IMG/VR virus record: IMGVR_UViG_3300045930_000277
Coordinates: 1-46,413 of that record
Length of the DNA stretch: 46,413 nucleotides
Reading direction: 5' to 3' (one strand)
DNA from: a virus
A program made the translations under genes and the position numbers. This document shows positions 1-46,413 of the stretch, piece after piece (position 1 is the stretch's first letter; every line of letters begins with the position of its first letter). The notes beneath the pieces are model-generated. The model worked only from the letters and a program-made list of their open reading frames with translations. It did not search any database and was not told the DNA's origin.

Positions 1-45
1 CATCGGGGTGGTGTGCCTGGGTACGTCTATGCGTATCTCTGCCAT
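1..45 (-). CDS. start of a phage structural-region gene, truncated by window edge
   Basis: Only the first 15 codons are present. An ATG at 45 on the minus strand opens a frame beginning MAEIRIDVPRHTTPM that runs off the left edge. AGAGGA lies a suitable distance upstream, just after the stop of the neighbouring head-closure gene. It continues the leftward head/connector operon, so a further neck or tail-completion protein is likely by position. No function can be read from 15 residues. Confidence 0.55.
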   Translation of the reverse strand, partial: MAEIRIDVPRHTTPM

Positions 46-57
46 AAGCCAGGTCCT

Positions 58-732
58 CTAGGGCACGGGAAAGGGGCGCTGTGGGTCGATGCGGTCCAGG
101 CGCTTGAGCATCACCTCCTGGGCCTGGCGCGTGCGGTTCTCCACGCGGAGCCGCTCGTTGTCCTGAAAGACGGCATACGTGGGGAAGGCGCTATACCGGA
201 TGCTGTAATAGGTGCCTGTGGCCGGGCTGCTGCCGGTGGGCTGCCAGGTGATCACGTTCGGCGGGGTGAGCACGTAGTCTGTCCCCAGGATATACGGCTG
301 GGTCCGGTCAAGGACTAGCTCCACCTCCACACCCTGGGAAAAGCGCACGCGGTCCTTGACACCACGCTGCAGCACTTCGTCACTGAAGGTGTCGCGCACG
401 TCCAGCATGGTGACCGTGTCCCACAGGGCCAGGGAGATTTCGGGCGGGGTGAGACACAGTATCTGGCCTTCGGTCCATGAGCCTGCTTCGTGGTAGTCTT
501 GCTTGCCCGTGTCCTGAATGAGGGCCAGCACGGTGGTGTACTGCAAGGCGGGCTGGGGGAAGCGTCCAGTACCAAAGCACTCCGGGCAGAGCGGGTCAAA
601 GAGCTGCTCCAGGGTGAGGCACGGGCAGGTGACGGTCGGAATCACCAGCACATTAGCGCCGTGCCCGGCGATCATGTCCCGTTGCTTCTGCACGGTAAAA
701 TGCCGCTTGCCCAGCCGTCCGGTGTAGATCAC
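58..732 (-). CDS. putative head-tail connector / head-closure protein
   Basis: 224 aa, starting at GTG 732 with AGGAG 7 nt upstream, 10 nt after the stop of the preceding connector gene. Residues about 33-56 contain a CPC...CPECFGTG cluster typical of a small zinc-binding knuckle; the remainder is predicted mixed beta. It is the last complete gene of the protease-scaffold-capsid-connector series, so a neck protein joining portal to tail is the natural reading. The family is recognised only by context, and a tail-terminator protein is an alternative. Confidence 0.55.
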   Translation of the reverse strand: MIYTGRLGKRHFTVQKQRDMIAGHGANVLVIPTVTCPCLTLEQLFDPLCPECFGTGRFPQPALQYTTVLALIQDTGKQDYHEAGSWTEGQILCLTPPEISLALWDTVTMLDVRDTFSDEVLQRGVKDRVRFSQGVEVELVLDRTQPYILGTDYVLTPPNVITWQPTGSSPATGTYYSIRYSAFPTYAVFQDNERLRVENRTRQAQEVMLKRLDRIDPQRPFPVP

Positions 733-742
733 GGGGGTGCTC

Positions 743-1588
743 CTAGACCACGGCTACCTTGATGCCCTTCTTGGCCAGCCGTTTCTGCTTCAGGTCCATG
801 CGGTCGAGTTCGTCCGCGTACATCTGGATGAGCCCGCTGTAGGGGCCATACTTGCCCTGGGCATAGCCCACAGACTCACTGATGCCGTCCTGGCTCAGGC
901 TTTCGTTACTCAGTCCCCCGGAGATGTCGCTCCCCTGGCCAGCGGTCGAGAGCACCTGGATGGCCGTTGCCAGGCCGATATAGCGCGCAATATCTGCGTC
1001 TATCTGGTCGTAGCCTATGGTGTAGTCGAGAGACCAGGCATGCGGGATGCAGTCGCGATAGGTCCAGGTGTAAAAGACAGAGTCAAAACCGCCAAAGTTG
1101 CCTTGCAAGACAGAGTTGGTGAGGCTCGGGGTCAGGCGGAGAATCCCCTCCTTGCTGGTGAAGTAAATCCAGTCGGCTGGTACGGTGTACACAAGCTGGT
1201 TGCCGTAAAACAGGCGCACGCGCTCCACACTCACGACGTTGCTATAGGGCAGGGGTATGTAGTAGTGCGTCGAGGTGAGCTGCGCGCGGAAGTGGTGCAG
1301 GCGCTCCCCTAAGAGGTCAAAGTCTTCGCCCTGCACCATGTCCGCGTCCGGGTCGGTCTTGACTACCTGGCGCTCAAAACGGATGCCCAGCTTGCTCTGT
1401 ACGTCGGCAATAATGCCGTTGAGGATGTTCTGCATGGCGATGTCGCCGGGCATACCCTGCCAGGCCACACCCAGGTTGACGCCTACCAGGTAGGTCTGCC
1501 GGATGTACTCAGGGACCATGCTGTCAATGAGCATGCCCTTGAGGTTGTCGGGCTTCGGCTTCAGTCCCATCTGCCAGCCACCGGGCAT
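743..1588 (-). CDS. putative head-tail connector (gp6/gp15-like)
   Basis: 281 aa with GGGAGGG before its ATG. The N-terminal half is helical, the centre contains beta-rich stretches (STHYYIPLPYSNVVSVERV, LVYTVPADWIYF), and the C-terminal helices resemble phage adaptor proteins that dock under the portal after packaging. Position directly after the capsid/HeH pair supports a connector role in virion assembly. Residues 65-140 look like the segment by which such proteins place a beta-barrel next to a helical bundle. No catalytic motif is visible. Confidence in the exact class is moderate. Confidence 0.6.
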   Translation of the reverse strand: MPGGWQMGLKPKPDNLKGMLIDSMVPEYIRQTYLVGVNLGVAWQGMPGDIAMQNILNGIIADVQSKLGIRFERQVVKTDPDADMVQGEDFDLLGERLHHFRAQLTSTHYYIPLPYSNVVSVERVRLFYGNQLVYTVPADWIYFTSKEGILRLTPSLTNSVLQGNFGGFDSVFYTWTYRDCIPHAWSLDYTIGYDQIDADIARYIGLATAIQVLSTAGQGSDISGGLSNESLSQDGISESVGYAQGKYGPYSGLIQMYADELDRMDLKQKRLAKKGIKVAVV

Positions 1589-1591
1589 GGC

Positions 1592-2008
1592 CTACCCTCC
1601 CTGGCTGGCGAGCAAGGCGGTGACCAGCTCGGCCTTGGTCATGCGGCTGGCGCCGGAAATATCGGCGGCGCTGGCCAGTTCGCGGAGTTCGGTCACGGTG
1701 AGGCTTTCGAGGTCCTCCTGCGTGAAGCCAGGCGCCGTCTGGTTGGCGGCGCCCTCCTCTGGTGCGGTCTCGGACGGAGGCACGGCGTCCGGGCTCGCGC
1801 CAGGCTCCTCTGCTTCCCCCTCCTCAGCGGGTGGGGCGGGAGGTGTCTCGCTGGTGTCTTCCACCAGGAAATAGCGCGGGAATTGCCGGGCGTTGGCGGC
1901 CACGTCGGCGTTGTCGGTGATGCAGACACCCTCAGCGTCAAAGGTGACCGTGGTCCCTCCTAGTACGTGGTCCCCAGGGCCAGAGACGCGGCTAATCTTC
2001 CAGGCCAT
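1592..2008 (-). CDS. capsid-module protein with C-terminal HeH/LEM-like domain
   Basis: 138 aa in three parts. Residues 1-52 form a compact domain with GPGDHVLG and VTFDAEG motifs. Residues 53-95 are an acidic Pro/Ala/Glu linker. Residues about 100-136 (LTVTELRELASAADI... MTKAELVTALLA) match the helix-extended-loop-helix (HeH/LEM/SAP) fold common in YqbF-like phage proteins encoded just downstream of capsid genes. HeH folds bind DNA or protein ends. The N-terminal domain reappears at the C terminus of the sigma-like protein at 41873-42988 (19 of 40 aligned residues identical by hand count), an unusual link. Good SD (GGGAGGAG). Confidence 0.6.
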   Translation of the reverse strand: MAWKISRVSGPGDHVLGGTTVTFDAEGVCITDNADVAANARQFPRYFLVEDTSETPPAPPAEEGEAEEPGASPDAVPPSETAPEEGAANQTAPGFTQEDLESLTVTELRELASAADISGASRMTKAELVTALLASQGG

Positions 2009-2023
2009 ACCGCTCCTCCCTTT

Positions 2024-3508
2024 CTAGCGGTCGCCTACATTGATCCACACCACGTTTTGATAGGGGTGTGTGATCTGTGGGGTAAAGGCCGAAAAGAGCA
2101 GGTCACGGCTGGCGGTATGGAGAATATGGGCCAGTTCAAAAATGCCCATCCATGGGCCTAGTGTGACCAGCGACGCGGTATTGCGCGGGCGGGGCGGGTT
2201 CTGCAAGGTGACGCGGCTCATGTCGTTCATGCGCATGGCGTCACTGTTGGCACTGGCGATGTTGAGACCAAAGGCGTCCGTGGTGCCTGGGATGCGTTCA
2301 TTGAGGTCGACAAAATTGAATGCGGTGGTATTGCCGGTGCCTTTGATTTCCCGGATAAACAGCGGCGGGTTGAGGGTGCTGTCTCCCCGGTAGATGCGGT
2401 ACGAGGTGTCTGCGGCGCGCGGGGTGATCGCAATGGTGACCTTCTGGCCAGCGGCGACGGCGATAGGACCCACGCGCGTGGCGGTCGATTCGCCAGCGGC
2501 ATTGAGGGCCGTAATGTCATAGACCACGGCGGCGTCGGCGTCAGCGGCTCCCCACAGAGAGGCAGCGTCAGCGGCGACAACCGGGGCAGCAATGTTGCCA
2601 GCCGGGAGCGGCGCCGGGGCGTTGGTCTCCGCCACAAGTGGGGCAGCGCCCATGTACAGGCTGCTCGTGAGGGTGTTGTCCACCGCAAAGCGCGTAATGC
2701 CGCCAGCGGTGTTCATGCCACCAATGTTTTGCCCCAGAATCACCGCGTCCCCTGGGGTGCGCGGGATCATCAAGCGCTCGGCGGGGTCCAGGCTCTCTTC
2801 CAGAAACTCTGAGACGGACGGCGCCATGTACAGCCAGCGCATAGCCCCAAAGCGCTCCCGTACCTGGCGGGCACGCTTTCTAATTTCTGGCGGGTCGAGC
2901 TTCGCACCACGCAGGTCAATGATGTAATCCGGGTTGATCGTGAACGGCGCAGCACTGGACGGGCTGGTGCCCTCTAGTATCTGCTGGCGCAGTCCCTTAA
3001 AGCGCAGCGTGTGGGTGGTGCTGCCATCGTCGGCGTTGTAGACCGCCACGGCCATCTTGTGGAGCAGGTCCAGCCGGGTGCTGGCCATGTTCTCGTCGAC
3101 CAGGTTGGACTGTCCTAACGCCTGGATCGGCGTCTGGAAGCTGGCCAGCGCGAACACGCTAGAGATGTCACCCATCAGACGGATATTGACGGTCTTGCGT
3201 CTGGACTGGATCGCGGCTTCTGCGGGTAGGCTGTTCTCCCCGTAAAAACCGTCATGCCCACGCGCGCCATAGCCTATGATCTGGTCAAACTCATGCAGCA
3301 CGCTGAATGCCTGGACGTGTGGCAAGTGTTTCAATATGACCAGTTCAACCGGGTCGGTCTCTAGCCACAGTTGGGTGTGGGCTTCTACCTCCAAGTCCTC
3401 TTTGACTAATGGGGATGCGTCCGTGCCCGCGCTTGCTGTCGACGCCAGCGCCTTGAGCAGTTCGTCCTGGAGCATCCCAGAGCTTACCAATGAGTCAAAA
3501 CCTATCAC
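2024..3508 (-). CDS. major capsid protein with inserted beta-sandwich domain
   Basis: 494 aa, encoded after protease and scaffold, as major capsid proteins usually are. The core is residues 1-295 and 416-494, including the capsid-like segment RWLYMAPSVSEFLEESLDP (about 224-242). Between them, residues about 300-415 are Ala/Thr-rich with VVYDITALNAAGESTATR and YRIYRGDS, typical of a fibronectin-III/Ig-like insertion, probably displayed on the capsid surface. A HK97-type fold is assumed from gene order rather than seen directly. It begins at ATG 3508 about 28 nt after the scaffold stop. Confidence 0.75.
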   Translation of the reverse strand: MIGFDSLVSSGMLQDELLKALASTASAGTDASPLVKEDLEVEAHTQLWLETDPVELVILKHLPHVQAFSVLHEFDQIIGYGARGHDGFYGENSLPAEAAIQSRRKTVNIRLMGDISSVFALASFQTPIQALGQSNLVDENMASTRLDLLHKMAVAVYNADDGSTTHTLRFKGLRQQILEGTSPSSAAPFTINPDYIIDLRGAKLDPPEIRKRARQVRERFGAMRWLYMAPSVSEFLEESLDPAERLMIPRTPGDAVILGQNIGGMNTAGGITRFAVDNTLTSSLYMGAAPLVAETNAPAPLPAGNIAAPVVAADAASLWGAADADAAVVYDITALNAAGESTATRVGPIAVAAGQKVTIAITPRAADTSYRIYRGDSTLNPPLFIREIKGTGNTTAFNFVDLNERIPGTTDAFGLNIASANSDAMRMNDMSRVTLQNPPRPRNTASLVTLGPWMGIFELAHILHTASRDLLFSAFTPQITHPYQNVVWINVGDR

Positions 3509-3535
3509 GGTCGTGCTCCTCTACTGCTGGGCAGG

Positions 3536-4309
3536 TTAGGCGGCGTCAATGCCGGGTGGCAGCATGTTGGTGGTCTTCCAGATGCGGTGCTGTTCCTGGG
3601 TGATGATGCCTTTCTGGAGCAGGCGGACGGCGTGGTCCTTGGTGTACTTCACCTCCTGCCCTCCTTGAGTACGGAGGTGGTCCCTGGCGGCGCTGACAGA
3701 CTTCTCCATCAGGGCGAAGCGGGAGCCCGTGGCAGGCTGGCTGTTCAAGTCGTCGGTGGCGTCGAGGAGCTTCATGAGCCCCTTGGCCAGCACAGCGTTG
3801 ACACGCTGCTGGGCGCGGCTGTTGGCGGTGCTTGAGGCGTGCAGGTCGGTGATGGCTTTCAGGAGTAGGCCGTTTTGCTTGCGCAAGCGGCGGAGTTCTT
3901 TGCGGTCACGCTCGCGGATCGCTAACTCTTCCTGCAGGTACCCTCCCACGTCGACGGCGCCTACATCGCTGTCGGCACTGAGGGCCTTGTAGAGTCCCTC
4001 CCCTCCCCACTCCTGGCGGCGGGATTTCTGGGCGGGCTCCCCTCCCTTGTTCTGGAGCAGGTTCTGTATCCACTCTTCGGTGTCGTCGTCGTCGGTGCCG
4101 GGGCGGTCGTCGTCGCCTTCGTCCTCATCGGCGCCCATGTCGTCATCGTCCCCACGGGCCTTGCTGAGGGTTTTGGTGGCCAGCCCGATAGCACCCTTGG
4201 CCACATCTGCCAGGGCCTTCTTGAGGTCGCCATCGTCCTCCTGGGACCCGTTGAGCTTGCCCTCCAACGCCTTCAGGTCGTCTTCGAGCGTGTTACTGGT
4301 GAAAGCCAT
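3536..4309 (-). CDS. putative capsid scaffolding protein
   Basis: 257 aa from ATG 4309 (GGAGGACAGGT just upstream). Residues about 50-80 are almost entirely acidic (runs of Asp/Glu), the middle third (about 115-150) is a charged coiled coil (EELAIRERDRKELRRLRKQ), and the C-terminal 50 residues are basic and helical. This low-complexity acidic/coiled-coil layout between a prohead protease and the capsid gene is typical of assembly scaffolds that are digested on maturation. The sequence itself is not diagnostic. The longer upstream frame to 4573 overlaps the protease and lacks an SD, so it was not used. Confidence 0.65.
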   Translation of the reverse strand: MAFTSNTLEDDLKALEGKLNGSQEDDGDLKKALADVAKGAIGLATKTLSKARGDDDDMGADEDEGDDDRPGTDDDDTEEWIQNLLQNKGGEPAQKSRRQEWGGEGLYKALSADSDVGAVDVGGYLQEELAIRERDRKELRRLRKQNGLLLKAITDLHASSTANSRAQQRVNAVLAKGLMKLLDATDDLNSQPATGSRFALMEKSVSAARDHLRTQGGQEVKYTKDHAVRLLQKGIITQEQHRIWKTTNMLPPGIDAA

Positions 4310-4319
4310 ACCTGTCCTC

Positions 4320-5129
4320 CTAGACGCTGCCGGGGAGCCGGTTCCCACTGGCGGCGACATATGCCTGCCGCGCTTCTCCACGGCGGATAAGCACGGCCAG
4401 GGCACACTGCCGGGCGTCGTCGTCCGACAGGGCTTTGCCGCGCTCCTGGCTGAGTTGCTGAATGATGTCGGTGAGGGCCTGCCAGCGCGTGGCAAAGGCA
4501 GGGGTGAGGCGTTGGCGTTGACCTTCCAGGTCCTGCATGACCAGCGGCTGGGCACTGGTGCCTGTGGTCGCACCCAGGGCCTTATGGACGCGGTACCCCA
4601 GCGCTTTCATGAAGGAGTCGTAAGGCGTGAGCTGGACATTGGTGTCATCGTTGACGGGCCAGGGGGTCAGGGCGATGTGGTTGAGGAATAGCTTGGTGAC
4701 CACGGGGGTGCCGGTCACGTCCTGCTGACGGCGCAGGATTGAGCCACCCACACTGGCCTTCATCTTTCCCCCGCTCTGCAAGATGTCCCAGACTTCCTGG
4801 GCCTTCTTGACGCGCTGGTACAGTTCGGCTTTGACCAGGGTCCGGCCATCGGGGGTGATGGTCATCTCCCTGGGTTCGCCTATCAGCACGCTGGGGTCAT
4901 GTCGGGTGTCCGGGGTGATGTGCTCGTAGCTGATACGCCCATTGGCCAGGAAATAAGGCCGGGCGTCCTGCATGGCCTGGGGCAGCACGCGCTCCCCGTC
5001 GTAGTCCACACCAGGGGTGGATGCCTGGATGTAGATCATCCAGGGCTGGCCTGGGGTGAGGGGTTCGGCCTTGACCAGGCCAAAGTCCACCAGGAAGTGG
5101 CGCGTGGTTTCCGGGAGCACTGCGGCCAT
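4320..5129 (-). CDS. prohead (capsid maturation) protease
   Basis: 269 aa from ATG 5129 with GGAG upstream. Conserved-looking segments include VDYDGERVLPQAMQDARPYF, ISYEHITPDTRHDP (likely catalytic His) and GKMKASVGGSILRR (likely catalytic Ser in KxSVGG), the pattern of T4 gp21/HK97-type prohead serine proteases. It would cleave scaffold and capsid N termini inside the prohead. It heads the left structural block. Its 5' end is odd: an intrinsic terminator on the same strand ends only 19 nt before the start codon, implying attenuation or antitermination. A TTG start at 5150 is possible but lies in the terminator tail. Confidence 0.75.
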   Translation of the reverse strand: MAAVLPETTRHFLVDFGLVKAEPLTPGQPWMIYIQASTPGVDYDGERVLPQAMQDARPYFLANGRISYEHITPDTRHDPSVLIGEPREMTITPDGRTLVKAELYQRVKKAQEVWDILQSGGKMKASVGGSILRRQQDVTGTPVVTKLFLNHIALTPWPVNDDTNVQLTPYDSFMKALGYRVHKALGATTGTSAQPLVMQDLEGQRQRLTPAFATRWQALTDIIQQLSQERGKALSDDDARQCALAVLIRRGEARQAYVAASGNRLPGSV

Positions 5130-5148
5130 GGGGTCCGTCTCCGGGCAC

Positions 5149-5197
5149 AAAAAAAGGCCGCCGTTCCTGGGAAAATATCCTCCCAGATACGGCGGCC
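5149..5197 (-). terminator. strong intrinsic terminator just upstream of the protease start
   Basis: On the minus strand a 9-bp GC stem (GGCCGCCGT with ACGGCGGCC) encloses a second 6-bp stem (CTGGGA with TCCCAG) and is followed by seven T residues at 5155-5149. There is no T run on the plus side, so it acts leftward only. It should stop transcripts crossing the G2N3 array from the 8-24 kb genes, yet it also lies inside the leader of the protease gene. Confidence 0.8.
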
Positions 5198-5209
5198 ATT
5201 ACGCGACAT

Positions 5210-5227
5210 GGGCTAGGGAGCTAGCCC
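5210..5227. other. hairpin in protease leader
   Basis: Perfect inverted repeat GGGCTAG / CTAGCCC with a GGAG loop, lying between the recurrent 14-nt element at 5310 and the terminator at 5149. On minus it is the first structure a leftward leader RNA would form. A longer relative with the same CTAG core (GGGCGCTAG arms) lies at 32616-32636. Confidence 0.5.
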
Positions 5228-5309
5228 GTTTGCGACATTGCCAGGTGCATATAGCACGTCAAATTTGCCAAGAGCCTACAATGCCAGCACTTATCACGTC
5301 AAGATACAT

Positions 5310-5326
5310 TATCAAGATAATTTATC
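5310..5326. promoter_or_regulatory. recurrent operator/promoter-like element, copy 1
   Basis: TATCAAGATAATTT at 5310-5323, overlapping the dyad GATAA-T-TTATC (5316-5326). It ends 10 nt before the -35 box of the rightward promoter, so a bound protein could repress it. Near-identical elements occur at 32542 and 38711. Read on minus it could be a -10 region (TTATCT) for the protease block. Role is inferred. Confidence 0.45.
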
Positions 5327-5336
5327 ACGAATGTTC

Positions 5337-5366
5337 TTGACCCCTTTTTGCTGCGTCGTATATAGT
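5337..5366 (+). promoter_or_regulatory. sigma-70-like promoter for the rightward gene pair
   Basis: TTGACC at 5337-5342 as -35 and TATAGT at 5361-5366 as -10 (18-nt spacer; TATATA at 5359 gives 16). It lies about 65-70 nt before the start codon at 5433, in an AT-rich gap. It would drive two genes and then the G-rich array with G on the non-template strand. Confidence 0.6.
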
Positions 5367-5432
5367 ACCAGGCACGGGCATGGTGCCCGGATGTCACAAC
5401 ACAATCCGCAGATGTCCCAAGGAGGCACACCC

Positions 5433-6158
5433 ATGGCGACAGCAACGACACCACGCAAGACGGCGAAACACACCGGCACGGTCCCCGCAGAGGAGCCGGT
5501 GAATACGGTGGCCACGGCCATCAGTATCAAGCCCCTCAATCAGCGCTTTTTAGAGTTTTACCTGCGGGGCACGACGCCGTATCTCCAACTGCGCTTCTCG
5601 GAAAAGACCTTGCAGAAAATGATGGACACCCAGGCACAGGGGACCCAGGCACGGTCGAAGAAGGTCCGGGAGCCGCGCAACTTTACGGAAGACTATGAGA
5701 ATGCCAAGCATAAGATGGCGGACGGGAGTTGTGGCATCCCGTGCGGTGCCTTCAGGAACGGCATGATTTCTGCCTGTCGCACGGTGGGCTACCATATGAC
5801 CAAAGCCAAGCTGGCTGTGTTCGTGGTCGCAGACGGCCTGGACGTGGCAGACGGGACACCCCTGGTACGGATTTACGGAGAGCCCGTAGAGAACCATATG
5901 CATGTGCGCAACGCCTCTGGAGTCACCGATATACGCAGCCGTCCGCTGTGGACAGAGTGGCATGTCAAGCTGCGCGTGCGCTACGACGCGGACTTGTTCA
6001 GTGAGTCGGACATTACCAACTTGATTACGCGCATGGGGGCACAGGTCGCGGTGGGCGAGGGCCGGGCAGATAGCAAGCAGAGTAATGGGATTGATATGGG
6101 CTTTTTCGAGCTGATCACCAGAGAGGAGTTTGCCGATGCTACCAGCGGCGGTGCGTAG
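5433..6158 (+). CDS. conserved phage protein of unknown function
   Basis: 241 aa from ATG 5433 behind AAGGAGGC. Upstream ATGs in frame lack ribosome-binding sites. The protein begins with a disordered Thr/Pro stretch, then about 200 residues of mixed alpha/beta with KPLNQRFLEFYLRGTTPYLQ, a GIPCGAFRNGMISACRT segment and a C-terminal MGAQVAVGEGRADS. The layout recalls a family of phage proteins of similar length, but no activity is known to me. It overlaps the start of the next gene by 23 bp and is first in a two-gene rightward operon opposing the head genes, so an early role is plausible. Confidence 0.6.
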   Translation: MATATTPRKTAKHTGTVPAEEPVNTVATAISIKPLNQRFLEFYLRGTTPYLQLRFSEKTLQKMMDTQAQGTQARSKKVREPRNFTEDYENAKHKMADGSCGIPCGAFRNGMISACRTVGYHMTKAKLAVFVVADGLDVADGTPLVRIYGEPVENHMHVRNASGVTDIRSRPLWTEWHVKLRVRYDADLFSESDITNLITRMGAQVAVGEGRADSKQSNGIDMGFFELITREEFADATSGGA

Positions 6159-6636
6159 GGAGCTGGAAGCCATCCATGCAGCGCACCCGGAGCGCTTGCT
6201 CCAGCCGGTGGCTGTGGTGCAAGCTGCCAGTAATCCTGCCAGTGCGTTGCATCCACATTTTGAGTGGGATGATCGCGTAGCGGGCCATCAATACCGCGTC
6301 GACCAGGCGCGGCGGCTCATACGCACGGTCTATGTGGTGCCTCCTCCAGAGGTCCCACGCAAGGTCGAGACGGTGTACCTGTCGCTGCAATCAGACCGGG
6401 GACGGCCTGGCGGGGGCTACCGAGTGATGCAGGAGGTTCTCGTAGACGACGTGCTCCGGGAGGAGATGCTGCAGACGGCGCTTATCGGGCTACGGGCCTG
6501 GATGTGGCGGTACCGCATGTTTGAGGATTTGGTGGCGTCGGTGGCGCAGGCGTCCAAGGTGGTAGTGCCCACGCAGGAGCCGTCCGCACGGGAGCAAGCC
6601 CGTGGGCGCCGGGGACGGCGGCGGCGCGCGTCGTAA
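6136..6636 (+). CDS. small phage protein with basic tail, unknown function
   Basis: 166 aa from ATG 6136 with GAGGAG 8 nt upstream, overlapping the preceding gene. The centre (AASNPASALHPHFEWDDRVAGHQYRVDQARRLIRTVYV, about residues 37-74) looks conserved in type. The last 20 residues are Arg-rich (QARGRRGRRRRAS), suggesting nucleic-acid contact. The tail is encoded by GGCGG-rich sequence merging into the array that starts about 20 nt later, so the C terminus may have been shaped by array expansion. Function unknown. Confidence 0.55.
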   Translation: MLPAAVRRELEAIHAAHPERLLQPVAVVQAASNPASALHPHFEWDDRVAGHQYRVDQARRLIRTVYVVPPPEVPRKVETVYLSLQSDRGRPGGGYRVMQEVLVDDVLREEMLQTALIGLRAWMWRYRMFEDLVASVAQASKVVVPTQEPSAREQARGRRGRRRRAS

Positions 6637-6654
6637 GCCCGTCAACACACAGAC

Positions 6655-8355
6655 ATGGCATGGCGGGCGAGGTATGCCTTGGATGGCGGGGACTGGCAGG
6701 GAGTGGCGGGCTTGGCTGGGACCGGCGAAGCTGGGACCGGACCGGCACGGGTGGAATGGCCAGGACTGGCGCGGACTGGTATGTCAGGCATGGCGTGGGT
6801 TGGGCCGGAAAGGATGGCGAGGGTGGCCACGGCGAGGGAGGCTGGCCAGGCGTCACAAGGCGCGGACGGTGTGGAGAGGAAAGGCGCGGATTGCCAAGGC
6901 GGGCGAGGGCTGGCGTGGGCAGGCGTGACACGGCGGGGACGGTGTGGACCGGACGGGTGAGGACTGGCAAGGCAGGCGTGGCGACGGACCGCGTGGCGAG
7001 CACGGGCATGGTCAGGCGGGGACAGGTGGCACGGCGGGCACGGCTTGGCGAGGGAGGACAGGCGTGCATTGGCTGGACAAGCACTGACATGCCAGGGAGA
7101 GGGTCGGACCGGCTGGGTAGGCATGGCGTGGGCCGGGTAGGGCCGGAAGGCCAGGCGAGACGTGGCGGGCCAGGCGGCGGAGGGTCAGGCAGCGCGGGGA
7201 CGGTAGGGCCTGACAAGGAGTGGCAAGGCGGGCCAGGCAGCGCAGGGCATGGTGAGGGCGGAGAGACTAGGCGAGACGTGGCAGGCTCGGCAGGGATAGG
7301 GACACCTTGGATCGGAGAGGAGGGGTAGGGACAGGCCAGGCAGGCGACGCATGGACTGGTGAGCCAAGGCTGGGCGAGGGCGCAGCGGCGCGGCTGGCGT
7401 GGTTTGGACGGTGAGGACAGGCGCTGATAGGCACGGCGGGCCTGGCATGGGCGGAGTGGTACGCAGAGGCGCGGGGCGGCGGGCAAGGCGTCGACCGTCC
7501 TCGATTGGCGCGGTGTCGACGGGCGCGGACGGCGGGCTGGGCTAGGCTACACATGGCGTGGCTTGGCGGGCGAGGCAAGGACGGGCCTAGCTTGTCGTGC
7601 GTTGGCGAGCAAGGGAGAGGATTGGTGCGGCGGGCGAGACAAGGCAAGGCTCTGACGCGCATAGCAGGGCATGGTTGGTGAGGATGGGCGTGGCATGGCA
7701 GGCGGGGTATCGCAAGGGACCGCGCGGCCTGGCCGGGGTTGGCAAGGACGGTGAGGCTAGGGACGGCGGGGCACGGGACGGCGGGCGCGGGAGCGCCAGG
7801 AAGGGAGGGGTGCGGCACGGGAGGATTGGCGCGGTGCGGCTGGCATGGCAGTACAAGGGTGGTAGGTGTCGCTAGGGGTGACGTGGCAGGCTGGGCGAGG
7901 GTCGGCATGTCTGGGCGGCGCTCGGGATGGCACGGCGGGCCTGGAGTGGCGGCGCGAGGGCCGGTGGCGCCAGCACTGGCACGGTCCGGCGTGGCAGGCT
8001 TCGCAAGGATGGCACGGACCAGGAAGGACGGGCGCGGCATGTCTCGGCGGGCACGGCTTGCAGAGGCGGAGTGGGGCATGGCTTGGCAGGCAAGGCGCAG
8101 CATGGGTCGACAGGTCAGGCTAGGGCTCGCATGGCAGGCGGGGCAGGGCATGGAGCGTATGGTGAGGCCATGCGGGGCGGCGCGGGGCCGGGCGGGGCCA
8201 GGCAGGCAAGGCATGGATGGCATGGCCTGACGCGGGCGGCCAGGCGTTGCGGGCGTGATTTTCCCCTTGTACACATCACGTAAAGAGGTGACATGACGGG
8301 CCTGGCGTGGGAGGAGGGGCTAGGAACGGGGAGGAAAGGCGCGGCGGGCTAGGCC
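6655..8355 (+). repeat. degenerate G2N3 pentanucleotide array, about 1.7 kb, non-coding
   Basis: GG doublets recur every 5 nt for long stretches, e.g. at 6724, 6734, 6739, 6744, 6749, then 6758, 6763, 6768, 6773, 6778, with occasional one-base slips. The same spacing is visible around 6690-6720 and 7920-7980. The three bases between doublets vary (often CAT, CGA, ACC, ACT). Hand counts: 6721-6780 is 27 G, 16 C, 11 A, 6 T; 7201-7260 is 30 G, 13 C, 12 A, 5 T, so plus is strongly purine and G rich. A period of 5 cannot be a codon repeat, and no frame shows a plausible protein. A 40-nt AT-richer break lies at 8254-8295; the array resumes to about 8355. Possible roles: G-quadruplex/R-loop former, origin, structured RNA. 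Confidence 0.85.
8254..8300. other. unique AT-richer island inside the array with inverted repeats
   Basis: The only non-G-rich segment in 1.7 kb. It contains CGTGAT (8254-8259) pairing with ATCACG (8275-8280) around a pyrimidine-rich loop, overlapping a second dyad TCAC...GTGA. It could be a protein-binding site or a rightward transcript end. There is no T run. Confidence 0.4.
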
Positions 8356-8546
8356 GTCAGGATCAAAATGAGCCGCAGACGGTCACACAGGCGTGAGGGT
8401 GCGGCATTCCAGGTGCCACACTGACACTGGAGGTACAGCACGCCCTGGCGTATCTGGAGGGCCTTGGTGAGGATTAATGCGTCCTCTTCAGGGCGGACAA
8501 TCCGCTTGTGGCAGCGTCTACACGTATTGCCGGTCGGGCCGGTCAT
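8349..8546 (-). CDS. small zinc-ribbon-like phage protein
   Basis: 65 aa. Two Cys pairs, CRRCH near residue 9 and CQCG near residue 41, give a CxxC...CxC arrangement typical of small phage zinc ribbons. It is the last gene of the leftward operon before the pentanucleotide array, and its 3' end touches the array. It overlaps the upstream GTG-start gene by 29 bp. Nothing indicates its target; such proteins often modulate host machinery. Confidence 0.5.
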   Translation of the reverse strand: MTGPTGNTCRRCHKRIVRPEEDALILTKALQIRQGVLYLQCQCGTWNAAPSRLCDRLRLILILTA

Positions 8547-8715
8547 CCGGGGGCTCCTCTCCAGGTTTCAGCCAGACCAGGGCATACATGCCACAGGTAC
8601 ACACGGGGGCCGGGTGCGCGGTCACGCAGCGGGTGAGGGTGCCCGCATGGGCGCGCGGGTGCGTAAAGGCCGGGGTGCCATCAGACACGTACAGCGTGGG
8701 GAGCTGCTCGGGCAC
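8518..8715 (-). CDS. small hypothetical phage protein, GTG start
   Basis: 65 aa. No ATG exists in this frame between the preceding gene and residue 43, but GTG 8715 has AGAGGGGG 5 nt upstream. It carries CxC (PVCTCG) and a hydrophobic YALVWLK segment. Tight packing between 8727 and 8546 and a good SD support it; sequence alone gives no function. The longer frame to 8889 overlaps the next gene entirely and was rejected. Confidence 0.4.
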   Translation of the reverse strand: MPEQLPTLYVSDGTPAFTHPRAHAGTLTRCVTAHPAPVCTCGMYALVWLKPGEEPPDDRPDRQYV

Positions 8716-8726
8716 GGGGTCCCCCT

Positions 8727-8942
8727 CTACTCGTCCACGGGGATCAAGGTAAAATGGGCATAGACCGGGTCGGCGTCGGTCTGGACAGCCGTACACAGCC
8801 AGACATACCGCTGCCCTACCACGGGGAGTGCACCATTGCACATGGCGCGGAGTTGTGCCTCTGCGTCGACGCCAAAGCCTTGCATGCACATGCCTATCGG
8901 ACGGATACCCTGGGGCATCAGTCGCACGCGCTCCTCTGCCAT
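8727..8942 (-). CDS. small hypothetical phage protein
   Basis: 71 aa from ATG 8942 with GAGAGGAGGGA upstream. Contains MPQGIRPIGMCMQGFGVDAEAQLRAM and a C-terminal beta-like half ending TLIPVDE. Single compact domain, no recognised motif. It lies in a string of short leftward genes (9573 to 8349) between the helicase-type polyvalent protein and the array. Confidence 0.5.
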   Translation of the reverse strand: MAEERVRLMPQGIRPIGMCMQGFGVDAEAQLRAMCNGALPVVGQRYVWLCTAVQTDADPVYAHFTLIPVDE

Positions 8943-8956
8943 GATGGTCCCTCCTC

Positions 8957-9226
8957 TCAGCCTTCCTGTCCTGGGGTCTCGTGCTCCATCGGCGCCAGCG
9001 TCATGCTGCGACGGTCCCCCAGCCGGTTGACATAGTCGCGCTCTATGGCGCGGTTCTTGCCTGCTCCGAGTGCGGGCAGAATCGCCTGGTAGCGGCTGAG
9101 GGCCTGCTGCAGCCGGGCGTCGCTGTCGCTGGCCAGCGCTTCCAGGTCCTGCTGTCGCTTGTGCGCACTGCGGGCGTGGGCTTCGATCACAGCCAGGGCT
9201 GCCTGTAACTGCTCGCGGGGTTCCAT
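8957..9226 (-). CDS. small helical phage protein
   Basis: 89 aa from ATG 9226, preceded by AAAGGATG. Nearly all helix: an amphipathic N-terminal two thirds (LQAALAVIEAHARSAHKRQQ, LEALASDSDARLQQALSRY) predicts a short coiled coil. No motif. Leftward operon member; 14 nt separate it from the previous gene and it ends 15 nt before the next. Confidence 0.5.
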   Translation of the reverse strand: MEPREQLQAALAVIEAHARSAHKRQQDLEALASDSDARLQQALSRYQAILPALGAGKNRAIERDYVNRLGDRRSMTLAPMEHETPGQEG

Positions 9227-9240
9227 AGGGCACATCCTTT

Positions 9241-9573
9241 CTAGTACAACAGACGTGAGCGCAGCGCCTTCTTGAAGGTTTTGCCCTGATACTTGGCGGG
9301 GATACCTTCCAAGCCTAAGCTGTTCCGATGGCTCCGGCGCTTGGCGTGATCGGCTACCGTGGTGCCCTCCTCCGCCAGGGCCGCGCAGAGCGCCTCCGTC
9401 ACCGTGGCGCCCTCTCCGACGCGCTTCAGGTGGGCGCGTTTGGACTGATTGGTAATCAAGGTGACGGTCCAGCTCTGCTCCCGTCCTGTCAACGGATGGC
9501 GGGCTTGTCCATAGACGGTGATCGTGTCGCATTCCGTGTGTATGAGGCGTTCCAGTGCCTCTGCCAGGTCCAT
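9241..9573 (-). CDS. hypothetical phage protein
   Basis: 110 aa from ATG 9573 with AGGGGAGAAGG upstream; longer forms to 9741 overlap the giant gene and have no SD. The first 45 residues contain TVYGQARHPLTGREQSWTV, probably a beta sheet, then a helical AEALCAALAEEG stretch and a basic C-terminal third (HAKRRSHRNS, KTFKKALRSR). Starts 14 nt after the giant helicase protein. No function assignable. Confidence 0.5.
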   Translation of the reverse strand: MDLAEALERLIHTECDTITVYGQARHPLTGREQSWTVTLITNQSKRAHLKRVGEGATVTEALCAALAEEGTTVADHAKRRSHRNSLGLEGIPAKYQGKTFKKALRSRLLY

Positions 9574-9586
9574 CCTTCTCCCCTCT

Positions 9587-12500
9587 CTAGGCGGCGCGGT
9601 GAAACATCTCCCGTTCATCCTGCTGTACAGCGGCGTGATGCAGGTACTGTGCCAGGCCGGTATCGTCGAGCTGGTCCGCTGGCGATTGAAACACCTCCCC
9701 CAGCATGCGCTTGGTTTGCAGGCGCTGCCAGGCTTGCGCATCGTAGGGCGTGCGTGTCCGGGAGATGCTCAGCTCTACCGGGTTGGTCTGCCCTAGCCGG
9801 TGGATGCGTCCGTCTCGCTGCTCCTTGATCATCGCCGTTTGCGGAATGTCATACTGGTGCAGCCATTGTCCGCGTTGCAGGTTCAACCCGGTGGCTCCGG
9901 CGTCAGATGCCACAAGTACATCTATACTTGGGTCGCCCTGCTCAGGCTGGAATGCCTGGCGCACGCGGTTCTTCTCTCCAGCCGTGTGCTGGCCAGTGAG
10001 GGTGCCTACCCGTATCCCAGCGGCCTTCAGCGCGTCATGCAGGTGTTGGACGGCGTCCCGGTTGTGCGCAAAGATGATACCGGGCTTGCCCTGGTCCACG
10101 CGCATTCTGGCATGCTGCACAATGGCCTGGATTTTGGCATTGTCGGCGGGCGGGGTGCTGTGGATCACGCGGGCCAGGGCACTGTCTCTGAGTAGGCCAG
10201 CGTTCTCTTGCAACTGGCGCGCGCGGGCTTCGTGTTGGTCCTCCGGGAGGTGCGCAAAGCTGCTCGGGCTCAGGGCGCGCGCGGCGTCGAGGTCGACCGT
10301 TCCCCGTTGCTGCGCCAGTCGGAGCCGGTCGTAGTGCTCCTGTACGGCGTTGGCGGCGGTGCTCTGGGCGTCGCTCAAGTCGTGCTCTAACACCTTATGA
10401 TGCGCGGGGACACTCGGACTGACGCGCGTGGCGTAAAAATGCGACGCCACTTTGCGCTGTAGGCTTTCCTGTAAGGCAGGGGTGAGTACCGCATACTGCC
10501 GCAGGAAAGCGTCACGGTCGGTGTACTCGCCTGGGTGCAACTTTTCCAGCGTGCTGTAGATTTCGCTCACATCGTTCTTGAGCGGGCTGCCGGTCATAAG
10601 CATGTGATGCGTCGAGTTGTCCGGGTGGGACAGCGCGGTAAAGACGTTGCTCATGAGGCTGTCGTCTTTGCCCATGCGGTCAAGCGTGGTGTGGCCTTCG
10701 TCCAGGACGGTCATAATGCTGGGCGGGATTCCGGCGTTGTCGAGGGCGGCTCTGAGGGCCTGGCGGTGGCCGTCCTTCTGCGCTGAGTCGCGAAAGAAGG
10801 TGGCTACCTCTGCCGGGCTTTTGCCTTGATGCTCGGCTACCAGGTGGACAAGGTCATCTCTCAGGCTCTGATGCGTGGCCACTACCAGCGGCGTCTTGGG
10901 GTCAGCCAGGGCACGCAAGCGGGTGGCACGGTCCGCACCCGGCGTCGCGAAAAATTTGACCTTGCCAGGGTCCGTATAGCGCAATATCTCCCCTGGGAGC
11001 TGGCCCTGTACGGCGCTGGGGACGGCCATAATGGTCTTGTGGATGTCGCCCTTGTTGTGCAGGTGCGTGTGGGTCCCCAGGGCAATGAGGGTCTTGCCAC
11101 TGCCTACGCCAGCATGGATGGCTATCCGTTTGGCGGCGTCCATCATGCGGACGGCGCGCTGCTGCGGGGCATACTGGCCTGACATACTGAGCCCTGGCAT
11201 GAGCTTGACGCCTCGCCCTCCGGTGGCCTTCATCTGCTCCACAATGGGCGCAAAACCCGGATGGTTGATGATTCCCCCTAGCTGATTCTCCGCCAACTTC
11301 CCTAGTGTGGTGCGGTCGGTCTCGGCCTGGCGCGCGGCCTTGGTGACGGTGGGCTGGGGCGAGAAAAAGCCAAGCTGCGACGCGGCGGCCTGCTCCTGTC
11401 TGGCGGTCGCGATAGCGGCGCGCTCCCCCTCTGCAAACTGTCCCCCCGTGCCACGGCGGGCCACAGCGGCATGCGCACTGGCGGTGCTGGCACGCTGTTC
11501 CTTGAGGTGCGCTAGGAGGTCGTCCGGGCTCATGCTCCCGCGTACATGCCCCTGCCACTGTGCCAGGCGTTGCTTGCCCGTCTTCAGCGGCTCGCCGGTG
11601 ATCTGCCCGTATGCGTGGCTGAAGGCATCGGCAAACTTGCCACGGGCACTAGAGAGCAGTGCCTCCCTGGCGCGGCGGATTCCCCCGTGTGCCAGCACGT
11701 AGGCAGCCCACGGGTCCGCTGCGAGCTTGGCGCGGTCGTAGTTCTCGCGGTCTTGCGCGGTGACACCCTTCCCCCCGTTGGCAATTTGCCGGTCAAAGAT
11801 GTCGCGCAAGTGCCCCTTGACCAGGTGCTGCAGGCTCTCCATCCGTTGCTGCTTCTCGGCGTCGTTCTCGCGCTCGTAGGCGTACAGTTGGGCGGCGCGG
11901 GAGATGGGCTCTGCATCGTCGGCGGTGATCATACCAGCCATGGTGGCCAGGTCCTCTATGTTGTCGAGCTTGCCAGCGGCCATGAGGTTGGGCTCTGCTA
12001 CCGCTCCAAAGAGTCCCCCTCCAGCTTCCTCCTCTTCCTTTTTTTGCAGATGGGCCTGGATGGCATGGTAGGCGGCGTCTCCCGTGCCATGCTGGGCCTG
12101 CCACTGGCGCCAGTCTCTGCCAGGGTTGGGCAGGTCCTTGAGCTGCTGGCGGGCTTCTAGGGCTTCATCCTTGCTTATGGGGCTGTGGTGCTTCCAGAAG
12201 TGTTCCTGCAGCATGCTGGTGCTGGCGTGGTCCCCTAGCTCCCCCACCTTCTTAAAGGCCACGCTCCCCTCTGGCACACTGGCCAGGGCGCGGAACACGG
12301 CGCGGCGCGTGTCTTCAGTGTCGGGAATACTCTGGTGATCGAGGGGTGTCATTTCTGGGTGCGCGTCCAGGTAGGGCTTGACCCACTGCGCGGCGCGGCT
12401 GTGCAGGGCTGCCTCTTGCTTCTCGGGCAGGCTCTCTTCGGCGTGTTCGCGCTCAGCGGCGGCCAGGCGGCTTTTCAAGGCGTCGGGGTCGCCCTCAGCG

Positions 12501-14896
12501 GGTGGGCCAAACATCGAGGGGGTTTCCAGGTCCTCTAGCTGCTGGCGTATCCCGGCCATTTCGTGCGTCAGCTCCCGCGCGCGCGGGGTCTCCAGGGGGA
12601 AAGCATCCTCCACAATGCGCTGATAGGTGGGCAGCAAGGCCGGGGGAATAGTGGCCTGGCGCTCGGCACTGAGCAGGTCAGAGCGTATGTCTCTAAAATC
12701 TTCGGCGCCGTCGAGGTAGGCACGGCTGGCAACGTGGGCCTGGATGGCGTGCTCTGCATCGGGCTCACTCATCTGCTCGGTGAGTTCCAGCGGTGTGGTG
12801 GCATAGTGGGCCTGGCGCACGGGGTCTGTAAACTCGGTGAGGGGCCTGGCAACAATGCCGTCCGGGAGCCAGTCGGCTTCGTCGTGCTTCCCGGCCTTGA
12901 TGTCGGCTACCGTGCGCGCGCGTTGCACGGCGTCCTTGGGGGTCTGACTGAGCAGCTTGGGGAGGGCGTCCGGGTGGATCGTCATGAGGCGCGTCCCTCC
13001 CACCAGGTCCATGCTGAAGTCGTCCGGGGTGAGCCCTAACGCACGCGCGGCCATGAGTACGTCGGCATTGCCCACGGTTCCTAGACTCACCTCCAGGTGC
13101 TCCACAGGCGGGCGGCGCAGCGCTTCCCCAAGGAGGGCCTGGCCTTCCAGGCGTCCCAGGGTGGTGCCAATGAGCCCACGGGCCTGCTCCAGGAGGTCCA
13201 GGCGCTGGCGGTTCTGTTCCAGGGCGGCCTTGAGGTCGCTCGGCTCATCGGTCATGGTCTGGGCCATGCGCTCCGCTTCTTTGAGCAGCGGGTCTGCGGC
13301 CTTGAGGGCTTCCTCCGCCAGCTTGCTCTCCGTTGCGGCGTGGTGCGCTTCCACGCCTTCCCGGATGCGCTCCATCTCGCCAGGGATGGTGTTGTGCAAG
13401 TGCCAGGCCAGCAGTTGCGCGGAGCTTTTGGGGCCTAGAAAGTCGATCACATCCCGGCTGAGCATGGCACTCCCTAATGCTGCCAGGGACAAGTTATCTA
13501 TGGCGCTCTGCATGCCAGCGGCAATAGGAGCCCGGTAGGCCGTCTCTTCCTTGCCCTTGACGTGTTCCAGCATGCTGTGTGCCAGGTCCGCGCGTATCTG
13601 GTCCTGCAAGTCGCTGATCACCTGCTTGTCCAGGGCTTCTGAGGTCATCACCCGGAAGGCTTTTTGTGTGTCGACCACCCCACCCGTCTCTATGGTCTTC
13701 TTCATGCGGCGGGCGTCCTGCTCAGCGGCGGCAACCTCTTTCTCTTGCTTGAGCATGTCGACAATGTCTGCAGCGGGCTGCTTCAGCACAGCGGTCTGGT
13801 CGGTGTCGGTCAGTCCGGCCTGCTTCGCCTGGCGTACTTCGGCATGCAAGGCACGCAACCCGGCTGAGCCGTTTTGTAAGCGCTCGGCTTCCTCGTCCCG
13901 GCCTTCAGCGTTGAGGGCAGCCACGGTGTCGTCAATCATGGCCTGCTTGTCCGGGGTGAGCACCAGGTCCACAATGGCCTTGTGATTCTCCGGGCTGGTA
14001 TCGAGGAGGGCGCGCGCGTCCAGTTGGGCCTGTAACTTGGCGCGGGCGCGCTCGGTGTCGGCGTCGGGCTCCTGCTCGTCAAGCTGCTCCAGGGCCTGCT
14101 TGGTGGCGTCTACGTCGAGCTTTTGCAGGTCGTCAATGATGTTGGCGGTGGCCTTCTCGCGGCGGCTGGGGCCACGGCTGGCGCCGGTCGGTTCGGGCTC
14201 CAGGTCGGTGAGCCCCAGGGTGGGACCACCAAAGAGCCCGGCGTCCGTCTTGCCATGCAGGGGCAGGTCGCCCATACCAATGGCGGCGCGCGCGTCGGCG
14301 TCAAGGAGCAGGGTCCGCTTCTGCTCCGCCAACTGTGCGCGGGCTTCGCTGAGCTGCTTGCGGTGATGGCGGGATGCTATGAGACTCTGGGCGCCCAGGG
14401 TCAGGCCAGCCAGGCGCTCCGGGGGCAGGTCCGCACTCACCCCACCCAGGGTCGCCCTGACGCGCTCTATCAAGGCGCGTTGCGCGATGCGGGCCTGTTG
14501 CTGCACGGCGGTTCGGGCTTCGCGCTGGGCTTTTTTGACTTCGGGCGGCGTGATGGCTTCGCGCTCCTTCTGGGCTTCCCGGCGTTGCTCGGCACGCTCT
14601 CTGGCGGTCTGTCTGTACTCGGCTTCGCTCTTGACGTTGGTCAGGCGGAGATAGTTGAGCTTGCCACCGGCGCCAGCCGTGACGCTCCACGAGCCGTCGC
14701 CTCGGGGCTCTATGAGAATCGGGACACCCTTCTCTTCCATGCCGTTGGGGTGCACGGTAATCCAGCGCGCACCAGGCGGGATGTCCTTGGCCTTGGCCAG
14801 GCGGGGCATGAGGCGCACGTAGCACGGGTGCGGGCGGTCGCTGCCGTGCAGATACACCACGGCGGGCAGGGGCGTAGGGGCTGTGCGGGTGACCAT
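9587..14896 (-). CDS. giant polyvalent-type protein with C-terminal SNF2-family helicase
   Basis: 1769 aa from ATG 14896 (SD AGGAG inside the palindrome AGGAGCGCTCCT, abutting the ATG). Residues about 30-90 (IPPGARWITVHPNG, GGAGGKLNYLRLT) form the N-terminal module I associate with phage polyvalent proteins. A long charged helical region fills about 90-1240. The helicase core follows: Walker A AGVGSGKT near 1261-1268, motif II DEGH near 1397, and motif VI QRDGRIHRLGQT near 1692-1703, followed by a short helical tail. Such proteins are thought to be packaged and injected to act on DNA at once. Codes with the 1986-aa protein 10 nt upstream. Its exact substrate is unknown. Confidence 0.8.
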   Translation of the reverse strand: MVTRTAPTPLPAVVYLHGSDRPHPCYVRLMPRLAKAKDIPPGARWITVHPNGMEEKGVPILIEPRGDGSWSVTAGAGGKLNYLRLTNVKSEAEYRQTARERAEQRREAQKEREAITPPEVKKAQREARTAVQQQARIAQRALIERVRATLGGVSADLPPERLAGLTLGAQSLIASRHHRKQLSEARAQLAEQKRTLLLDADARAAIGMGDLPLHGKTDAGLFGGPTLGLTDLEPEPTGASRGPSRREKATANIIDDLQKLDVDATKQALEQLDEQEPDADTERARAKLQAQLDARALLDTSPENHKAIVDLVLTPDKQAMIDDTVAALNAEGRDEEAERLQNGSAGLRALHAEVRQAKQAGLTDTDQTAVLKQPAADIVDMLKQEKEVAAAEQDARRMKKTIETGGVVDTQKAFRVMTSEALDKQVISDLQDQIRADLAHSMLEHVKGKEETAYRAPIAAGMQSAIDNLSLAALGSAMLSRDVIDFLGPKSSAQLLAWHLHNTIPGEMERIREGVEAHHAATESKLAEEALKAADPLLKEAERMAQTMTDEPSDLKAALEQNRQRLDLLEQARGLIGTTLGRLEGQALLGEALRRPPVEHLEVSLGTVGNADVLMAARALGLTPDDFSMDLVGGTRLMTIHPDALPKLLSQTPKDAVQRARTVADIKAGKHDEADWLPDGIVARPLTEFTDPVRQAHYATTPLELTEQMSEPDAEHAIQAHVASRAYLDGAEDFRDIRSDLLSAERQATIPPALLPTYQRIVEDAFPLETPRARELTHEMAGIRQQLEDLETPSMFGPPAEGDPDALKSRLAAAEREHAEESLPEKQEAALHSRAAQWVKPYLDAHPEMTPLDHQSIPDTEDTRRAVFRALASVPEGSVAFKKVGELGDHASTSMLQEHFWKHHSPISKDEALEARQQLKDLPNPGRDWRQWQAQHGTGDAAYHAIQAHLQKKEEEEAGGGLFGAVAEPNLMAAGKLDNIEDLATMAGMITADDAEPISRAAQLYAYERENDAEKQQRMESLQHLVKGHLRDIFDRQIANGGKGVTAQDRENYDRAKLAADPWAAYVLAHGGIRRAREALLSSARGKFADAFSHAYGQITGEPLKTGKQRLAQWQGHVRGSMSPDDLLAHLKEQRASTASAHAAVARRGTGGQFAEGERAAIATARQEQAAASQLGFFSPQPTVTKAARQAETDRTTLGKLAENQLGGIINHPGFAPIVEQMKATGGRGVKLMPGLSMSGQYAPQQRAVRMMDAAKRIAIHAGVGSGKTLIALGTHTHLHNKGDIHKTIMAVPSAVQGQLPGEILRYTDPGKVKFFATPGADRATRLRALADPKTPLVVATHQSLRDDLVHLVAEHQGKSPAEVATFFRDSAQKDGHRQALRAALDNAGIPPSIMTVLDEGHTTLDRMGKDDSLMSNVFTALSHPDNSTHHMLMTGSPLKNDVSEIYSTLEKLHPGEYTDRDAFLRQYAVLTPALQESLQRKVASHFYATRVSPSVPAHHKVLEHDLSDAQSTAANAVQEHYDRLRLAQQRGTVDLDAARALSPSSFAHLPEDQHEARARQLQENAGLLRDSALARVIHSTPPADNAKIQAIVQHARMRVDQGKPGIIFAHNRDAVQHLHDALKAAGIRVGTLTGQHTAGEKNRVRQAFQPEQGDPSIDVLVASDAGATGLNLQRGQWLHQYDIPQTAMIKEQRDGRIHRLGQTNPVELSISRTRTPYDAQAWQRLQTKRMLGEVFQSPADQLDDTGLAQYLHHAAVQQDEREMFHRAA

Positions 14897-14906
14897 AGGA
14901 GCGCTC

Positions 14907-17900
14907 CTATACGGCCTGGATCGCACCAGGGTTCTCCATGGTGGCCTTGGCCTTGGCCTTAAATTCCTCTACGGGCATCTCCAGCATGTTGCCGAAATGA
15001 CGCGGGTCATCGTAGTGCGTGAGAAACGCTTGCTTGGCCTTCTTCGCGGAGGTGAAGCCAATAAAGCACTTCTGCTCATCGGCTACCTGGAAGTCCGGGG
15101 CTTTGCGGGTGGTCACCACATAGACATGCGGGGCGCCGGGGTGTGGCCCTACAAAGCAGTCAATCTGGGCGCCGTCCATACCCACCGTCCCCTTGATGTA
15201 GCCATAGGGGTGCTGCATCTTGTTCGCCCACGGCTTGCCGTCGTGATCGTGCCCACGTCGGATGCTCCCCTTGCGGTTCTCAATACTGAGCTGCATCCCC
15301 TGCCAGCGGCGCCGTCCGTGCAGCTTGCGGGCCTTGCTGAGGTCGATCACCAGGGCTTTAATCATGCCCTCTCCGCGTGCAGAGGCGTAGGTATCGCCGC
15401 GTAGGTGCACGGCGTCCATCAAGTGCATGCCGGTTCGGTCCAGGGCCTGATGCAGGCGCTTGCTAAACCCAAAAAAGCGCTCGCGTTTCTCCACGTCAGA
15501 GACCAGGGTCACCGCATGGGCATTGTGCAGGATGGCTTGCCGGAGCACTTCATTGAGGGCGTCCTGCTGGGCCTGCCCCTCGCCGGTGCTCTTGATGGGG
15601 ATGGCGGCATTGACACGCAGCCGCGTGTCCGTGAGCACGACATAGGTCTGGTGGGCTCCCCCGCGTAGGAGCTGCTTCCCCATGTCGGCTACCTCATGCC
15701 AGTTCTTGAGCTGCTTGCCCTGTAACATCGGTTCGGCTTCGCGGTGTTGCCGCAACGCAACCATGGGCACTTTGCCTTCGGTCTCGGTGCCGGTCGGGTA
15801 GGCGCTCTCGCCGTTGGTGTGGCCCTCCGGGTTCAGGGCGTGGTAGCCGTGCTCGCCTATGACGACATGGCCGTGCAGGGTGATACCTAAGCGCTTGCCA
15901 TAGTCGTTGACCTTGCGGGTCAGAACCTTGTCGTCTTCGCTCGGGTCCGACGCGCCAGAGGGGTGGTTGTGAATGAGCCACATACCGCTTGTGCCCTGGA
16001 CCACGGCGGCCTTGAGTACCTCCCGGATGGTCCCAGGGCTAGAGTTGAGGGTCCCCATGCTGATACATTCCAGGCTGCGGATTCTGCCGTCTGCATCGGT
16101 GTGCACGGCCATGAGTTTCTCGCGCTCGCCCTGGCGCATCTCTTCAAAGATACCGGCTACCTCCTTGGCCGTGCGCGCATACAGGCTGGTGACCGGGATG
16201 TCCTGGGTGCGGTCGAGCTTGAGGCTCAGACTGCGGTAGCTGGGGGGTGCCGGTGGGACAGCGGGCGTCTGCTCAGCGGCGGGCTCGGCGTCGAGCAAGC
16301 GGGCGTACTGCGTAAACGTGTCGCGGAGTGGTCCAGGGGGCACGTCCGGGGTGTCCATGCCCATGCCACGCATGGCGGCCATGTACTTCTTGCCCACAGA
16401 CTCCATCTCCTGCTGAGCCCGCTCAACAGCCCGGTGCAGGCTGGCACGGGTGGGCGTCGGGTGGGCGTTCTGGCGGCTGTGGATGCCCTGGACAGCGGCG
16501 CGGTAGTGCGTCCCTACGGTCCCAGGGCGGGCGCCACGGTAGAAGTTGAGCGCACCACGCCAGGGGGTGTTCGGGGCATTGGGGCCAGTAAAATAGCTCT
16601 CAAAGTCATGCAGCGGGCCTTCAACTGCCCAGACGGCATTGTATGCCTGTTCGCGCTCCTTTTTGCTTGGGCGCTTGTCGTCAGCCGGAAACGTCAGGGC
16701 TGGCTCCGGTGCTGGGGCGGGCGCCGGGGTCACGTCAGGCGGGAGCGGGGTCCCCCGCGCATAGGGGTTGTTGTGCTGGTAGCGCTGGAACGCATCCCGC
16801 TCTAGCCCAGCGGGCAGGTCGGTGTCACGCATGCCGTACTTCATGGCCATGGCTATCAGGTGCTGGCCTACGTTGGTCAGGTCCTGGGCGGCGAAGTCGA
16901 CCACGGCATGCAGACTGCGGCGCGTGGTCGTGTCGGTGAGGGTGGTCAGGCGCTCCCGGAAGCGTTCGCCCACGGCGGGCCTGGCGCCCTGGTAGAGCAA
17001 GAGAGCCGTGCGCATGGCGGAGGGTGGGGCATCCTTCCGGGTAAAGAAGCGCTCAAAGGCGCGCAGCGGTGCCTCCATGTTCCACACGGTGTCGATAGCA
17101 TCCTGGCGTTGCTCGGGGGTCGGCGTGCCCGTGTCGTTGGGAAAGCTCAGAAACGGGGACGGCTTCGGCGGCGGGCTGGGCTCCGGCTTGGCGATCTGCA
17201 CGGGTGCCCGCTCGGGGACCACGGGCGCGGGTGGCTCCGGGGTATGCTTGAGCGGTGCCGGTTGCGTGGTGCGTAGGCTGCTCACAGGTGCACCAAACAG
17301 GCCAAGCTGCTGCGCCGGTTCAGCTACCCCTCCGGGCCGGTCCGGGCGGTGGTAGGTGTGCACGTACACGGGACCCTGCTCTAGCATGCGCCAGTGGCCC
17401 TTGACGCGGGCTTTCCCCAGGGTGAAGGTGTGAGCCTTCTGGATGGGTGGGCTGTAGCGCTCATGGCGGCTCACGTCCCAGATACTGCCACCACGCTGGA
17501 AGTACAGGTATTGATGCAGGGCGAGCTTCCCTAATACCTCGGCCTGGGCTTCCATCGCATGCTGTTCGCTGCGCTCGGTCAGCTCCGGTTGTTCTACCCA
17601 GGTGCTAGGTTCGCCCTCGGCGCCAGGCACTTCTTTCATGTTGCTGTTGCGGTGGATGCGATGGCCTACCGGGTAAATGTCCAGGGTGGTCCAGCGCGGG
17701 TCTCTGGTGATCGACGCACCACGGCTTCTTTGGCCTTCAAGCATGGGCTCCACAATGCGCCAGAGGGCTTCCGGGGGGAGGTCGTGCATGGGCTGAAAGC
17801 GTCCCCGGAAGTTGAACGTGGGGCGCTTCTTCCTGTCTGCTTGCTCCAGGAGGTTATAGGCTAGCGCATACTCCTTGACTTGCGGGCGGAGTCGCAGACT

Positions 17901-20867
17901 CGGATGGTCGGCGCCCTTCTGGTACTCCTGGATCATGGTCACAATCTGGTCGATTTCCTGCGAGGTAAAGTTAAACCGTCCGCCTGGGCGCAGTGCGTAG
18001 GTCTCAGCGGGGGCAGACTCGGCACGGCGCGGGTGTTTGCTGGCCTTTTCGGGCATGGGCAGGTGTGGCGCCTCTTTCGGCGTCGGGCGCACGGGGGCTG
18101 GTACGCTCACGGGCATGGCCGTGACAGCGGGGGCTTCGGGTGAGGCGAACGCGGGTGCCTCTTGCGGGGTGAGCTGGTGCACGGTGACCAGGGTCCCACG
18201 CGGGGCGCCAAACAGGGGCATCTGACTGGACCAGGCGTGCGGGTCGTCCTGGCGCTCATGGGCTGCCACGTACACACGCTGGCCAGTCGGGATGGTGCGC
18301 CAGTGGCCCTTGACGTGGGCCTTGTTGAGCAGGAGCACCAGGCGGGGCGTGTTGCGGGCCTTGGCCATCACATCTTTATGGTTCACTTCCAGTATCCGTC
18401 CACCGTCCATCGCGCGAATGGTATAGGTGTCCGGTCCTACGTTCGTAATGGTGCCATAGCGGGGTGTACTGCTCAGTACCCCATGGGTAAACCGCACAAA
18501 CTGGCCACGCCTGAGCGGAGCACTTGGCGCGGCTGCGGGCGCGGGCTCCGGGGTGGTGTCCGGGCCTAATACGCGCTGATGGTCGACCTTGAGCGGGCTG
18601 GTCTGGACGGCGCCATGGACACGAATACTGTAGGAGCGTGGGCCTACGCTCGTAATGGTCCCCACTCTATCCTGTCCGAACGAGTTAAAGCGGACGGTGT
18701 CGCCCTTCTTGTACTTCGGCCTGGTCTGCTCTTTCAGCTCTGCCAGGGGCACAGTCTCCCCTAGTGGCATGGCGTGGCTCTTGTCGGTGGCAGAGGTGTG
18801 TCCGTTGTCATAGCGCACGGTGAACGTCTTGGGGTTGACCTTGACCACGGTCCCCTTGCCATAGATCGCGTCATGGATGCGGCTCCCTACAGTCACCTGG
18901 GAGCTGACCATCTCGCGCTGGGCCTGGCGCTGGCGCTCCCGGTCGCCTGCTATCTGGGCGCCAGCCCGGTCCCAGCCGTCCGCCTTCTGCCTGAGTGCGT
19001 GGGCGTCGCGGAGCATGCCCATACGCTTGTCCATCATGGCCCTGAGTCGCTCGCGCAAGTTGCGATGCCGGTTATAGCTGTAATGGTCGGGCTTCAGGGG
19101 CTCCGTCCAGAATTGCATATCATCGTAGGGCTTGAGCCGTGCCTCCAGGGCTGCAGCCTGTTTCTCCAGGCGCGCGGCCTGGCTCCGCCAGCGGGTGATT
19201 TTCTTGTCGAGTCCGGCCTGGCGGTGGGCGCGGAGGGCTTCGCCGGTGAGCTTCTCGCGGTGGTAGTCTTCGGCGGGCAGGTCGACCTTCCCCACGGTGA
19301 GCCCCTTGCTGCGGGCGTAGGCTTCTACCTGTTCTGCCTTGCCGGTGGGCACAATGTAGCCCTTCTCATCGGCATGCCAGCGCGCACCCAGACTCACCAG
19401 GTCACGGCGCAGCGGGTAGGTCCTGCCGGTGATCAGGCTGAAAGTCTGCTCTCCCTCGTCGCCGTCGCCCTCGGCGTCGTCGTCCTGCTCGTCTTCGGTG
19501 TCGGCGGTGTGCGCACGCTCGGTGCTGGCTACGTCGCCCTCCAGGTCCCCTAGATCGTGCTCGGCCTGGTCAAGCTGGGCAGTGGTGGTGTCGACCGGCT
19601 CCGGCGTGGGGGTGGGCTCTGGTTCCTTCGTGAGGCCAAACTGCGCATTGAGCGCTTGCGCTTCCTCGCGGGCGCTTGTGCCTTTTTGATGGTGGCGCCG
19701 CATGGCTTGCATGGCCGCCTGGCGGATTTCCTCGGGATGCTCGCCATATTGTTTTTGGATATAGGGAGCGTCCCAATTATGGATGGCATCCTCAGTGAGG
19801 GGGCGATGTTGTATTGCCGGTGGGGCTTCCTCCGGTTCCTCGTCCTCCTGGCTGCTCAGCTCGGGGTACTCGGCTAACACCTCGGGCGGGACAGGCTTCC
19901 CCTCCTTGAGGGCCTGCGCTACCTCTGCGCGGTGGTAGACCTTCTCCATGAAGTCCGGGAGCTTCATCCCGGCCTGGGCGGCGAGTGTGTCCACCATGTC
20001 GTCCGTCATATTGACCCAGGTGGTCCGTTCGCGTGTCTGCACATGCCCGGTACTGGTCAGGCGGATATGCTCGGGGGATGTGAGCGGCGTCACTCGTAGC
20101 TGCGTCACTGCCGTGATCCGCTTGCCAGCCCGGATGGCGGCCTGGATCGCCTGGACCTTCGGCGCATTCTCCGCGTGTCGAAACTCCCGGCGCGTCATCT
20201 GCCAGGGCTCCGGTGTGGTGGCTGTGGGCTCGGGCTCTGGTGCGGGCGCCGGTGGGGGTGTGGGCTCCGGCGTGGTCTTGGGCTCTCTGGGGCGTCCCCA
20301 CGCGCTGGCGGCCATGCTCCACGGGATTTTCTCCGGGCGTCCACCCTCCACATGGGCATAGAGCTGCTCTAAGCTAAAACCGTTCTTTTCAGCCAGTCCC
20401 TCAATGTATTTGAGCTTGTCGACGTTCGCGTCAAATTGGTGCTCATGCTCGGTGCGGTACTCGTACTCATAGCGGCCTGGACTGCCAAAGCGCTGCCCTA
20501 GCTTGCGTAGTCGCTCCACTTCCTCATTGAAGTAATGGATACGCTCGGCGTTGAGCTTCACGGCGTCCTTGACGTACTCCGGGATCGTCGCGGGTGTGGT
20601 CTCAGCCTGCACGGGTTCCGGTTCGGGCTCGGGCTCTGGCGTGGGTACTGGCTCCGGTTCCGGTTCGGGCTCTGGTTCTGGCTTCGGCGGTGGGGCTGGC
20701 TCCGGTGGCCGGGCAGCGGGTGCGCCGAACAGGGGAAGCTGTGAGGGGTCGTACCCTTCCTGGTCCTGGCGTTCGTGGGGTGAGACATAGACGCGCTGGC
20801 CAGTGGGCGTGGTCCGCCAGTGGCCTTTGACGTGGGCCTTGTTGAGGAGGAGTACAAACTGCAGCAT
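14907..20867 (-). CDS. giant polyvalent-type protein with RadC/JAB and pyrophosphatase-like domains
   Basis: 1986 aa. Parts in order: KAHVKGHWR motif (about 10-30) and Pro/Glu repeats; charged helical/coiled-coil region (about 540-655) with a possible DUF3560 relation; three SH3/KOW-like barrels (about 660-835, e.g. GTVVKVNPKTFTVRYDNG); second KGHWR motif (about 850); third (about 1150); two tandem related helical domains (about 1240-1365 and 1390-1515); RadC-like JAB metalloprotease/deubiquitinase fold with HNHPSG and a downstream DPSEDD near 1631-1642; and an inorganic-pyrophosphatase-like domain (about 1836-1986: MQHPYGYIKGTVGMDGAQID). RadC and InPase domains are known in polyvalent phage proteins. 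SD GGAGGAC precedes ATG 20867, immediately after the small upstream gene. Confidence 0.8.
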   Translation of the reverse strand: MLQFVLLLNKAHVKGHWRTTPTGQRVYVSPHERQDQEGYDPSQLPLFGAPAARPPEPAPPPKPEPEPEPEPEPVPTPEPEPEPEPVQAETTPATIPEYVKDAVKLNAERIHYFNEEVERLRKLGQRFGSPGRYEYEYRTEHEHQFDANVDKLKYIEGLAEKNGFSLEQLYAHVEGGRPEKIPWSMAASAWGRPREPKTTPEPTPPPAPAPEPEPTATTPEPWQMTRREFRHAENAPKVQAIQAAIRAGKRITAVTQLRVTPLTSPEHIRLTSTGHVQTRERTTWVNMTDDMVDTLAAQAGMKLPDFMEKVYHRAEVAQALKEGKPVPPEVLAEYPELSSQEDEEPEEAPPAIQHRPLTEDAIHNWDAPYIQKQYGEHPEEIRQAAMQAMRRHHQKGTSAREEAQALNAQFGLTKEPEPTPTPEPVDTTTAQLDQAEHDLGDLEGDVASTERAHTADTEDEQDDDAEGDGDEGEQTFSLITGRTYPLRRDLVSLGARWHADEKGYIVPTGKAEQVEAYARSKGLTVGKVDLPAEDYHREKLTGEALRAHRQAGLDKKITRWRSQAARLEKQAAALEARLKPYDDMQFWTEPLKPDHYSYNRHRNLRERLRAMMDKRMGMLRDAHALRQKADGWDRAGAQIAGDRERQRQAQREMVSSQVTVGSRIHDAIYGKGTVVKVNPKTFTVRYDNGHTSATDKSHAMPLGETVPLAELKEQTRPKYKKGDTVRFNSFGQDRVGTITSVGPRSYSIRVHGAVQTSPLKVDHQRVLGPDTTPEPAPAAAPSAPLRRGQFVRFTHGVLSSTPRYGTITNVGPDTYTIRAMDGGRILEVNHKDVMAKARNTPRLVLLLNKAHVKGHWRTIPTGQRVYVAAHERQDDPHAWSSQMPLFGAPRGTLVTVHQLTPQEAPAFASPEAPAVTAMPVSVPAPVRPTPKEAPHLPMPEKASKHPRRAESAPAETYALRPGGRFNFTSQEIDQIVTMIQEYQKGADHPSLRLRPQVKEYALAYNLLEQADRKKRPTFNFRGRFQPMHDLPPEALWRIVEPMLEGQRSRGASITRDPRWTTLDIYPVGHRIHRNSNMKEVPGAEGEPSTWVEQPELTERSEQHAMEAQAEVLGKLALHQYLYFQRGGSIWDVSRHERYSPPIQKAHTFTLGKARVKGHWRMLEQGPVYVHTYHRPDRPGGVAEPAQQLGLFGAPVSSLRTTQPAPLKHTPEPPAPVVPERAPVQIAKPEPSPPPKPSPFLSFPNDTGTPTPEQRQDAIDTVWNMEAPLRAFERFFTRKDAPPSAMRTALLLYQGARPAVGERFRERLTTLTDTTTRRSLHAVVDFAAQDLTNVGQHLIAMAMKYGMRDTDLPAGLERDAFQRYQHNNPYARGTPLPPDVTPAPAPAPEPALTFPADDKRPSKKEREQAYNAVWAVEGPLHDFESYFTGPNAPNTPWRGALNFYRGARPGTVGTHYRAAVQGIHSRQNAHPTPTRASLHRAVERAQQEMESVGKKYMAAMRGMGMDTPDVPPGPLRDTFTQYARLLDAEPAAEQTPAVPPAPPSYRSLSLKLDRTQDIPVTSLYARTAKEVAGIFEEMRQGEREKLMAVHTDADGRIRSLECISMGTLNSSPGTIREVLKAAVVQGTSGMWLIHNHPSGASDPSEDDKVLTRKVNDYGKRLGITLHGHVVIGEHGYHALNPEGHTNGESAYPTGTETEGKVPMVALRQHREAEPMLQGKQLKNWHEVADMGKQLLRGGAHQTYVVLTDTRLRVNAAIPIKSTGEGQAQQDALNEVLRQAILHNAHAVTLVSDVEKRERFFGFSKRLHQALDRTGMHLMDAVHLRGDTYASARGEGMIKALVIDLSKARKLHGRRRWQGMQLSIENRKGSIRRGHDHDGKPWANKMQHPYGYIKGTVGMDGAQIDCFVGPHPGAPHVYVVTTRKAPDFQVADEQKCFIGFTSAKKAKQAFLTHYDDPRHFGNMLEMPVEEFKAKAKATMENPGAIQAV

Positions 20868-21155
20868 CTAGTCCTCCATGCCTAGCTGGCGCCGGGCTTC
20901 AGGGGTCATGGTGTTGGCCGGGAGGTCCTCCTCCCTGGGCCGTAAGCTGGCGGTGCCCTGGTCGTGTATCTGGCGTGCCCACTGCTCAAACCACCAGGGC
21001 CGGAAAACGTGATAGCGTTTGCAGGCGTCCAGGATACCGATACACAGCACGGGGGCGCTGCCATCGGCCTGGGCGTCCGCGCGCGCGGCGGGGTTGGCCA
21101 GGCGCGTCAGTTCTTCCTCCAGGCGTAAGCGGGTCCAGGGGCGTTCAAGCTGCAT
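20868..21155 (-). CDS. small helical protein between polyvalent genes
   Basis: 95 aa from ATG 21155 (GAGAGG upstream), overlapping the helicase gene by 11 bp; its stop directly abuts the 1986-aa gene, so the three are translationally coupled. It contains VLCIGILDACKRYHVFRPWWFEQWARQIH, a Trp/Cys-rich amphipathic stretch at about 38-66, and an acidic C terminus. Likely an accessory of the polyvalent set (chaperone or linker), but this is only context. Confidence 0.5.
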   Translation of the reverse strand: MQLERPWTRLRLEEELTRLANPAARADAQADGSAPVLCIGILDACKRYHVFRPWWFEQWARQIHDQGTASLRPREEDLPANTMTPEARRQLGMED

Positions 21156-24105
21156 GGCGCATGCCTCTCTTCTCGCTGTCGGTGGCGCCAACGAGTGCTA
21201 AAAAGTCCTCGTAGCTCATCTCGGGATCATCGGCGGGGCTCTCCCCGTGCACAATCGCGCGCTGGGCGCCAGCCTTGCGCTTGACCAGGTTGTCCTTGTG
21301 TTGCTCCACAGAGGTGTTGGTCATAAGGCGCATCATCACCACGTCAGCCGTCTGGCCAGGCCGGTAGATGCGGCCTTCTCGTTGCTCTAAGATGTCCGGG
21401 CGCCAGGGCGTGTCCATGTGCAAGAGCATCTGCGAGTTGTGCTGCAAGTTCAACCCTTCGGCGGCGGCGTCCGACGCTATCAGGACCTTGTGCTTGCCGG
21501 TATTGATCCCGTCAACAATGTCCTGGATTTTCTCAGGCGTCATGCCACCCTTGATGGTGGCAATGTCGCCGTTCGTCAAGCCTTCCTTCTGGAGTTCCCG
21601 CTGCAGGATGTCGATCACGGGCAGGTAGTGGGAATAGATCACGCACGCCTTGGTGTGTCCGGCGCCAAAGTGGTCCTTGACCATCTGCACGGCTTCTGCC
21701 ACCTTGGGCGCTTCCCCCTTGTAGGACGGGTCGACCAGCTCCGGGGTGATGGCCACTTGCTCCATGCGCAAGATGTTGGTCAGGATGTTGGCGCGCTCCT
21801 CCCGTGTCATCTGGCCAGGGTTGTTCACACGCTTGAGGGCTTCCAGGGCGCCAGTCCGCGCGGCTTCGTAGTAGACGGACTGCGCCGGGTGCAGGTCGAG
21901 CGTCTGCCGGGCGTTGCGCCGCTCGGGCATGGGAATCTGCACGTCCGGGCTCTGCCAGGTCCTGGCCAGGATATAGGGCGCTACCACACTGCGGGTATAG
22001 GCCAGGTTCTGGTAGCCGGTTATGCGAGTGATCATGCGGCCTTGTGCATAGACGCGGTCTGTGCGGCAATGCTGGCGCAAGAATTGGGCACGGGAGCCAA
22101 AGAGGGTTGGCTGCAGCCGTTGCATGAGCTGGTAGAGGTCCTCCGGGCTGTTGGGGATCGGGGTAGCGCTGAGGTCCCAGGTATACGGCGCGCTGAAAAA
22201 CTCCTTGCTGTTCTTGGCGGTCTGGCTGCTTTTGCCCTTGAGGCGGACGGCTTCGTCATTGATCACAATGTCAAAGCCTGAGCCATGGAGCTTCTCCGGT
22301 TCGCGCTGGATAAGCCCGTAGCCTGCTACCACAAAGTCCGCCGTTTCCGCGTCGCGGTACTGCCGGGCACGCTCAGCCGGGGTGCCGTCGACCAGTACCA
22401 CCTTTTTGCCAGGGAATAACGCCTTGATGTCCCGTATCGTGCCAATTTTGCGGGCGCTGGGGACCACAAACAGGCAGCGTTTGGCCTTGCCCTCTTCCTG
22501 GAGCTTGGCGGCGGCGGTCACAGCCGTGTTGGTTTTGCCCAGCGCGGTAGCAAAGGCGAGAATGCCTGCCTTGGCGCGCATGAGCCACGCCACGCCTTGC
22601 TTCTGGTGCGGGTAGAGTTCCCCTCCGGTGAGCACAGCCGGATTAAAGCCAGCGGGCATTTGAAAATTGCTGATGTCCTGGTCATGGCTGAGGGCGTCGA
22701 GTTCGTTAGTCTTGGCCTGTGCAGCGGCCTTGAGCTGGCCCTCCCGGTCACGCCACGCCTGGGCGAACATGGCGCGCTGGTGCGGGTTGGCATTGAGCCA
22801 GTTGTCTAGCTCCTCCTGTGCCCGGTCGACAATGCGTAACTGCTTGGGGCTCAGGCGGTCGCGTGACTTCCCCAGATTGGACGGAAGGAAGGTGCCACGG
22901 GTCCAGTTGTCGAGCGTGTCCACCTGGGCGAGCTGCTCCGGGGTGAGCATCAAAATGTCCTGGGTAAAACCACGGTCTGCTTCACTGAGGAGGGCGTTGG
23001 CTTCGGCCTGGGCCTGCTCGCGGGCTACAGCGCGCTCCTGGTGTTCCTGCCAGGCGGCCATGGCCTTCTGGGTCATGTCGACGTTGGCCAGGTCGATCAC
23101 CTCCTGGAAGCGCTCCATGGGGACGCTCCAGCTTTTAGTGATCGGGTTCCAGCGGGCGCCTCTGACAGTCTTGACCAGGGCCACAAGGCGCGGGTCATAC
23201 TTAAAGTGCAGCCCGATATGGCCAGGGAAGGCGGTCACGGTCGACGCGCTCATGTCGGCTTTGTCGTAGCTCTGCCGCTCATGCTCCGGGATAAAGACGG
23301 CGTGCCCGTCAATCCAGCGCCACACACCAGGGCCGTCCTCCGGGGTGCTCGTCGTTGTGGTGGTCGCAGCCTGGCGCCGGGGCCGGTCGTCTGGGCGGTC
23401 CATCGGTGGGGGCACGGGGATGGCGTCAAAGTCAATGCCGTTGCGGGCCAGTTGCCCCTTGTACTTGCGCAGTCGTTCCCAGGCGGCGCGGCGTTCGTCG
23501 TCGGTCCAGTCGCGGTCGTTCCCAGACATGGCCAGCATTTTGCCCCACATGGCATCGGGGCCTGCAAAGCCCACCTCGTCTTTTGTGCGGGCGCCATCAC
23601 ACTGGCCAGCCAGGCTTTCAATGCAGTCCATAAGGGTGGGGTGGGGCTTGGCATCCGGGTGCACAGGCGCCACACGCTGCACGTCCTGGGTGGTCGGTGG
23701 CCGTGGCTCGGGCGCGGGCTCAGCGGCGGGCGGGGTGAGCACCAGGGCCGGGGCTGGGGGCTTCGGCACCACGGGTTCCACGCGCGGCGGGATCACGGGC
23801 CGGGGCGCGGGCTCGGGTTGTGCTTCCGGCTTCGGCGCCGGGCGGAGCAGGTCGAACAGGGACTGCTGGCGCATGGGCCGGGCAGGCTCCAGCGCGGGGC
23901 GTGGGGGCGCGGGGGTGGGGGGCTCCTCTTTGGGGGCGGGCCTGGGGTGGAAAAGCGTCAGTTGTGGCTGGGCCACTACGGAGGTGTGATAGGGCTCCAC
24001 CCACACCGTTTCCCCGCTGGGCAGGTGGCGCCGGTGGCCACGCACGTAGGCTTTGAGCAGGTCGGCGGTGCTGCGCAGTCGGTTGAGGGTGAGCACAAAA
24101 CGCAT
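21145..24105 (-). CDS. SNF2-family helicase polyvalent-type protein with HARP-like domain
   Basis: 986 aa. A short N-terminal KAYVRGHRRHLPSGETVWV motif resembles the KGHWR motifs of the 1986-aa protein. A Pro/Glu-rich linker follows (about 60-150). Residues about 288-343 (HIGLHFKYDPRLVALVKTV, GARWNPITKSWSVP) look like a HARP-type DNA-annealing domain. The SNF2 core has LYPHQKQGVAWL (Q motif), Walker A ALGKT near 521-525 (the first Gly of GxGKT is replaced), DEAV near 617-620 in place of DEXH, and QREGRIYRPGQT near 907-918. SMARCAL1-like annealing of unwound DNA is a plausible activity. SD GAGGAG before ATG 24105, within the dyad GGAGCGCTCC. Confidence 0.85.
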   Translation of the reverse strand: MRFVLTLNRLRSTADLLKAYVRGHRRHLPSGETVWVEPYHTSVVAQPQLTLFHPRPAPKEEPPTPAPPRPALEPARPMRQQSLFDLLRPAPKPEAQPEPAPRPVIPPRVEPVVPKPPAPALVLTPPAAEPAPEPRPPTTQDVQRVAPVHPDAKPHPTLMDCIESLAGQCDGARTKDEVGFAGPDAMWGKMLAMSGNDRDWTDDERRAAWERLRKYKGQLARNGIDFDAIPVPPPMDRPDDRPRRQAATTTTTSTPEDGPGVWRWIDGHAVFIPEHERQSYDKADMSASTVTAFPGHIGLHFKYDPRLVALVKTVRGARWNPITKSWSVPMERFQEVIDLANVDMTQKAMAAWQEHQERAVAREQAQAEANALLSEADRGFTQDILMLTPEQLAQVDTLDNWTRGTFLPSNLGKSRDRLSPKQLRIVDRAQEELDNWLNANPHQRAMFAQAWRDREGQLKAAAQAKTNELDALSHDQDISNFQMPAGFNPAVLTGGELYPHQKQGVAWLMRAKAGILAFATALGKTNTAVTAAAKLQEEGKAKRCLFVVPSARKIGTIRDIKALFPGKKVVLVDGTPAERARQYRDAETADFVVAGYGLIQREPEKLHGSGFDIVINDEAVRLKGKSSQTAKNSKEFFSAPYTWDLSATPIPNSPEDLYQLMQRLQPTLFGSRAQFLRQHCRTDRVYAQGRMITRITGYQNLAYTRSVVAPYILARTWQSPDVQIPMPERRNARQTLDLHPAQSVYYEAARTGALEALKRVNNPGQMTREERANILTNILRMEQVAITPELVDPSYKGEAPKVAEAVQMVKDHFGAGHTKACVIYSHYLPVIDILQRELQKEGLTNGDIATIKGGMTPEKIQDIVDGINTGKHKVLIASDAAAEGLNLQHNSQMLLHMDTPWRPDILEQREGRIYRPGQTADVVMMRLMTNTSVEQHKDNLVKRKAGAQRAIVHGESPADDPEMSYEDFLALVGATDSEKRGMRHAA

Positions 24106-24117
24106 GGGAGCGCTCCT

Positions 24118-24357
24118 CTAGGCGGGCTGGTAGTGTGGCGCAGCGGTGGGGGTGATTGTCACGCCCTGGCTGCGGAGGTCGGCCTGGATACTCTCGTCAC
24201 TCTCGCCATAGAACAGGAACAACGTACAGCCTCGGATACCCACGTCCTCCAGGGGGCTCGTGATCGGTTGCCCGGACATAAGGCGGGTCACATGAGCGCG
24301 GGTCAGTCCGAGTCCTATCAAGGTGCGCTTGTCACCTGTGGCCGTAAACGTGACCAT
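24118..24357 (-). CDS. small conserved-type phage protein
   Basis: 79 aa from ATG 24357 with GGAGGATGAGG upstream. Sequence GDKRTLIGLGLTRAHVTRLMSGQPI then PLEDVGIRGCTLFLFYGESDESIQADL suggests a small alpha/beta domain. The pattern recalls short proteins found in many phages, of unknown function. Ends 12 nt before the helicase-type gene. Confidence 0.55.
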   Translation of the reverse strand: MVTFTATGDKRTLIGLGLTRAHVTRLMSGQPITSPLEDVGIRGCTLFLFYGESDESIQADLRSQGVTITPTAAPHYQPA

Positions 24358-24580
24358 AGTCCTCATCCTCCAGGGTGTCCGGGCGTGGGGCATGGCGTCC
24401 AAAGACCAGGTGCACGGGCACACAGGGCAGGACACAGATATAGAGATGTAGCTCCTGCATCACCAGGCCATACGCGGTGGCGTAGCACGCGGCCTTCCAA
24501 CACCAGTACACCCCTAGCCACGCATCGTGTATGTTCCACTCCACCTGTATCCACCAGGGCCGGGGTCCTAGTCTGAGCAT
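24332..24580 (-). CDS. small Trp-rich phage protein
   Basis: 82 aa. Rich in Trp and Tyr (PWWIQVEWNIHDAWLGVYWCW) with a second half of LHLYICVLPCVPVHLVFGR. It overlaps the GIY-YIG endonuclease gene above by 13 nt and the gene below by 26 nt. The hydrophobicity is moderate and interrupted, so a soluble beta domain is more likely than a membrane protein. No function known. Confidence 0.5.
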   Translation of the reverse strand: MLRLGPRPWWIQVEWNIHDAWLGVYWCWKAACYATAYGLVMQELHLYICVLPCVPVHLVFGRHAPRPDTLEDEDYGHVYGHR

Positions 24581-25374
24581 AGCATTGCCTCTTTCCAGAT
24601 TTTCCCGCGCACGATTAGGCTGATCGTCGTCCCATCCACGCCATATTCATGGGCAAGCTGCTTGAGTGTCACGACGCCGGGGCGGTATCGGCTACGGATT
24701 GTCCGTACTGTGCTCCATGAGAGCTTGGCCTGTGGGTTGTCTTCTCCAGCAAGGGCAGGAACAAAAAAGCGTGCACGCTCAATGGATGAAGCGCGTATCC
24801 GGGCCTTAGCTTCCTCAGTGTGTGTAAATCCCTTGCGATTGGCGGATATTTTGGCGCGCGTCTCAGCGCTCGCCGTATGGCCTTTGAGTGTGGCGGCAAT
24901 GCGTTGGCGTCGTTCAAGAGGGACAGGGCCTTTCTTGCGTCCCGTCAACGTAGCGCTGATGCGTGCCCGCAGTTCAGGGGAGGGGGAAGGATGCGGACGG
25001 GCAGCTTGTACAGCCGCAAAGCGCGCGCTTTGTTTTCTTCCAAGCATCGGAGCCGTGACACTAAGCGCGATGTTGAAATGCGGCTTGAGTGTGTCCAGGT
25101 AGAACTGTTCGCGCGCCTTGAGTAGATCGCGGTCGGGGACGGCTTCGATTAGCTCAAAAGCAAAAGCATCCTCACCGTACATGGTCCAGGCGGCTTGGAG
25201 CTTTGGGCTGTGATGCCTCCCTGCTCGCAACCGTCGCAGATGGAGTTGTATGCGCGCAGCGAAGTTGACCGCGCTTCCAATGTACCAGCGGTCTGTAGCG
25301 CGGTGGACAATGCGGTAGATTCCTTGCGCGGTGCTGCGAGAAAAGGGCGATATGCTATCATGGACAATAGTCAT
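24568..25374 (-). CDS. GIY-YIG homing endonuclease with NUMOD3 repeats
   Basis: 268 aa from ATG 25374 with CAGGAG upstream; the frame up to 25470 is not needed. Residues about 18-95 carry GIYRI and WYIG (GIY-YIG pair), Arg in the following helix and a catalytic-type Glu (AREQFYLDTLKPHFN). Repeated NUMOD3-like units (about 115-225: GRKKGPVPLERRQRIAATLK, GFTHTEEAKARIRAS) bind DNA. The last 50 residues hold an HTH (LKQLAHEYGVDGTTISLIVRG). It is free-standing within the leftward head operon, not in an evident intron. A stable hairpin precedes it. Confidence 0.8.
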   Translation of the reverse strand: MTIVHDSISPFSRSTAQGIYRIVHRATDRWYIGSAVNFAARIQLHLRRLRAGRHHSPKLQAAWTMYGEDAFAFELIEAVPDRDLLKAREQFYLDTLKPHFNIALSVTAPMLGRKQSARFAAVQAARPHPSPSPELRARISATLTGRKKGPVPLERRQRIAATLKGHTASAETRAKISANRKGFTHTEEAKARIRASSIERARFFVPALAGEDNPQAKLSWSTVRTIRSRYRPGVVTLKQLAHEYGVDGTTISLIVRGKIWKEAMLCSD

Positions 25375-25409
25375 GGCGCGTGCACTCCTGATGCATGGCG
25401 GTATGGCGA

Positions 25410-25443
25410 GAATCCCGGTGGTGTTGGCGCATCGCCGGGATTC
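25410..25443 (-). promoter_or_regulatory. hairpin upstream of the GIY-YIG gene
   Basis: Nine-base arms GAATCCCGG and CCGGGATTC on plus (25410-25418, 25435-25443) around a 16-nt loop, 36 nt before the start codon on minus. Comparable hairpins precede the HNH genes in this window, a common way of delaying homing-endonuclease translation. Confidence 0.55.
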
Positions 25444-25486
25444 GCTCGTTATGTGTCCTAATTGTAACATATCGCGCTGGTTCTCT

Positions 25487-25864
25487 CTAACCTTTGACGC
25501 TCAGGGGTACGCATAACACCAGCCGGTAACGTCGCTGGCCTGTCGGGCGGGCTTTTTGTAATGCCTGCGCGTGCTCGCACTCCCTATACCGCTGTACGAT
25601 CTTGCGTAAATAGTCCACCTTGGCGCCTAGCGGGAGGTCCTGACATTTGGCACAGGTCCGGTCTACGATGGCCTGCTGTAGATCAGGATGCATATCATGC
25701 ATGAGGTTCTTGCGTAGCCCTGACATCTTCTTATAGATCGACGTGACAAGCGCCCAATGGCGGTCGCTGTCTTCCCCTACCTCTGGATACTGCTCTTGTA
25801 CTCGTTGTTTAGCGTGCTGCCAGTGGCGTTCCTGGTCTTTCGTGTGCACAAGATTGGACGGCAT
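25487..25864 (-). CDS. small head-operon protein of unknown function
   Basis: 125 aa. Opening MPSNLVHTKDQERHWQHAKQ then IYKKMSGLRK resembles the small helical domain common near phage minor head and protease genes. One CxxC pair (TCAKCQ, residues about 69-74) occurs in the centre. It follows the minor head gene by 13 nt. Probably a capsid-interior or head-assembly component, by position only. Confidence 0.5.
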   Translation of the reverse strand: MPSNLVHTKDQERHWQHAKQRVQEQYPEVGEDSDRHWALVTSIYKKMSGLRKNLMHDMHPDLQQAIVDRTCAKCQDLPLGAKVDYLRKIVQRYRECEHAQALQKARPTGQRRYRLVLCVPLSVKG

Positions 25865-25876
25865 GCCTTTTTCCTC

Positions 25877-27055
25877 CTACGGCCTGATGGCAGCCTCTTG
25901 GCGCATCCGCTCAAAAGTGGGCTCCACAACCGGGCTATACTCAAGGAGACTTCCCTCTGTACAGTTTGGGTGGATTGGTCCTATTTGAGCCGTCCACTCA
26001 GCGGCTGGCCTACCATCATTGCTTGGATTGCTCACTACCTCCTGAAGATCATAGAGACGTGGTGTGCCATCGGGCTGTAACCAGATACGTTGGCACGATA
26101 GGCACGCATTGACGCTGGTTATTTTGAACACTTTTACATTAGGAATCTGTGGGGCTTCGCCTCTCGCTATCCGTTCCTGGTTGCTCGGATGCCTGGCAAT
26201 CAGTGCCTCAGCGGCACCTTGATTGAAAGCCTCACTCAGTTCTGTGCGTGCAACGCGGTGCCAGTCTCGGTCGAAGTTTCCGGCTTCGTCAGCCAGCGCA
26301 GACGCCAGGGCCATAGGGCCTGTCCGGGTCTCTAGCGCTTGCGGGATGAGGGTACGGACGGCCTGGCGTTCCTGCTCCAGGATGCGCGCTTCCAGGCGGT
26401 CATTCAGTCCCCGAAAGATCGGACGTAGCCGGGCGCCAGCGTGTTGCTGCGCTATCCTGATGGCGGCGCGCTCGGCGGGCGTCAGTGCCCTGGGTCGGGG
26501 TGCCGGTGGAGTCTCCTGGACGCCGTGCTCCATCCCGGCGCGGGCGGCGTTCCCGTAGCTATCCCGCAGTGCAGGCGGGAAGGCGCGTGGGTCGACACGC
26601 GGGCGCGATTCCGGGCCGGGCTTCCTCCCGGTGAGCCAGTCGAGGGCGATGCTCGCCACACCGTCCAGGGTAAAGCGGAGCGTCGCCCATTGCTGGCCAG
26701 TGAACGGTATGAGCCAGCCAAACACGCGGGCCTTGACTAGCTCGTTAGTGACAGGCGTGTCGATCATGAGGCGGTTGAGCGCCTCCTGCAGGATCGTGGG
26801 CCAGGTCCTGCCCCACGCTTCCAACTGGCGCCAGTGTGCCTCTAGCCCTGGGGTGGCCAGGCTGTGGCTGGCTTCGGCGTCCAGGGTGCCGGTCGGCGGT
26901 CGACCACGGCGGCGGCGCACGGTGCCGGTGGCCTTGTGGAGTGCCTCCGGGGCGGCGTCGAACGGCACACCAGCACGGGTGAGGCAATACTTGGCCAGCA
27001 AGACAAACTTGTCCGGGGGTGTGTCGGTGGCCAGGCTCAGCCGGATGTGTTCCAT
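25877..27055 (-). CDS. minor head protein, SPP1 gp7 / Mu F family
   Basis: 392 aa from ATG 27055, overlapping the previous stop codon (TAATG). The C-terminal half has the phage Mu gpF/SPP1 gp7 signature: RVARTELSEAFNQGAAEAL at about 270-290 followed by C-rich ACLSCQRIW and HPNCTEG. These proteins sit at the portal in a few copies and help ejection or packaging. The N-terminal 190 residues are helical. The zinc-like Cys/His set is intact. Confidence 0.75.
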   Translation of the reverse strand: MEHIRLSLATDTPPDKFVLLAKYCLTRAGVPFDAAPEALHKATGTVRRRRGRPPTGTLDAEASHSLATPGLEAHWRQLEAWGRTWPTILQEALNRLMIDTPVTNELVKARVFGWLIPFTGQQWATLRFTLDGVASIALDWLTGRKPGPESRPRVDPRAFPPALRDSYGNAARAGMEHGVQETPPAPRPRALTPAERAAIRIAQQHAGARLRPIFRGLNDRLEARILEQERQAVRTLIPQALETRTGPMALASALADEAGNFDRDWHRVARTELSEAFNQGAAEALIARHPSNQERIARGEAPQIPNVKVFKITSVNACLSCQRIWLQPDGTPRLYDLQEVVSNPSNDGRPAAEWTAQIGPIHPNCTEGSLLEYSPVVEPTFERMRQEAAIRP

Positions 27056-27432
27056 TACCACACCTCAATGTCCACGGTGGTGTTGGCGCTCTCGGCCAGA
27101 ACGTAGAGCGTATACCCTGGCTTGTCTCCCGGCAGAAGGCGCCGCGTCCACTGATTGCCCTTGGCAATCGCACCGCGTCCGAGTTCGGCGGCTTTGATGC
27201 CTTCCTGGATCGTGGGCAGCGCGGTGACAATGGGCGTGGGATCAGGCGGATTGTCCAAACTGAACCGCACATCATTTGTGCGCGGATAGAGTCCCACACC
27301 AAGCGCTCCCAGCGGCAATGTGAGACCAGCCACACCGCCAGCCGTGTCAAAGACCGCCTGGATGCTCCAGGTGCGCTCCGGTCGCAAATCGCTGGGGCTA
27401 TAGACAATGCCCACCTCGGTATTGCGGGCCAT
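27055..27432 (-). CDS. putative virion-associated protein
   Basis: 125 aa from ATG 27432 behind AGAGGAG. Beta-rich composition (WSIQAVFDTAGG, YTLYVLAESANTTVDIEVW) suggests a small Ig-like or decoration fold. Lies between the DNA methyltransferase and the minor head gene, with its stop overlapping the latter's start. A capsid-decorating or head-associated protein is inferred from context. Confidence 0.45.
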   Translation of the reverse strand: MARNTEVGIVYSPSDLRPERTWSIQAVFDTAGGVAGLTLPLGALGVGLYPRTNDVRFSLDNPPDPTPIVTALPTIQEGIKAAELGRGAIAKGNQWTRRLLPGDKPGYTLYVLAESANTTVDIEVW

Positions 27433-27444
27433 GACGGTTCTCCT

Positions 27445-28632
27445 CTAGGGTGCACGCGGGGTAAAAAAGCCCCTGGGGTGCATCCCCGTGCTGCGGTCGA
27501 TGGCGGTGTACGTGCATTCGTCCACGTCCGGGAAGAGGGCAAGCTGGCGCAGTCGACTACTGGCCATAGAGCACCAACGGGCCTGGAGTTCGATACCGAT
27601 GGCCTGACGGCCACACGCACGCGCGGCGTCCAGGGTGCTGCCACTCCCGGCGCAGCAGTCCAGCACGGTATCCCCAGGGCGGGAAGAGGTGCGGATCATG
27701 TGGCGCAGCAGAGAGAGCGGTTTCTCAGCCGGGTGCTTGCCCGGTAAGACCATGAGCGGGGCAAACGTCCACACGTCGGTATAGGGCACGCTGGCAGACA
27801 CCTGGAACGGGCGATGCACGGGCGCACGCTGGGCCTGGTACTGTGCATCCAGCAAACGGTAGTGCGCCAGGAGGGCGTTGTAGTCACGCGGGAGATACCT
27901 GTAAGCGGCGTCCGGGTCATCCATGAGCGGGCTGTCTGCCGGGTGGTACGGGTGCACGTTGGGGAGAGGGCGGCGTCCCTGACGGTTGAACAGGTCCTGC
28001 AGGGCGGCGTAGTGCTTGCGCGTGGGTAAGCACCATTGCGAGCTGCTGAAGTAGTGGCGGCTGGCCATGCCTCCAGCAATAGGCCGGAAGCCTAGCGCCA
28101 CATTGCAGGCGATTTTGTCAATGTCTGCCCGCTGGCGTTCGCCCTCCAGATAGGCGCGGAGCGGTGCAAAGATGCGCGCGCGCAGGGCCTGGTCTGCCTC
28201 ATCGGCGCCGTACTGCTCACAAAAGAGGATGCGCTCCGTCTGCGGGAAAAACTGCCGCAGTGCTTCCTTGCTGGCCTTCTGACTCCAGCCCTTAGCCTGT
28301 CCCTGGGGGTCGGTCTTCGTCCACACAATATGCGTGAGTACCTGGAACACCTCCGCCAGCGTTACCTCCACGCGCGCGGCCATCTGGGGTGAGGCGAAGC
28401 AATACAGGCTGCCGTTGGGGGTGAGCACGCGCTGCCAGGCTTTGGCCAGGTCTCTGAGCCAACTGAGATAGGCGTCCGCGCTGGCCCATTGCTTGTCCCA
28501 CTCTTCGTCCTTCACACGGTAGTAGGGCGGGTCTGTGATGATGAGATTAACACTTGCGTCTGGAAGCATGGGGAGCACAGCAAGCGCATCTCCACAATAC
28601 AGCGTTGCTGTCCCAATCTGCCAGCATTCCAT
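27445..28632 (-). CDS. orphan DNA methyltransferase (N6-A or N4-C), beta-class order
   Basis: 395 aa. DPPY (IITDPPYYRV, about residue 34) comes first and the SAM-binding AdoMet motif CCAGSGSTLDAA near 349-360 comes last, the beta-class permutation. The catalytic and SAM residues are intact; CCAGSG varies from the usual FxGSG. No restriction partner is nearby, so protection of phage DNA against host restriction or a regulatory mark is likely. It sits inside the head operon. ATG 28632 starts with GGAG 9 nt upstream, at the edge of an AT-rich gap shared with the opposite-strand Vsr-like gene. Confidence 0.85.
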   Translation of the reverse strand: MECWQIGTATLYCGDALAVLPMLPDASVNLIITDPPYYRVKDEEWDKQWASADAYLSWLRDLAKAWQRVLTPNGSLYCFASPQMAARVEVTLAEVFQVLTHIVWTKTDPQGQAKGWSQKASKEALRQFFPQTERILFCEQYGADEADQALRARIFAPLRAYLEGERQRADIDKIACNVALGFRPIAGGMASRHYFSSSQWCLPTRKHYAALQDLFNRQGRRPLPNVHPYHPADSPLMDDPDAAYRYLPRDYNALLAHYRLLDAQYQAQRAPVHRPFQVSASVPYTDVWTFAPLMVLPGKHPAEKPLSLLRHMIRTSSRPGDTVLDCCAGSGSTLDAARACGRQAIGIELQARWCSMASSRLRQLALFPDVDECTYTAIDRSTGMHPRGFFTPRAP

Positions 28633-28755
28633 CGCTTATACTCCGCCTTTTAGGTATAATATAACCTAATGCCGGGTTGGCCTAGCTAGCCTAAATCTGC
28701 GGTGCCTTCTCACTGTGGAGCCCGGCAGTTATCCATAGCCAAGAAGGTGGCACGC
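28633..28755. promoter_or_regulatory. AT-rich divergent promoter gap
   Basis: Between the leftward methyltransferase and the rightward Vsr-like gene. Plus-strand TATAAT at 28655-28660 lies about 95 nt before ATG 28756; no convincing -35. GCCGGG (28671-28676) pairs with CCCGGC (28721-28726), enclosing the palindromic CTAGCTAG. Likely promoter and leader hairpin of the endonuclease. Confidence 0.4.
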
Positions 28756-29478
28756 ATGAAAAAAACGACAGAAGTACGGACGTGTAAATGCTGCGGACAA
28801 GCGTTCCTTTTTAAGTTCAGGCCATGTTATGCGCACACAACGAGAGGCACGTATTGTTCGCTCAAATGCTTTGGCAAGGCACATACCAAACTGCCAGACG
28901 ATATTGACGCCATGCTTGTTCAGCGCTTTCAGAACGGGGACCGTTGGGCGCAAATTGCCCGTGATCTGCATTGTTCTGCACGGCTTATACGTCTTCGTGC
29001 CAAGCAATTGGGGCTCCAAGGCTATCTCGGTCATCGTGGCGTAACCAATGGGATGTATGGACGTACACATACGCCGGAAACCGTGGAAAAACTCCGTCAA
29101 GCCTCTCAACGCCAATTCAGTGCACCAGGCGCGCGTGAAACTCAGGCGTTGTTGACGATTAAGCAAATTCAAGACGGCAGAACAGGCAAAGCCTTGAACA
29201 AACTGGAAACCCGTGTAGCCCGCATGTTTGATGCCGCTGGTCTCTCCTATCAACAGCAATACGCGCTTGGCCGTTTTGTGTTCGATTTCTATCTGCCTGC
29301 CACGCATACCCTTGTGGAAGTGCATGGCACGTTTTGGCATGCTGATCCGCGCAAATACGAGCCGGACGCCTTGAGCCCAATTCAGCAACGGAATGTGGCG
29401 AATGATGCCAAAAAGGCCGCGCATGCGATGGCGTGTGGGTATGCGCTTACCGTGCTCTGGGAAGCGGATATGCCCTAG
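28756..29478 (+). CDS. Vsr-like (PD-D/EXK) free-standing homing endonuclease
   Basis: 240 aa from ATG 28756 with AGAAGGTGG upstream. N-terminal CxxC pairs (CKCCGQ, CSLKC), an HTH-like middle (WAQIARDLHCSARLIRLR), a NUMOD3-like NGMYGRTHTPETVEKL, then a Vsr-type core: FVFDFYLPATHTLVEVHGTFWH (about 192-213) with Asp194 and Glu206, then KK...GYALTVLWEAD. This matches the I-Bth0305I/EDxHD-like group. Base use is clearly lower in GC than its neighbours and it opposes the operon direction, signs of recent arrival. It overlaps the radical SAM stop by 4 bp. Confidence 0.75.
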   Translation: MKKTTEVRTCKCCGQAFLFKFRPCYAHTTRGTYCSLKCFGKAHTKLPDDIDAMLVQRFQNGDRWAQIARDLHCSARLIRLRAKQLGLQGYLGHRGVTNGMYGRTHTPETVEKLRQASQRQFSAPGARETQALLTIKQIQDGRTGKALNKLETRVARMFDAAGLSYQQQYALGRFVFDFYLPATHTLVEVHGTFWHADPRKYEPDALSPIQQRNVANDAKKAAHAMACGYALTVLWEADMP

Positions 29479-30320
29479 TGCCACGCGGTCACCTCTCTGC
29501 CCTGGCGGGCGTGAATGATGGCCGGGCGTGCCCAGCGACGCTGGAAGGTCGACCAGGCCGGGCCGGGGGCATGCTTCTCTTGCTTCGGGTGCTCCGGTTT
29601 CCACAGCATGGCCATAGGGGTGAAGCCTAGCCCACTGATCGCGCTGAGACGTTCCTCAGCCAGTACAAAGGTGTCCTTGGGGTAGCCTATGAGCACGTAA
29701 CAGCGTAGCCGGTGAGAGGCACTGGTAAATCCTGCCTCTAGCAGCCTGTGGGCCGCATGGGCGAGTGTGTCAAAGGCGTCGCCGGGATCGTAGGCAAAGA
29801 AGCACGTCGGGCGCGGGTGCAGACTGGCGAGCAAGTCAACCTGGTAGTCCTGGAGTGCCAGTGCCTCTAGTCCCCCCGTAAACTCCACGCGGCGCGGTTG
29901 CCTGGCCAACATGGCGAACACAGCGCGGACGTGGTCCTCCGGGCAGGCTAGGAGGTTATCGTCCAGGATGTTCCAGCCCTCCTGAATAGGGAGCAACCGG
30001 GGCACAGGGTCCCTACGCCAGACGCTGCAAAACCAGCAACGCCTTGGACAGCCACGGCTGGTGAAGGTATAGCCCGTCTTGATGTACCTCCCTGGGACAA
30101 AGTCATGGCCGGGATCGCCATAGGCCACACCCCCCACGTCGACCGGGGCCACATGGCGCCAGCTCTGCGCTAAGGCTTCGGCATAGGGCTTGTCCCAGGT
30201 AAAGGCCACACTGATATGCACGCGGTCCCCCTGGGCGAACAGGTCCGGCTCTCCCACGTAGGCCAGGGGGTCGTCTGGGGTCGCCTTGGTACGCCGGGGG
30301 AACACGCGGAGCAGTCTCAC
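29475..30320 (-). CDS. radical SAM-like protein in the head operon
   Basis: 281 aa. The most likely start is GTG 30320: GGAGGAGG lies 8 nt upstream, and it overlaps the portal stop (GTGA). TSRGCPRRCWFCSV (about 94-107) is the CxxxCxxC 4Fe-4S radical-SAM motif, followed by LPIQEGWNILDDNLL and VEFTGGLEALALQ, with YVLIGYP near 215. The partial TIM-barrel length fits a compact radical SAM enzyme. The substrate is unknown. It lacks the hallmarks of queE-type enzymes I would expect for 7-deazaguanine synthesis, but a nucleic-acid modification role is possible given the adjacent methyltransferase. Confidence 0.7.
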   Translation of the reverse strand: MRLLRVFPRRTKATPDDPLAYVGEPDLFAQGDRVHISVAFTWDKPYAEALAQSWRHVAPVDVGGVAYGDPGHDFVPGRYIKTGYTFTSRGCPRRCWFCSVWRRDPVPRLLPIQEGWNILDDNLLACPEDHVRAVFAMLARQPRRVEFTGGLEALALQDYQVDLLASLHPRPTCFFAYDPGDAFDTLAHAAHRLLEAGFTSASHRLRCYVLIGYPKDTFVLAEERLSAISGLGFTPMAMLWKPEHPKQEKHAPGPAWSTFQRRWARPAIIHARQGREVTAWH

Positions 30321-32122
30321 AGGCGTACCTCCTCCCACGCCAGGGCCTTGCCCATGGGCTCCCCGTCGTCGTCCTCTTCGTCGTCGTCCTGGGCCTGCTG
30401 GGGCGGTCCCTGGGCCTGCTGGCCAGGGGCTCCCTGCTGCTGTTGCTCTTGCTTCAGCCTGGCCAGTACAGCCGGGGGGACACCCGGATAGCCATCGTCC
30501 TCCCCAGACTCTCCGGGTGGCCCTTGCCCTCCTGGTCCCTCCATCCCAGGGGGCATGCCGCTGGCGCCGATGCCAGCGGCCTGGAAAATGAGCGGGTTCA
30601 GGGGGACTTCACTCCAGGGTTGCTTGTACGGCTTGTCCCCGCGTAGCTGGCGGATTTCGTCGACGCTGCGGAAGTGCTGCACGTCCTGGGTCTCTAGCTG
30701 CATCTCGGCGTTGCGGTCTTCGGCGTCGAGCCCGGACCAGGTAAAGGTGAGGTCCGTGTCAATCAAGCGCACCAGGGCGGCCAGGTTCTCTCCAAAGAAT
30801 GCCCTATTGATCTGGAAGCCCTCTTCTTCGCTCGCCTCTATTTCCTTGTCGCGGGTGTGCTCAAAGAGGGCCGTGCCCTGGTGCGTCATGCCCTGGCAAT
30901 AGATGCGGCTCGGGTCCTTGCGGTAGATGGCACAGACCAGAGAAATGAGGCTGTTCATCCATTGCATAAATTCCATGTCTTTATGGTTCTCTTTGAGCTT
31001 GACCACTTGCATGGTCTGGTCGGTCGGGAGCTGGACCAGCGGGACCCTCCACGCGCCTTTCAATCCTGAAAAATTCTCGCGTAAGGTCTCCTGGAGCGTG
31101 ACAAAGGAGTCATCCTCTATCTCGCCGGAGATACCTAAAATCACCTCAATGGGGTTGCCCACAGTAAAATAGTTTCTATTGTAATGAAAGGCATGCAACC
31201 AACTGATGATACCCTCTAGGGCCTTTTCAACATAGCTTGCCGGGAAGATGTCCCTAATATCGCTGCTCGGGTCAAACTCCCAGACCAATAACTCACCAGG
31301 GGCAAATGTCCCTACCAGCTCTCCCCTGATCACGCAGACATACTCGCTGTCCCTGATCGGCATGCCGGTCTCTTGCTCTAACAGCTTGGCGCCTACTTCG
31401 TAGGCGTCCGGGCGCTGCGGGTTGACGGAGTCATTCAGACCAATAAAGCGCTGGATCACGCGGTAGGTGGGCAGGATCGTGGCGCCGTCAACACAGCGAA
31501 ATTGCACCACGCGGTTGCGCCGGTCGCGTATGAGTTCGATCACCACGCGGTTAATCGTCAGGTGATCACGCAAGGCGCGTGCGATGAAGCCCGGAAAGGT
31601 TGCCTCATGGATGGGGTGGGGCGTCTGGAAGATGCGGCGCACGCGGTCACAGCGGGCCTGAATCTCGGGGGTGTCGGTGTCGCGTGTCTCGTCGTGCGCG
31701 TCCAGGTGCTCTATGCGCCAGCCTAAGTCCTGGGGGGTCTTGGCATAGGCGGTGAGCTGCAACAGCTCATGCAAGCAACAGGAGTGTATCGCCTGGATGA
31801 GCATGCACCGCTTCACGGTCAACCTGAGCAATTCAAACGACACCCCACCGCCATACTGAGACCACAGGCGGCCTTTCTGGTACGCACCAAAGGTGTCCGG
31901 TATCTGGTACAGGTCGAGCCGGGGAATCTGGGACTGGTAGACGGGCTTGACCAGGTCGAGCACGCCTGCAGGCATCTGGCCTTGCTTGGCCTTGGCTAGC
32001 GCGCGCTCGCGCTGGGGCACGGGATACCATACCTGGGGGCTCTGAGCCTGCTTCGCCTCGCTGAGGGCCTTCTCTAGCTGGCGGATACGCTGGCGCTGGC
32101 GCCGGGACTGTGTGCGGGCCAT
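30317..32122 (-). CDS. portal protein
   Basis: 601 aa. A charged helical start (SRRQRQRIRQLEKAL) is followed by a typical portal body: GELLVWEFDPSSDIRDIFPASYVEKALEGI (about 287-316), LVQLPTDQTMQVVKL, IYRKDPSRIYCQG and a helical C-terminal ENLAALVRLIDTDL, ending with a Gly/Pro and acidic tail (DDDEEDDDGEP). It forms the dodecameric portal ring through which terminase packages DNA. It lies second in the head operon, 3 nt after the virion protein. SD AGGGGACC 8 nt before ATG 32122. Confidence 0.85.
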   Translation of the reverse strand: MARTQSRRQRQRIRQLEKALSEAKQAQSPQVWYPVPQRERALAKAKQGQMPAGVLDLVKPVYQSQIPRLDLYQIPDTFGAYQKGRLWSQYGGGVSFELLRLTVKRCMLIQAIHSCCLHELLQLTAYAKTPQDLGWRIEHLDAHDETRDTDTPEIQARCDRVRRIFQTPHPIHEATFPGFIARALRDHLTINRVVIELIRDRRNRVVQFRCVDGATILPTYRVIQRFIGLNDSVNPQRPDAYEVGAKLLEQETGMPIRDSEYVCVIRGELVGTFAPGELLVWEFDPSSDIRDIFPASYVEKALEGIISWLHAFHYNRNYFTVGNPIEVILGISGEIEDDSFVTLQETLRENFSGLKGAWRVPLVQLPTDQTMQVVKLKENHKDMEFMQWMNSLISLVCAIYRKDPSRIYCQGMTHQGTALFEHTRDKEIEASEEEGFQINRAFFGENLAALVRLIDTDLTFTWSGLDAEDRNAEMQLETQDVQHFRSVDEIRQLRGDKPYKQPWSEVPLNPLIFQAAGIGASGMPPGMEGPGGQGPPGESGEDDGYPGVPPAVLARLKQEQQQQGAPGQQAQGPPQQAQDDDEEDDDGEPMGKALAWEEVRL

Positions 32123-32125
32123 AGA

Positions 32126-32503
32126 CTAGGTCCCCTCCGGCAAAATGCTCATCATCACGGTTTCCGTCATGACGGTGGCTAGGTCATCATCCAGGGTTAC
32201 CTGCATGTCCAGGCTGTAGGCATGCTCCGGGGTCCCCTCCTTGACTACGATCTGTGCCAGGGCGCCAGCAATGGGGGTGCTGGCGTCGGCCAGGACTACC
32301 TCGGTGGCGTCGCTGCCGTCCGTACAGTCCAGGGCGGTGACCAGCACGTCAGCCGGGAGGATGCCAGGGGGAAGCGCGGGGGTGCAGTCCAGGGCAAGTA
32401 TCCAGACTTCGGGCTGGCCCTTGTAAAAGGTATGCACACACAACGGGGTACGGCTCGCGCGTGGGGTCATGAGGAAGGTAAAGACCGGGACAGCTTCTGG
32501 CAT
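32126..32503 (-). CDS. first gene of the head operon, likely virion-associated
   Basis: 125 aa from ATG 32503 with GGGAGA upstream. Beta-rich, with acidic C-terminal half; segments ASTPIAGALAQIVVKEG and DMQVTLDDDLATVMTE suggest an Ig-like/beta-sandwich fold. It precedes the portal by 3 nt and is the first gene after the regulatory gap at 32.54 kb. Function unproven. Confidence 0.5.
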   Translation of the reverse strand: MPEAVPVFTFLMTPRASRTPLCVHTFYKGQPEVWILALDCTPALPPGILPADVLVTALDCTDGSDATEVVLADASTPIAGALAQIVVKEGTPEHAYSLDMQVTLDDDLATVMTETVMMSILPEGT

Positions 32504-32541
32504 GGGCGCATTCTCCCTGGCGTCTCACCGTCGCGATAATG

Positions 32542-32575
32542 TATCAAGATAACTTATCAAGAGGATACACGAATG
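32542..32575. promoter_or_regulatory. recurrent operator/promoter-like element, copy 2
   Basis: TATCAAGATAACTT at 32542-32555, with GATAA-C-TTATC dyad and, further on, ACGAATGTT (32570-32577) that also follows copy 1. It lies 39 nt before the start of the head operon on minus, so it is placed for its promoter. A sigma-70 -35 is not clear. Confidence 0.5.
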
Positions 32576-32615
32576 TTGAGAGGGGTACAAATAGAGAGAC
32601 ACGCGGGAAGGGAGA

Positions 32616-32636
32616 GGGCGCTAGGAGCTAGCGCCC
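32616..32636 (-). terminator. hairpin ending the leftward small-gene operon
   Basis: Arms GGGCGCTAG and CTAGCGCCC with a 3-nt loop lie 13 nt after the stop of the last small gene. There is no long T run downstream, so termination may need Rho; it may instead insulate or start the next leader. Confidence 0.5.
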
Positions 32637-32648
32637 ATGCGTGACAGG

Positions 32649-32825
32649 TCAGTATTCCAGGTCATGGTAGCCGGGCGGGGGTTCGGGTGGGGTGGGCGCG
32701 AACACGGCCTGCGTCCAGTCGGTATGGCTGACGCAGTACCAGTAATTCCAGTTGTCGACGTTCACCACAAAGCTGGCCTGTGCTCGACACCTACGGCATT
32801 GGTGATACTCTACGTCCTCAGTCAT
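32649..32825 (-). CDS. small zinc-ribbon-like phage protein
   Basis: 58 aa from ATG 32825 with GGAGGG upstream. CxxC (CRRC, residues 10-13) and a later C/H (YCVSHTDW) fit a one-zinc knuckle. The C terminus is Pro-rich. It overlaps the upstream gene by 8 bp. Last of the small-gene operon. Confidence 0.5.
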   Translation of the reverse strand: MTEDVEYHQCRRCRAQASFVVNVDNWNYWYCVSHTDWTQAVFAPTPPEPPPGYHDLEY

Positions 32826-33249
32826 GGTGCGTGCCCTCCGCCAGCGGGGGGCACTGTGGGCAGCGGGGGTCCTCCGCCATGGTGATCGTGCACAGGTCTG
32901 GCATACTACTGACACCAGGGGCGCGCGGGAGGGCGCCAGCGTCCTGGAGATGCGTGCAGTAGTCACGTCGGGCCTGGTCAAGGATGGTGATCTGGTGTCG
33001 GGCTCTGGCCTGCTGTGCCAGGATAATGAGCTGCCACGCCCACGGGCAGCGGTGGCCGATGGTGCAGCAACAGGGGGCTGCTGTGACGGGCTCGCCGGTG
33101 ATCTGAAAGACATGGGTGTTGCGTATGTGGGCCATACGGCCACACGGGCAGCGGTGGGCCAGGTCGGTGTTGCGATGGTTGTAGACGTAGCCAGGAAAGG
33201 GATGGTATCGTCCACAGGGGCAGGTATAGCCGTCTTCATCATGGCGCAT
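32818..33249 (-). CDS. Cys-rich zinc-ribbon-like phage protein
   Basis: 143 aa from ATG 33249 with GGAGGG; the longer frame to 33384 is not supported by an SD. CPCGRYHPFP, CPCGRMAH and CPQCPP pairs are spread through the chain, with further Cys (CCCTIGHRC). Such multi-knuckle proteins in phage early regions often bind host RNA polymerase or nucleic acids, but no target is visible. Overlaps the next gene by 8 bp. Confidence 0.5.
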   Translation of the reverse strand: MRHDEDGYTCPCGRYHPFPGYVYNHRNTDLAHRCPCGRMAHIRNTHVFQITGEPVTAAPCCCTIGHRCPWAWQLIILAQQARARHQITILDQARRDYCTHLQDAGALPRAPGVSSMPDLCTITMAEDPRCPQCPPLAEGTHHD

Positions 33250-33424
33250 GGTCGCCCTCCGGTGGTGCGGGGGGAATCTCGGCCTGGATGGGATAGGTGC
33301 GCTGGCACTGTGGGCGGCGACACAGGATGCGGGGTTGCTGGGCGTCGTGTCCACACGCAACGCACCAGTGGATGGTGCTGTCATTCATGGCATGACACCA
33401 GCTACAGGATACGGATGTTGTCAT
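33239..33424 (-). CDS. small zinc-ribbon-like phage protein
   Basis: 61 aa from ATG 33424 with AAAGGA upstream. Two CxxC-type pairs, CSWCH and CVACG, then CRRPQCQ: a double-knuckle zinc ribbon. The extended frame to 33607 overlaps the preceding gene and has no SD. Part of the leftward run of Cys-rich genes. Confidence 0.5.
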   Translation of the reverse strand: MTTSVSCSWCHAMNDSTIHWCVACGHDAQQPRILCRRPQCQRTYPIQAEIPPAPPEGDHAP

Positions 33425-33443
33425 AGGGTGGGTCCTTTCTCGC

Positions 33444-33647
33444 TTACCTTTTCTCACGCCAGGCGTCATAGGCAAAATCACTCTCCACATTGCAGCGGTT
33501 GCACACGTCCTTGTACAGCACGCCATGGGCGCAGTGCTGGCCCTCCTGGCAGGGTATGCAGTACGCATACGGGTAGCTCGCGGCCAAGAGCGTGCCACAG
33601 TGGGCACAGGCGTGGCTCATATACTCCGGGGTGTCTTCGGTGGCCAT
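33444..33647 (-). CDS. small zinc-finger-like phage protein
   Basis: 67 aa. CAHCG (residues 14-18), CIPCQ and CNRC form three CxxC pairs, with HCAHG between, consistent with one or two zinc sites. No catalytic motif. It is among the leftward small Cys-rich genes. Confidence 0.5.
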   Translation of the reverse strand: MATEDTPEYMSHACAHCGTLLAASYPYAYCIPCQEGQHCAHGVLYKDVCNRCNVESDFAYDAWREKR

Positions 33648-33683
33648 AGTTCTACTCCTTGACGGATACCGTTACTTTTACCG

Positions 33684-34400
33684 TTATTCGTACCGTGCCA
33701 GGTGACTACAGCGGGCCGTAGCACAGTCCATGCCCGCATGGCATTCCATCATGTGCCCTTCAAGACAGAACATAGCCTGCATGGGGTTCGTACAATGGCA
33801 GTCCGGGTTGCCGGGCGTGTTCAACTCCTCCGCCATGAAGAGAGGCGGCGGGTAGGTGGTGTGCCTGGCGCCGGTGGTGTCGGGCTGGTCGGTGGTCCAG
33901 GTCAGGGCATCATGGCGCGGCGTCTCGTTGCGGATAATCCTGAAACCGTGGTCTGTGCCCTCCGGTGTGCCCAGCACTTTATTGATGTGGGCGTTGAGGG
34001 CGTCGTCCCCTAGTAGCCGGTCCAGGTCGCGATTGAGCGCGTCAATGGCTTCCTGCTCGTTGGCATAGGGCTGGCCTTCAGGCCGGTAGTAGCCCTCGTC
34101 GGGCTCGGGGGTGGTGTCGTCGGGGTTCTGGCTCATGTATGCCCTCCTGGCGTGTGCACTGGCGCGTCGATACGTCTCCCAGAGGTCCGCCATGGTCTGT
34201 ATGATGTCTTCCACTTCTTGCGCGGTGTTGGCTTCGATCCTGTTGGACGGTAGGGGACCATCGCCCTGGACGGTGTGGATGCAAATCTGCGCCGTGGGAT
34301 AGCGCGCGGCCAGCGTGAGGCGCAGATACGTGGCATAGTCGTCAACGTCAATGTTTCTGTACACGTCAGCCATGACGTGGTAAGTGATGCGGGTTTGCAT
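33684..34400 (-). CDS. hypothetical phage protein with Cys-rich C terminus
   Basis: 238 aa from ATG 34400, with GGGGGAGG upstream, seven codons inside the longer frame. The N-terminal 70 residues are beta/alpha (ITYHVMADVYRNIDVDDYA). The middle is acidic and disordered (NPDDTTPEPDEG). The C-terminal 45 residues carry CHCTNPMQAMFCLEGHMMECHAG...CATARC, a Cys/His cluster that recurs in small phage proteins. A fusion or two adjacent genes are possible, with ATG at residue 91 (MSQNPDD) as alternative start of the second. Confidence 0.5.
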   Translation of the reverse strand: MQTRITYHVMADVYRNIDVDDYATYLRLTLAARYPTAQICIHTVQGDGPLPSNRIEANTAQEVEDIIQTMADLWETYRRASAHARRAYMSQNPDDTTPEPDEGYYRPEGQPYANEQEAIDALNRDLDRLLGDDALNAHINKVLGTPEGTDHGFRIIRNETPRHDALTWTTDQPDTTGARHTTYPPPLFMAEELNTPGNPDCHCTNPMQAMFCLEGHMMECHAGMDCATARCSHLARYE

Positions 34401-34414
34401 GGGTGTGCCTCCCC

Positions 34415-34633
34415 CTAACATCCCAGGCGCCTACGCCCTGGGGTGAGGGTGATGCCTTCATGGGCAAGGTCTGAGACGCGGCGGACTTCGTCGCTGCCAT
34501 CGTCCCAGACAATGCGGAAATGATGCCACGGGCCATAGAGGGTGATGCCTTCGGGGTTGGTGTCGACGTAGCCCGTGATACCATCATCCCGGCGCACGTT
34601 CTGGCCTACGCGGATTTGTGTTCTGATCGCCAT
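34415..34633 (-). CDS. small SH3-like phage protein, paralog of next gene
   Basis: 72 aa. RVGQNVRRDDGITGYVDTNP and GITLYGPWHHFRIVWDDG form a small beta barrel. The next gene (34642-35049) contains the same layout (RVGQRLVRWDGQRGYVNLNS, GVRVYGPGELFTIHWQDE), so the two are paralogs by tandem duplication. Function unknown; such barrels often bind protein or nucleic acid. Confidence 0.55.
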   Translation of the reverse strand: MAIRTQIRVGQNVRRDDGITGYVDTNPEGITLYGPWHHFRIVWDDGSDEVRRVSDLAHEGITLTPGRRRLGC

Positions 34634-34641
34634 CGCTCCCC

Positions 34642-35049
34642 CTAGCGTGCCCAGCGCATGACGCCTTTTCCCCAGGTGATCCCTAACTCTTCCAGGGTTT
34701 CCAGCATGGCGGTCTCGTCGCCGTCAAAATTCCCCTCTTCATCCTGCCAGTGGATGGTGAACAGTTCGCCAGGGCCATAGACGCGGACGCCCTGACTGTT
34801 GAGGTTGACGTAGCCGCGCTGGCCGTCCCAGCGGACCAGGCGCTGGCCTACCCGGATGAGTTTCCGCATGCTGGGACGTTTGGCGCCCTTGGCGCGCGCG
34901 TGCCCGGCGTCGACCAGGCGTGCCCGCTCCAGCGCTACCAGGCGCATAACAGCTTGCAGGTGTGTCTCGCCGGTCTGGTCCACAATGGTGTTGAGGTGCT
35001 CTAGGGTGTCGCCGGTGATCGTGAGGGTGATCATCTCCGTTGTGGTCAT
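34642..35049 (-). CDS. CopG/MetJ-like N-terminal plus SH3-like domain protein
   Basis: 135 aa from ATG 35049 (AAGGGA upstream), overlapping the preceding stop by 4 nt (ATGA). Residues 1-50 (MITLTITGDTLEHLNTIVD... HLQAVMRLVALERAR) look like a short ribbon-helix-helix domain. Residues about 66-130 repeat the barrel of the next gene. A DNA-binding regulator is possible. Confidence 0.45.
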   Translation of the reverse strand: MTTTEMITLTITGDTLEHLNTIVDQTGETHLQAVMRLVALERARLVDAGHARAKGAKRPSMRKLIRVGQRLVRWDGQRGYVNLNSQGVRVYGPGELFTIHWQDEEGNFDGDETAMLETLEELGITWGKGVMRWAR

Positions 35050-35342
35050 ACATCCCTTTCTGCGGGGCATCCGTCCACGTCGCACGTAATACGTTGGCCT
35101 GTGCCACAGCGCGGGCAGGCTTCTATACAGCAATGATGGACATGGAACTGCCCAACAAGTACGCCACAATCACGGCATGGCGCTGGCAAGACGGCACTAG
35201 GGCGCGCTTCGGCTCCATAGGGAATGCGGTCATAGACGTGCCCATGTATGACAAGAGTCGTCTGGTGCTGTGCTGCACGAATCTTTGCAGGCCAGTCTGG
35301 GCTCATCTGTACTCCCTGATAGGTGATAAATTGAGAGGTCAT
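35046..35342 (-). CDS. small zinc-ribbon phage protein (CxxCGxxxGQxHxxxC type)
   Basis: 98 aa. YDRIPYGAEA, then CRDCGVLVGQFHVHHCCIEACPRCG: CxxCG, H and C pairs in a spacing found in many small phage/prophage proteins. Metal binding is likely; the biological role is unknown. Overlaps 4 nt with the following gene. Confidence 0.55.
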   Translation of the reverse strand: MTSQFITYQGVQMSPDWPAKIRAAQHQTTLVIHGHVYDRIPYGAEARPSAVLPAPCRDCGVLVGQFHVHHCCIEACPRCGTGQRITCDVDGCPAERDV

Positions 35343-35345
35343 GAG

Positions 35346-35600
35346 TTACTCCTCTATCTCATCATCACTGGCCAGGCGCTCTGGCTCGTAGCCGTCAATA
35401 ATGTCCTGGACAGCCTGCTGCCAGGTGGGCCAGGTGTTGGAGTCTTGATATTTGGGCGGTCCCCACTGTGGGACATACGCCCAGAAGCCAGTACGGCCAC
35501 GCATCACACATACATGGCTGGGATAGTCCGGGTTTGATCGGAGCATCTTGTCTGCGGCCTTGACTATGAGACTGTCCAGGCTCTGTGCTTTCCGTGCCAT
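35346..35600 (-). CDS. small hypothetical phage protein
   Basis: 84 aa. Mixed: SLIVKAADKMLRSNPDYPSHVCVMRGRTGFWAYVPQWGPP, Trp-rich centre and acidic C terminus (ASDDEIEE). Short, compact, no motif. It sits 3 nt from the next gene in the leftward early-type operon. Confidence 0.45.
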   Translation of the reverse strand: MARKAQSLDSLIVKAADKMLRSNPDYPSHVCVMRGRTGFWAYVPQWGPPKYQDSNTWPTWQQAVQDIIDGYEPERLASDDEIEE

Positions 35601-35651
35601 CGGGTGCCTTTCGGTGTCGAGGGTGAACTATGGGACACCCGGACAGTGTAC

Positions 35652-36152
35652 CTATTTATTCTGCATAGAGCAATCTATATCACTGGTGCACGCCGGGAAC
35701 AGGGCCTGCAGCAGCCGGGCGAGCTTGGGGCTGATGGGCAGCTCCCCGCGTTCGACGCGCGCCAGGTGGTTGGCCGTATAACAGCCCAGCCGGGTGGCCA
35801 GGTCTTGCTGACTCATATGGTGGGTGGTGCGCAAGGCGCGCAAGTCCAGGGTCTGCATCGGGGTCCTTTCCTCAGCAAAGCGGTCCACGTCGACATAGCG
35901 CACGAAGCCCAGGCGTTGCGCAATCTGGCCCAAGGTGAAGCGCCAGCGGTGCCGGTTCCAGAAGCCACGGCAGCACACATCTTTGCTGTGGTGGCAGACT
36001 CTATACCCCAGAAAATAGCCAGCCTTGCGCGGGTCGGCAATGTCCGCCTCTAGCTTGGCCAGGCTGAGCCTGCTCTCTTTGCGGTAGATGCACGTTGCGC
36101 ACTGGCGGCGTTGCACCAGGAGGTAGCCGGTTTCGTCGGCGTCGGTGCTCAT
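35652..36152 (-). CDS. Cys-rich domain fused to a XRE-type HTH
   Basis: 166 aa from ATG 36152 (GGAGAG upstream). Residues 18-93 have CATCIYRK, CHHSKDVCCRGFW and RFTLGQIAQRLGFV, a conserved-type phage module probably binding zinc. Residues about 99-155 (LRALRTTHHMSQQDLATRLG, HLARVERGELPISPKLARLL) are a Cro/CI helix-turn-helix. An internal ATG at residue 99 could start the HTH alone. A DNA-binding regulator is inferred. Overlaps the previous gene by 4 bp. Confidence 0.55.
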   Translation of the reverse strand: MSTDADETGYLLVQRRQCATCIYRKESRLSLAKLEADIADPRKAGYFLGYRVCHHSKDVCCRGFWNRHRWRFTLGQIAQRLGFVRYVDVDRFAEERTPMQTLDLRALRTTHHMSQQDLATRLGCYTANHLARVERGELPISPKLARLLQALFPACTSDIDCSMQNK

Positions 36153-36490
36153 GCGGGTGCTCTCCTACCAAAAGAGGGCATCGGACGCGGGTAGGGTACC
36201 TGATGGGTGTGCCCACAGGGATAGGTCTGGCCTTCGCAGAGCACGTCAACAGTGATGTCCGTGGCGCCTAGTGTGCGCTCCGCGTCCGTGGCATGGAAGC
36301 GGCAGAGCTGCACCCGGCAGCCAGGGGCGCCGTCACGCGGGGGCAGGAGAAACCAACGCCAGGACCGGCGCGTACAGATACCACCACGGGTGCGGACCTT
36401 TTCGCACAGGTGGCCATCCTCGGGCGGGCGCATGACGAAGCCAGGGCGTTGCAAAGGGCGGTAGGTTATGCGGTCGATCACGTTACTCAT
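36149..36490 (-). CDS. hypothetical Cys-containing phage protein
   Basis: 113 aa from ATG 36490 with AAGGAG. The longer frame to 36697 overlaps the previous gene and was rejected. Beta-like N-terminal half with Cys at LCEKVR and GICTRR, then LCRFH and LCEGQTYPCGH near the C terminus. Possibly metal-binding. Belongs to the leftward operon behind the winged-HTH gene (8-bp overlap). Confidence 0.45.
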   Translation of the reverse strand: MSNVIDRITYRPLQRPGFVMRPPEDGHLCEKVRTRGGICTRRSWRWFLLPPRDGAPGCRVQLCRFHATDAERTLGATDITVDVLCEGQTYPCGHTHQVPYPRPMPSFGRRAPA

Positions 36491-37469
36491 GTTTTGCTCC
36501 TTGTTGCGCAACATGCAGGGCATGCGCCCGGTGTTCGCGCTGTCGAGGGGCTTCCCCTGGGGCGAGAATGACGCGCGCGGTGGCTGGCGGTCGCTGCCAG
36601 TTATAGGGCTTGTGGGCGCGTGGGTTGGGGTTTTTGGCGCGGTCGCGTTCCCGTTGCCGCTCCCGTTCGCAGAGGTCGCAACTTCCACTTGGGACACGGC
36701 GGAGACTCATCCCTGTCTCTTCATGCTCATGGCCACGGGGGCACAGCTTGCCCAGCTTCAGCGGCGCCGTTCCAGGTGCATTGCGGGTGCGGGGCTTCCG
36801 GGGTGTGCGCTGGGTGATGTCAATAACGGGGGTGTCCGCGTTCGCCGGGTCGGTAGGGGGAGTCTCTAGCTCTATGGTGGACCATTCGGCTGGGGGTGTT
36901 GGCGGCTCTAGGGTGGTCTCGGGTTCTGACGGCGGAGTCCCAGCAAGTGCACCATAAAAGTCATGGTGAGGGTCTATACCGCTTTGATGGCGTAGCCAGT
37001 GGGCGCCAGCCTCGTTGACGGTGGTCGGGTGTACCACTGGCTGGAGCACCACTGACTGGTGCTCTGGGGTCTGGAAGAGAATTAAAGCCTTTTCCCTTTC
37101 AGTATTTAATTCTGTTCCAGCCAGTGGAGCACCAGCCTGATGAGTACCAGCCACTGGTACAGCTCCAGTAGATGGTGCTCCAGTTACTGGTACAGTGGAG
37201 AGGGTCAGTACATACACATTGCCGCCTTTCGGACCCTGGCGGTGTTGAATAGCCAGGTGTCCGCTGGCTTCCAGTTCGGGTAAAAGCGTGCAGACATGCG
37301 CGAGAGAAAGCCCGCTATATGAAGCAAGGCGGCGCAGTGAGGGATACACGCCTTGCCCTGGACCACTCGCATGGCTCTGCAGCACAAGTAAGAGGAGTTT
37401 TTTTGACGGGCTGAGGGTGTTGTCCCCAAAGATCGCCTCAAGCTGAGGGGGATGGATAGCATACGTCAT
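36483..37469 (-). CDS. winged-HTH protein with C-terminal zinc-ribbon-like region
   Basis: 328 aa from ATG 37469, overlapping the preceding stop by 4 nt. Residues about 19-82 are a winged helix (SPSKKLLLLVLQSHASGPGQ, SLRRLASYSGLSLAHVCTLL, HLAIQHRQG), similar to replication initiators and phage regulators. A disordered Pro/Thr segment (about 95-235) follows, then CPRGHEHE...CDLCERE (about 243-270), a zinc ribbon, and a basic tail. Closely related in the winged helix to the next gene upstream. Could initiate replication or repress early genes; neither is proven. Confidence 0.6.
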   Translation of the reverse strand: MTYAIHPPQLEAIFGDNTLSPSKKLLLLVLQSHASGPGQGVYPSLRRLASYSGLSLAHVCTLLPELEASGHLAIQHRQGPKGGNVYVLTLSTVPVTGAPSTGAVPVAGTHQAGAPLAGTELNTEREKALILFQTPEHQSVVLQPVVHPTTVNEAGAHWLRHQSGIDPHHDFYGALAGTPPSEPETTLEPPTPPAEWSTIELETPPTDPANADTPVIDITQRTPRKPRTRNAPGTAPLKLGKLCPRGHEHEETGMSLRRVPSGSCDLCERERQRERDRAKNPNPRAHKPYNWQRPPATARVILAPGEAPRQREHRAHALHVAQQGAKHE

Positions 37470-38074
37470 ATGCTCCCCTCTCTGACATGGTCGGCCTGCG
37501 CCAGGCGCGCGCGGTTGATGCGGTAGTCATTGCCCTGCCTGTGGCCGTGCCTGCGTTGGACGGTCAGGTAGCCACGCTCTGTGAGGTCCTTGAGGAGCGT
37601 GCAGACCGTGGAGAGGGCCAGGCTACTGCGCTGCGCCAGGCGACGGAGAGAGGGAGGGACGCCTCCGGTCGCCAGTGGGGGGAGAGACGCAAGGACAATG
37701 AGCAACATTTTCTGCGAGGTACTCAGTCCACATGCCGCTAAAATGTCGTCAATGATCGCGTCCTCTCCATCGGTCGCTGGCGTGCGTGAGAGTGTCGCCT
37801 GGGCTTGTGTGACCAACGCGCTGAGACGTTCTGGCGTCATGGTGCATGCAAACCACTCTCCGGTTAGTTGGTGCGCAACAAGGGCGCGGTGGATGAGGTC
37901 TTCCACAGCAAAAAGGTGCTCTCTGACTTCTACTGCTGCAAAAAGGGTGAGCTGCTCAGCGTGCCCTGTTTGGAGCTGTGCCAGACGTTTTGCTACAGCC
38001 GTCCGCGTACAACCAATTTTGACACCAGGGCTACCGTCTACTCCTATGGCATAGATATAACCACTTGCTGTCAT
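37466..38074 (-). CDS. GIY-YIG (MUG113/T5orf172-like) fused to winged HTH
   Basis: 202 aa from ATG 38074 with GGAAGAGAG upstream. Residues 4-75 follow the MUG113/T5orf172 type of GIY-YIG fold: GYIYAIG, VKIGCT, RLAQLQTGHAEQLTLF, catalytic-type Glu/His region VEDLIHRALVAH and GEWF. Residues about 125-190 are a winged helix paralogous to that of the next gene (SQKMLLIVLASL, SLRRLAQRSSLALSTVCTLL). Nuclease-regulator fusion; could have arisen by duplication next to a mobile element. Whether the nuclease is active cannot be told. Confidence 0.65.
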   Translation of the reverse strand: MTASGYIYAIGVDGSPGVKIGCTRTAVAKRLAQLQTGHAEQLTLFAAVEVREHLFAVEDLIHRALVAHQLTGEWFACTMTPERLSALVTQAQATLSRTPATDGEDAIIDDILAACGLSTSQKMLLIVLASLPPLATGGVPPSLRRLAQRSSLALSTVCTLLKDLTERGYLTVQRRHGHRQGNDYRINRARLAQADHVREGSI

Positions 38075-38176
38075 GTATACTCTCTTCCATGGTACGTGGT
38101 ACGGACCATCAAGGAGCATAGGCATAGGGGTGCTGGCTGGCGTTCCCTGGTCTATGCTCTTTGTCTATGTAGAGCC

Positions 38177-38440
38177 TTACCTCTCCTGCATACGTCGCCT
38201 GGCCTGATTGACCAGGGTTATCCATATATCGAGCTGCCAGGGCGCTACCGGGGTGCTGCTCTCCCGTTGGTGGCGCATCTGGTCTTCCAGGTCCAACAAG
38301 AGGGCCTGGGGGGTGGCCGGGGGGAGTGTGAGCGTTGCGCTCCCCTGGCATATGGGGCAGTGATCATACCCTAGCGCGTGGCTGCGGTCGCAGCAGTCGC
38401 CTAGTGCGTCGATGTCGTTATACGGCGGATCGCTGAGCAT
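38177..38440 (-). CDS. small zinc-knuckle-like phage protein
   Basis: 87 aa from ATG 38440; AGGAG lies about 11 nt upstream. CC...HCPICQG (residues 16-32) resembles a small zinc knuckle, followed by a helical LLLDLEDQMRHQRES. It overlaps the repressor gene by 23 nt. Function unknown. Confidence 0.45.
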   Translation of the reverse strand: MLSDPPYNDIDALGDCCDRSHALGYDHCPICQGSATLTLPPATPQALLLDLEDQMRHQRESSTPVAPWQLDIWITLVNQARRRMQER

Positions 38441-38675
38441 CGGTGCTGTACTCCTCTTCCATCCCAAGTAAATAATCAGTGCTCACACGCAAGATAGATG
38501 CAATCTCTTTGACACGGCTGGCGCGCGGGTCGCTGCGTCCCATCTCTATCAAGTTCATGGCATTGCGGGTGATCCCCAGGCGGCGGGATAGCTCAGCCTG
38601 ACTCATGGGTAGGCGTTGCCGGGCTCGCCGTATCCGCGCACCCAGGGTGATTTCCCAGGTCCTGGTTGCTTCCAT
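38418..38675 (-). CDS. XRE/Cro-CI family repressor-like protein
   Basis: 85 aa. LGARIRRARQRLPMSQAELSRRLGITRNAMNLIEMGRSDPRASRVKEIASILRVSTDYLLG is a complete five-helix Cro/CI HTH (residues about 11-71). No peptidase or dimer domain follows, so it acts as a small repressor or Cro-type protein. It is the first gene of the leftward operon and faces a rightward cassette across a 173-bp AT-rich gap with promoters in both directions, the classic lay-out of a switch. GAGGAGG 7 nt before ATG 38675. Confidence 0.75.
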   Translation of the reverse strand: MEATRTWEITLGARIRRARQRLPMSQAELSRRLGITRNAMNLIEMGRSDPRASRVKEIASILRVSTDYLLGMEEEYSTDAQRSAV

Positions 38676-38848
38676 AGTGGTCCTCCTCTCTCAAAAAAAA
38701 GAGCCTACTCTATCATTATAACTTGTTCAATACTTATCGCATTCATTATTCTTTGCTTGTATAATTAGAACACAACAAAGGGCAGCCCGTCACCCTCGAC
38801 AAGTACAGGCTGCCCTCTGGTCCTGAACACCTAACGAGAGGCACTCAG
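38676..38848. promoter_or_regulatory. divergent regulatory gap with recurrent element copy 3
   Basis: 173 bp, AT-rich. TATCATTATAACTT (38711-38724) matches the other two elements at 12 of 14 positions and contains the minus -10 TATAAT (38720-38715) serving the repressor. A plus-strand TATAAT at 38760-38765 fits the rightward cassette. The 5' leader has GGGCAGCC (38780-38787) pairing with GGCTGCCC about 20 nt later. Likely operator region of the XRE protein. Confidence 0.55.
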
Positions 38849-39085
38849 ATGCAGAAGACAGTAACCAAAACCATCCAGGGCCGCAAGTGGCATTCGCACC
38901 GCTACTTTGCACACCTGGGCGACACGCCAGGGACGGCGGACTGTGTCCCCGGTGGCTTTGTGTACCAGGCAGAGGGGACCAGCACGTTCCAACTGCTGGC
39001 CCACGCACACCCGGCACTGGTCCTGCTGGGTCGGTGGGACGTGATCGAAGCCCAGCGGCTGGCGGACGCAGAGAGGGGGTGCTAG
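38849..39085 (+). CDS. small phage protein, first of rightward cassette
   Basis: 78 aa with GAGAGG upstream. TIQGRKWHSHRYFAHLGDTPGTADCVPGGFVYQ suggests a compact beta-rich fold, followed by a helical VIEAQRLADAER tail. It abuts the next gene directly. No known function. Confidence 0.45.
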   Translation: MQKTVTKTIQGRKWHSHRYFAHLGDTPGTADCVPGGFVYQAEGTSTFQLLAHAHPALVLLGRWDVIEAQRLADAERGC

Positions 39086-39769
39086 ATGGCGCACTCTCTC
39101 CACACTGATCCCCGGTTCCCGGCACTGGTGCAAGAGGTGGCCAGCCGGGCTACCCATGCGCTCCCAGAGGCGAACGGGCGCATTGCGCGGGCGGTCACTA
39201 TCCTGACGCAGGGCGGGGTCATCCAGACGGCGCACGGCTACAGCGTGCAGAGTCTGACGGACCCCACGAAGCACTACGCGCTCAATGGCGTGTGTCCCTG
39301 TCCAGACGCGGAAAAAGCTCCCCATGGCGGCATGTGCCAGCACAGGATAGCAGCGGGCATGCATCGGCGGGTCCTGGCGCTGCTCCAGGGTGAGGCAGGC
39401 GCAGAGGAGCTGCCAGCCCTGGCGCCGGTGGCCAGGCTGGCGCCGGTCATTCCCCAGCAATACATTGCTCTGATACAGGGGAAGCCCTTCATCAAATACG
39501 CGGGCCTGCTGGCCCTGGCGCATGAGCGGGGCTTGATCGAGTTGGCGGCGGAGTGGACCTATAACGATGCCACCCTCTCCCTGGCGCATGCGGTGGCTGT
39601 CTTCCCGTTTGGTCGGTTCGCAGAGTGCGGCGACGCCAGCCCGGACAACGTCACCAAGAAAGTGGGGGCACATTTCAGGAGGGTGGCGCTCACACGGGCC
39701 AAGTCCCGCGTGTTGCGCGATGCGCTCAATATCGACATGGTCAGCCTGGAAGAATTGGGGGAGGAGTAG
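39086..39769 (+). CDS. SWIM zinc-finger protein with recombination-like C-terminal domain
   Basis: 227 aa. Residues 73-96 (GVCPCPDAEKAPHGGMCQH) have the CxCx(n)CxH spacing of a SWIM zinc finger. The C-terminal 100 residues (YIALIQGKPFIKYAGLLALAHERG, GDASPDNVTKKVGAHFRRVALTRAKSRVLRDALNI, SLEELGEE) match in style a phage/plasmid domain that I associate with single-strand annealing or DNA recombination proteins. Roles suggested: DNA binding and recombination. Co-transcribed with the gene before and after. The exact family was not verified. Confidence 0.55.
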   Translation: MAHSLHTDPRFPALVQEVASRATHALPEANGRIARAVTILTQGGVIQTAHGYSVQSLTDPTKHYALNGVCPCPDAEKAPHGGMCQHRIAAGMHRRVLALLQGEAGAEELPALAPVARLAPVIPQQYIALIQGKPFIKYAGLLALAHERGLIELAAEWTYNDATLSLAHAVAVFPFGRFAECGDASPDNVTKKVGAHFRRVALTRAKSRVLRDALNIDMVSLEELGEE

Positions 39770-39770
39770 C

Positions 39771-40010
39771 ATGCAAACCTGGATAGATCAATGCTTTGTC
39801 CTCCATCCTCATGAGCATCTGCTCCTCACCGTGCACCCGGAAATTGAGGCGATTACCCTCTACAGAGCCGGGTACCACGGCGATGGCCACGGCCTGAGCC
39901 TGCAACTCTCCCCGGCACACCTCCCGGAATTACGGGCGGCGGTGCACGCCCTGGAAGCCCTGGCAGAGCAGGCAGACATGGAGCTGCCTTTCAACGGGGC
40001 GACAGCCTGA
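39771..40010 (+). CDS. small hypothetical phage protein
   Basis: 79 aa from ATG 39771 with GGGGGAGGAG, inside a longer frame without a good start. Begins MQTWIDQCFVLHPHEHLLL; beta/alpha with a central AGYHGDGHG. It follows the SWIM protein by 1 nt. Unknown function. Confidence 0.45.
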   Translation: MQTWIDQCFVLHPHEHLLLTVHPEIEAITLYRAGYHGDGHGLSLQLSPAHLPELRAAVHALEALAEQADMELPFNGATA

Positions 40011-40019
40011 CACCTGGCG

Positions 40020-40037
40020 GGGGGCCTACGGGTCCCC
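40020..40037 (+). promoter_or_regulatory. UACG-tetraloop hairpin before the HNH gene
   Basis: GGGGCC (40021-40026) pairs with GGTCCC (40031-40036), including one G-T pair, closed by TACG, an UNCG-type tetraloop on plus-strand RNA, 19 nt before ATG 40056. G40020-C40037 adds a seventh pair. Confidence 0.5.
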
Positions 40038-40055
40038 TGTCTCATGGAGCAAAGA

Positions 40056-40577
40056 ATGGCCTATCCTTTGATGCCCTGTACAGGCTGCGGCGCCTCTATT
40101 GCTGACCGTCCAGACCGCAAGACAACGATGTGCAGAGCCTGTACGCTTGCCATACGCTGCCAGGCGTGCGGTCTTATGCTCGCTTCCCCTCACGCTGAGC
40201 ACAGATGTCTGAGCGTTGACTTGAAACCAGAACGGCGTTGTTGTGACTGTGAGAGCCCGCTCAGTTATCAGGGCTATGAACGGTGGAAGCAACGCTGCCC
40301 GCATTGTGAAAAAATCCGCTGGCGTAGGAAGGAACGCCAGCAAAGGCGAGACATGCTGCAGCGGTTCGGGGGCTGTTGTGCTAGGTGTGGGTATGCCCGT
40401 TGCACAGCCGCGCTGCATTTCCATCATAAAGTAAGCCATGAAAAGTACGCCTGGACGAAAAAGGGTGGTACCTCCATACGGGAACTGGTGGCACACCCAG
40501 AGCGCTTTGAGCTGTTATGTGCCAACTGCCACGTTGAACACCACGAACACGAACGGCAGAAAGGTAGGGTTGCATAA
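40056..40577 (+). CDS. HNH endonuclease with N-terminal zinc fingers
   Basis: 173 aa from ATG 40056 with GGAG upstream (an ATG at 40044 lacks a site). CTGCG/CRAC, CQACG and CCDCE/CPHCE form three zinc pairs in the N-terminal 90 residues. The HNH core is the last third: CARCGY, LHFHHKVSHEKYAW (about 130-143) and LLCANCHVEHHEHE (about 155-168), with conserved His-Asn-His and structural Cys pairs. Lower GC than its neighbours. It is a free-standing mobile endonuclease within the rightward cassette, or a repurposed nuclease. Confidence 0.8.
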   Translation: MAYPLMPCTGCGASIADRPDRKTTMCRACTLAIRCQACGLMLASPHAEHRCLSVDLKPERRCCDCESPLSYQGYERWKQRCPHCEKIRWRRKERQQRRDMLQRFGGCCARCGYARCTAALHFHHKVSHEKYAWTKKGGTSIRELVAHPERFELLCANCHVEHHEHERQKGRVA

Positions 40578-40579
40578 GT

Positions 40580-40852
40580 ATGGAGCAAGACGGCGCCATT
40601 GTGATCGAGGTCGACGGGAGCACCCGGCCACTGGCCAAGCCAGACGGAGATGGTGCCTGGCTCAAAGCCTTACAAGAGGCAGTAGCGGGCTACATAGAGC
40701 TGGTCGGGGTGCCAGGCCATCCTACCATGTGCATGCTGGTCAATGAGGAAGGGCTCTGGCAGAACCTGGCATTTAACTACTACGCCTCTATGATCGCCGG
40801 GCAGCGCATTGTCGGGGCGGCGGTGCTGCTTCCCCGTGCACTGATGAACTAA
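40580..40852 (+). CDS. DUF3846-like protein
   Basis: 90 aa. LKALQEAVAGYIELVGVPGHPTMCMLVNEEGLWQNLAFNYYASMIAGQRIVGAAVLL is the typical order of the DUF3846 domain (beta-helix-beta, NEEG, N/A, GxAVV). It starts 2 nt after the HNH stop. Members are common in phages and plasmids of many phyla; function is not known. Confidence 0.6.
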   Translation: MEQDGAIVIEVDGSTRPLAKPDGDGAWLKALQEAVAGYIELVGVPGHPTMCMLVNEEGLWQNLAFNYYASMIAGQRIVGAAVLLPRALMN

Positions 40853-40892
40853 CTACGCGGGCGTCCAGGCGGGCGCCCTGAAAGGCTCCCCT

Positions 40893-41345
40893 ATGGGTAC
40901 GCCAACCTGGTCCCCCTGGTACGGGGGTGTTGCTCCCCTCTTCCTGCTGGCGGTGGTCGTGATTCTCCTGAGCTTCCCTTTCCGGTGGCTGGTGGCCTAC
41001 TGTGCCCTGGTCCGTGGGCGTAGTGCGGTGGTGTGGAGTCTCCTCACCTACGTGCTGGGTCCCTTCGCGCTGGTGATCGCCGTCCTCCCTAGTGCGCCGG
41101 GCGCGGTCCCTCCAGACAAGCCAGGCAGTGCCAGCCTGGTCGTCGAGGTCCTCACCACGCTGGGGACGTGCATGGCGGCGGGCCTACTTGCCGGGGTGCT
41201 CCTCTTCACAGGCGCGGCGCTCCATGCCACGCCCACGCCTACGGCACAGCCAGCGGCGCGGCCTGCCAGTGAGCCACGCACCACAGGCGCAGAGCAGCGT
41301 ATCAAGCAATTACGGGAGCAGGCAGAGCGGGCGGGGCAGCGCTAG
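40893..41345 (+). CDS. small membrane protein
   Basis: 150 aa. Hydrophobic helices at about 12-30 (APLFLLAVVVILLSFPF), 44-65 (VVWSLLTYVLGPFALVIAV) and 84-107 give three probable transmembrane segments, followed by a Pro/Thr-rich and charged tail. GAAAGG 9 nt upstream. No lysis or holin signature is visible. Its stop overlaps the stop of the converging gene by 2-3 bp, with no terminator between. Confidence 0.5.
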   Translation: MGTPTWSPWYGGVAPLFLLAVVVILLSFPFRWLVAYCALVRGRSAVVWSLLTYVLGPFALVIAVLPSAPGAVPPDKPGSASLVVEVLTTLGTCMAAGLLAGVLLFTGAALHATPTPTAQPAARPASEPRTTGAEQRIKQLREQAERAGQR

Positions 41346-41704
41346 CCACGTCTGCGGCCTTCCTGGGCGGCAAACCTGCCGGGGTTGAACGTCTCGGGCT
41401 CGCTGCGGGTCTTCGGCTTCGGACGTTCGCGCGCTATCGCCTGCACCAGGGTGTCCACACTGCGCTGTAAGAGCCAGTCGGGGACACCCACAAAGGCGCC
41501 AGCCTCTAGGGCCAGGCGCCAGCTCCCCGCTACCTTGTGCGTGCGTCGGTCGCTCCATGTTTCGACAAAGTACAGTTGTCCACGCACGTCCTCTAGTGCC
41601 CGCTCTGCCACGTACTGGCTCCCCTCATAGGTCCAGTCCGGCTCATGGGCGGGCAGCCGGGTAAAGAGGGCGGTTTCCAGGTCACTGCGCCAGTCCTCAG
41701 ACAT
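41342..41704 (-). CDS. hypothetical phage protein
   Basis: 120 aa. LFTRLPAHEPDWTYEGSQYVAERALEDVRGQLYFVETW and RRTHKVAGSWRLALEAGAF suggest alpha/beta. No motif. It overlaps the following small acidic gene by 8 bp and is terminal in the leftward terminase/sigma cluster. Confidence 0.5.
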   Translation of the reverse strand: MSEDWRSDLETALFTRLPAHEPDWTYEGSQYVAERALEDVRGQLYFVETWSDRRTHKVAGSWRLALEAGAFVGVPDWLLQRSVDTLVQAIARERPKPKTRSEPETFNPGRFAAQEGRRRG

Positions 41705-41876
41705 CGTCTGGGCTCTCCTGGAGTTCGGTGAGCATTTCCTCTATGCAGTCACGGATTTCTCCTAGCTTCTTCGTTTGTGCCGGGGTGAAGGCGTCCTTGT
41801 ACTCGGCTAGGAGTTCATCCAGCGGGCCACACATTTCCTCTAGCAGGTCAGCGGCATACTCCTGGTCATCGGTCAT
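41697..41876 (-). CDS. small acidic helical protein
   Basis: 59 aa from ATG 41876 with AAAGGAG. Highly acidic (TDDQEYAADLLEEMCGP...KLGEIRDCIEEMLTELQESPDDV), a possible anti-regulator or DNA-mimic by charge. It overlaps the sigma-like gene by 4 bp, hence translationally coupled. No homology asserted. Confidence 0.5.
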   Translation of the reverse strand: MTDDQEYAADLLEEMCGPLDELLAEYKDAFTPAQTKKLGEIRDCIEEMLTELQESPDDV

Positions 41877-42988
41877 CGTTGCTTGCTCCTTTCCCGTGTT
41901 GCGGGCAAAAAAGGGGTGCCGTGAATCTTCCACCGTATGAGACAGCGCAGCGTGCCCGGTAGCACGGTAAAGATCGGCGGCGGGGGCTGTGGGCGTCGAC
42001 GCACGCGGAACATCTCCGGGAACAGGAGGGCCTGGGTCATGGTGGCCGGGGACGTGGTCCAGCCGGTGCCCTCCTGGTCAAAGGTGACCACTTCAAACCC
42101 TAGTACATGCTCCCCTGGTCCCAGCGCGCGCTGTAGCTCCCAGCCGGGCACGTCGGTGGCCTGCAGCACCAGGTCAGCGGGCTGCGTGATCGGCCAGGGG
42201 GTGCGGTGCCAGGTGTAGACCTTGGGCAGCGGCGCCGGGGGTGGCTTCGGGCGTGGCGCTGGCGCATCCCTCTCAGGCAGGTAGGCCATGCGTCCCCAGG
42301 TGGGACGGATGCCGTCGAGGTCCTCCAGGTACGGCCTGAGTCTGGCACGGTGCGCGGGGTGGCTGAGCTTGCGGAGCGCGGCGTCTCGCATCTGGCGGAT
42401 ACGTTCGTAGCTCTTGCCCTGGGTTTTGGCCAGCGCTTCCAGGGTCTGCGGTGGCCCTTCCAGCCCAAAATACCCCTCAAGCACGGTGCGCTGGTTGGGG
42501 GTGAGGGTGTCTAGCTCCCCCCGCACAACGCGCTGCAGCTCCCCCTCCTGGTACGCGGTGGCCGGGTCCGGGCTCGGCTCCGGGTACCACGCCTGGCGGA
42601 TCGCGCGCGGGGTGGCGCGGCTGGTCGCGCGGTGCGTATTCCAGAGCGCCTGGAAAAACACAGGCGGAAAAAGATCGTCGATGGCCCAGCCGGTGAGTTC
42701 CATCAGGCGGCGCTGGATGGTGGGCGAGGTGGGGATGTGCTGCAAGCAGACCATCTTCGTCCCATTGGCATAGGTGCACCCTAAAAAGTCGCACAGGTCA
42801 CGCTGAGACCAGCCACGGGCCTGCATGGCATCCCACAGGGGGCGGTGGCGCAAGCGCCCATGCGCATAGACCACCAGGCGGCGCAGCAAGGCGGACGGGT
42901 TCGGGGCGTAGGCGTCGACCGCGTCCACGGCGCGCGTCACAGCGGCATGCCACGGGTTGAGCGGGTGGAGCACTTCCACGAGAGCCAC
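41873..42988 (-). CDS. sigma-70 region 4 protein fused to HTH and capsid-module domain
   Basis: 371 aa, GTG start at 42988 with AGGAC about 10 nt upstream. Residues about 50-110 (WDAMQARGWSQRDLCDFLGC, TIQRRLMELTGWAIDDLFPP) are an XRE-like HTH. Residues 157-222 (ELDTLTPNQRTVLEGYFGLE, LEALAKTQGKSYERIRQM, ALRKLSHP) reproduce sigma-70 region 4 with the -35-binding HTH and RIRQ motif. A Pro-rich linker leads to residues 287-330, a domain that is 19/40 identical with the N terminus of the HeH protein at 1592-2008. Region 2 is absent, so it cannot be a full sigma factor; a regulator that redirects host RNA polymerase is plausible. Confidence 0.75.
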   Translation of the reverse strand: MALVEVLHPLNPWHAAVTRAVDAVDAYAPNPSALLRRLVVYAHGRLRHRPLWDAMQARGWSQRDLCDFLGCTYANGTKMVCLQHIPTSPTIQRRLMELTGWAIDDLFPPVFFQALWNTHRATSRATPRAIRQAWYPEPSPDPATAYQEGELQRVVRGELDTLTPNQRTVLEGYFGLEGPPQTLEALAKTQGKSYERIRQMRDAALRKLSHPAHRARLRPYLEDLDGIRPTWGRMAYLPERDAPAPRPKPPPAPLPKVYTWHRTPWPITQPADLVLQATDVPGWELQRALGPGEHVLGFEVVTFDQEGTGWTTSPATMTQALLFPEMFRVRRRPQPPPPIFTVLPGTLRCLIRWKIHGTPFLPATRERSKQR

Positions 42989-43017
42989 GGGGATACTGTC
43001 CTATCCAAGTGCTACGG

Positions 43018-43200
43018 TCAGGCGGTGTGCGGGCATGCGGGGTCTTCCTCCATGGCCAGCGGTCCGGCGCGTTGCGTCGCACCACAGCCAGCGCAGCACA
43101 TCATCAGCCAGACGCCCTCTGCGTCGCGGCTCCCGGTCAGGAGCACCAGCGGGCTGCGACAGGCGACACACACGACAACAAAGCGGGGGACTTCGCTCAT
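43018..43200 (-). CDS. small zinc-ribbon-like protein downstream of terminase
   Basis: 60 aa from ATG 43200, overlapping the terminase C-part stop by 4 nt. CVACRS and CCAGCG form CxxC pairs around VWLMMC, a single zinc ribbon. Translational coupling with the terminase nuclease fits its weak SD. No function known. Confidence 0.45.
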   Translation of the reverse strand: MSEVPRFVVVCVACRSPLVLLTGSRDAEGVWLMMCCAGCGATQRAGPLAMEEDPACPHTA

Positions 43201-43709
43201 ATGAGCACCACCCGGCCAGCCCGCATGCCTAGAAATAGCTCCGTAAAGCCCCAGACCAGGGCGTCCAGGCGCGACGGGGAGCGGGCGCCACTGGTCGGGT
43301 CCCAATTACAGAGTTCATCCTCCAACGCGGGGAACGGCCTGGTATGGAAGATGCGGCCTTTCTCGTACAGGGCTACAATGGGCTCCGCTCTGGTCTGCTT
43401 GCCCCTGGACGCATGCACGGCCTTGTAGCTGATTTCCTTGTCCACCATACGCAGGACGGCTTCGACCATGTCCCCCCCGTTGTTGACTTCGGCTACCACC
43501 CGGTCCGCTTGCAGGTCCCAATAGGCATCACTCACCCGGCGTGCCCAGCGCTCCGGGCTAAAGCGTCCGCTGAGGTCCTCCAGCACATAGCCGGTGTGGT
43601 CCAGGCTGCGGGCACACACCACAATCCCCACCTCATCACTGCTCCTGGTCGAGGTGACAGCCGGGTCGACCGCTATCACAATGCGGGCGGCGTCCTTGTA
43701 GGTGGGCAT
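43197..43709 (-). CDS. terL: large terminase, C-terminal nuclease domain (split gene)
   Basis: 170 aa from ATG 43709 with TTGGAG 9 nt upstream. RIVIAVDPAVTS (Asp15), VVAEVNNGGD (Glu74), a KQTRAEPIVALYEKGRI segment and SRLDALVWGFTELFL (Asp149) give the three acidic residues of the RNase-H-like terminase nuclease. It has no ATPase; that half is encoded 0.8 kb upstream with an HNH gene between. Together they total 445 aa, the size of an ordinary TerL, with little missing, so a functional two-piece motor is likely. The longer frame to 43877 overlaps the HNH and is not used. Confidence 0.85.
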   Translation of the reverse strand: MPTYKDAARIVIAVDPAVTSTRSSDEVGIVVCARSLDHTGYVLEDLSGRFSPERWARRVSDAYWDLQADRVVAEVNNGGDMVEAVLRMVDKEISYKAVHASRGKQTRAEPIVALYEKGRIFHTRPFPALEDELCNWDPTSGARSPSRLDALVWGFTELFLGMRAGRVVLI

Positions 43710-43714
43710 GGGCC

Positions 43715-44452
43715 TTACTCCAAGAGAGAGAGTTGCGCGCTGTCGGGCTGCCTTGTGTCCGCGTGACCATCCTGGAAATATGGACTGCGCGCCAGGTGGC
43801 CGTATTGGGCAATTATCTGGCGTGCCCATGTAAGCTGGTCCATAACTCGCTGGCCTGGGGGTTGCGATTTGAGCCACAACTCCAGGTTTTCCGGGCGATT
43901 GTCCAGGCGGTTCCCGTTCTTGTGGTGCACCACTTCCTCTGAGAGCAACGCACGCCCTAGCATCTCCGCCATAACAAGGCGATGCTCTAGCATCCAGCCC
44001 GTTTTTGTGGCTCCTGGATGCCCTGGCTTATAGACACGGCGGTACCCTTGCCGGGAGATGGTCCCACTACCTGTCTCTGCTATGAGCCGTATTGTAGGAT
44101 CGCCATGCTTTTTAAGGCGTTGCTGATGCTTACTACAATAGCCTTCATAGCGTTGCAAATTCTTACAGCCGCGCACGGTGCAGGGTTGGTCTTTATACCA
44201 GCGGTGACGATAGAATGGGTCCCCATGCAGGGCACGCCGTTGGTAATGCAGACCACAGAGCCCCTTGCCCACATATGGCCGGTTACACCCAGGGATGCAA
44301 CAGGTTGTCGCATGCTCGGTATTGCGTAAGGGCTCCCCACCTTCAGGATCGCCATGCACTAGGAAGCGGTAATGATGGCGGCGACACCAGCCATACCGAT
44401 AGACAGGACGGTCACACTGCGCGATTGTACATGCTATACTGCTGAGAGCCAT
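43715..44452 (-). CDS. HNH homing endonuclease splitting the large terminase gene
   Basis: 245 aa from ATG 44452 behind GGAGG. N-terminal half: three CxxxxC...GxCxxHxxR...HGDP zinc repeats (about 8-125). HNH core: [38 protein letters not shown] (about 168-205). It lies between the ATPase and nuclease halves of terL, 5 nt before the nuclease start. It is in none of the terL frames and has no intein ends. GC is lower than its neighbours. It should cut terminase genes that lack it. Two hairpins precede it. Confidence 0.8.
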
Positions 44453-44454
44453 GG

Positions 44455-44473
44455 TAGCTACCTCCAATAGCTA
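44455..44473 (-). promoter_or_regulatory. hairpin exposing or hiding the HNH ribosome-binding site
   Basis: TAGCTA arms (self-complementary, 44455-44460 and 44468-44473) put GGAGG in a 7-nt loop. The start codon follows 2 nt after the stem. Confidence 0.5.
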
Positions 44474-44484
44474 ACGTGGTGAAG

Positions 44485-44515
44485 CCCACGGGAGGGCCGG
44501 TGTCTCTCCCGTGGG
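44485..44515 (-). promoter_or_regulatory. stable hairpin upstream of the HNH gene
   Basis: Ten-base arms CCCACGGGAG and CTCCCGTGGG around an 11-nt loop, 25 nt after the terL ATPase stop. It could protect or end the terminase mRNA, or sequester the HNH leader. No T run follows. Confidence 0.6.
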
Positions 44516-44540
44516 TAGACTCTTTAAGTATAGCCAAAAA

Positions 44541-45368
44541 TCAAGAAAGACCTTTATATATAATGAGTTCGCGACGCCAAAGCGAGGCCGGGTTGTCTTC
44601 CAAATCCTCCGCTAAAATCTCTTGCCTATAGGCCAGGTCCGTCATGTCACTGGCCAGGTCCTCCAGGGCTTCTGCCGAAATGTGCGGATTGTCCTGGCTG
44701 GCGAAGTGAAACACCTCCCACCGTCCAGTGGTATCCTTGGCGGCGTCGCGGTAGAGCTTCGTTGCGTGCTGCTTGTCGCGGGCTTTGGACACACTCGACG
44801 TGCGGAAGCTCGGCGGGGTGAACACAAAGACGGCATCGCCGTTCTTGTCGGCCATCATGGGAGCCCCTACCGTGCCCCAGGCTTCTTCGGCCATGAGCTG
44901 GTACTCATCCAGGATCAACGTCTCTGCGTAGTCCCCTCTCAGGGTGTCGGCATTCCAGGCCGTCTTTGCCCGTATGCGGTTCTCGGTGCCGGTCAGCTCT
45001 ATAATGTGCCGGGTCTCATTCTTGTACAAGATGCCCGCGTCGAGGGGCACGCTGAGGGCCAGCTTGCACTCAAACCAGAAGCGGTCCATCTGTTCCTGAG
45101 TGGGCACGGCATAAAGAATGCGGCGGCCTGCCAGGAACGCCCTCACCGCCAGCAAGGCCATGCCTACCGTCTTTCCACCACGCCTCCCTGCTCGGATCAC
45201 CTTGCGCTTGCTGGGTGACTCTAGAAAGCGCACTTGCTGGGCATGGGGAATGCGACAGCTCGCTGCAGCCTGATCACGCCAGGCGCTGATAGTGGCGGCC
45301 TGCTCCTGGCGCTGGCGTTCACGCCAGCGGAGCAGCGCCTCCGCTTGGATGGAGACCAGCGTTGACAT
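44541..45368 (-). CDS. terL: large terminase, N-terminal ATPase domain (split gene)
   Basis: 275 aa from ATG 45368, overlapping terS by 50 bp. AGRRGGKT (residues 60-67) is the Walker A; LILDE (151-155) is the Walker B plus catalytic Glu; FVFTPPSF (181-188) is the coupling motif. The frame ends IIYKGLS soon after RRELI, exactly where intact terminases run into the nuclease domain; that domain follows 0.8 kb on. The last 5-7 codons look like read-in from inserted sequence. Confidence 0.85.
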   Translation of the reverse strand: MSTLVSIQAEALLRWRERQRQEQAATISAWRDQAAASCRIPHAQQVRFLESPSKRKVIRAGRRGGKTVGMALLAVRAFLAGRRILYAVPTQEQMDRFWFECKLALSVPLDAGILYKNETRHIIELTGTENRIRAKTAWNADTLRGDYAETLILDEYQLMAEEAWGTVGAPMMADKNGDAVFVFTPPSFRTSSVSKARDKQHATKLYRDAAKDTTGRWEVFHFASQDNPHISAEALEDLASDMTDLAYRQEILAEDLEDNPASLWRRELIIYKGLS

Positions 45369-45789
45369 AGCTCAACACCTTGGCGGGCGGTTCCCCGCTG
45401 GCGATGCGGCGGAGTTGGTCATCCGTCAAATGGTCCCACGGGATACTCAGCTCCACGCGCGATTTGGGCGGCGCCAGTTCGGGGAGCCTGCGCTCTAAGA
45501 TACTCAGGGCCAGCGCGGCGTCTCCCCCTTGCACAGCGGTGAGCACGGTCCCCCGCGCGGCGTCGACCAGGTCCGAGAGCCAGCGCGCGGCGGCTTCGTC
45601 ACGGGCCTGGGTCCAGGTGGCCGTCTCGTTTTCCCAATTCCGTATGGTGCGCACGTTGCGGTTGACTGCCGCTGCGACGGCTTTCTGACTGTGGCCTAGC
45701 ATGCGCAGATAGGCAGCAATGACACGCTTCTCCCAGAATTTATACCGGGGTAGCGGGTTGGAAAAAGCGGCGGCGTCCGGGTCACTCAT
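45319..45789 (-). CDS. terS: small terminase subunit
   Basis: 156 aa. N-terminal HTH (VIAAYLRMLGHSQKAVAAAVNRNVRTIRNWEN, about 23-54) for binding the packaging site, a helical middle (LVDAARGTVLTAVQGGDAALALSILERRL) for oligomerisation, and a C terminus that contacts TerL. It overlaps terL by 50 nt and the previous gene by 8 nt. Recognised by position as well as layout. Confidence 0.7.
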   Translation of the reverse strand: MSDPDAAAFSNPLPRYKFWEKRVIAAYLRMLGHSQKAVAAAVNRNVRTIRNWENETATWTQARDEAAARWLSDLVDAARGTVLTAVQGGDAALALSILERRLPELAPPKSRVELSIPWDHLTDDQLRRIASGEPPAKVLSYVNAGLHPSGGAAPLA

Positions 45790-46126
45790 GGCGTCCCCTC
45801 CCTAGTGGGCGCTCCTCAGCGATGGTAAAGAAGGTGCGGAGGTCCTCCAGCAGTGCCACAGCTTCCTGCAGCGGGAGTTCCATCCGGGCCTGACACCAGC
45901 GCACAAAGGCTGCCTCATAGTCGGCGGCTTCGGCCATCTGGACAAGCTGGAGCGCGTGGTGTCGGGCTTCGTCGGGCGTCAGTTGGGCACGCTCCTTACG
46001 CCAGGCCATGTGGAGAAAGCCCGCTCCCTCCAGGTTGACACCAGCCTCCAGGTAGAGCTGCTGGGGGTTGGCACGGGTCGCGGCGTCGCACTGTGGGCAG
46101 ACGCCGATGGTCGCACGATCACTCAT
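45782..46126 (-). CDS. hypothetical protein before the small terminase
   Basis: 114 aa from ATG 46126. N-terminal CPQCD (residues about 10-14) suggests a half zinc knuckle, followed by mostly helical sequence (LTPDEARHHALQLVQMAEAADYEAAFVRWCQARMELPL). It overlaps its neighbours by 8 nt on each side, so it belongs to the terminase operon. Unknown role. Confidence 0.45.
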   Translation of the reverse strand: MSDRATIGVCPQCDAATRANPQQLYLEAGVNLEGAGFLHMAWRKERAQLTPDEARHHALQLVQMAEAADYEAAFVRWCQARMELPLQEAVALLEDLRTFFTIAEERPLGRGRHE

Positions 46127-46413
46127 ACTGCTGGTCCTCATCGTCGTACTCGTCGCCGTCGTCCTCCTGAGCCTGGTCCCACTCCTCTACACGCGGCGGG
46201 CTCAGTTGTTGGTAGGGCTCGTACACGGTGACCGGGCGCGGCTTCAGGGTGGCCAGCGTGGCATGGACAATGTCCTCTGTGACCAGCGTCAGGTCAAAGA
46301 TACTGCTGATGCCCAGGTAGGACGTAAACGCGGGCGCGTAGGGGCTCGCCGGTACGTCAATCCTGAGCAGGCTGTTGTTGCCAAAGGTATTGGTACTCAC
46401 GTACCCTGCCAGC
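46119..46413 (-). CDS. phage protein, truncated by right window edge
   Basis: At least 97 codons. The frame is open to the edge (LAGYVSTNTFGNNSLLRIDVP...), so the start probably lies outside; GTG 46400 has only a weak AGGG. The residues RIDVPASPYAPAFTSYLG and VTEDIVHATLATLKPRPVTVY resemble a small phage protein seen near terminases and early genes. The C terminus is very acidic (EEWDQAQEDDGDEYDDEDQQYE). Confidence 0.5.
   Translation of the reverse strand, partial: LAGYVSTNTFGNNSLLRIDVPASPYAPAFTSYLGISSIFDLTLVTEDIVHATLATLKPRPVTVYEPYQQLSPPRVEEWDQAQEDDGDEYDDEDQQYE

Follow-up and report, generated by a model that had tools for sequence, protein, structure and literature searches.

A sigma-like protein of a phage that is, by its sequence, SPO1-like, with a major capsid protein (MCP) of the SPO1/A511 kind, ends in a domain related to the N-terminal domain of the small HeH protein, which is encoded directly after the MCP gene (the MCP+1 position). 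This domain copy suggests that the sigma-like protein could be tethered to assembling phage heads.

The window, meaning the whole 46,413-nucleotide stretch analysed (IMG/VR record IMGVR_UViG_3300045930_000277), carries most of its genes on the minus strand, and the features discussed here are listed in Table 1. All of it corresponds to IMGVR_UViG_3300045947_000193 (66.4 kb) in reverse orientation at 99.3% identity, and a second overlapping contig carries sequence beyond that record; the sigma-like protein is encoded at 100% identity in an overlapping contig. We found no close relatives of the phage in the viral or bacterial genome collections searched, and its MCP had no match among genome contigs.

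Table 1. Coordinates of the features under discussion, in window positions.
Feature	Position	Strand	Basis
Sigma-like protein, 371 aa, GTG start	41873..42988	-	ORF, Pfam, AF2
Possible Cro/C1-type HTH, residues about 50-110	42659..42841	-	Weak Pfam HTH_26
Sigma-70 region 4, SigA/RpoD type, residues 159-209	42362..42514	-	Pfam, PDB phmmer
Pro-rich predicted disordered linker, residues 223-282	42143..42322	-	Sequence; pLDDT mostly <50
C-terminal domain copy, YqbF/DUF7349/gpFI-type, residues 283-334	41987..42142	-	BLASTP, AF2, BFVD
HeH protein, 138 aa, MCP+1 gene	1592..2008	-	Rho_N E=9.6e-10; fold matches 2hjq, 2out
HeH N-terminal domain, residues 3-54	1847..2002	-	BLASTP, AF2, DUF7349 profile
HeH/Rho_N domain, residues 99-136	1601..1714	-	PF07498; Foldseek match to Rho N-terminal domain
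Major capsid protein, SPO1/A511 type	2024..3508	-	phrog_752 E=5.7e-37; tblastn
phrog_772 gene, next after HeH gene	743..1588	-	phrog_772 E=5.8e-19; tblastn
Terminase large subunit, C-terminal (nuclease) part	43197..43877	-	Terminase_6C E=2.7e-12
Terminase large subunit, N-terminal (ATPase) part	44541..45368	-	Terminase_6N E=4e-4, just under curated cut-off
Candidate terminase small subunit, HTH protein	45319..45789	-	Weak phrog_2538 E=0.018; precedes TerL

Two copies of one domain

In a single BLASTP comparison the C-terminal domain of the sigma-like protein aligns without gaps to the N-terminal domain of the HeH protein, with 21 of 52 residues identical and 31 different (44.7 bits, E=1e-10), and the same pair is recovered with E=1.7e-7 in an all-against-all search of the 628 ORFs of the window and the two overlapping IMG/VR contigs of the phage. 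The initial annotation had drawn attention to this likeness, and both open reading frames that it named are present, as are the three motifs it found in common (GPGxHVLG, VTFDxEG and FPxxFxV). Its hand count of 19 identities in 40 becomes 19 of 41 over HeH residues 9-49, right to within one column. Its residue numbers are slightly out of register: with the offset of 280, sigma-like residues 287-330 have as partners HeH residues 7-50 and not 9-49.

The likeness extends to the DNA, as had also been noted: the window contains GTACTAGG exactly twice, once within each domain on the minus strand, and GGTCACCTTTGAC is present in both domain-coding stretches. Identical codons are used at 16 of the 21 identical residues, against 9.7 expected from codon usage (p=0.004), and the rare codon pair GTA CTA is among them. 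Because codons are shared beyond this expectation, the two domains are most likely paralogues and not the product of convergence. A chance match is ruled out by both protein searches and by the codon sharing. We can likewise reject a generic motif: DNA of the GPG[DE]HVLG type occurs in 36 viral stretches and FDx[DE]G-15-FPxxF in 40, and outside this phage the other motif set is absent from them.

AlphaFold gave both domains a confident fold of five strands and one helix in the order four strands, helix, strand, with a pLDDT of about 92 for the HeH domain and of 90-94 for the sigma-like domain (strands 283-287, 292-296, 299-303 and 308-311, helix 314-321, strand 327-331). The alignment input was the two domain copies alone, and the models are not independent because each run contained the other copy. 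When the HeH model was compared with the PDB by Foldseek, the top two matches were YqbF of B. subtilis (2hjq; prob 0.95, E=0.03) and, weakly, HI1506 of a Mu-like prophage (2out; prob 0.20, E=0.3), at 12-20% sequence identity; no solved gpFI structure is among the 50 fold matches listed for this model, and PDB sequence searches with the domain gave no match. Both copies are thus predicted to have the YqbF/HI1506 fold, and not to be a common motif set in unrelated folds. Several proteins in BFVD are matched by both models, among them a DUF7349 protein of Bacillus phage CP-51 and a protein annotated as a virion component. Popovic et al. in 2012 reportedly found that two prophage proteins share the fold of lambda gpFI, and we take these two to be YqbF and HI1506. 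Shared domain, common ancestry, predicted fold and genomic positions are all computational results.

Pattern searches recovered no relatives of the domain in viral contigs outside this phage or in GTDB genomes, and tblastn of the domain against phages gave chance-level matches alone at E=10. Among viral contigs the whole sigma-like protein is found in this phage alone, and its tblastn matches in phages are essentially confined to region 4. No fusion of a sigma protein to a YqbF-type domain, and so no relatives with a conserved fusion, came from the phage, viral and genome collections searched, where pattern scans detect close relatives alone. The components are all of known kinds, and their combination was not recovered elsewhere at the sensitivity of these searches.

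The gene after the major capsid gene

The MCP gene of the window, whose tblastn matches are MCPs of Herelleviridae and related phages, is followed directly by the HeH gene and then by the phrog_772 gene, which encodes a homologue of SPO1 gp6.3 (labelled 'tail fiber' or adaptor in databases) with its best tblastn matches in Thermus phages Lalka8/27a, of hot-spring origin. In SPO1 (gp6.1-6.2-6.3) and A511 (cps-gp87-gp88) the gene at this position encodes a small protein matching DUF7349, and a small MCP+1 protein is also present in EFDG1, Fi4S2, phiAGATE, Yucatan, Moonbeam, EFLK1 and Twillingate. In Lalka8 the slot is taken by a 'yqbF-like' gene, whose product has a Rho_N-like stretch at its C-terminus, behind an inserted TnpB gene; the Lalka8 record (L097 2298-4468) annotates a CRISPR repeat region together with the TnpB-family gene between the MCP and yqbF-like genes. 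Mu gp35, the HI1506 homologue, directly follows the MCP gene T, and the lambda packaging chaperone gene FI directly follows the MCP gene E. One further contig, G003, has an MCP and a portal in common with the window phage (about 26%), and its MCP+1 protein resembles the HeH type by eye; neither query matched there.

A511 gp87 and SPO1 gp6.2 are like the HeH protein in their MCP+1 position, small N-terminal domain and charged linker, and gp87 also has a C-terminal Rho_N-like stretch. The HeH domain matches a DUF7349-type profile that we built from 12 members, though PF24040 (DUF7349) itself has no match to window proteins at E<=10. When 95 proteins from this phage were scored against our profile, the HeH domain came first, with 31 columns in register and a score reached by none of 100 shuffles, and the sigma-like protein came fourth, the match lying within its C-terminal domain and the score being reached by one of 100 shuffles. 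The hhalign probability for HeH against DUF7349 is 2.8% with 5 members and 10-23% with 12; these values are low, and membership in DUF7349 is therefore supported but unproven.

Lambda gpFI is a packaging chaperone that binds the capsid lattice; DNA binding by it has been proposed, and it helps the DNA-terminase complex to reach the prohead (PMC7889075, PMC4493119). From its position, from HI1506/Mu gp35 and from the literature, we take the HeH protein to be most probably a packaging chaperone of the gpFI type, made up of a presumed head-docking domain, an acidic linker and a putative nucleic-acid-binding HeH domain. Like FI, its gene directly follows the MCP gene, and the architecture is of a similar kind. 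The initial annotation had called it a virion protein; the gene does belong to the capsid module, but the product is better described as gpFI/YqbF-type and packaging-chaperone-like. The comparison suggests that DUF7349 proteins and the products of other MCP+1 genes in SPO1-like phages, all annotated as hypothetical, may likewise act as gpFI-type packaging chaperones. A511 gp87 has been listed as a putative head-tail connector (PMC5723416), and we found no proteomic evidence in the literature for gp87 or gp6.2 in virions.

The proposed origin of the shared domain in the capsid module is supported, the MCP+1 slot being its conserved home. Since this holds across distant phages, the domain of the sigma-like protein would most simply be a derived copy of the HeH domain.

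The sigma-like protein and its possible roles

From N- to C-terminus the sigma-like protein consists of a low-confidence N-terminus (135 residues with no firm domain match), region 4, a proline-rich linker, the YqbF/DUF7349-like domain and a 36-residue tail, and its ORF is coding-like along its length (GC3 0.77-0.87 as far as residue 335). The earlier assignment of sigma region 4 is borne out by Pfam Sigma70_r4 (PF04545; 36.4 bits, cut-off 24.1, E=3.7e-9) and by the top PDB phmmer match, to region 4 of RpoD/SigA (E=1.3e-9). Region 4 is close to that of SigA and may reach about residue 222; ERIRQ and ALRKLxHP are retained, as are the -35 helix residues equivalent to sigma70 E585, R588 and Q589, and in the PDB alignment the equivalents of R584 and K593 are replaced. 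Nearer the N-terminus there is a hint of a helix-turn-helix (Pfam HTH_26, E=0.2, from a fragment), where AlphaFold confidence is low.

The protein resembles sigma-70 factors and phage sigma-4 regulators in this SigA-type region. Unlike sigma-70 factors it has no detectable region 2, since Pfam and PHROGs matched region 4 only; its PDB matches are confined to residues about 137-226. Without a detected region 2, the protein does not count as a complete sigma factor of the ordinary kind. The C-terminal gpFI/YqbF-type domain is absent from every other sigma protein searched. A search near the gene gave no consensus promoter, and no late promoter was identified.

The HeH and sigma-like proteins are alike in having a putative nucleic-acid-binding part, a flexible linker and a presumed head-docking domain. 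We tentatively favour a sigma-4 type DNA-binding regulator that proheads could tether or titrate. Region 4, from which we infer an action in transcription, would contact -35 DNA and/or the beta-flap of RNA polymerase at late genes. By analogy with gpFI the C-terminal domain would dock on the capsid-protein lattice of the prohead, beside or in competition with the HeH protein. The regulator would be titrated onto proheads, or kept near them, as their number rises, so that late expression would be tied to head assembly; this feedback by titration is speculative, and the sigma-like copy, with 31 of 52 positions changed, may have lost its docking surface. Lambda gpFI differs from the sigma-like protein in that the latter adds a sigma region 4 and is encoded elsewhere in the genome, and neither YqbF (2hjq) nor HI1506/Mu gp35 (2out) has a sigma domain fused to it.

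Directly upstream of the sigma-like gene lies the nuclease part of the terminase large subunit (TerL), and a possible, if somewhat improbable, reading, a close rival of the first, is that the protein is a packaging factor with no role in transcription. Its region 4 helix-turn-helix, with any further one nearer the N-terminus, would bind a pac/cos-like site of the phage and its C-terminal domain would dock DNA or terminase on the prohead, making it a second, site-specific gpFI-like chaperone produced together with the terminase. Lambda gpFI, which helps DNA and terminase to the prohead, likewise has its DNA-binding part first, then a linker and then the head-binding domain. However, region 4 is unusually SigA-like, including parts unneeded for mere DNA binding, the chaperone slot is already occupied by the HeH protein, and a candidate small subunit already precedes TerL. 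For this last reason we do not regard the sigma-like protein as TerS; it matched no terminase profile in Pfam or PHROGs, and the weak TerS match sits with that candidate instead. TerL itself is split, an HNH endonuclease gene (HNH_3, 43715-44467) lying between its two parts, of which the N-terminal one was read together with the adjoining C-terminal part. The interruption resembles a mobile intron or insertion, and no Rfam family scored above threshold in the region.

Re-use of the domain for something other than capsid binding, such as dimerisation or contact with the HeH protein or RNA polymerase, in an otherwise ordinary sigma-4 late regulator, is unlikely, though nearly as probable as the packaging role. 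Small domains are frequently re-used, these copies share only 40% identity, and the YqbF fold is not tied to capsids, as the PriA/YqbF domain superfamily (d.344.1) occurs in most eukaryotic proteomes according to a survey (PMC5671483). Against this, nearly the whole core motif set is among the conserved positions, the copy has its relative within the capsid module of the same phage, and the BFVD matches include DUF7349 and the virion-annotated protein. A role as an anti-sigma or host-takeover factor is very improbable. The lone region 4 would then compete against host sigma at the beta-flap, and the C-terminal domain would either be incidental to this or lead to co-packaging, so that the protein is delivered with the DNA at infection. 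The lack of a detected region 2 fits, and the weak DarB-like matches of a large helicase-like protein hint that internal proteins may be carried by the phage, but direct evidence is absent and region 4 retains the DNA-contact equivalents of E585, R588 and Q589.

The regulator that we favour, with its presumed head-docking domain, would make a coupling of assembly and transcription testable by simple binding experiments. It is distinctly unlikely that it acts as an assembly-coupled transcription factor, sensing the level of free proheads through its chaperone-derived domain and switching late transcription in step with head building or filling; if so, it would be a phage counterpart of the link between hook completion and late flagellar transcription. 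In T4 late transcription is coupled to replication, the split sigma functions gp55 and gp33 acting via the sliding clamp. The coupling partner proposed here is the capsid and not the clamp, and the likeness is one of function, without demonstrated homology. We know of no phage in which late transcription has been shown to be coupled to head assembly.

Other features of the window

The portal gene is located at 30317-32122, and beside it is a gene for a radical SAM domain protein (29475-30338; phrog_9298, E=7e-17). Three adjacent very large genes, of 1779, 1986 and 986 aa, occupy 9587-24105; helicase matches were found in the first and third, and the third also matches, more weakly, methyltransferase and DarB-like antirestriction families. 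A stretch of ~1.8 kb at 6482-8274 is of low complexity, with strong strand bias, overlapping Pro/Arg-rich frames and degenerate repeats, and is probably not ordinary coding sequence. An adjacent pair of small genes at 34415-35169 are tandem paralogues (E=4e-10).
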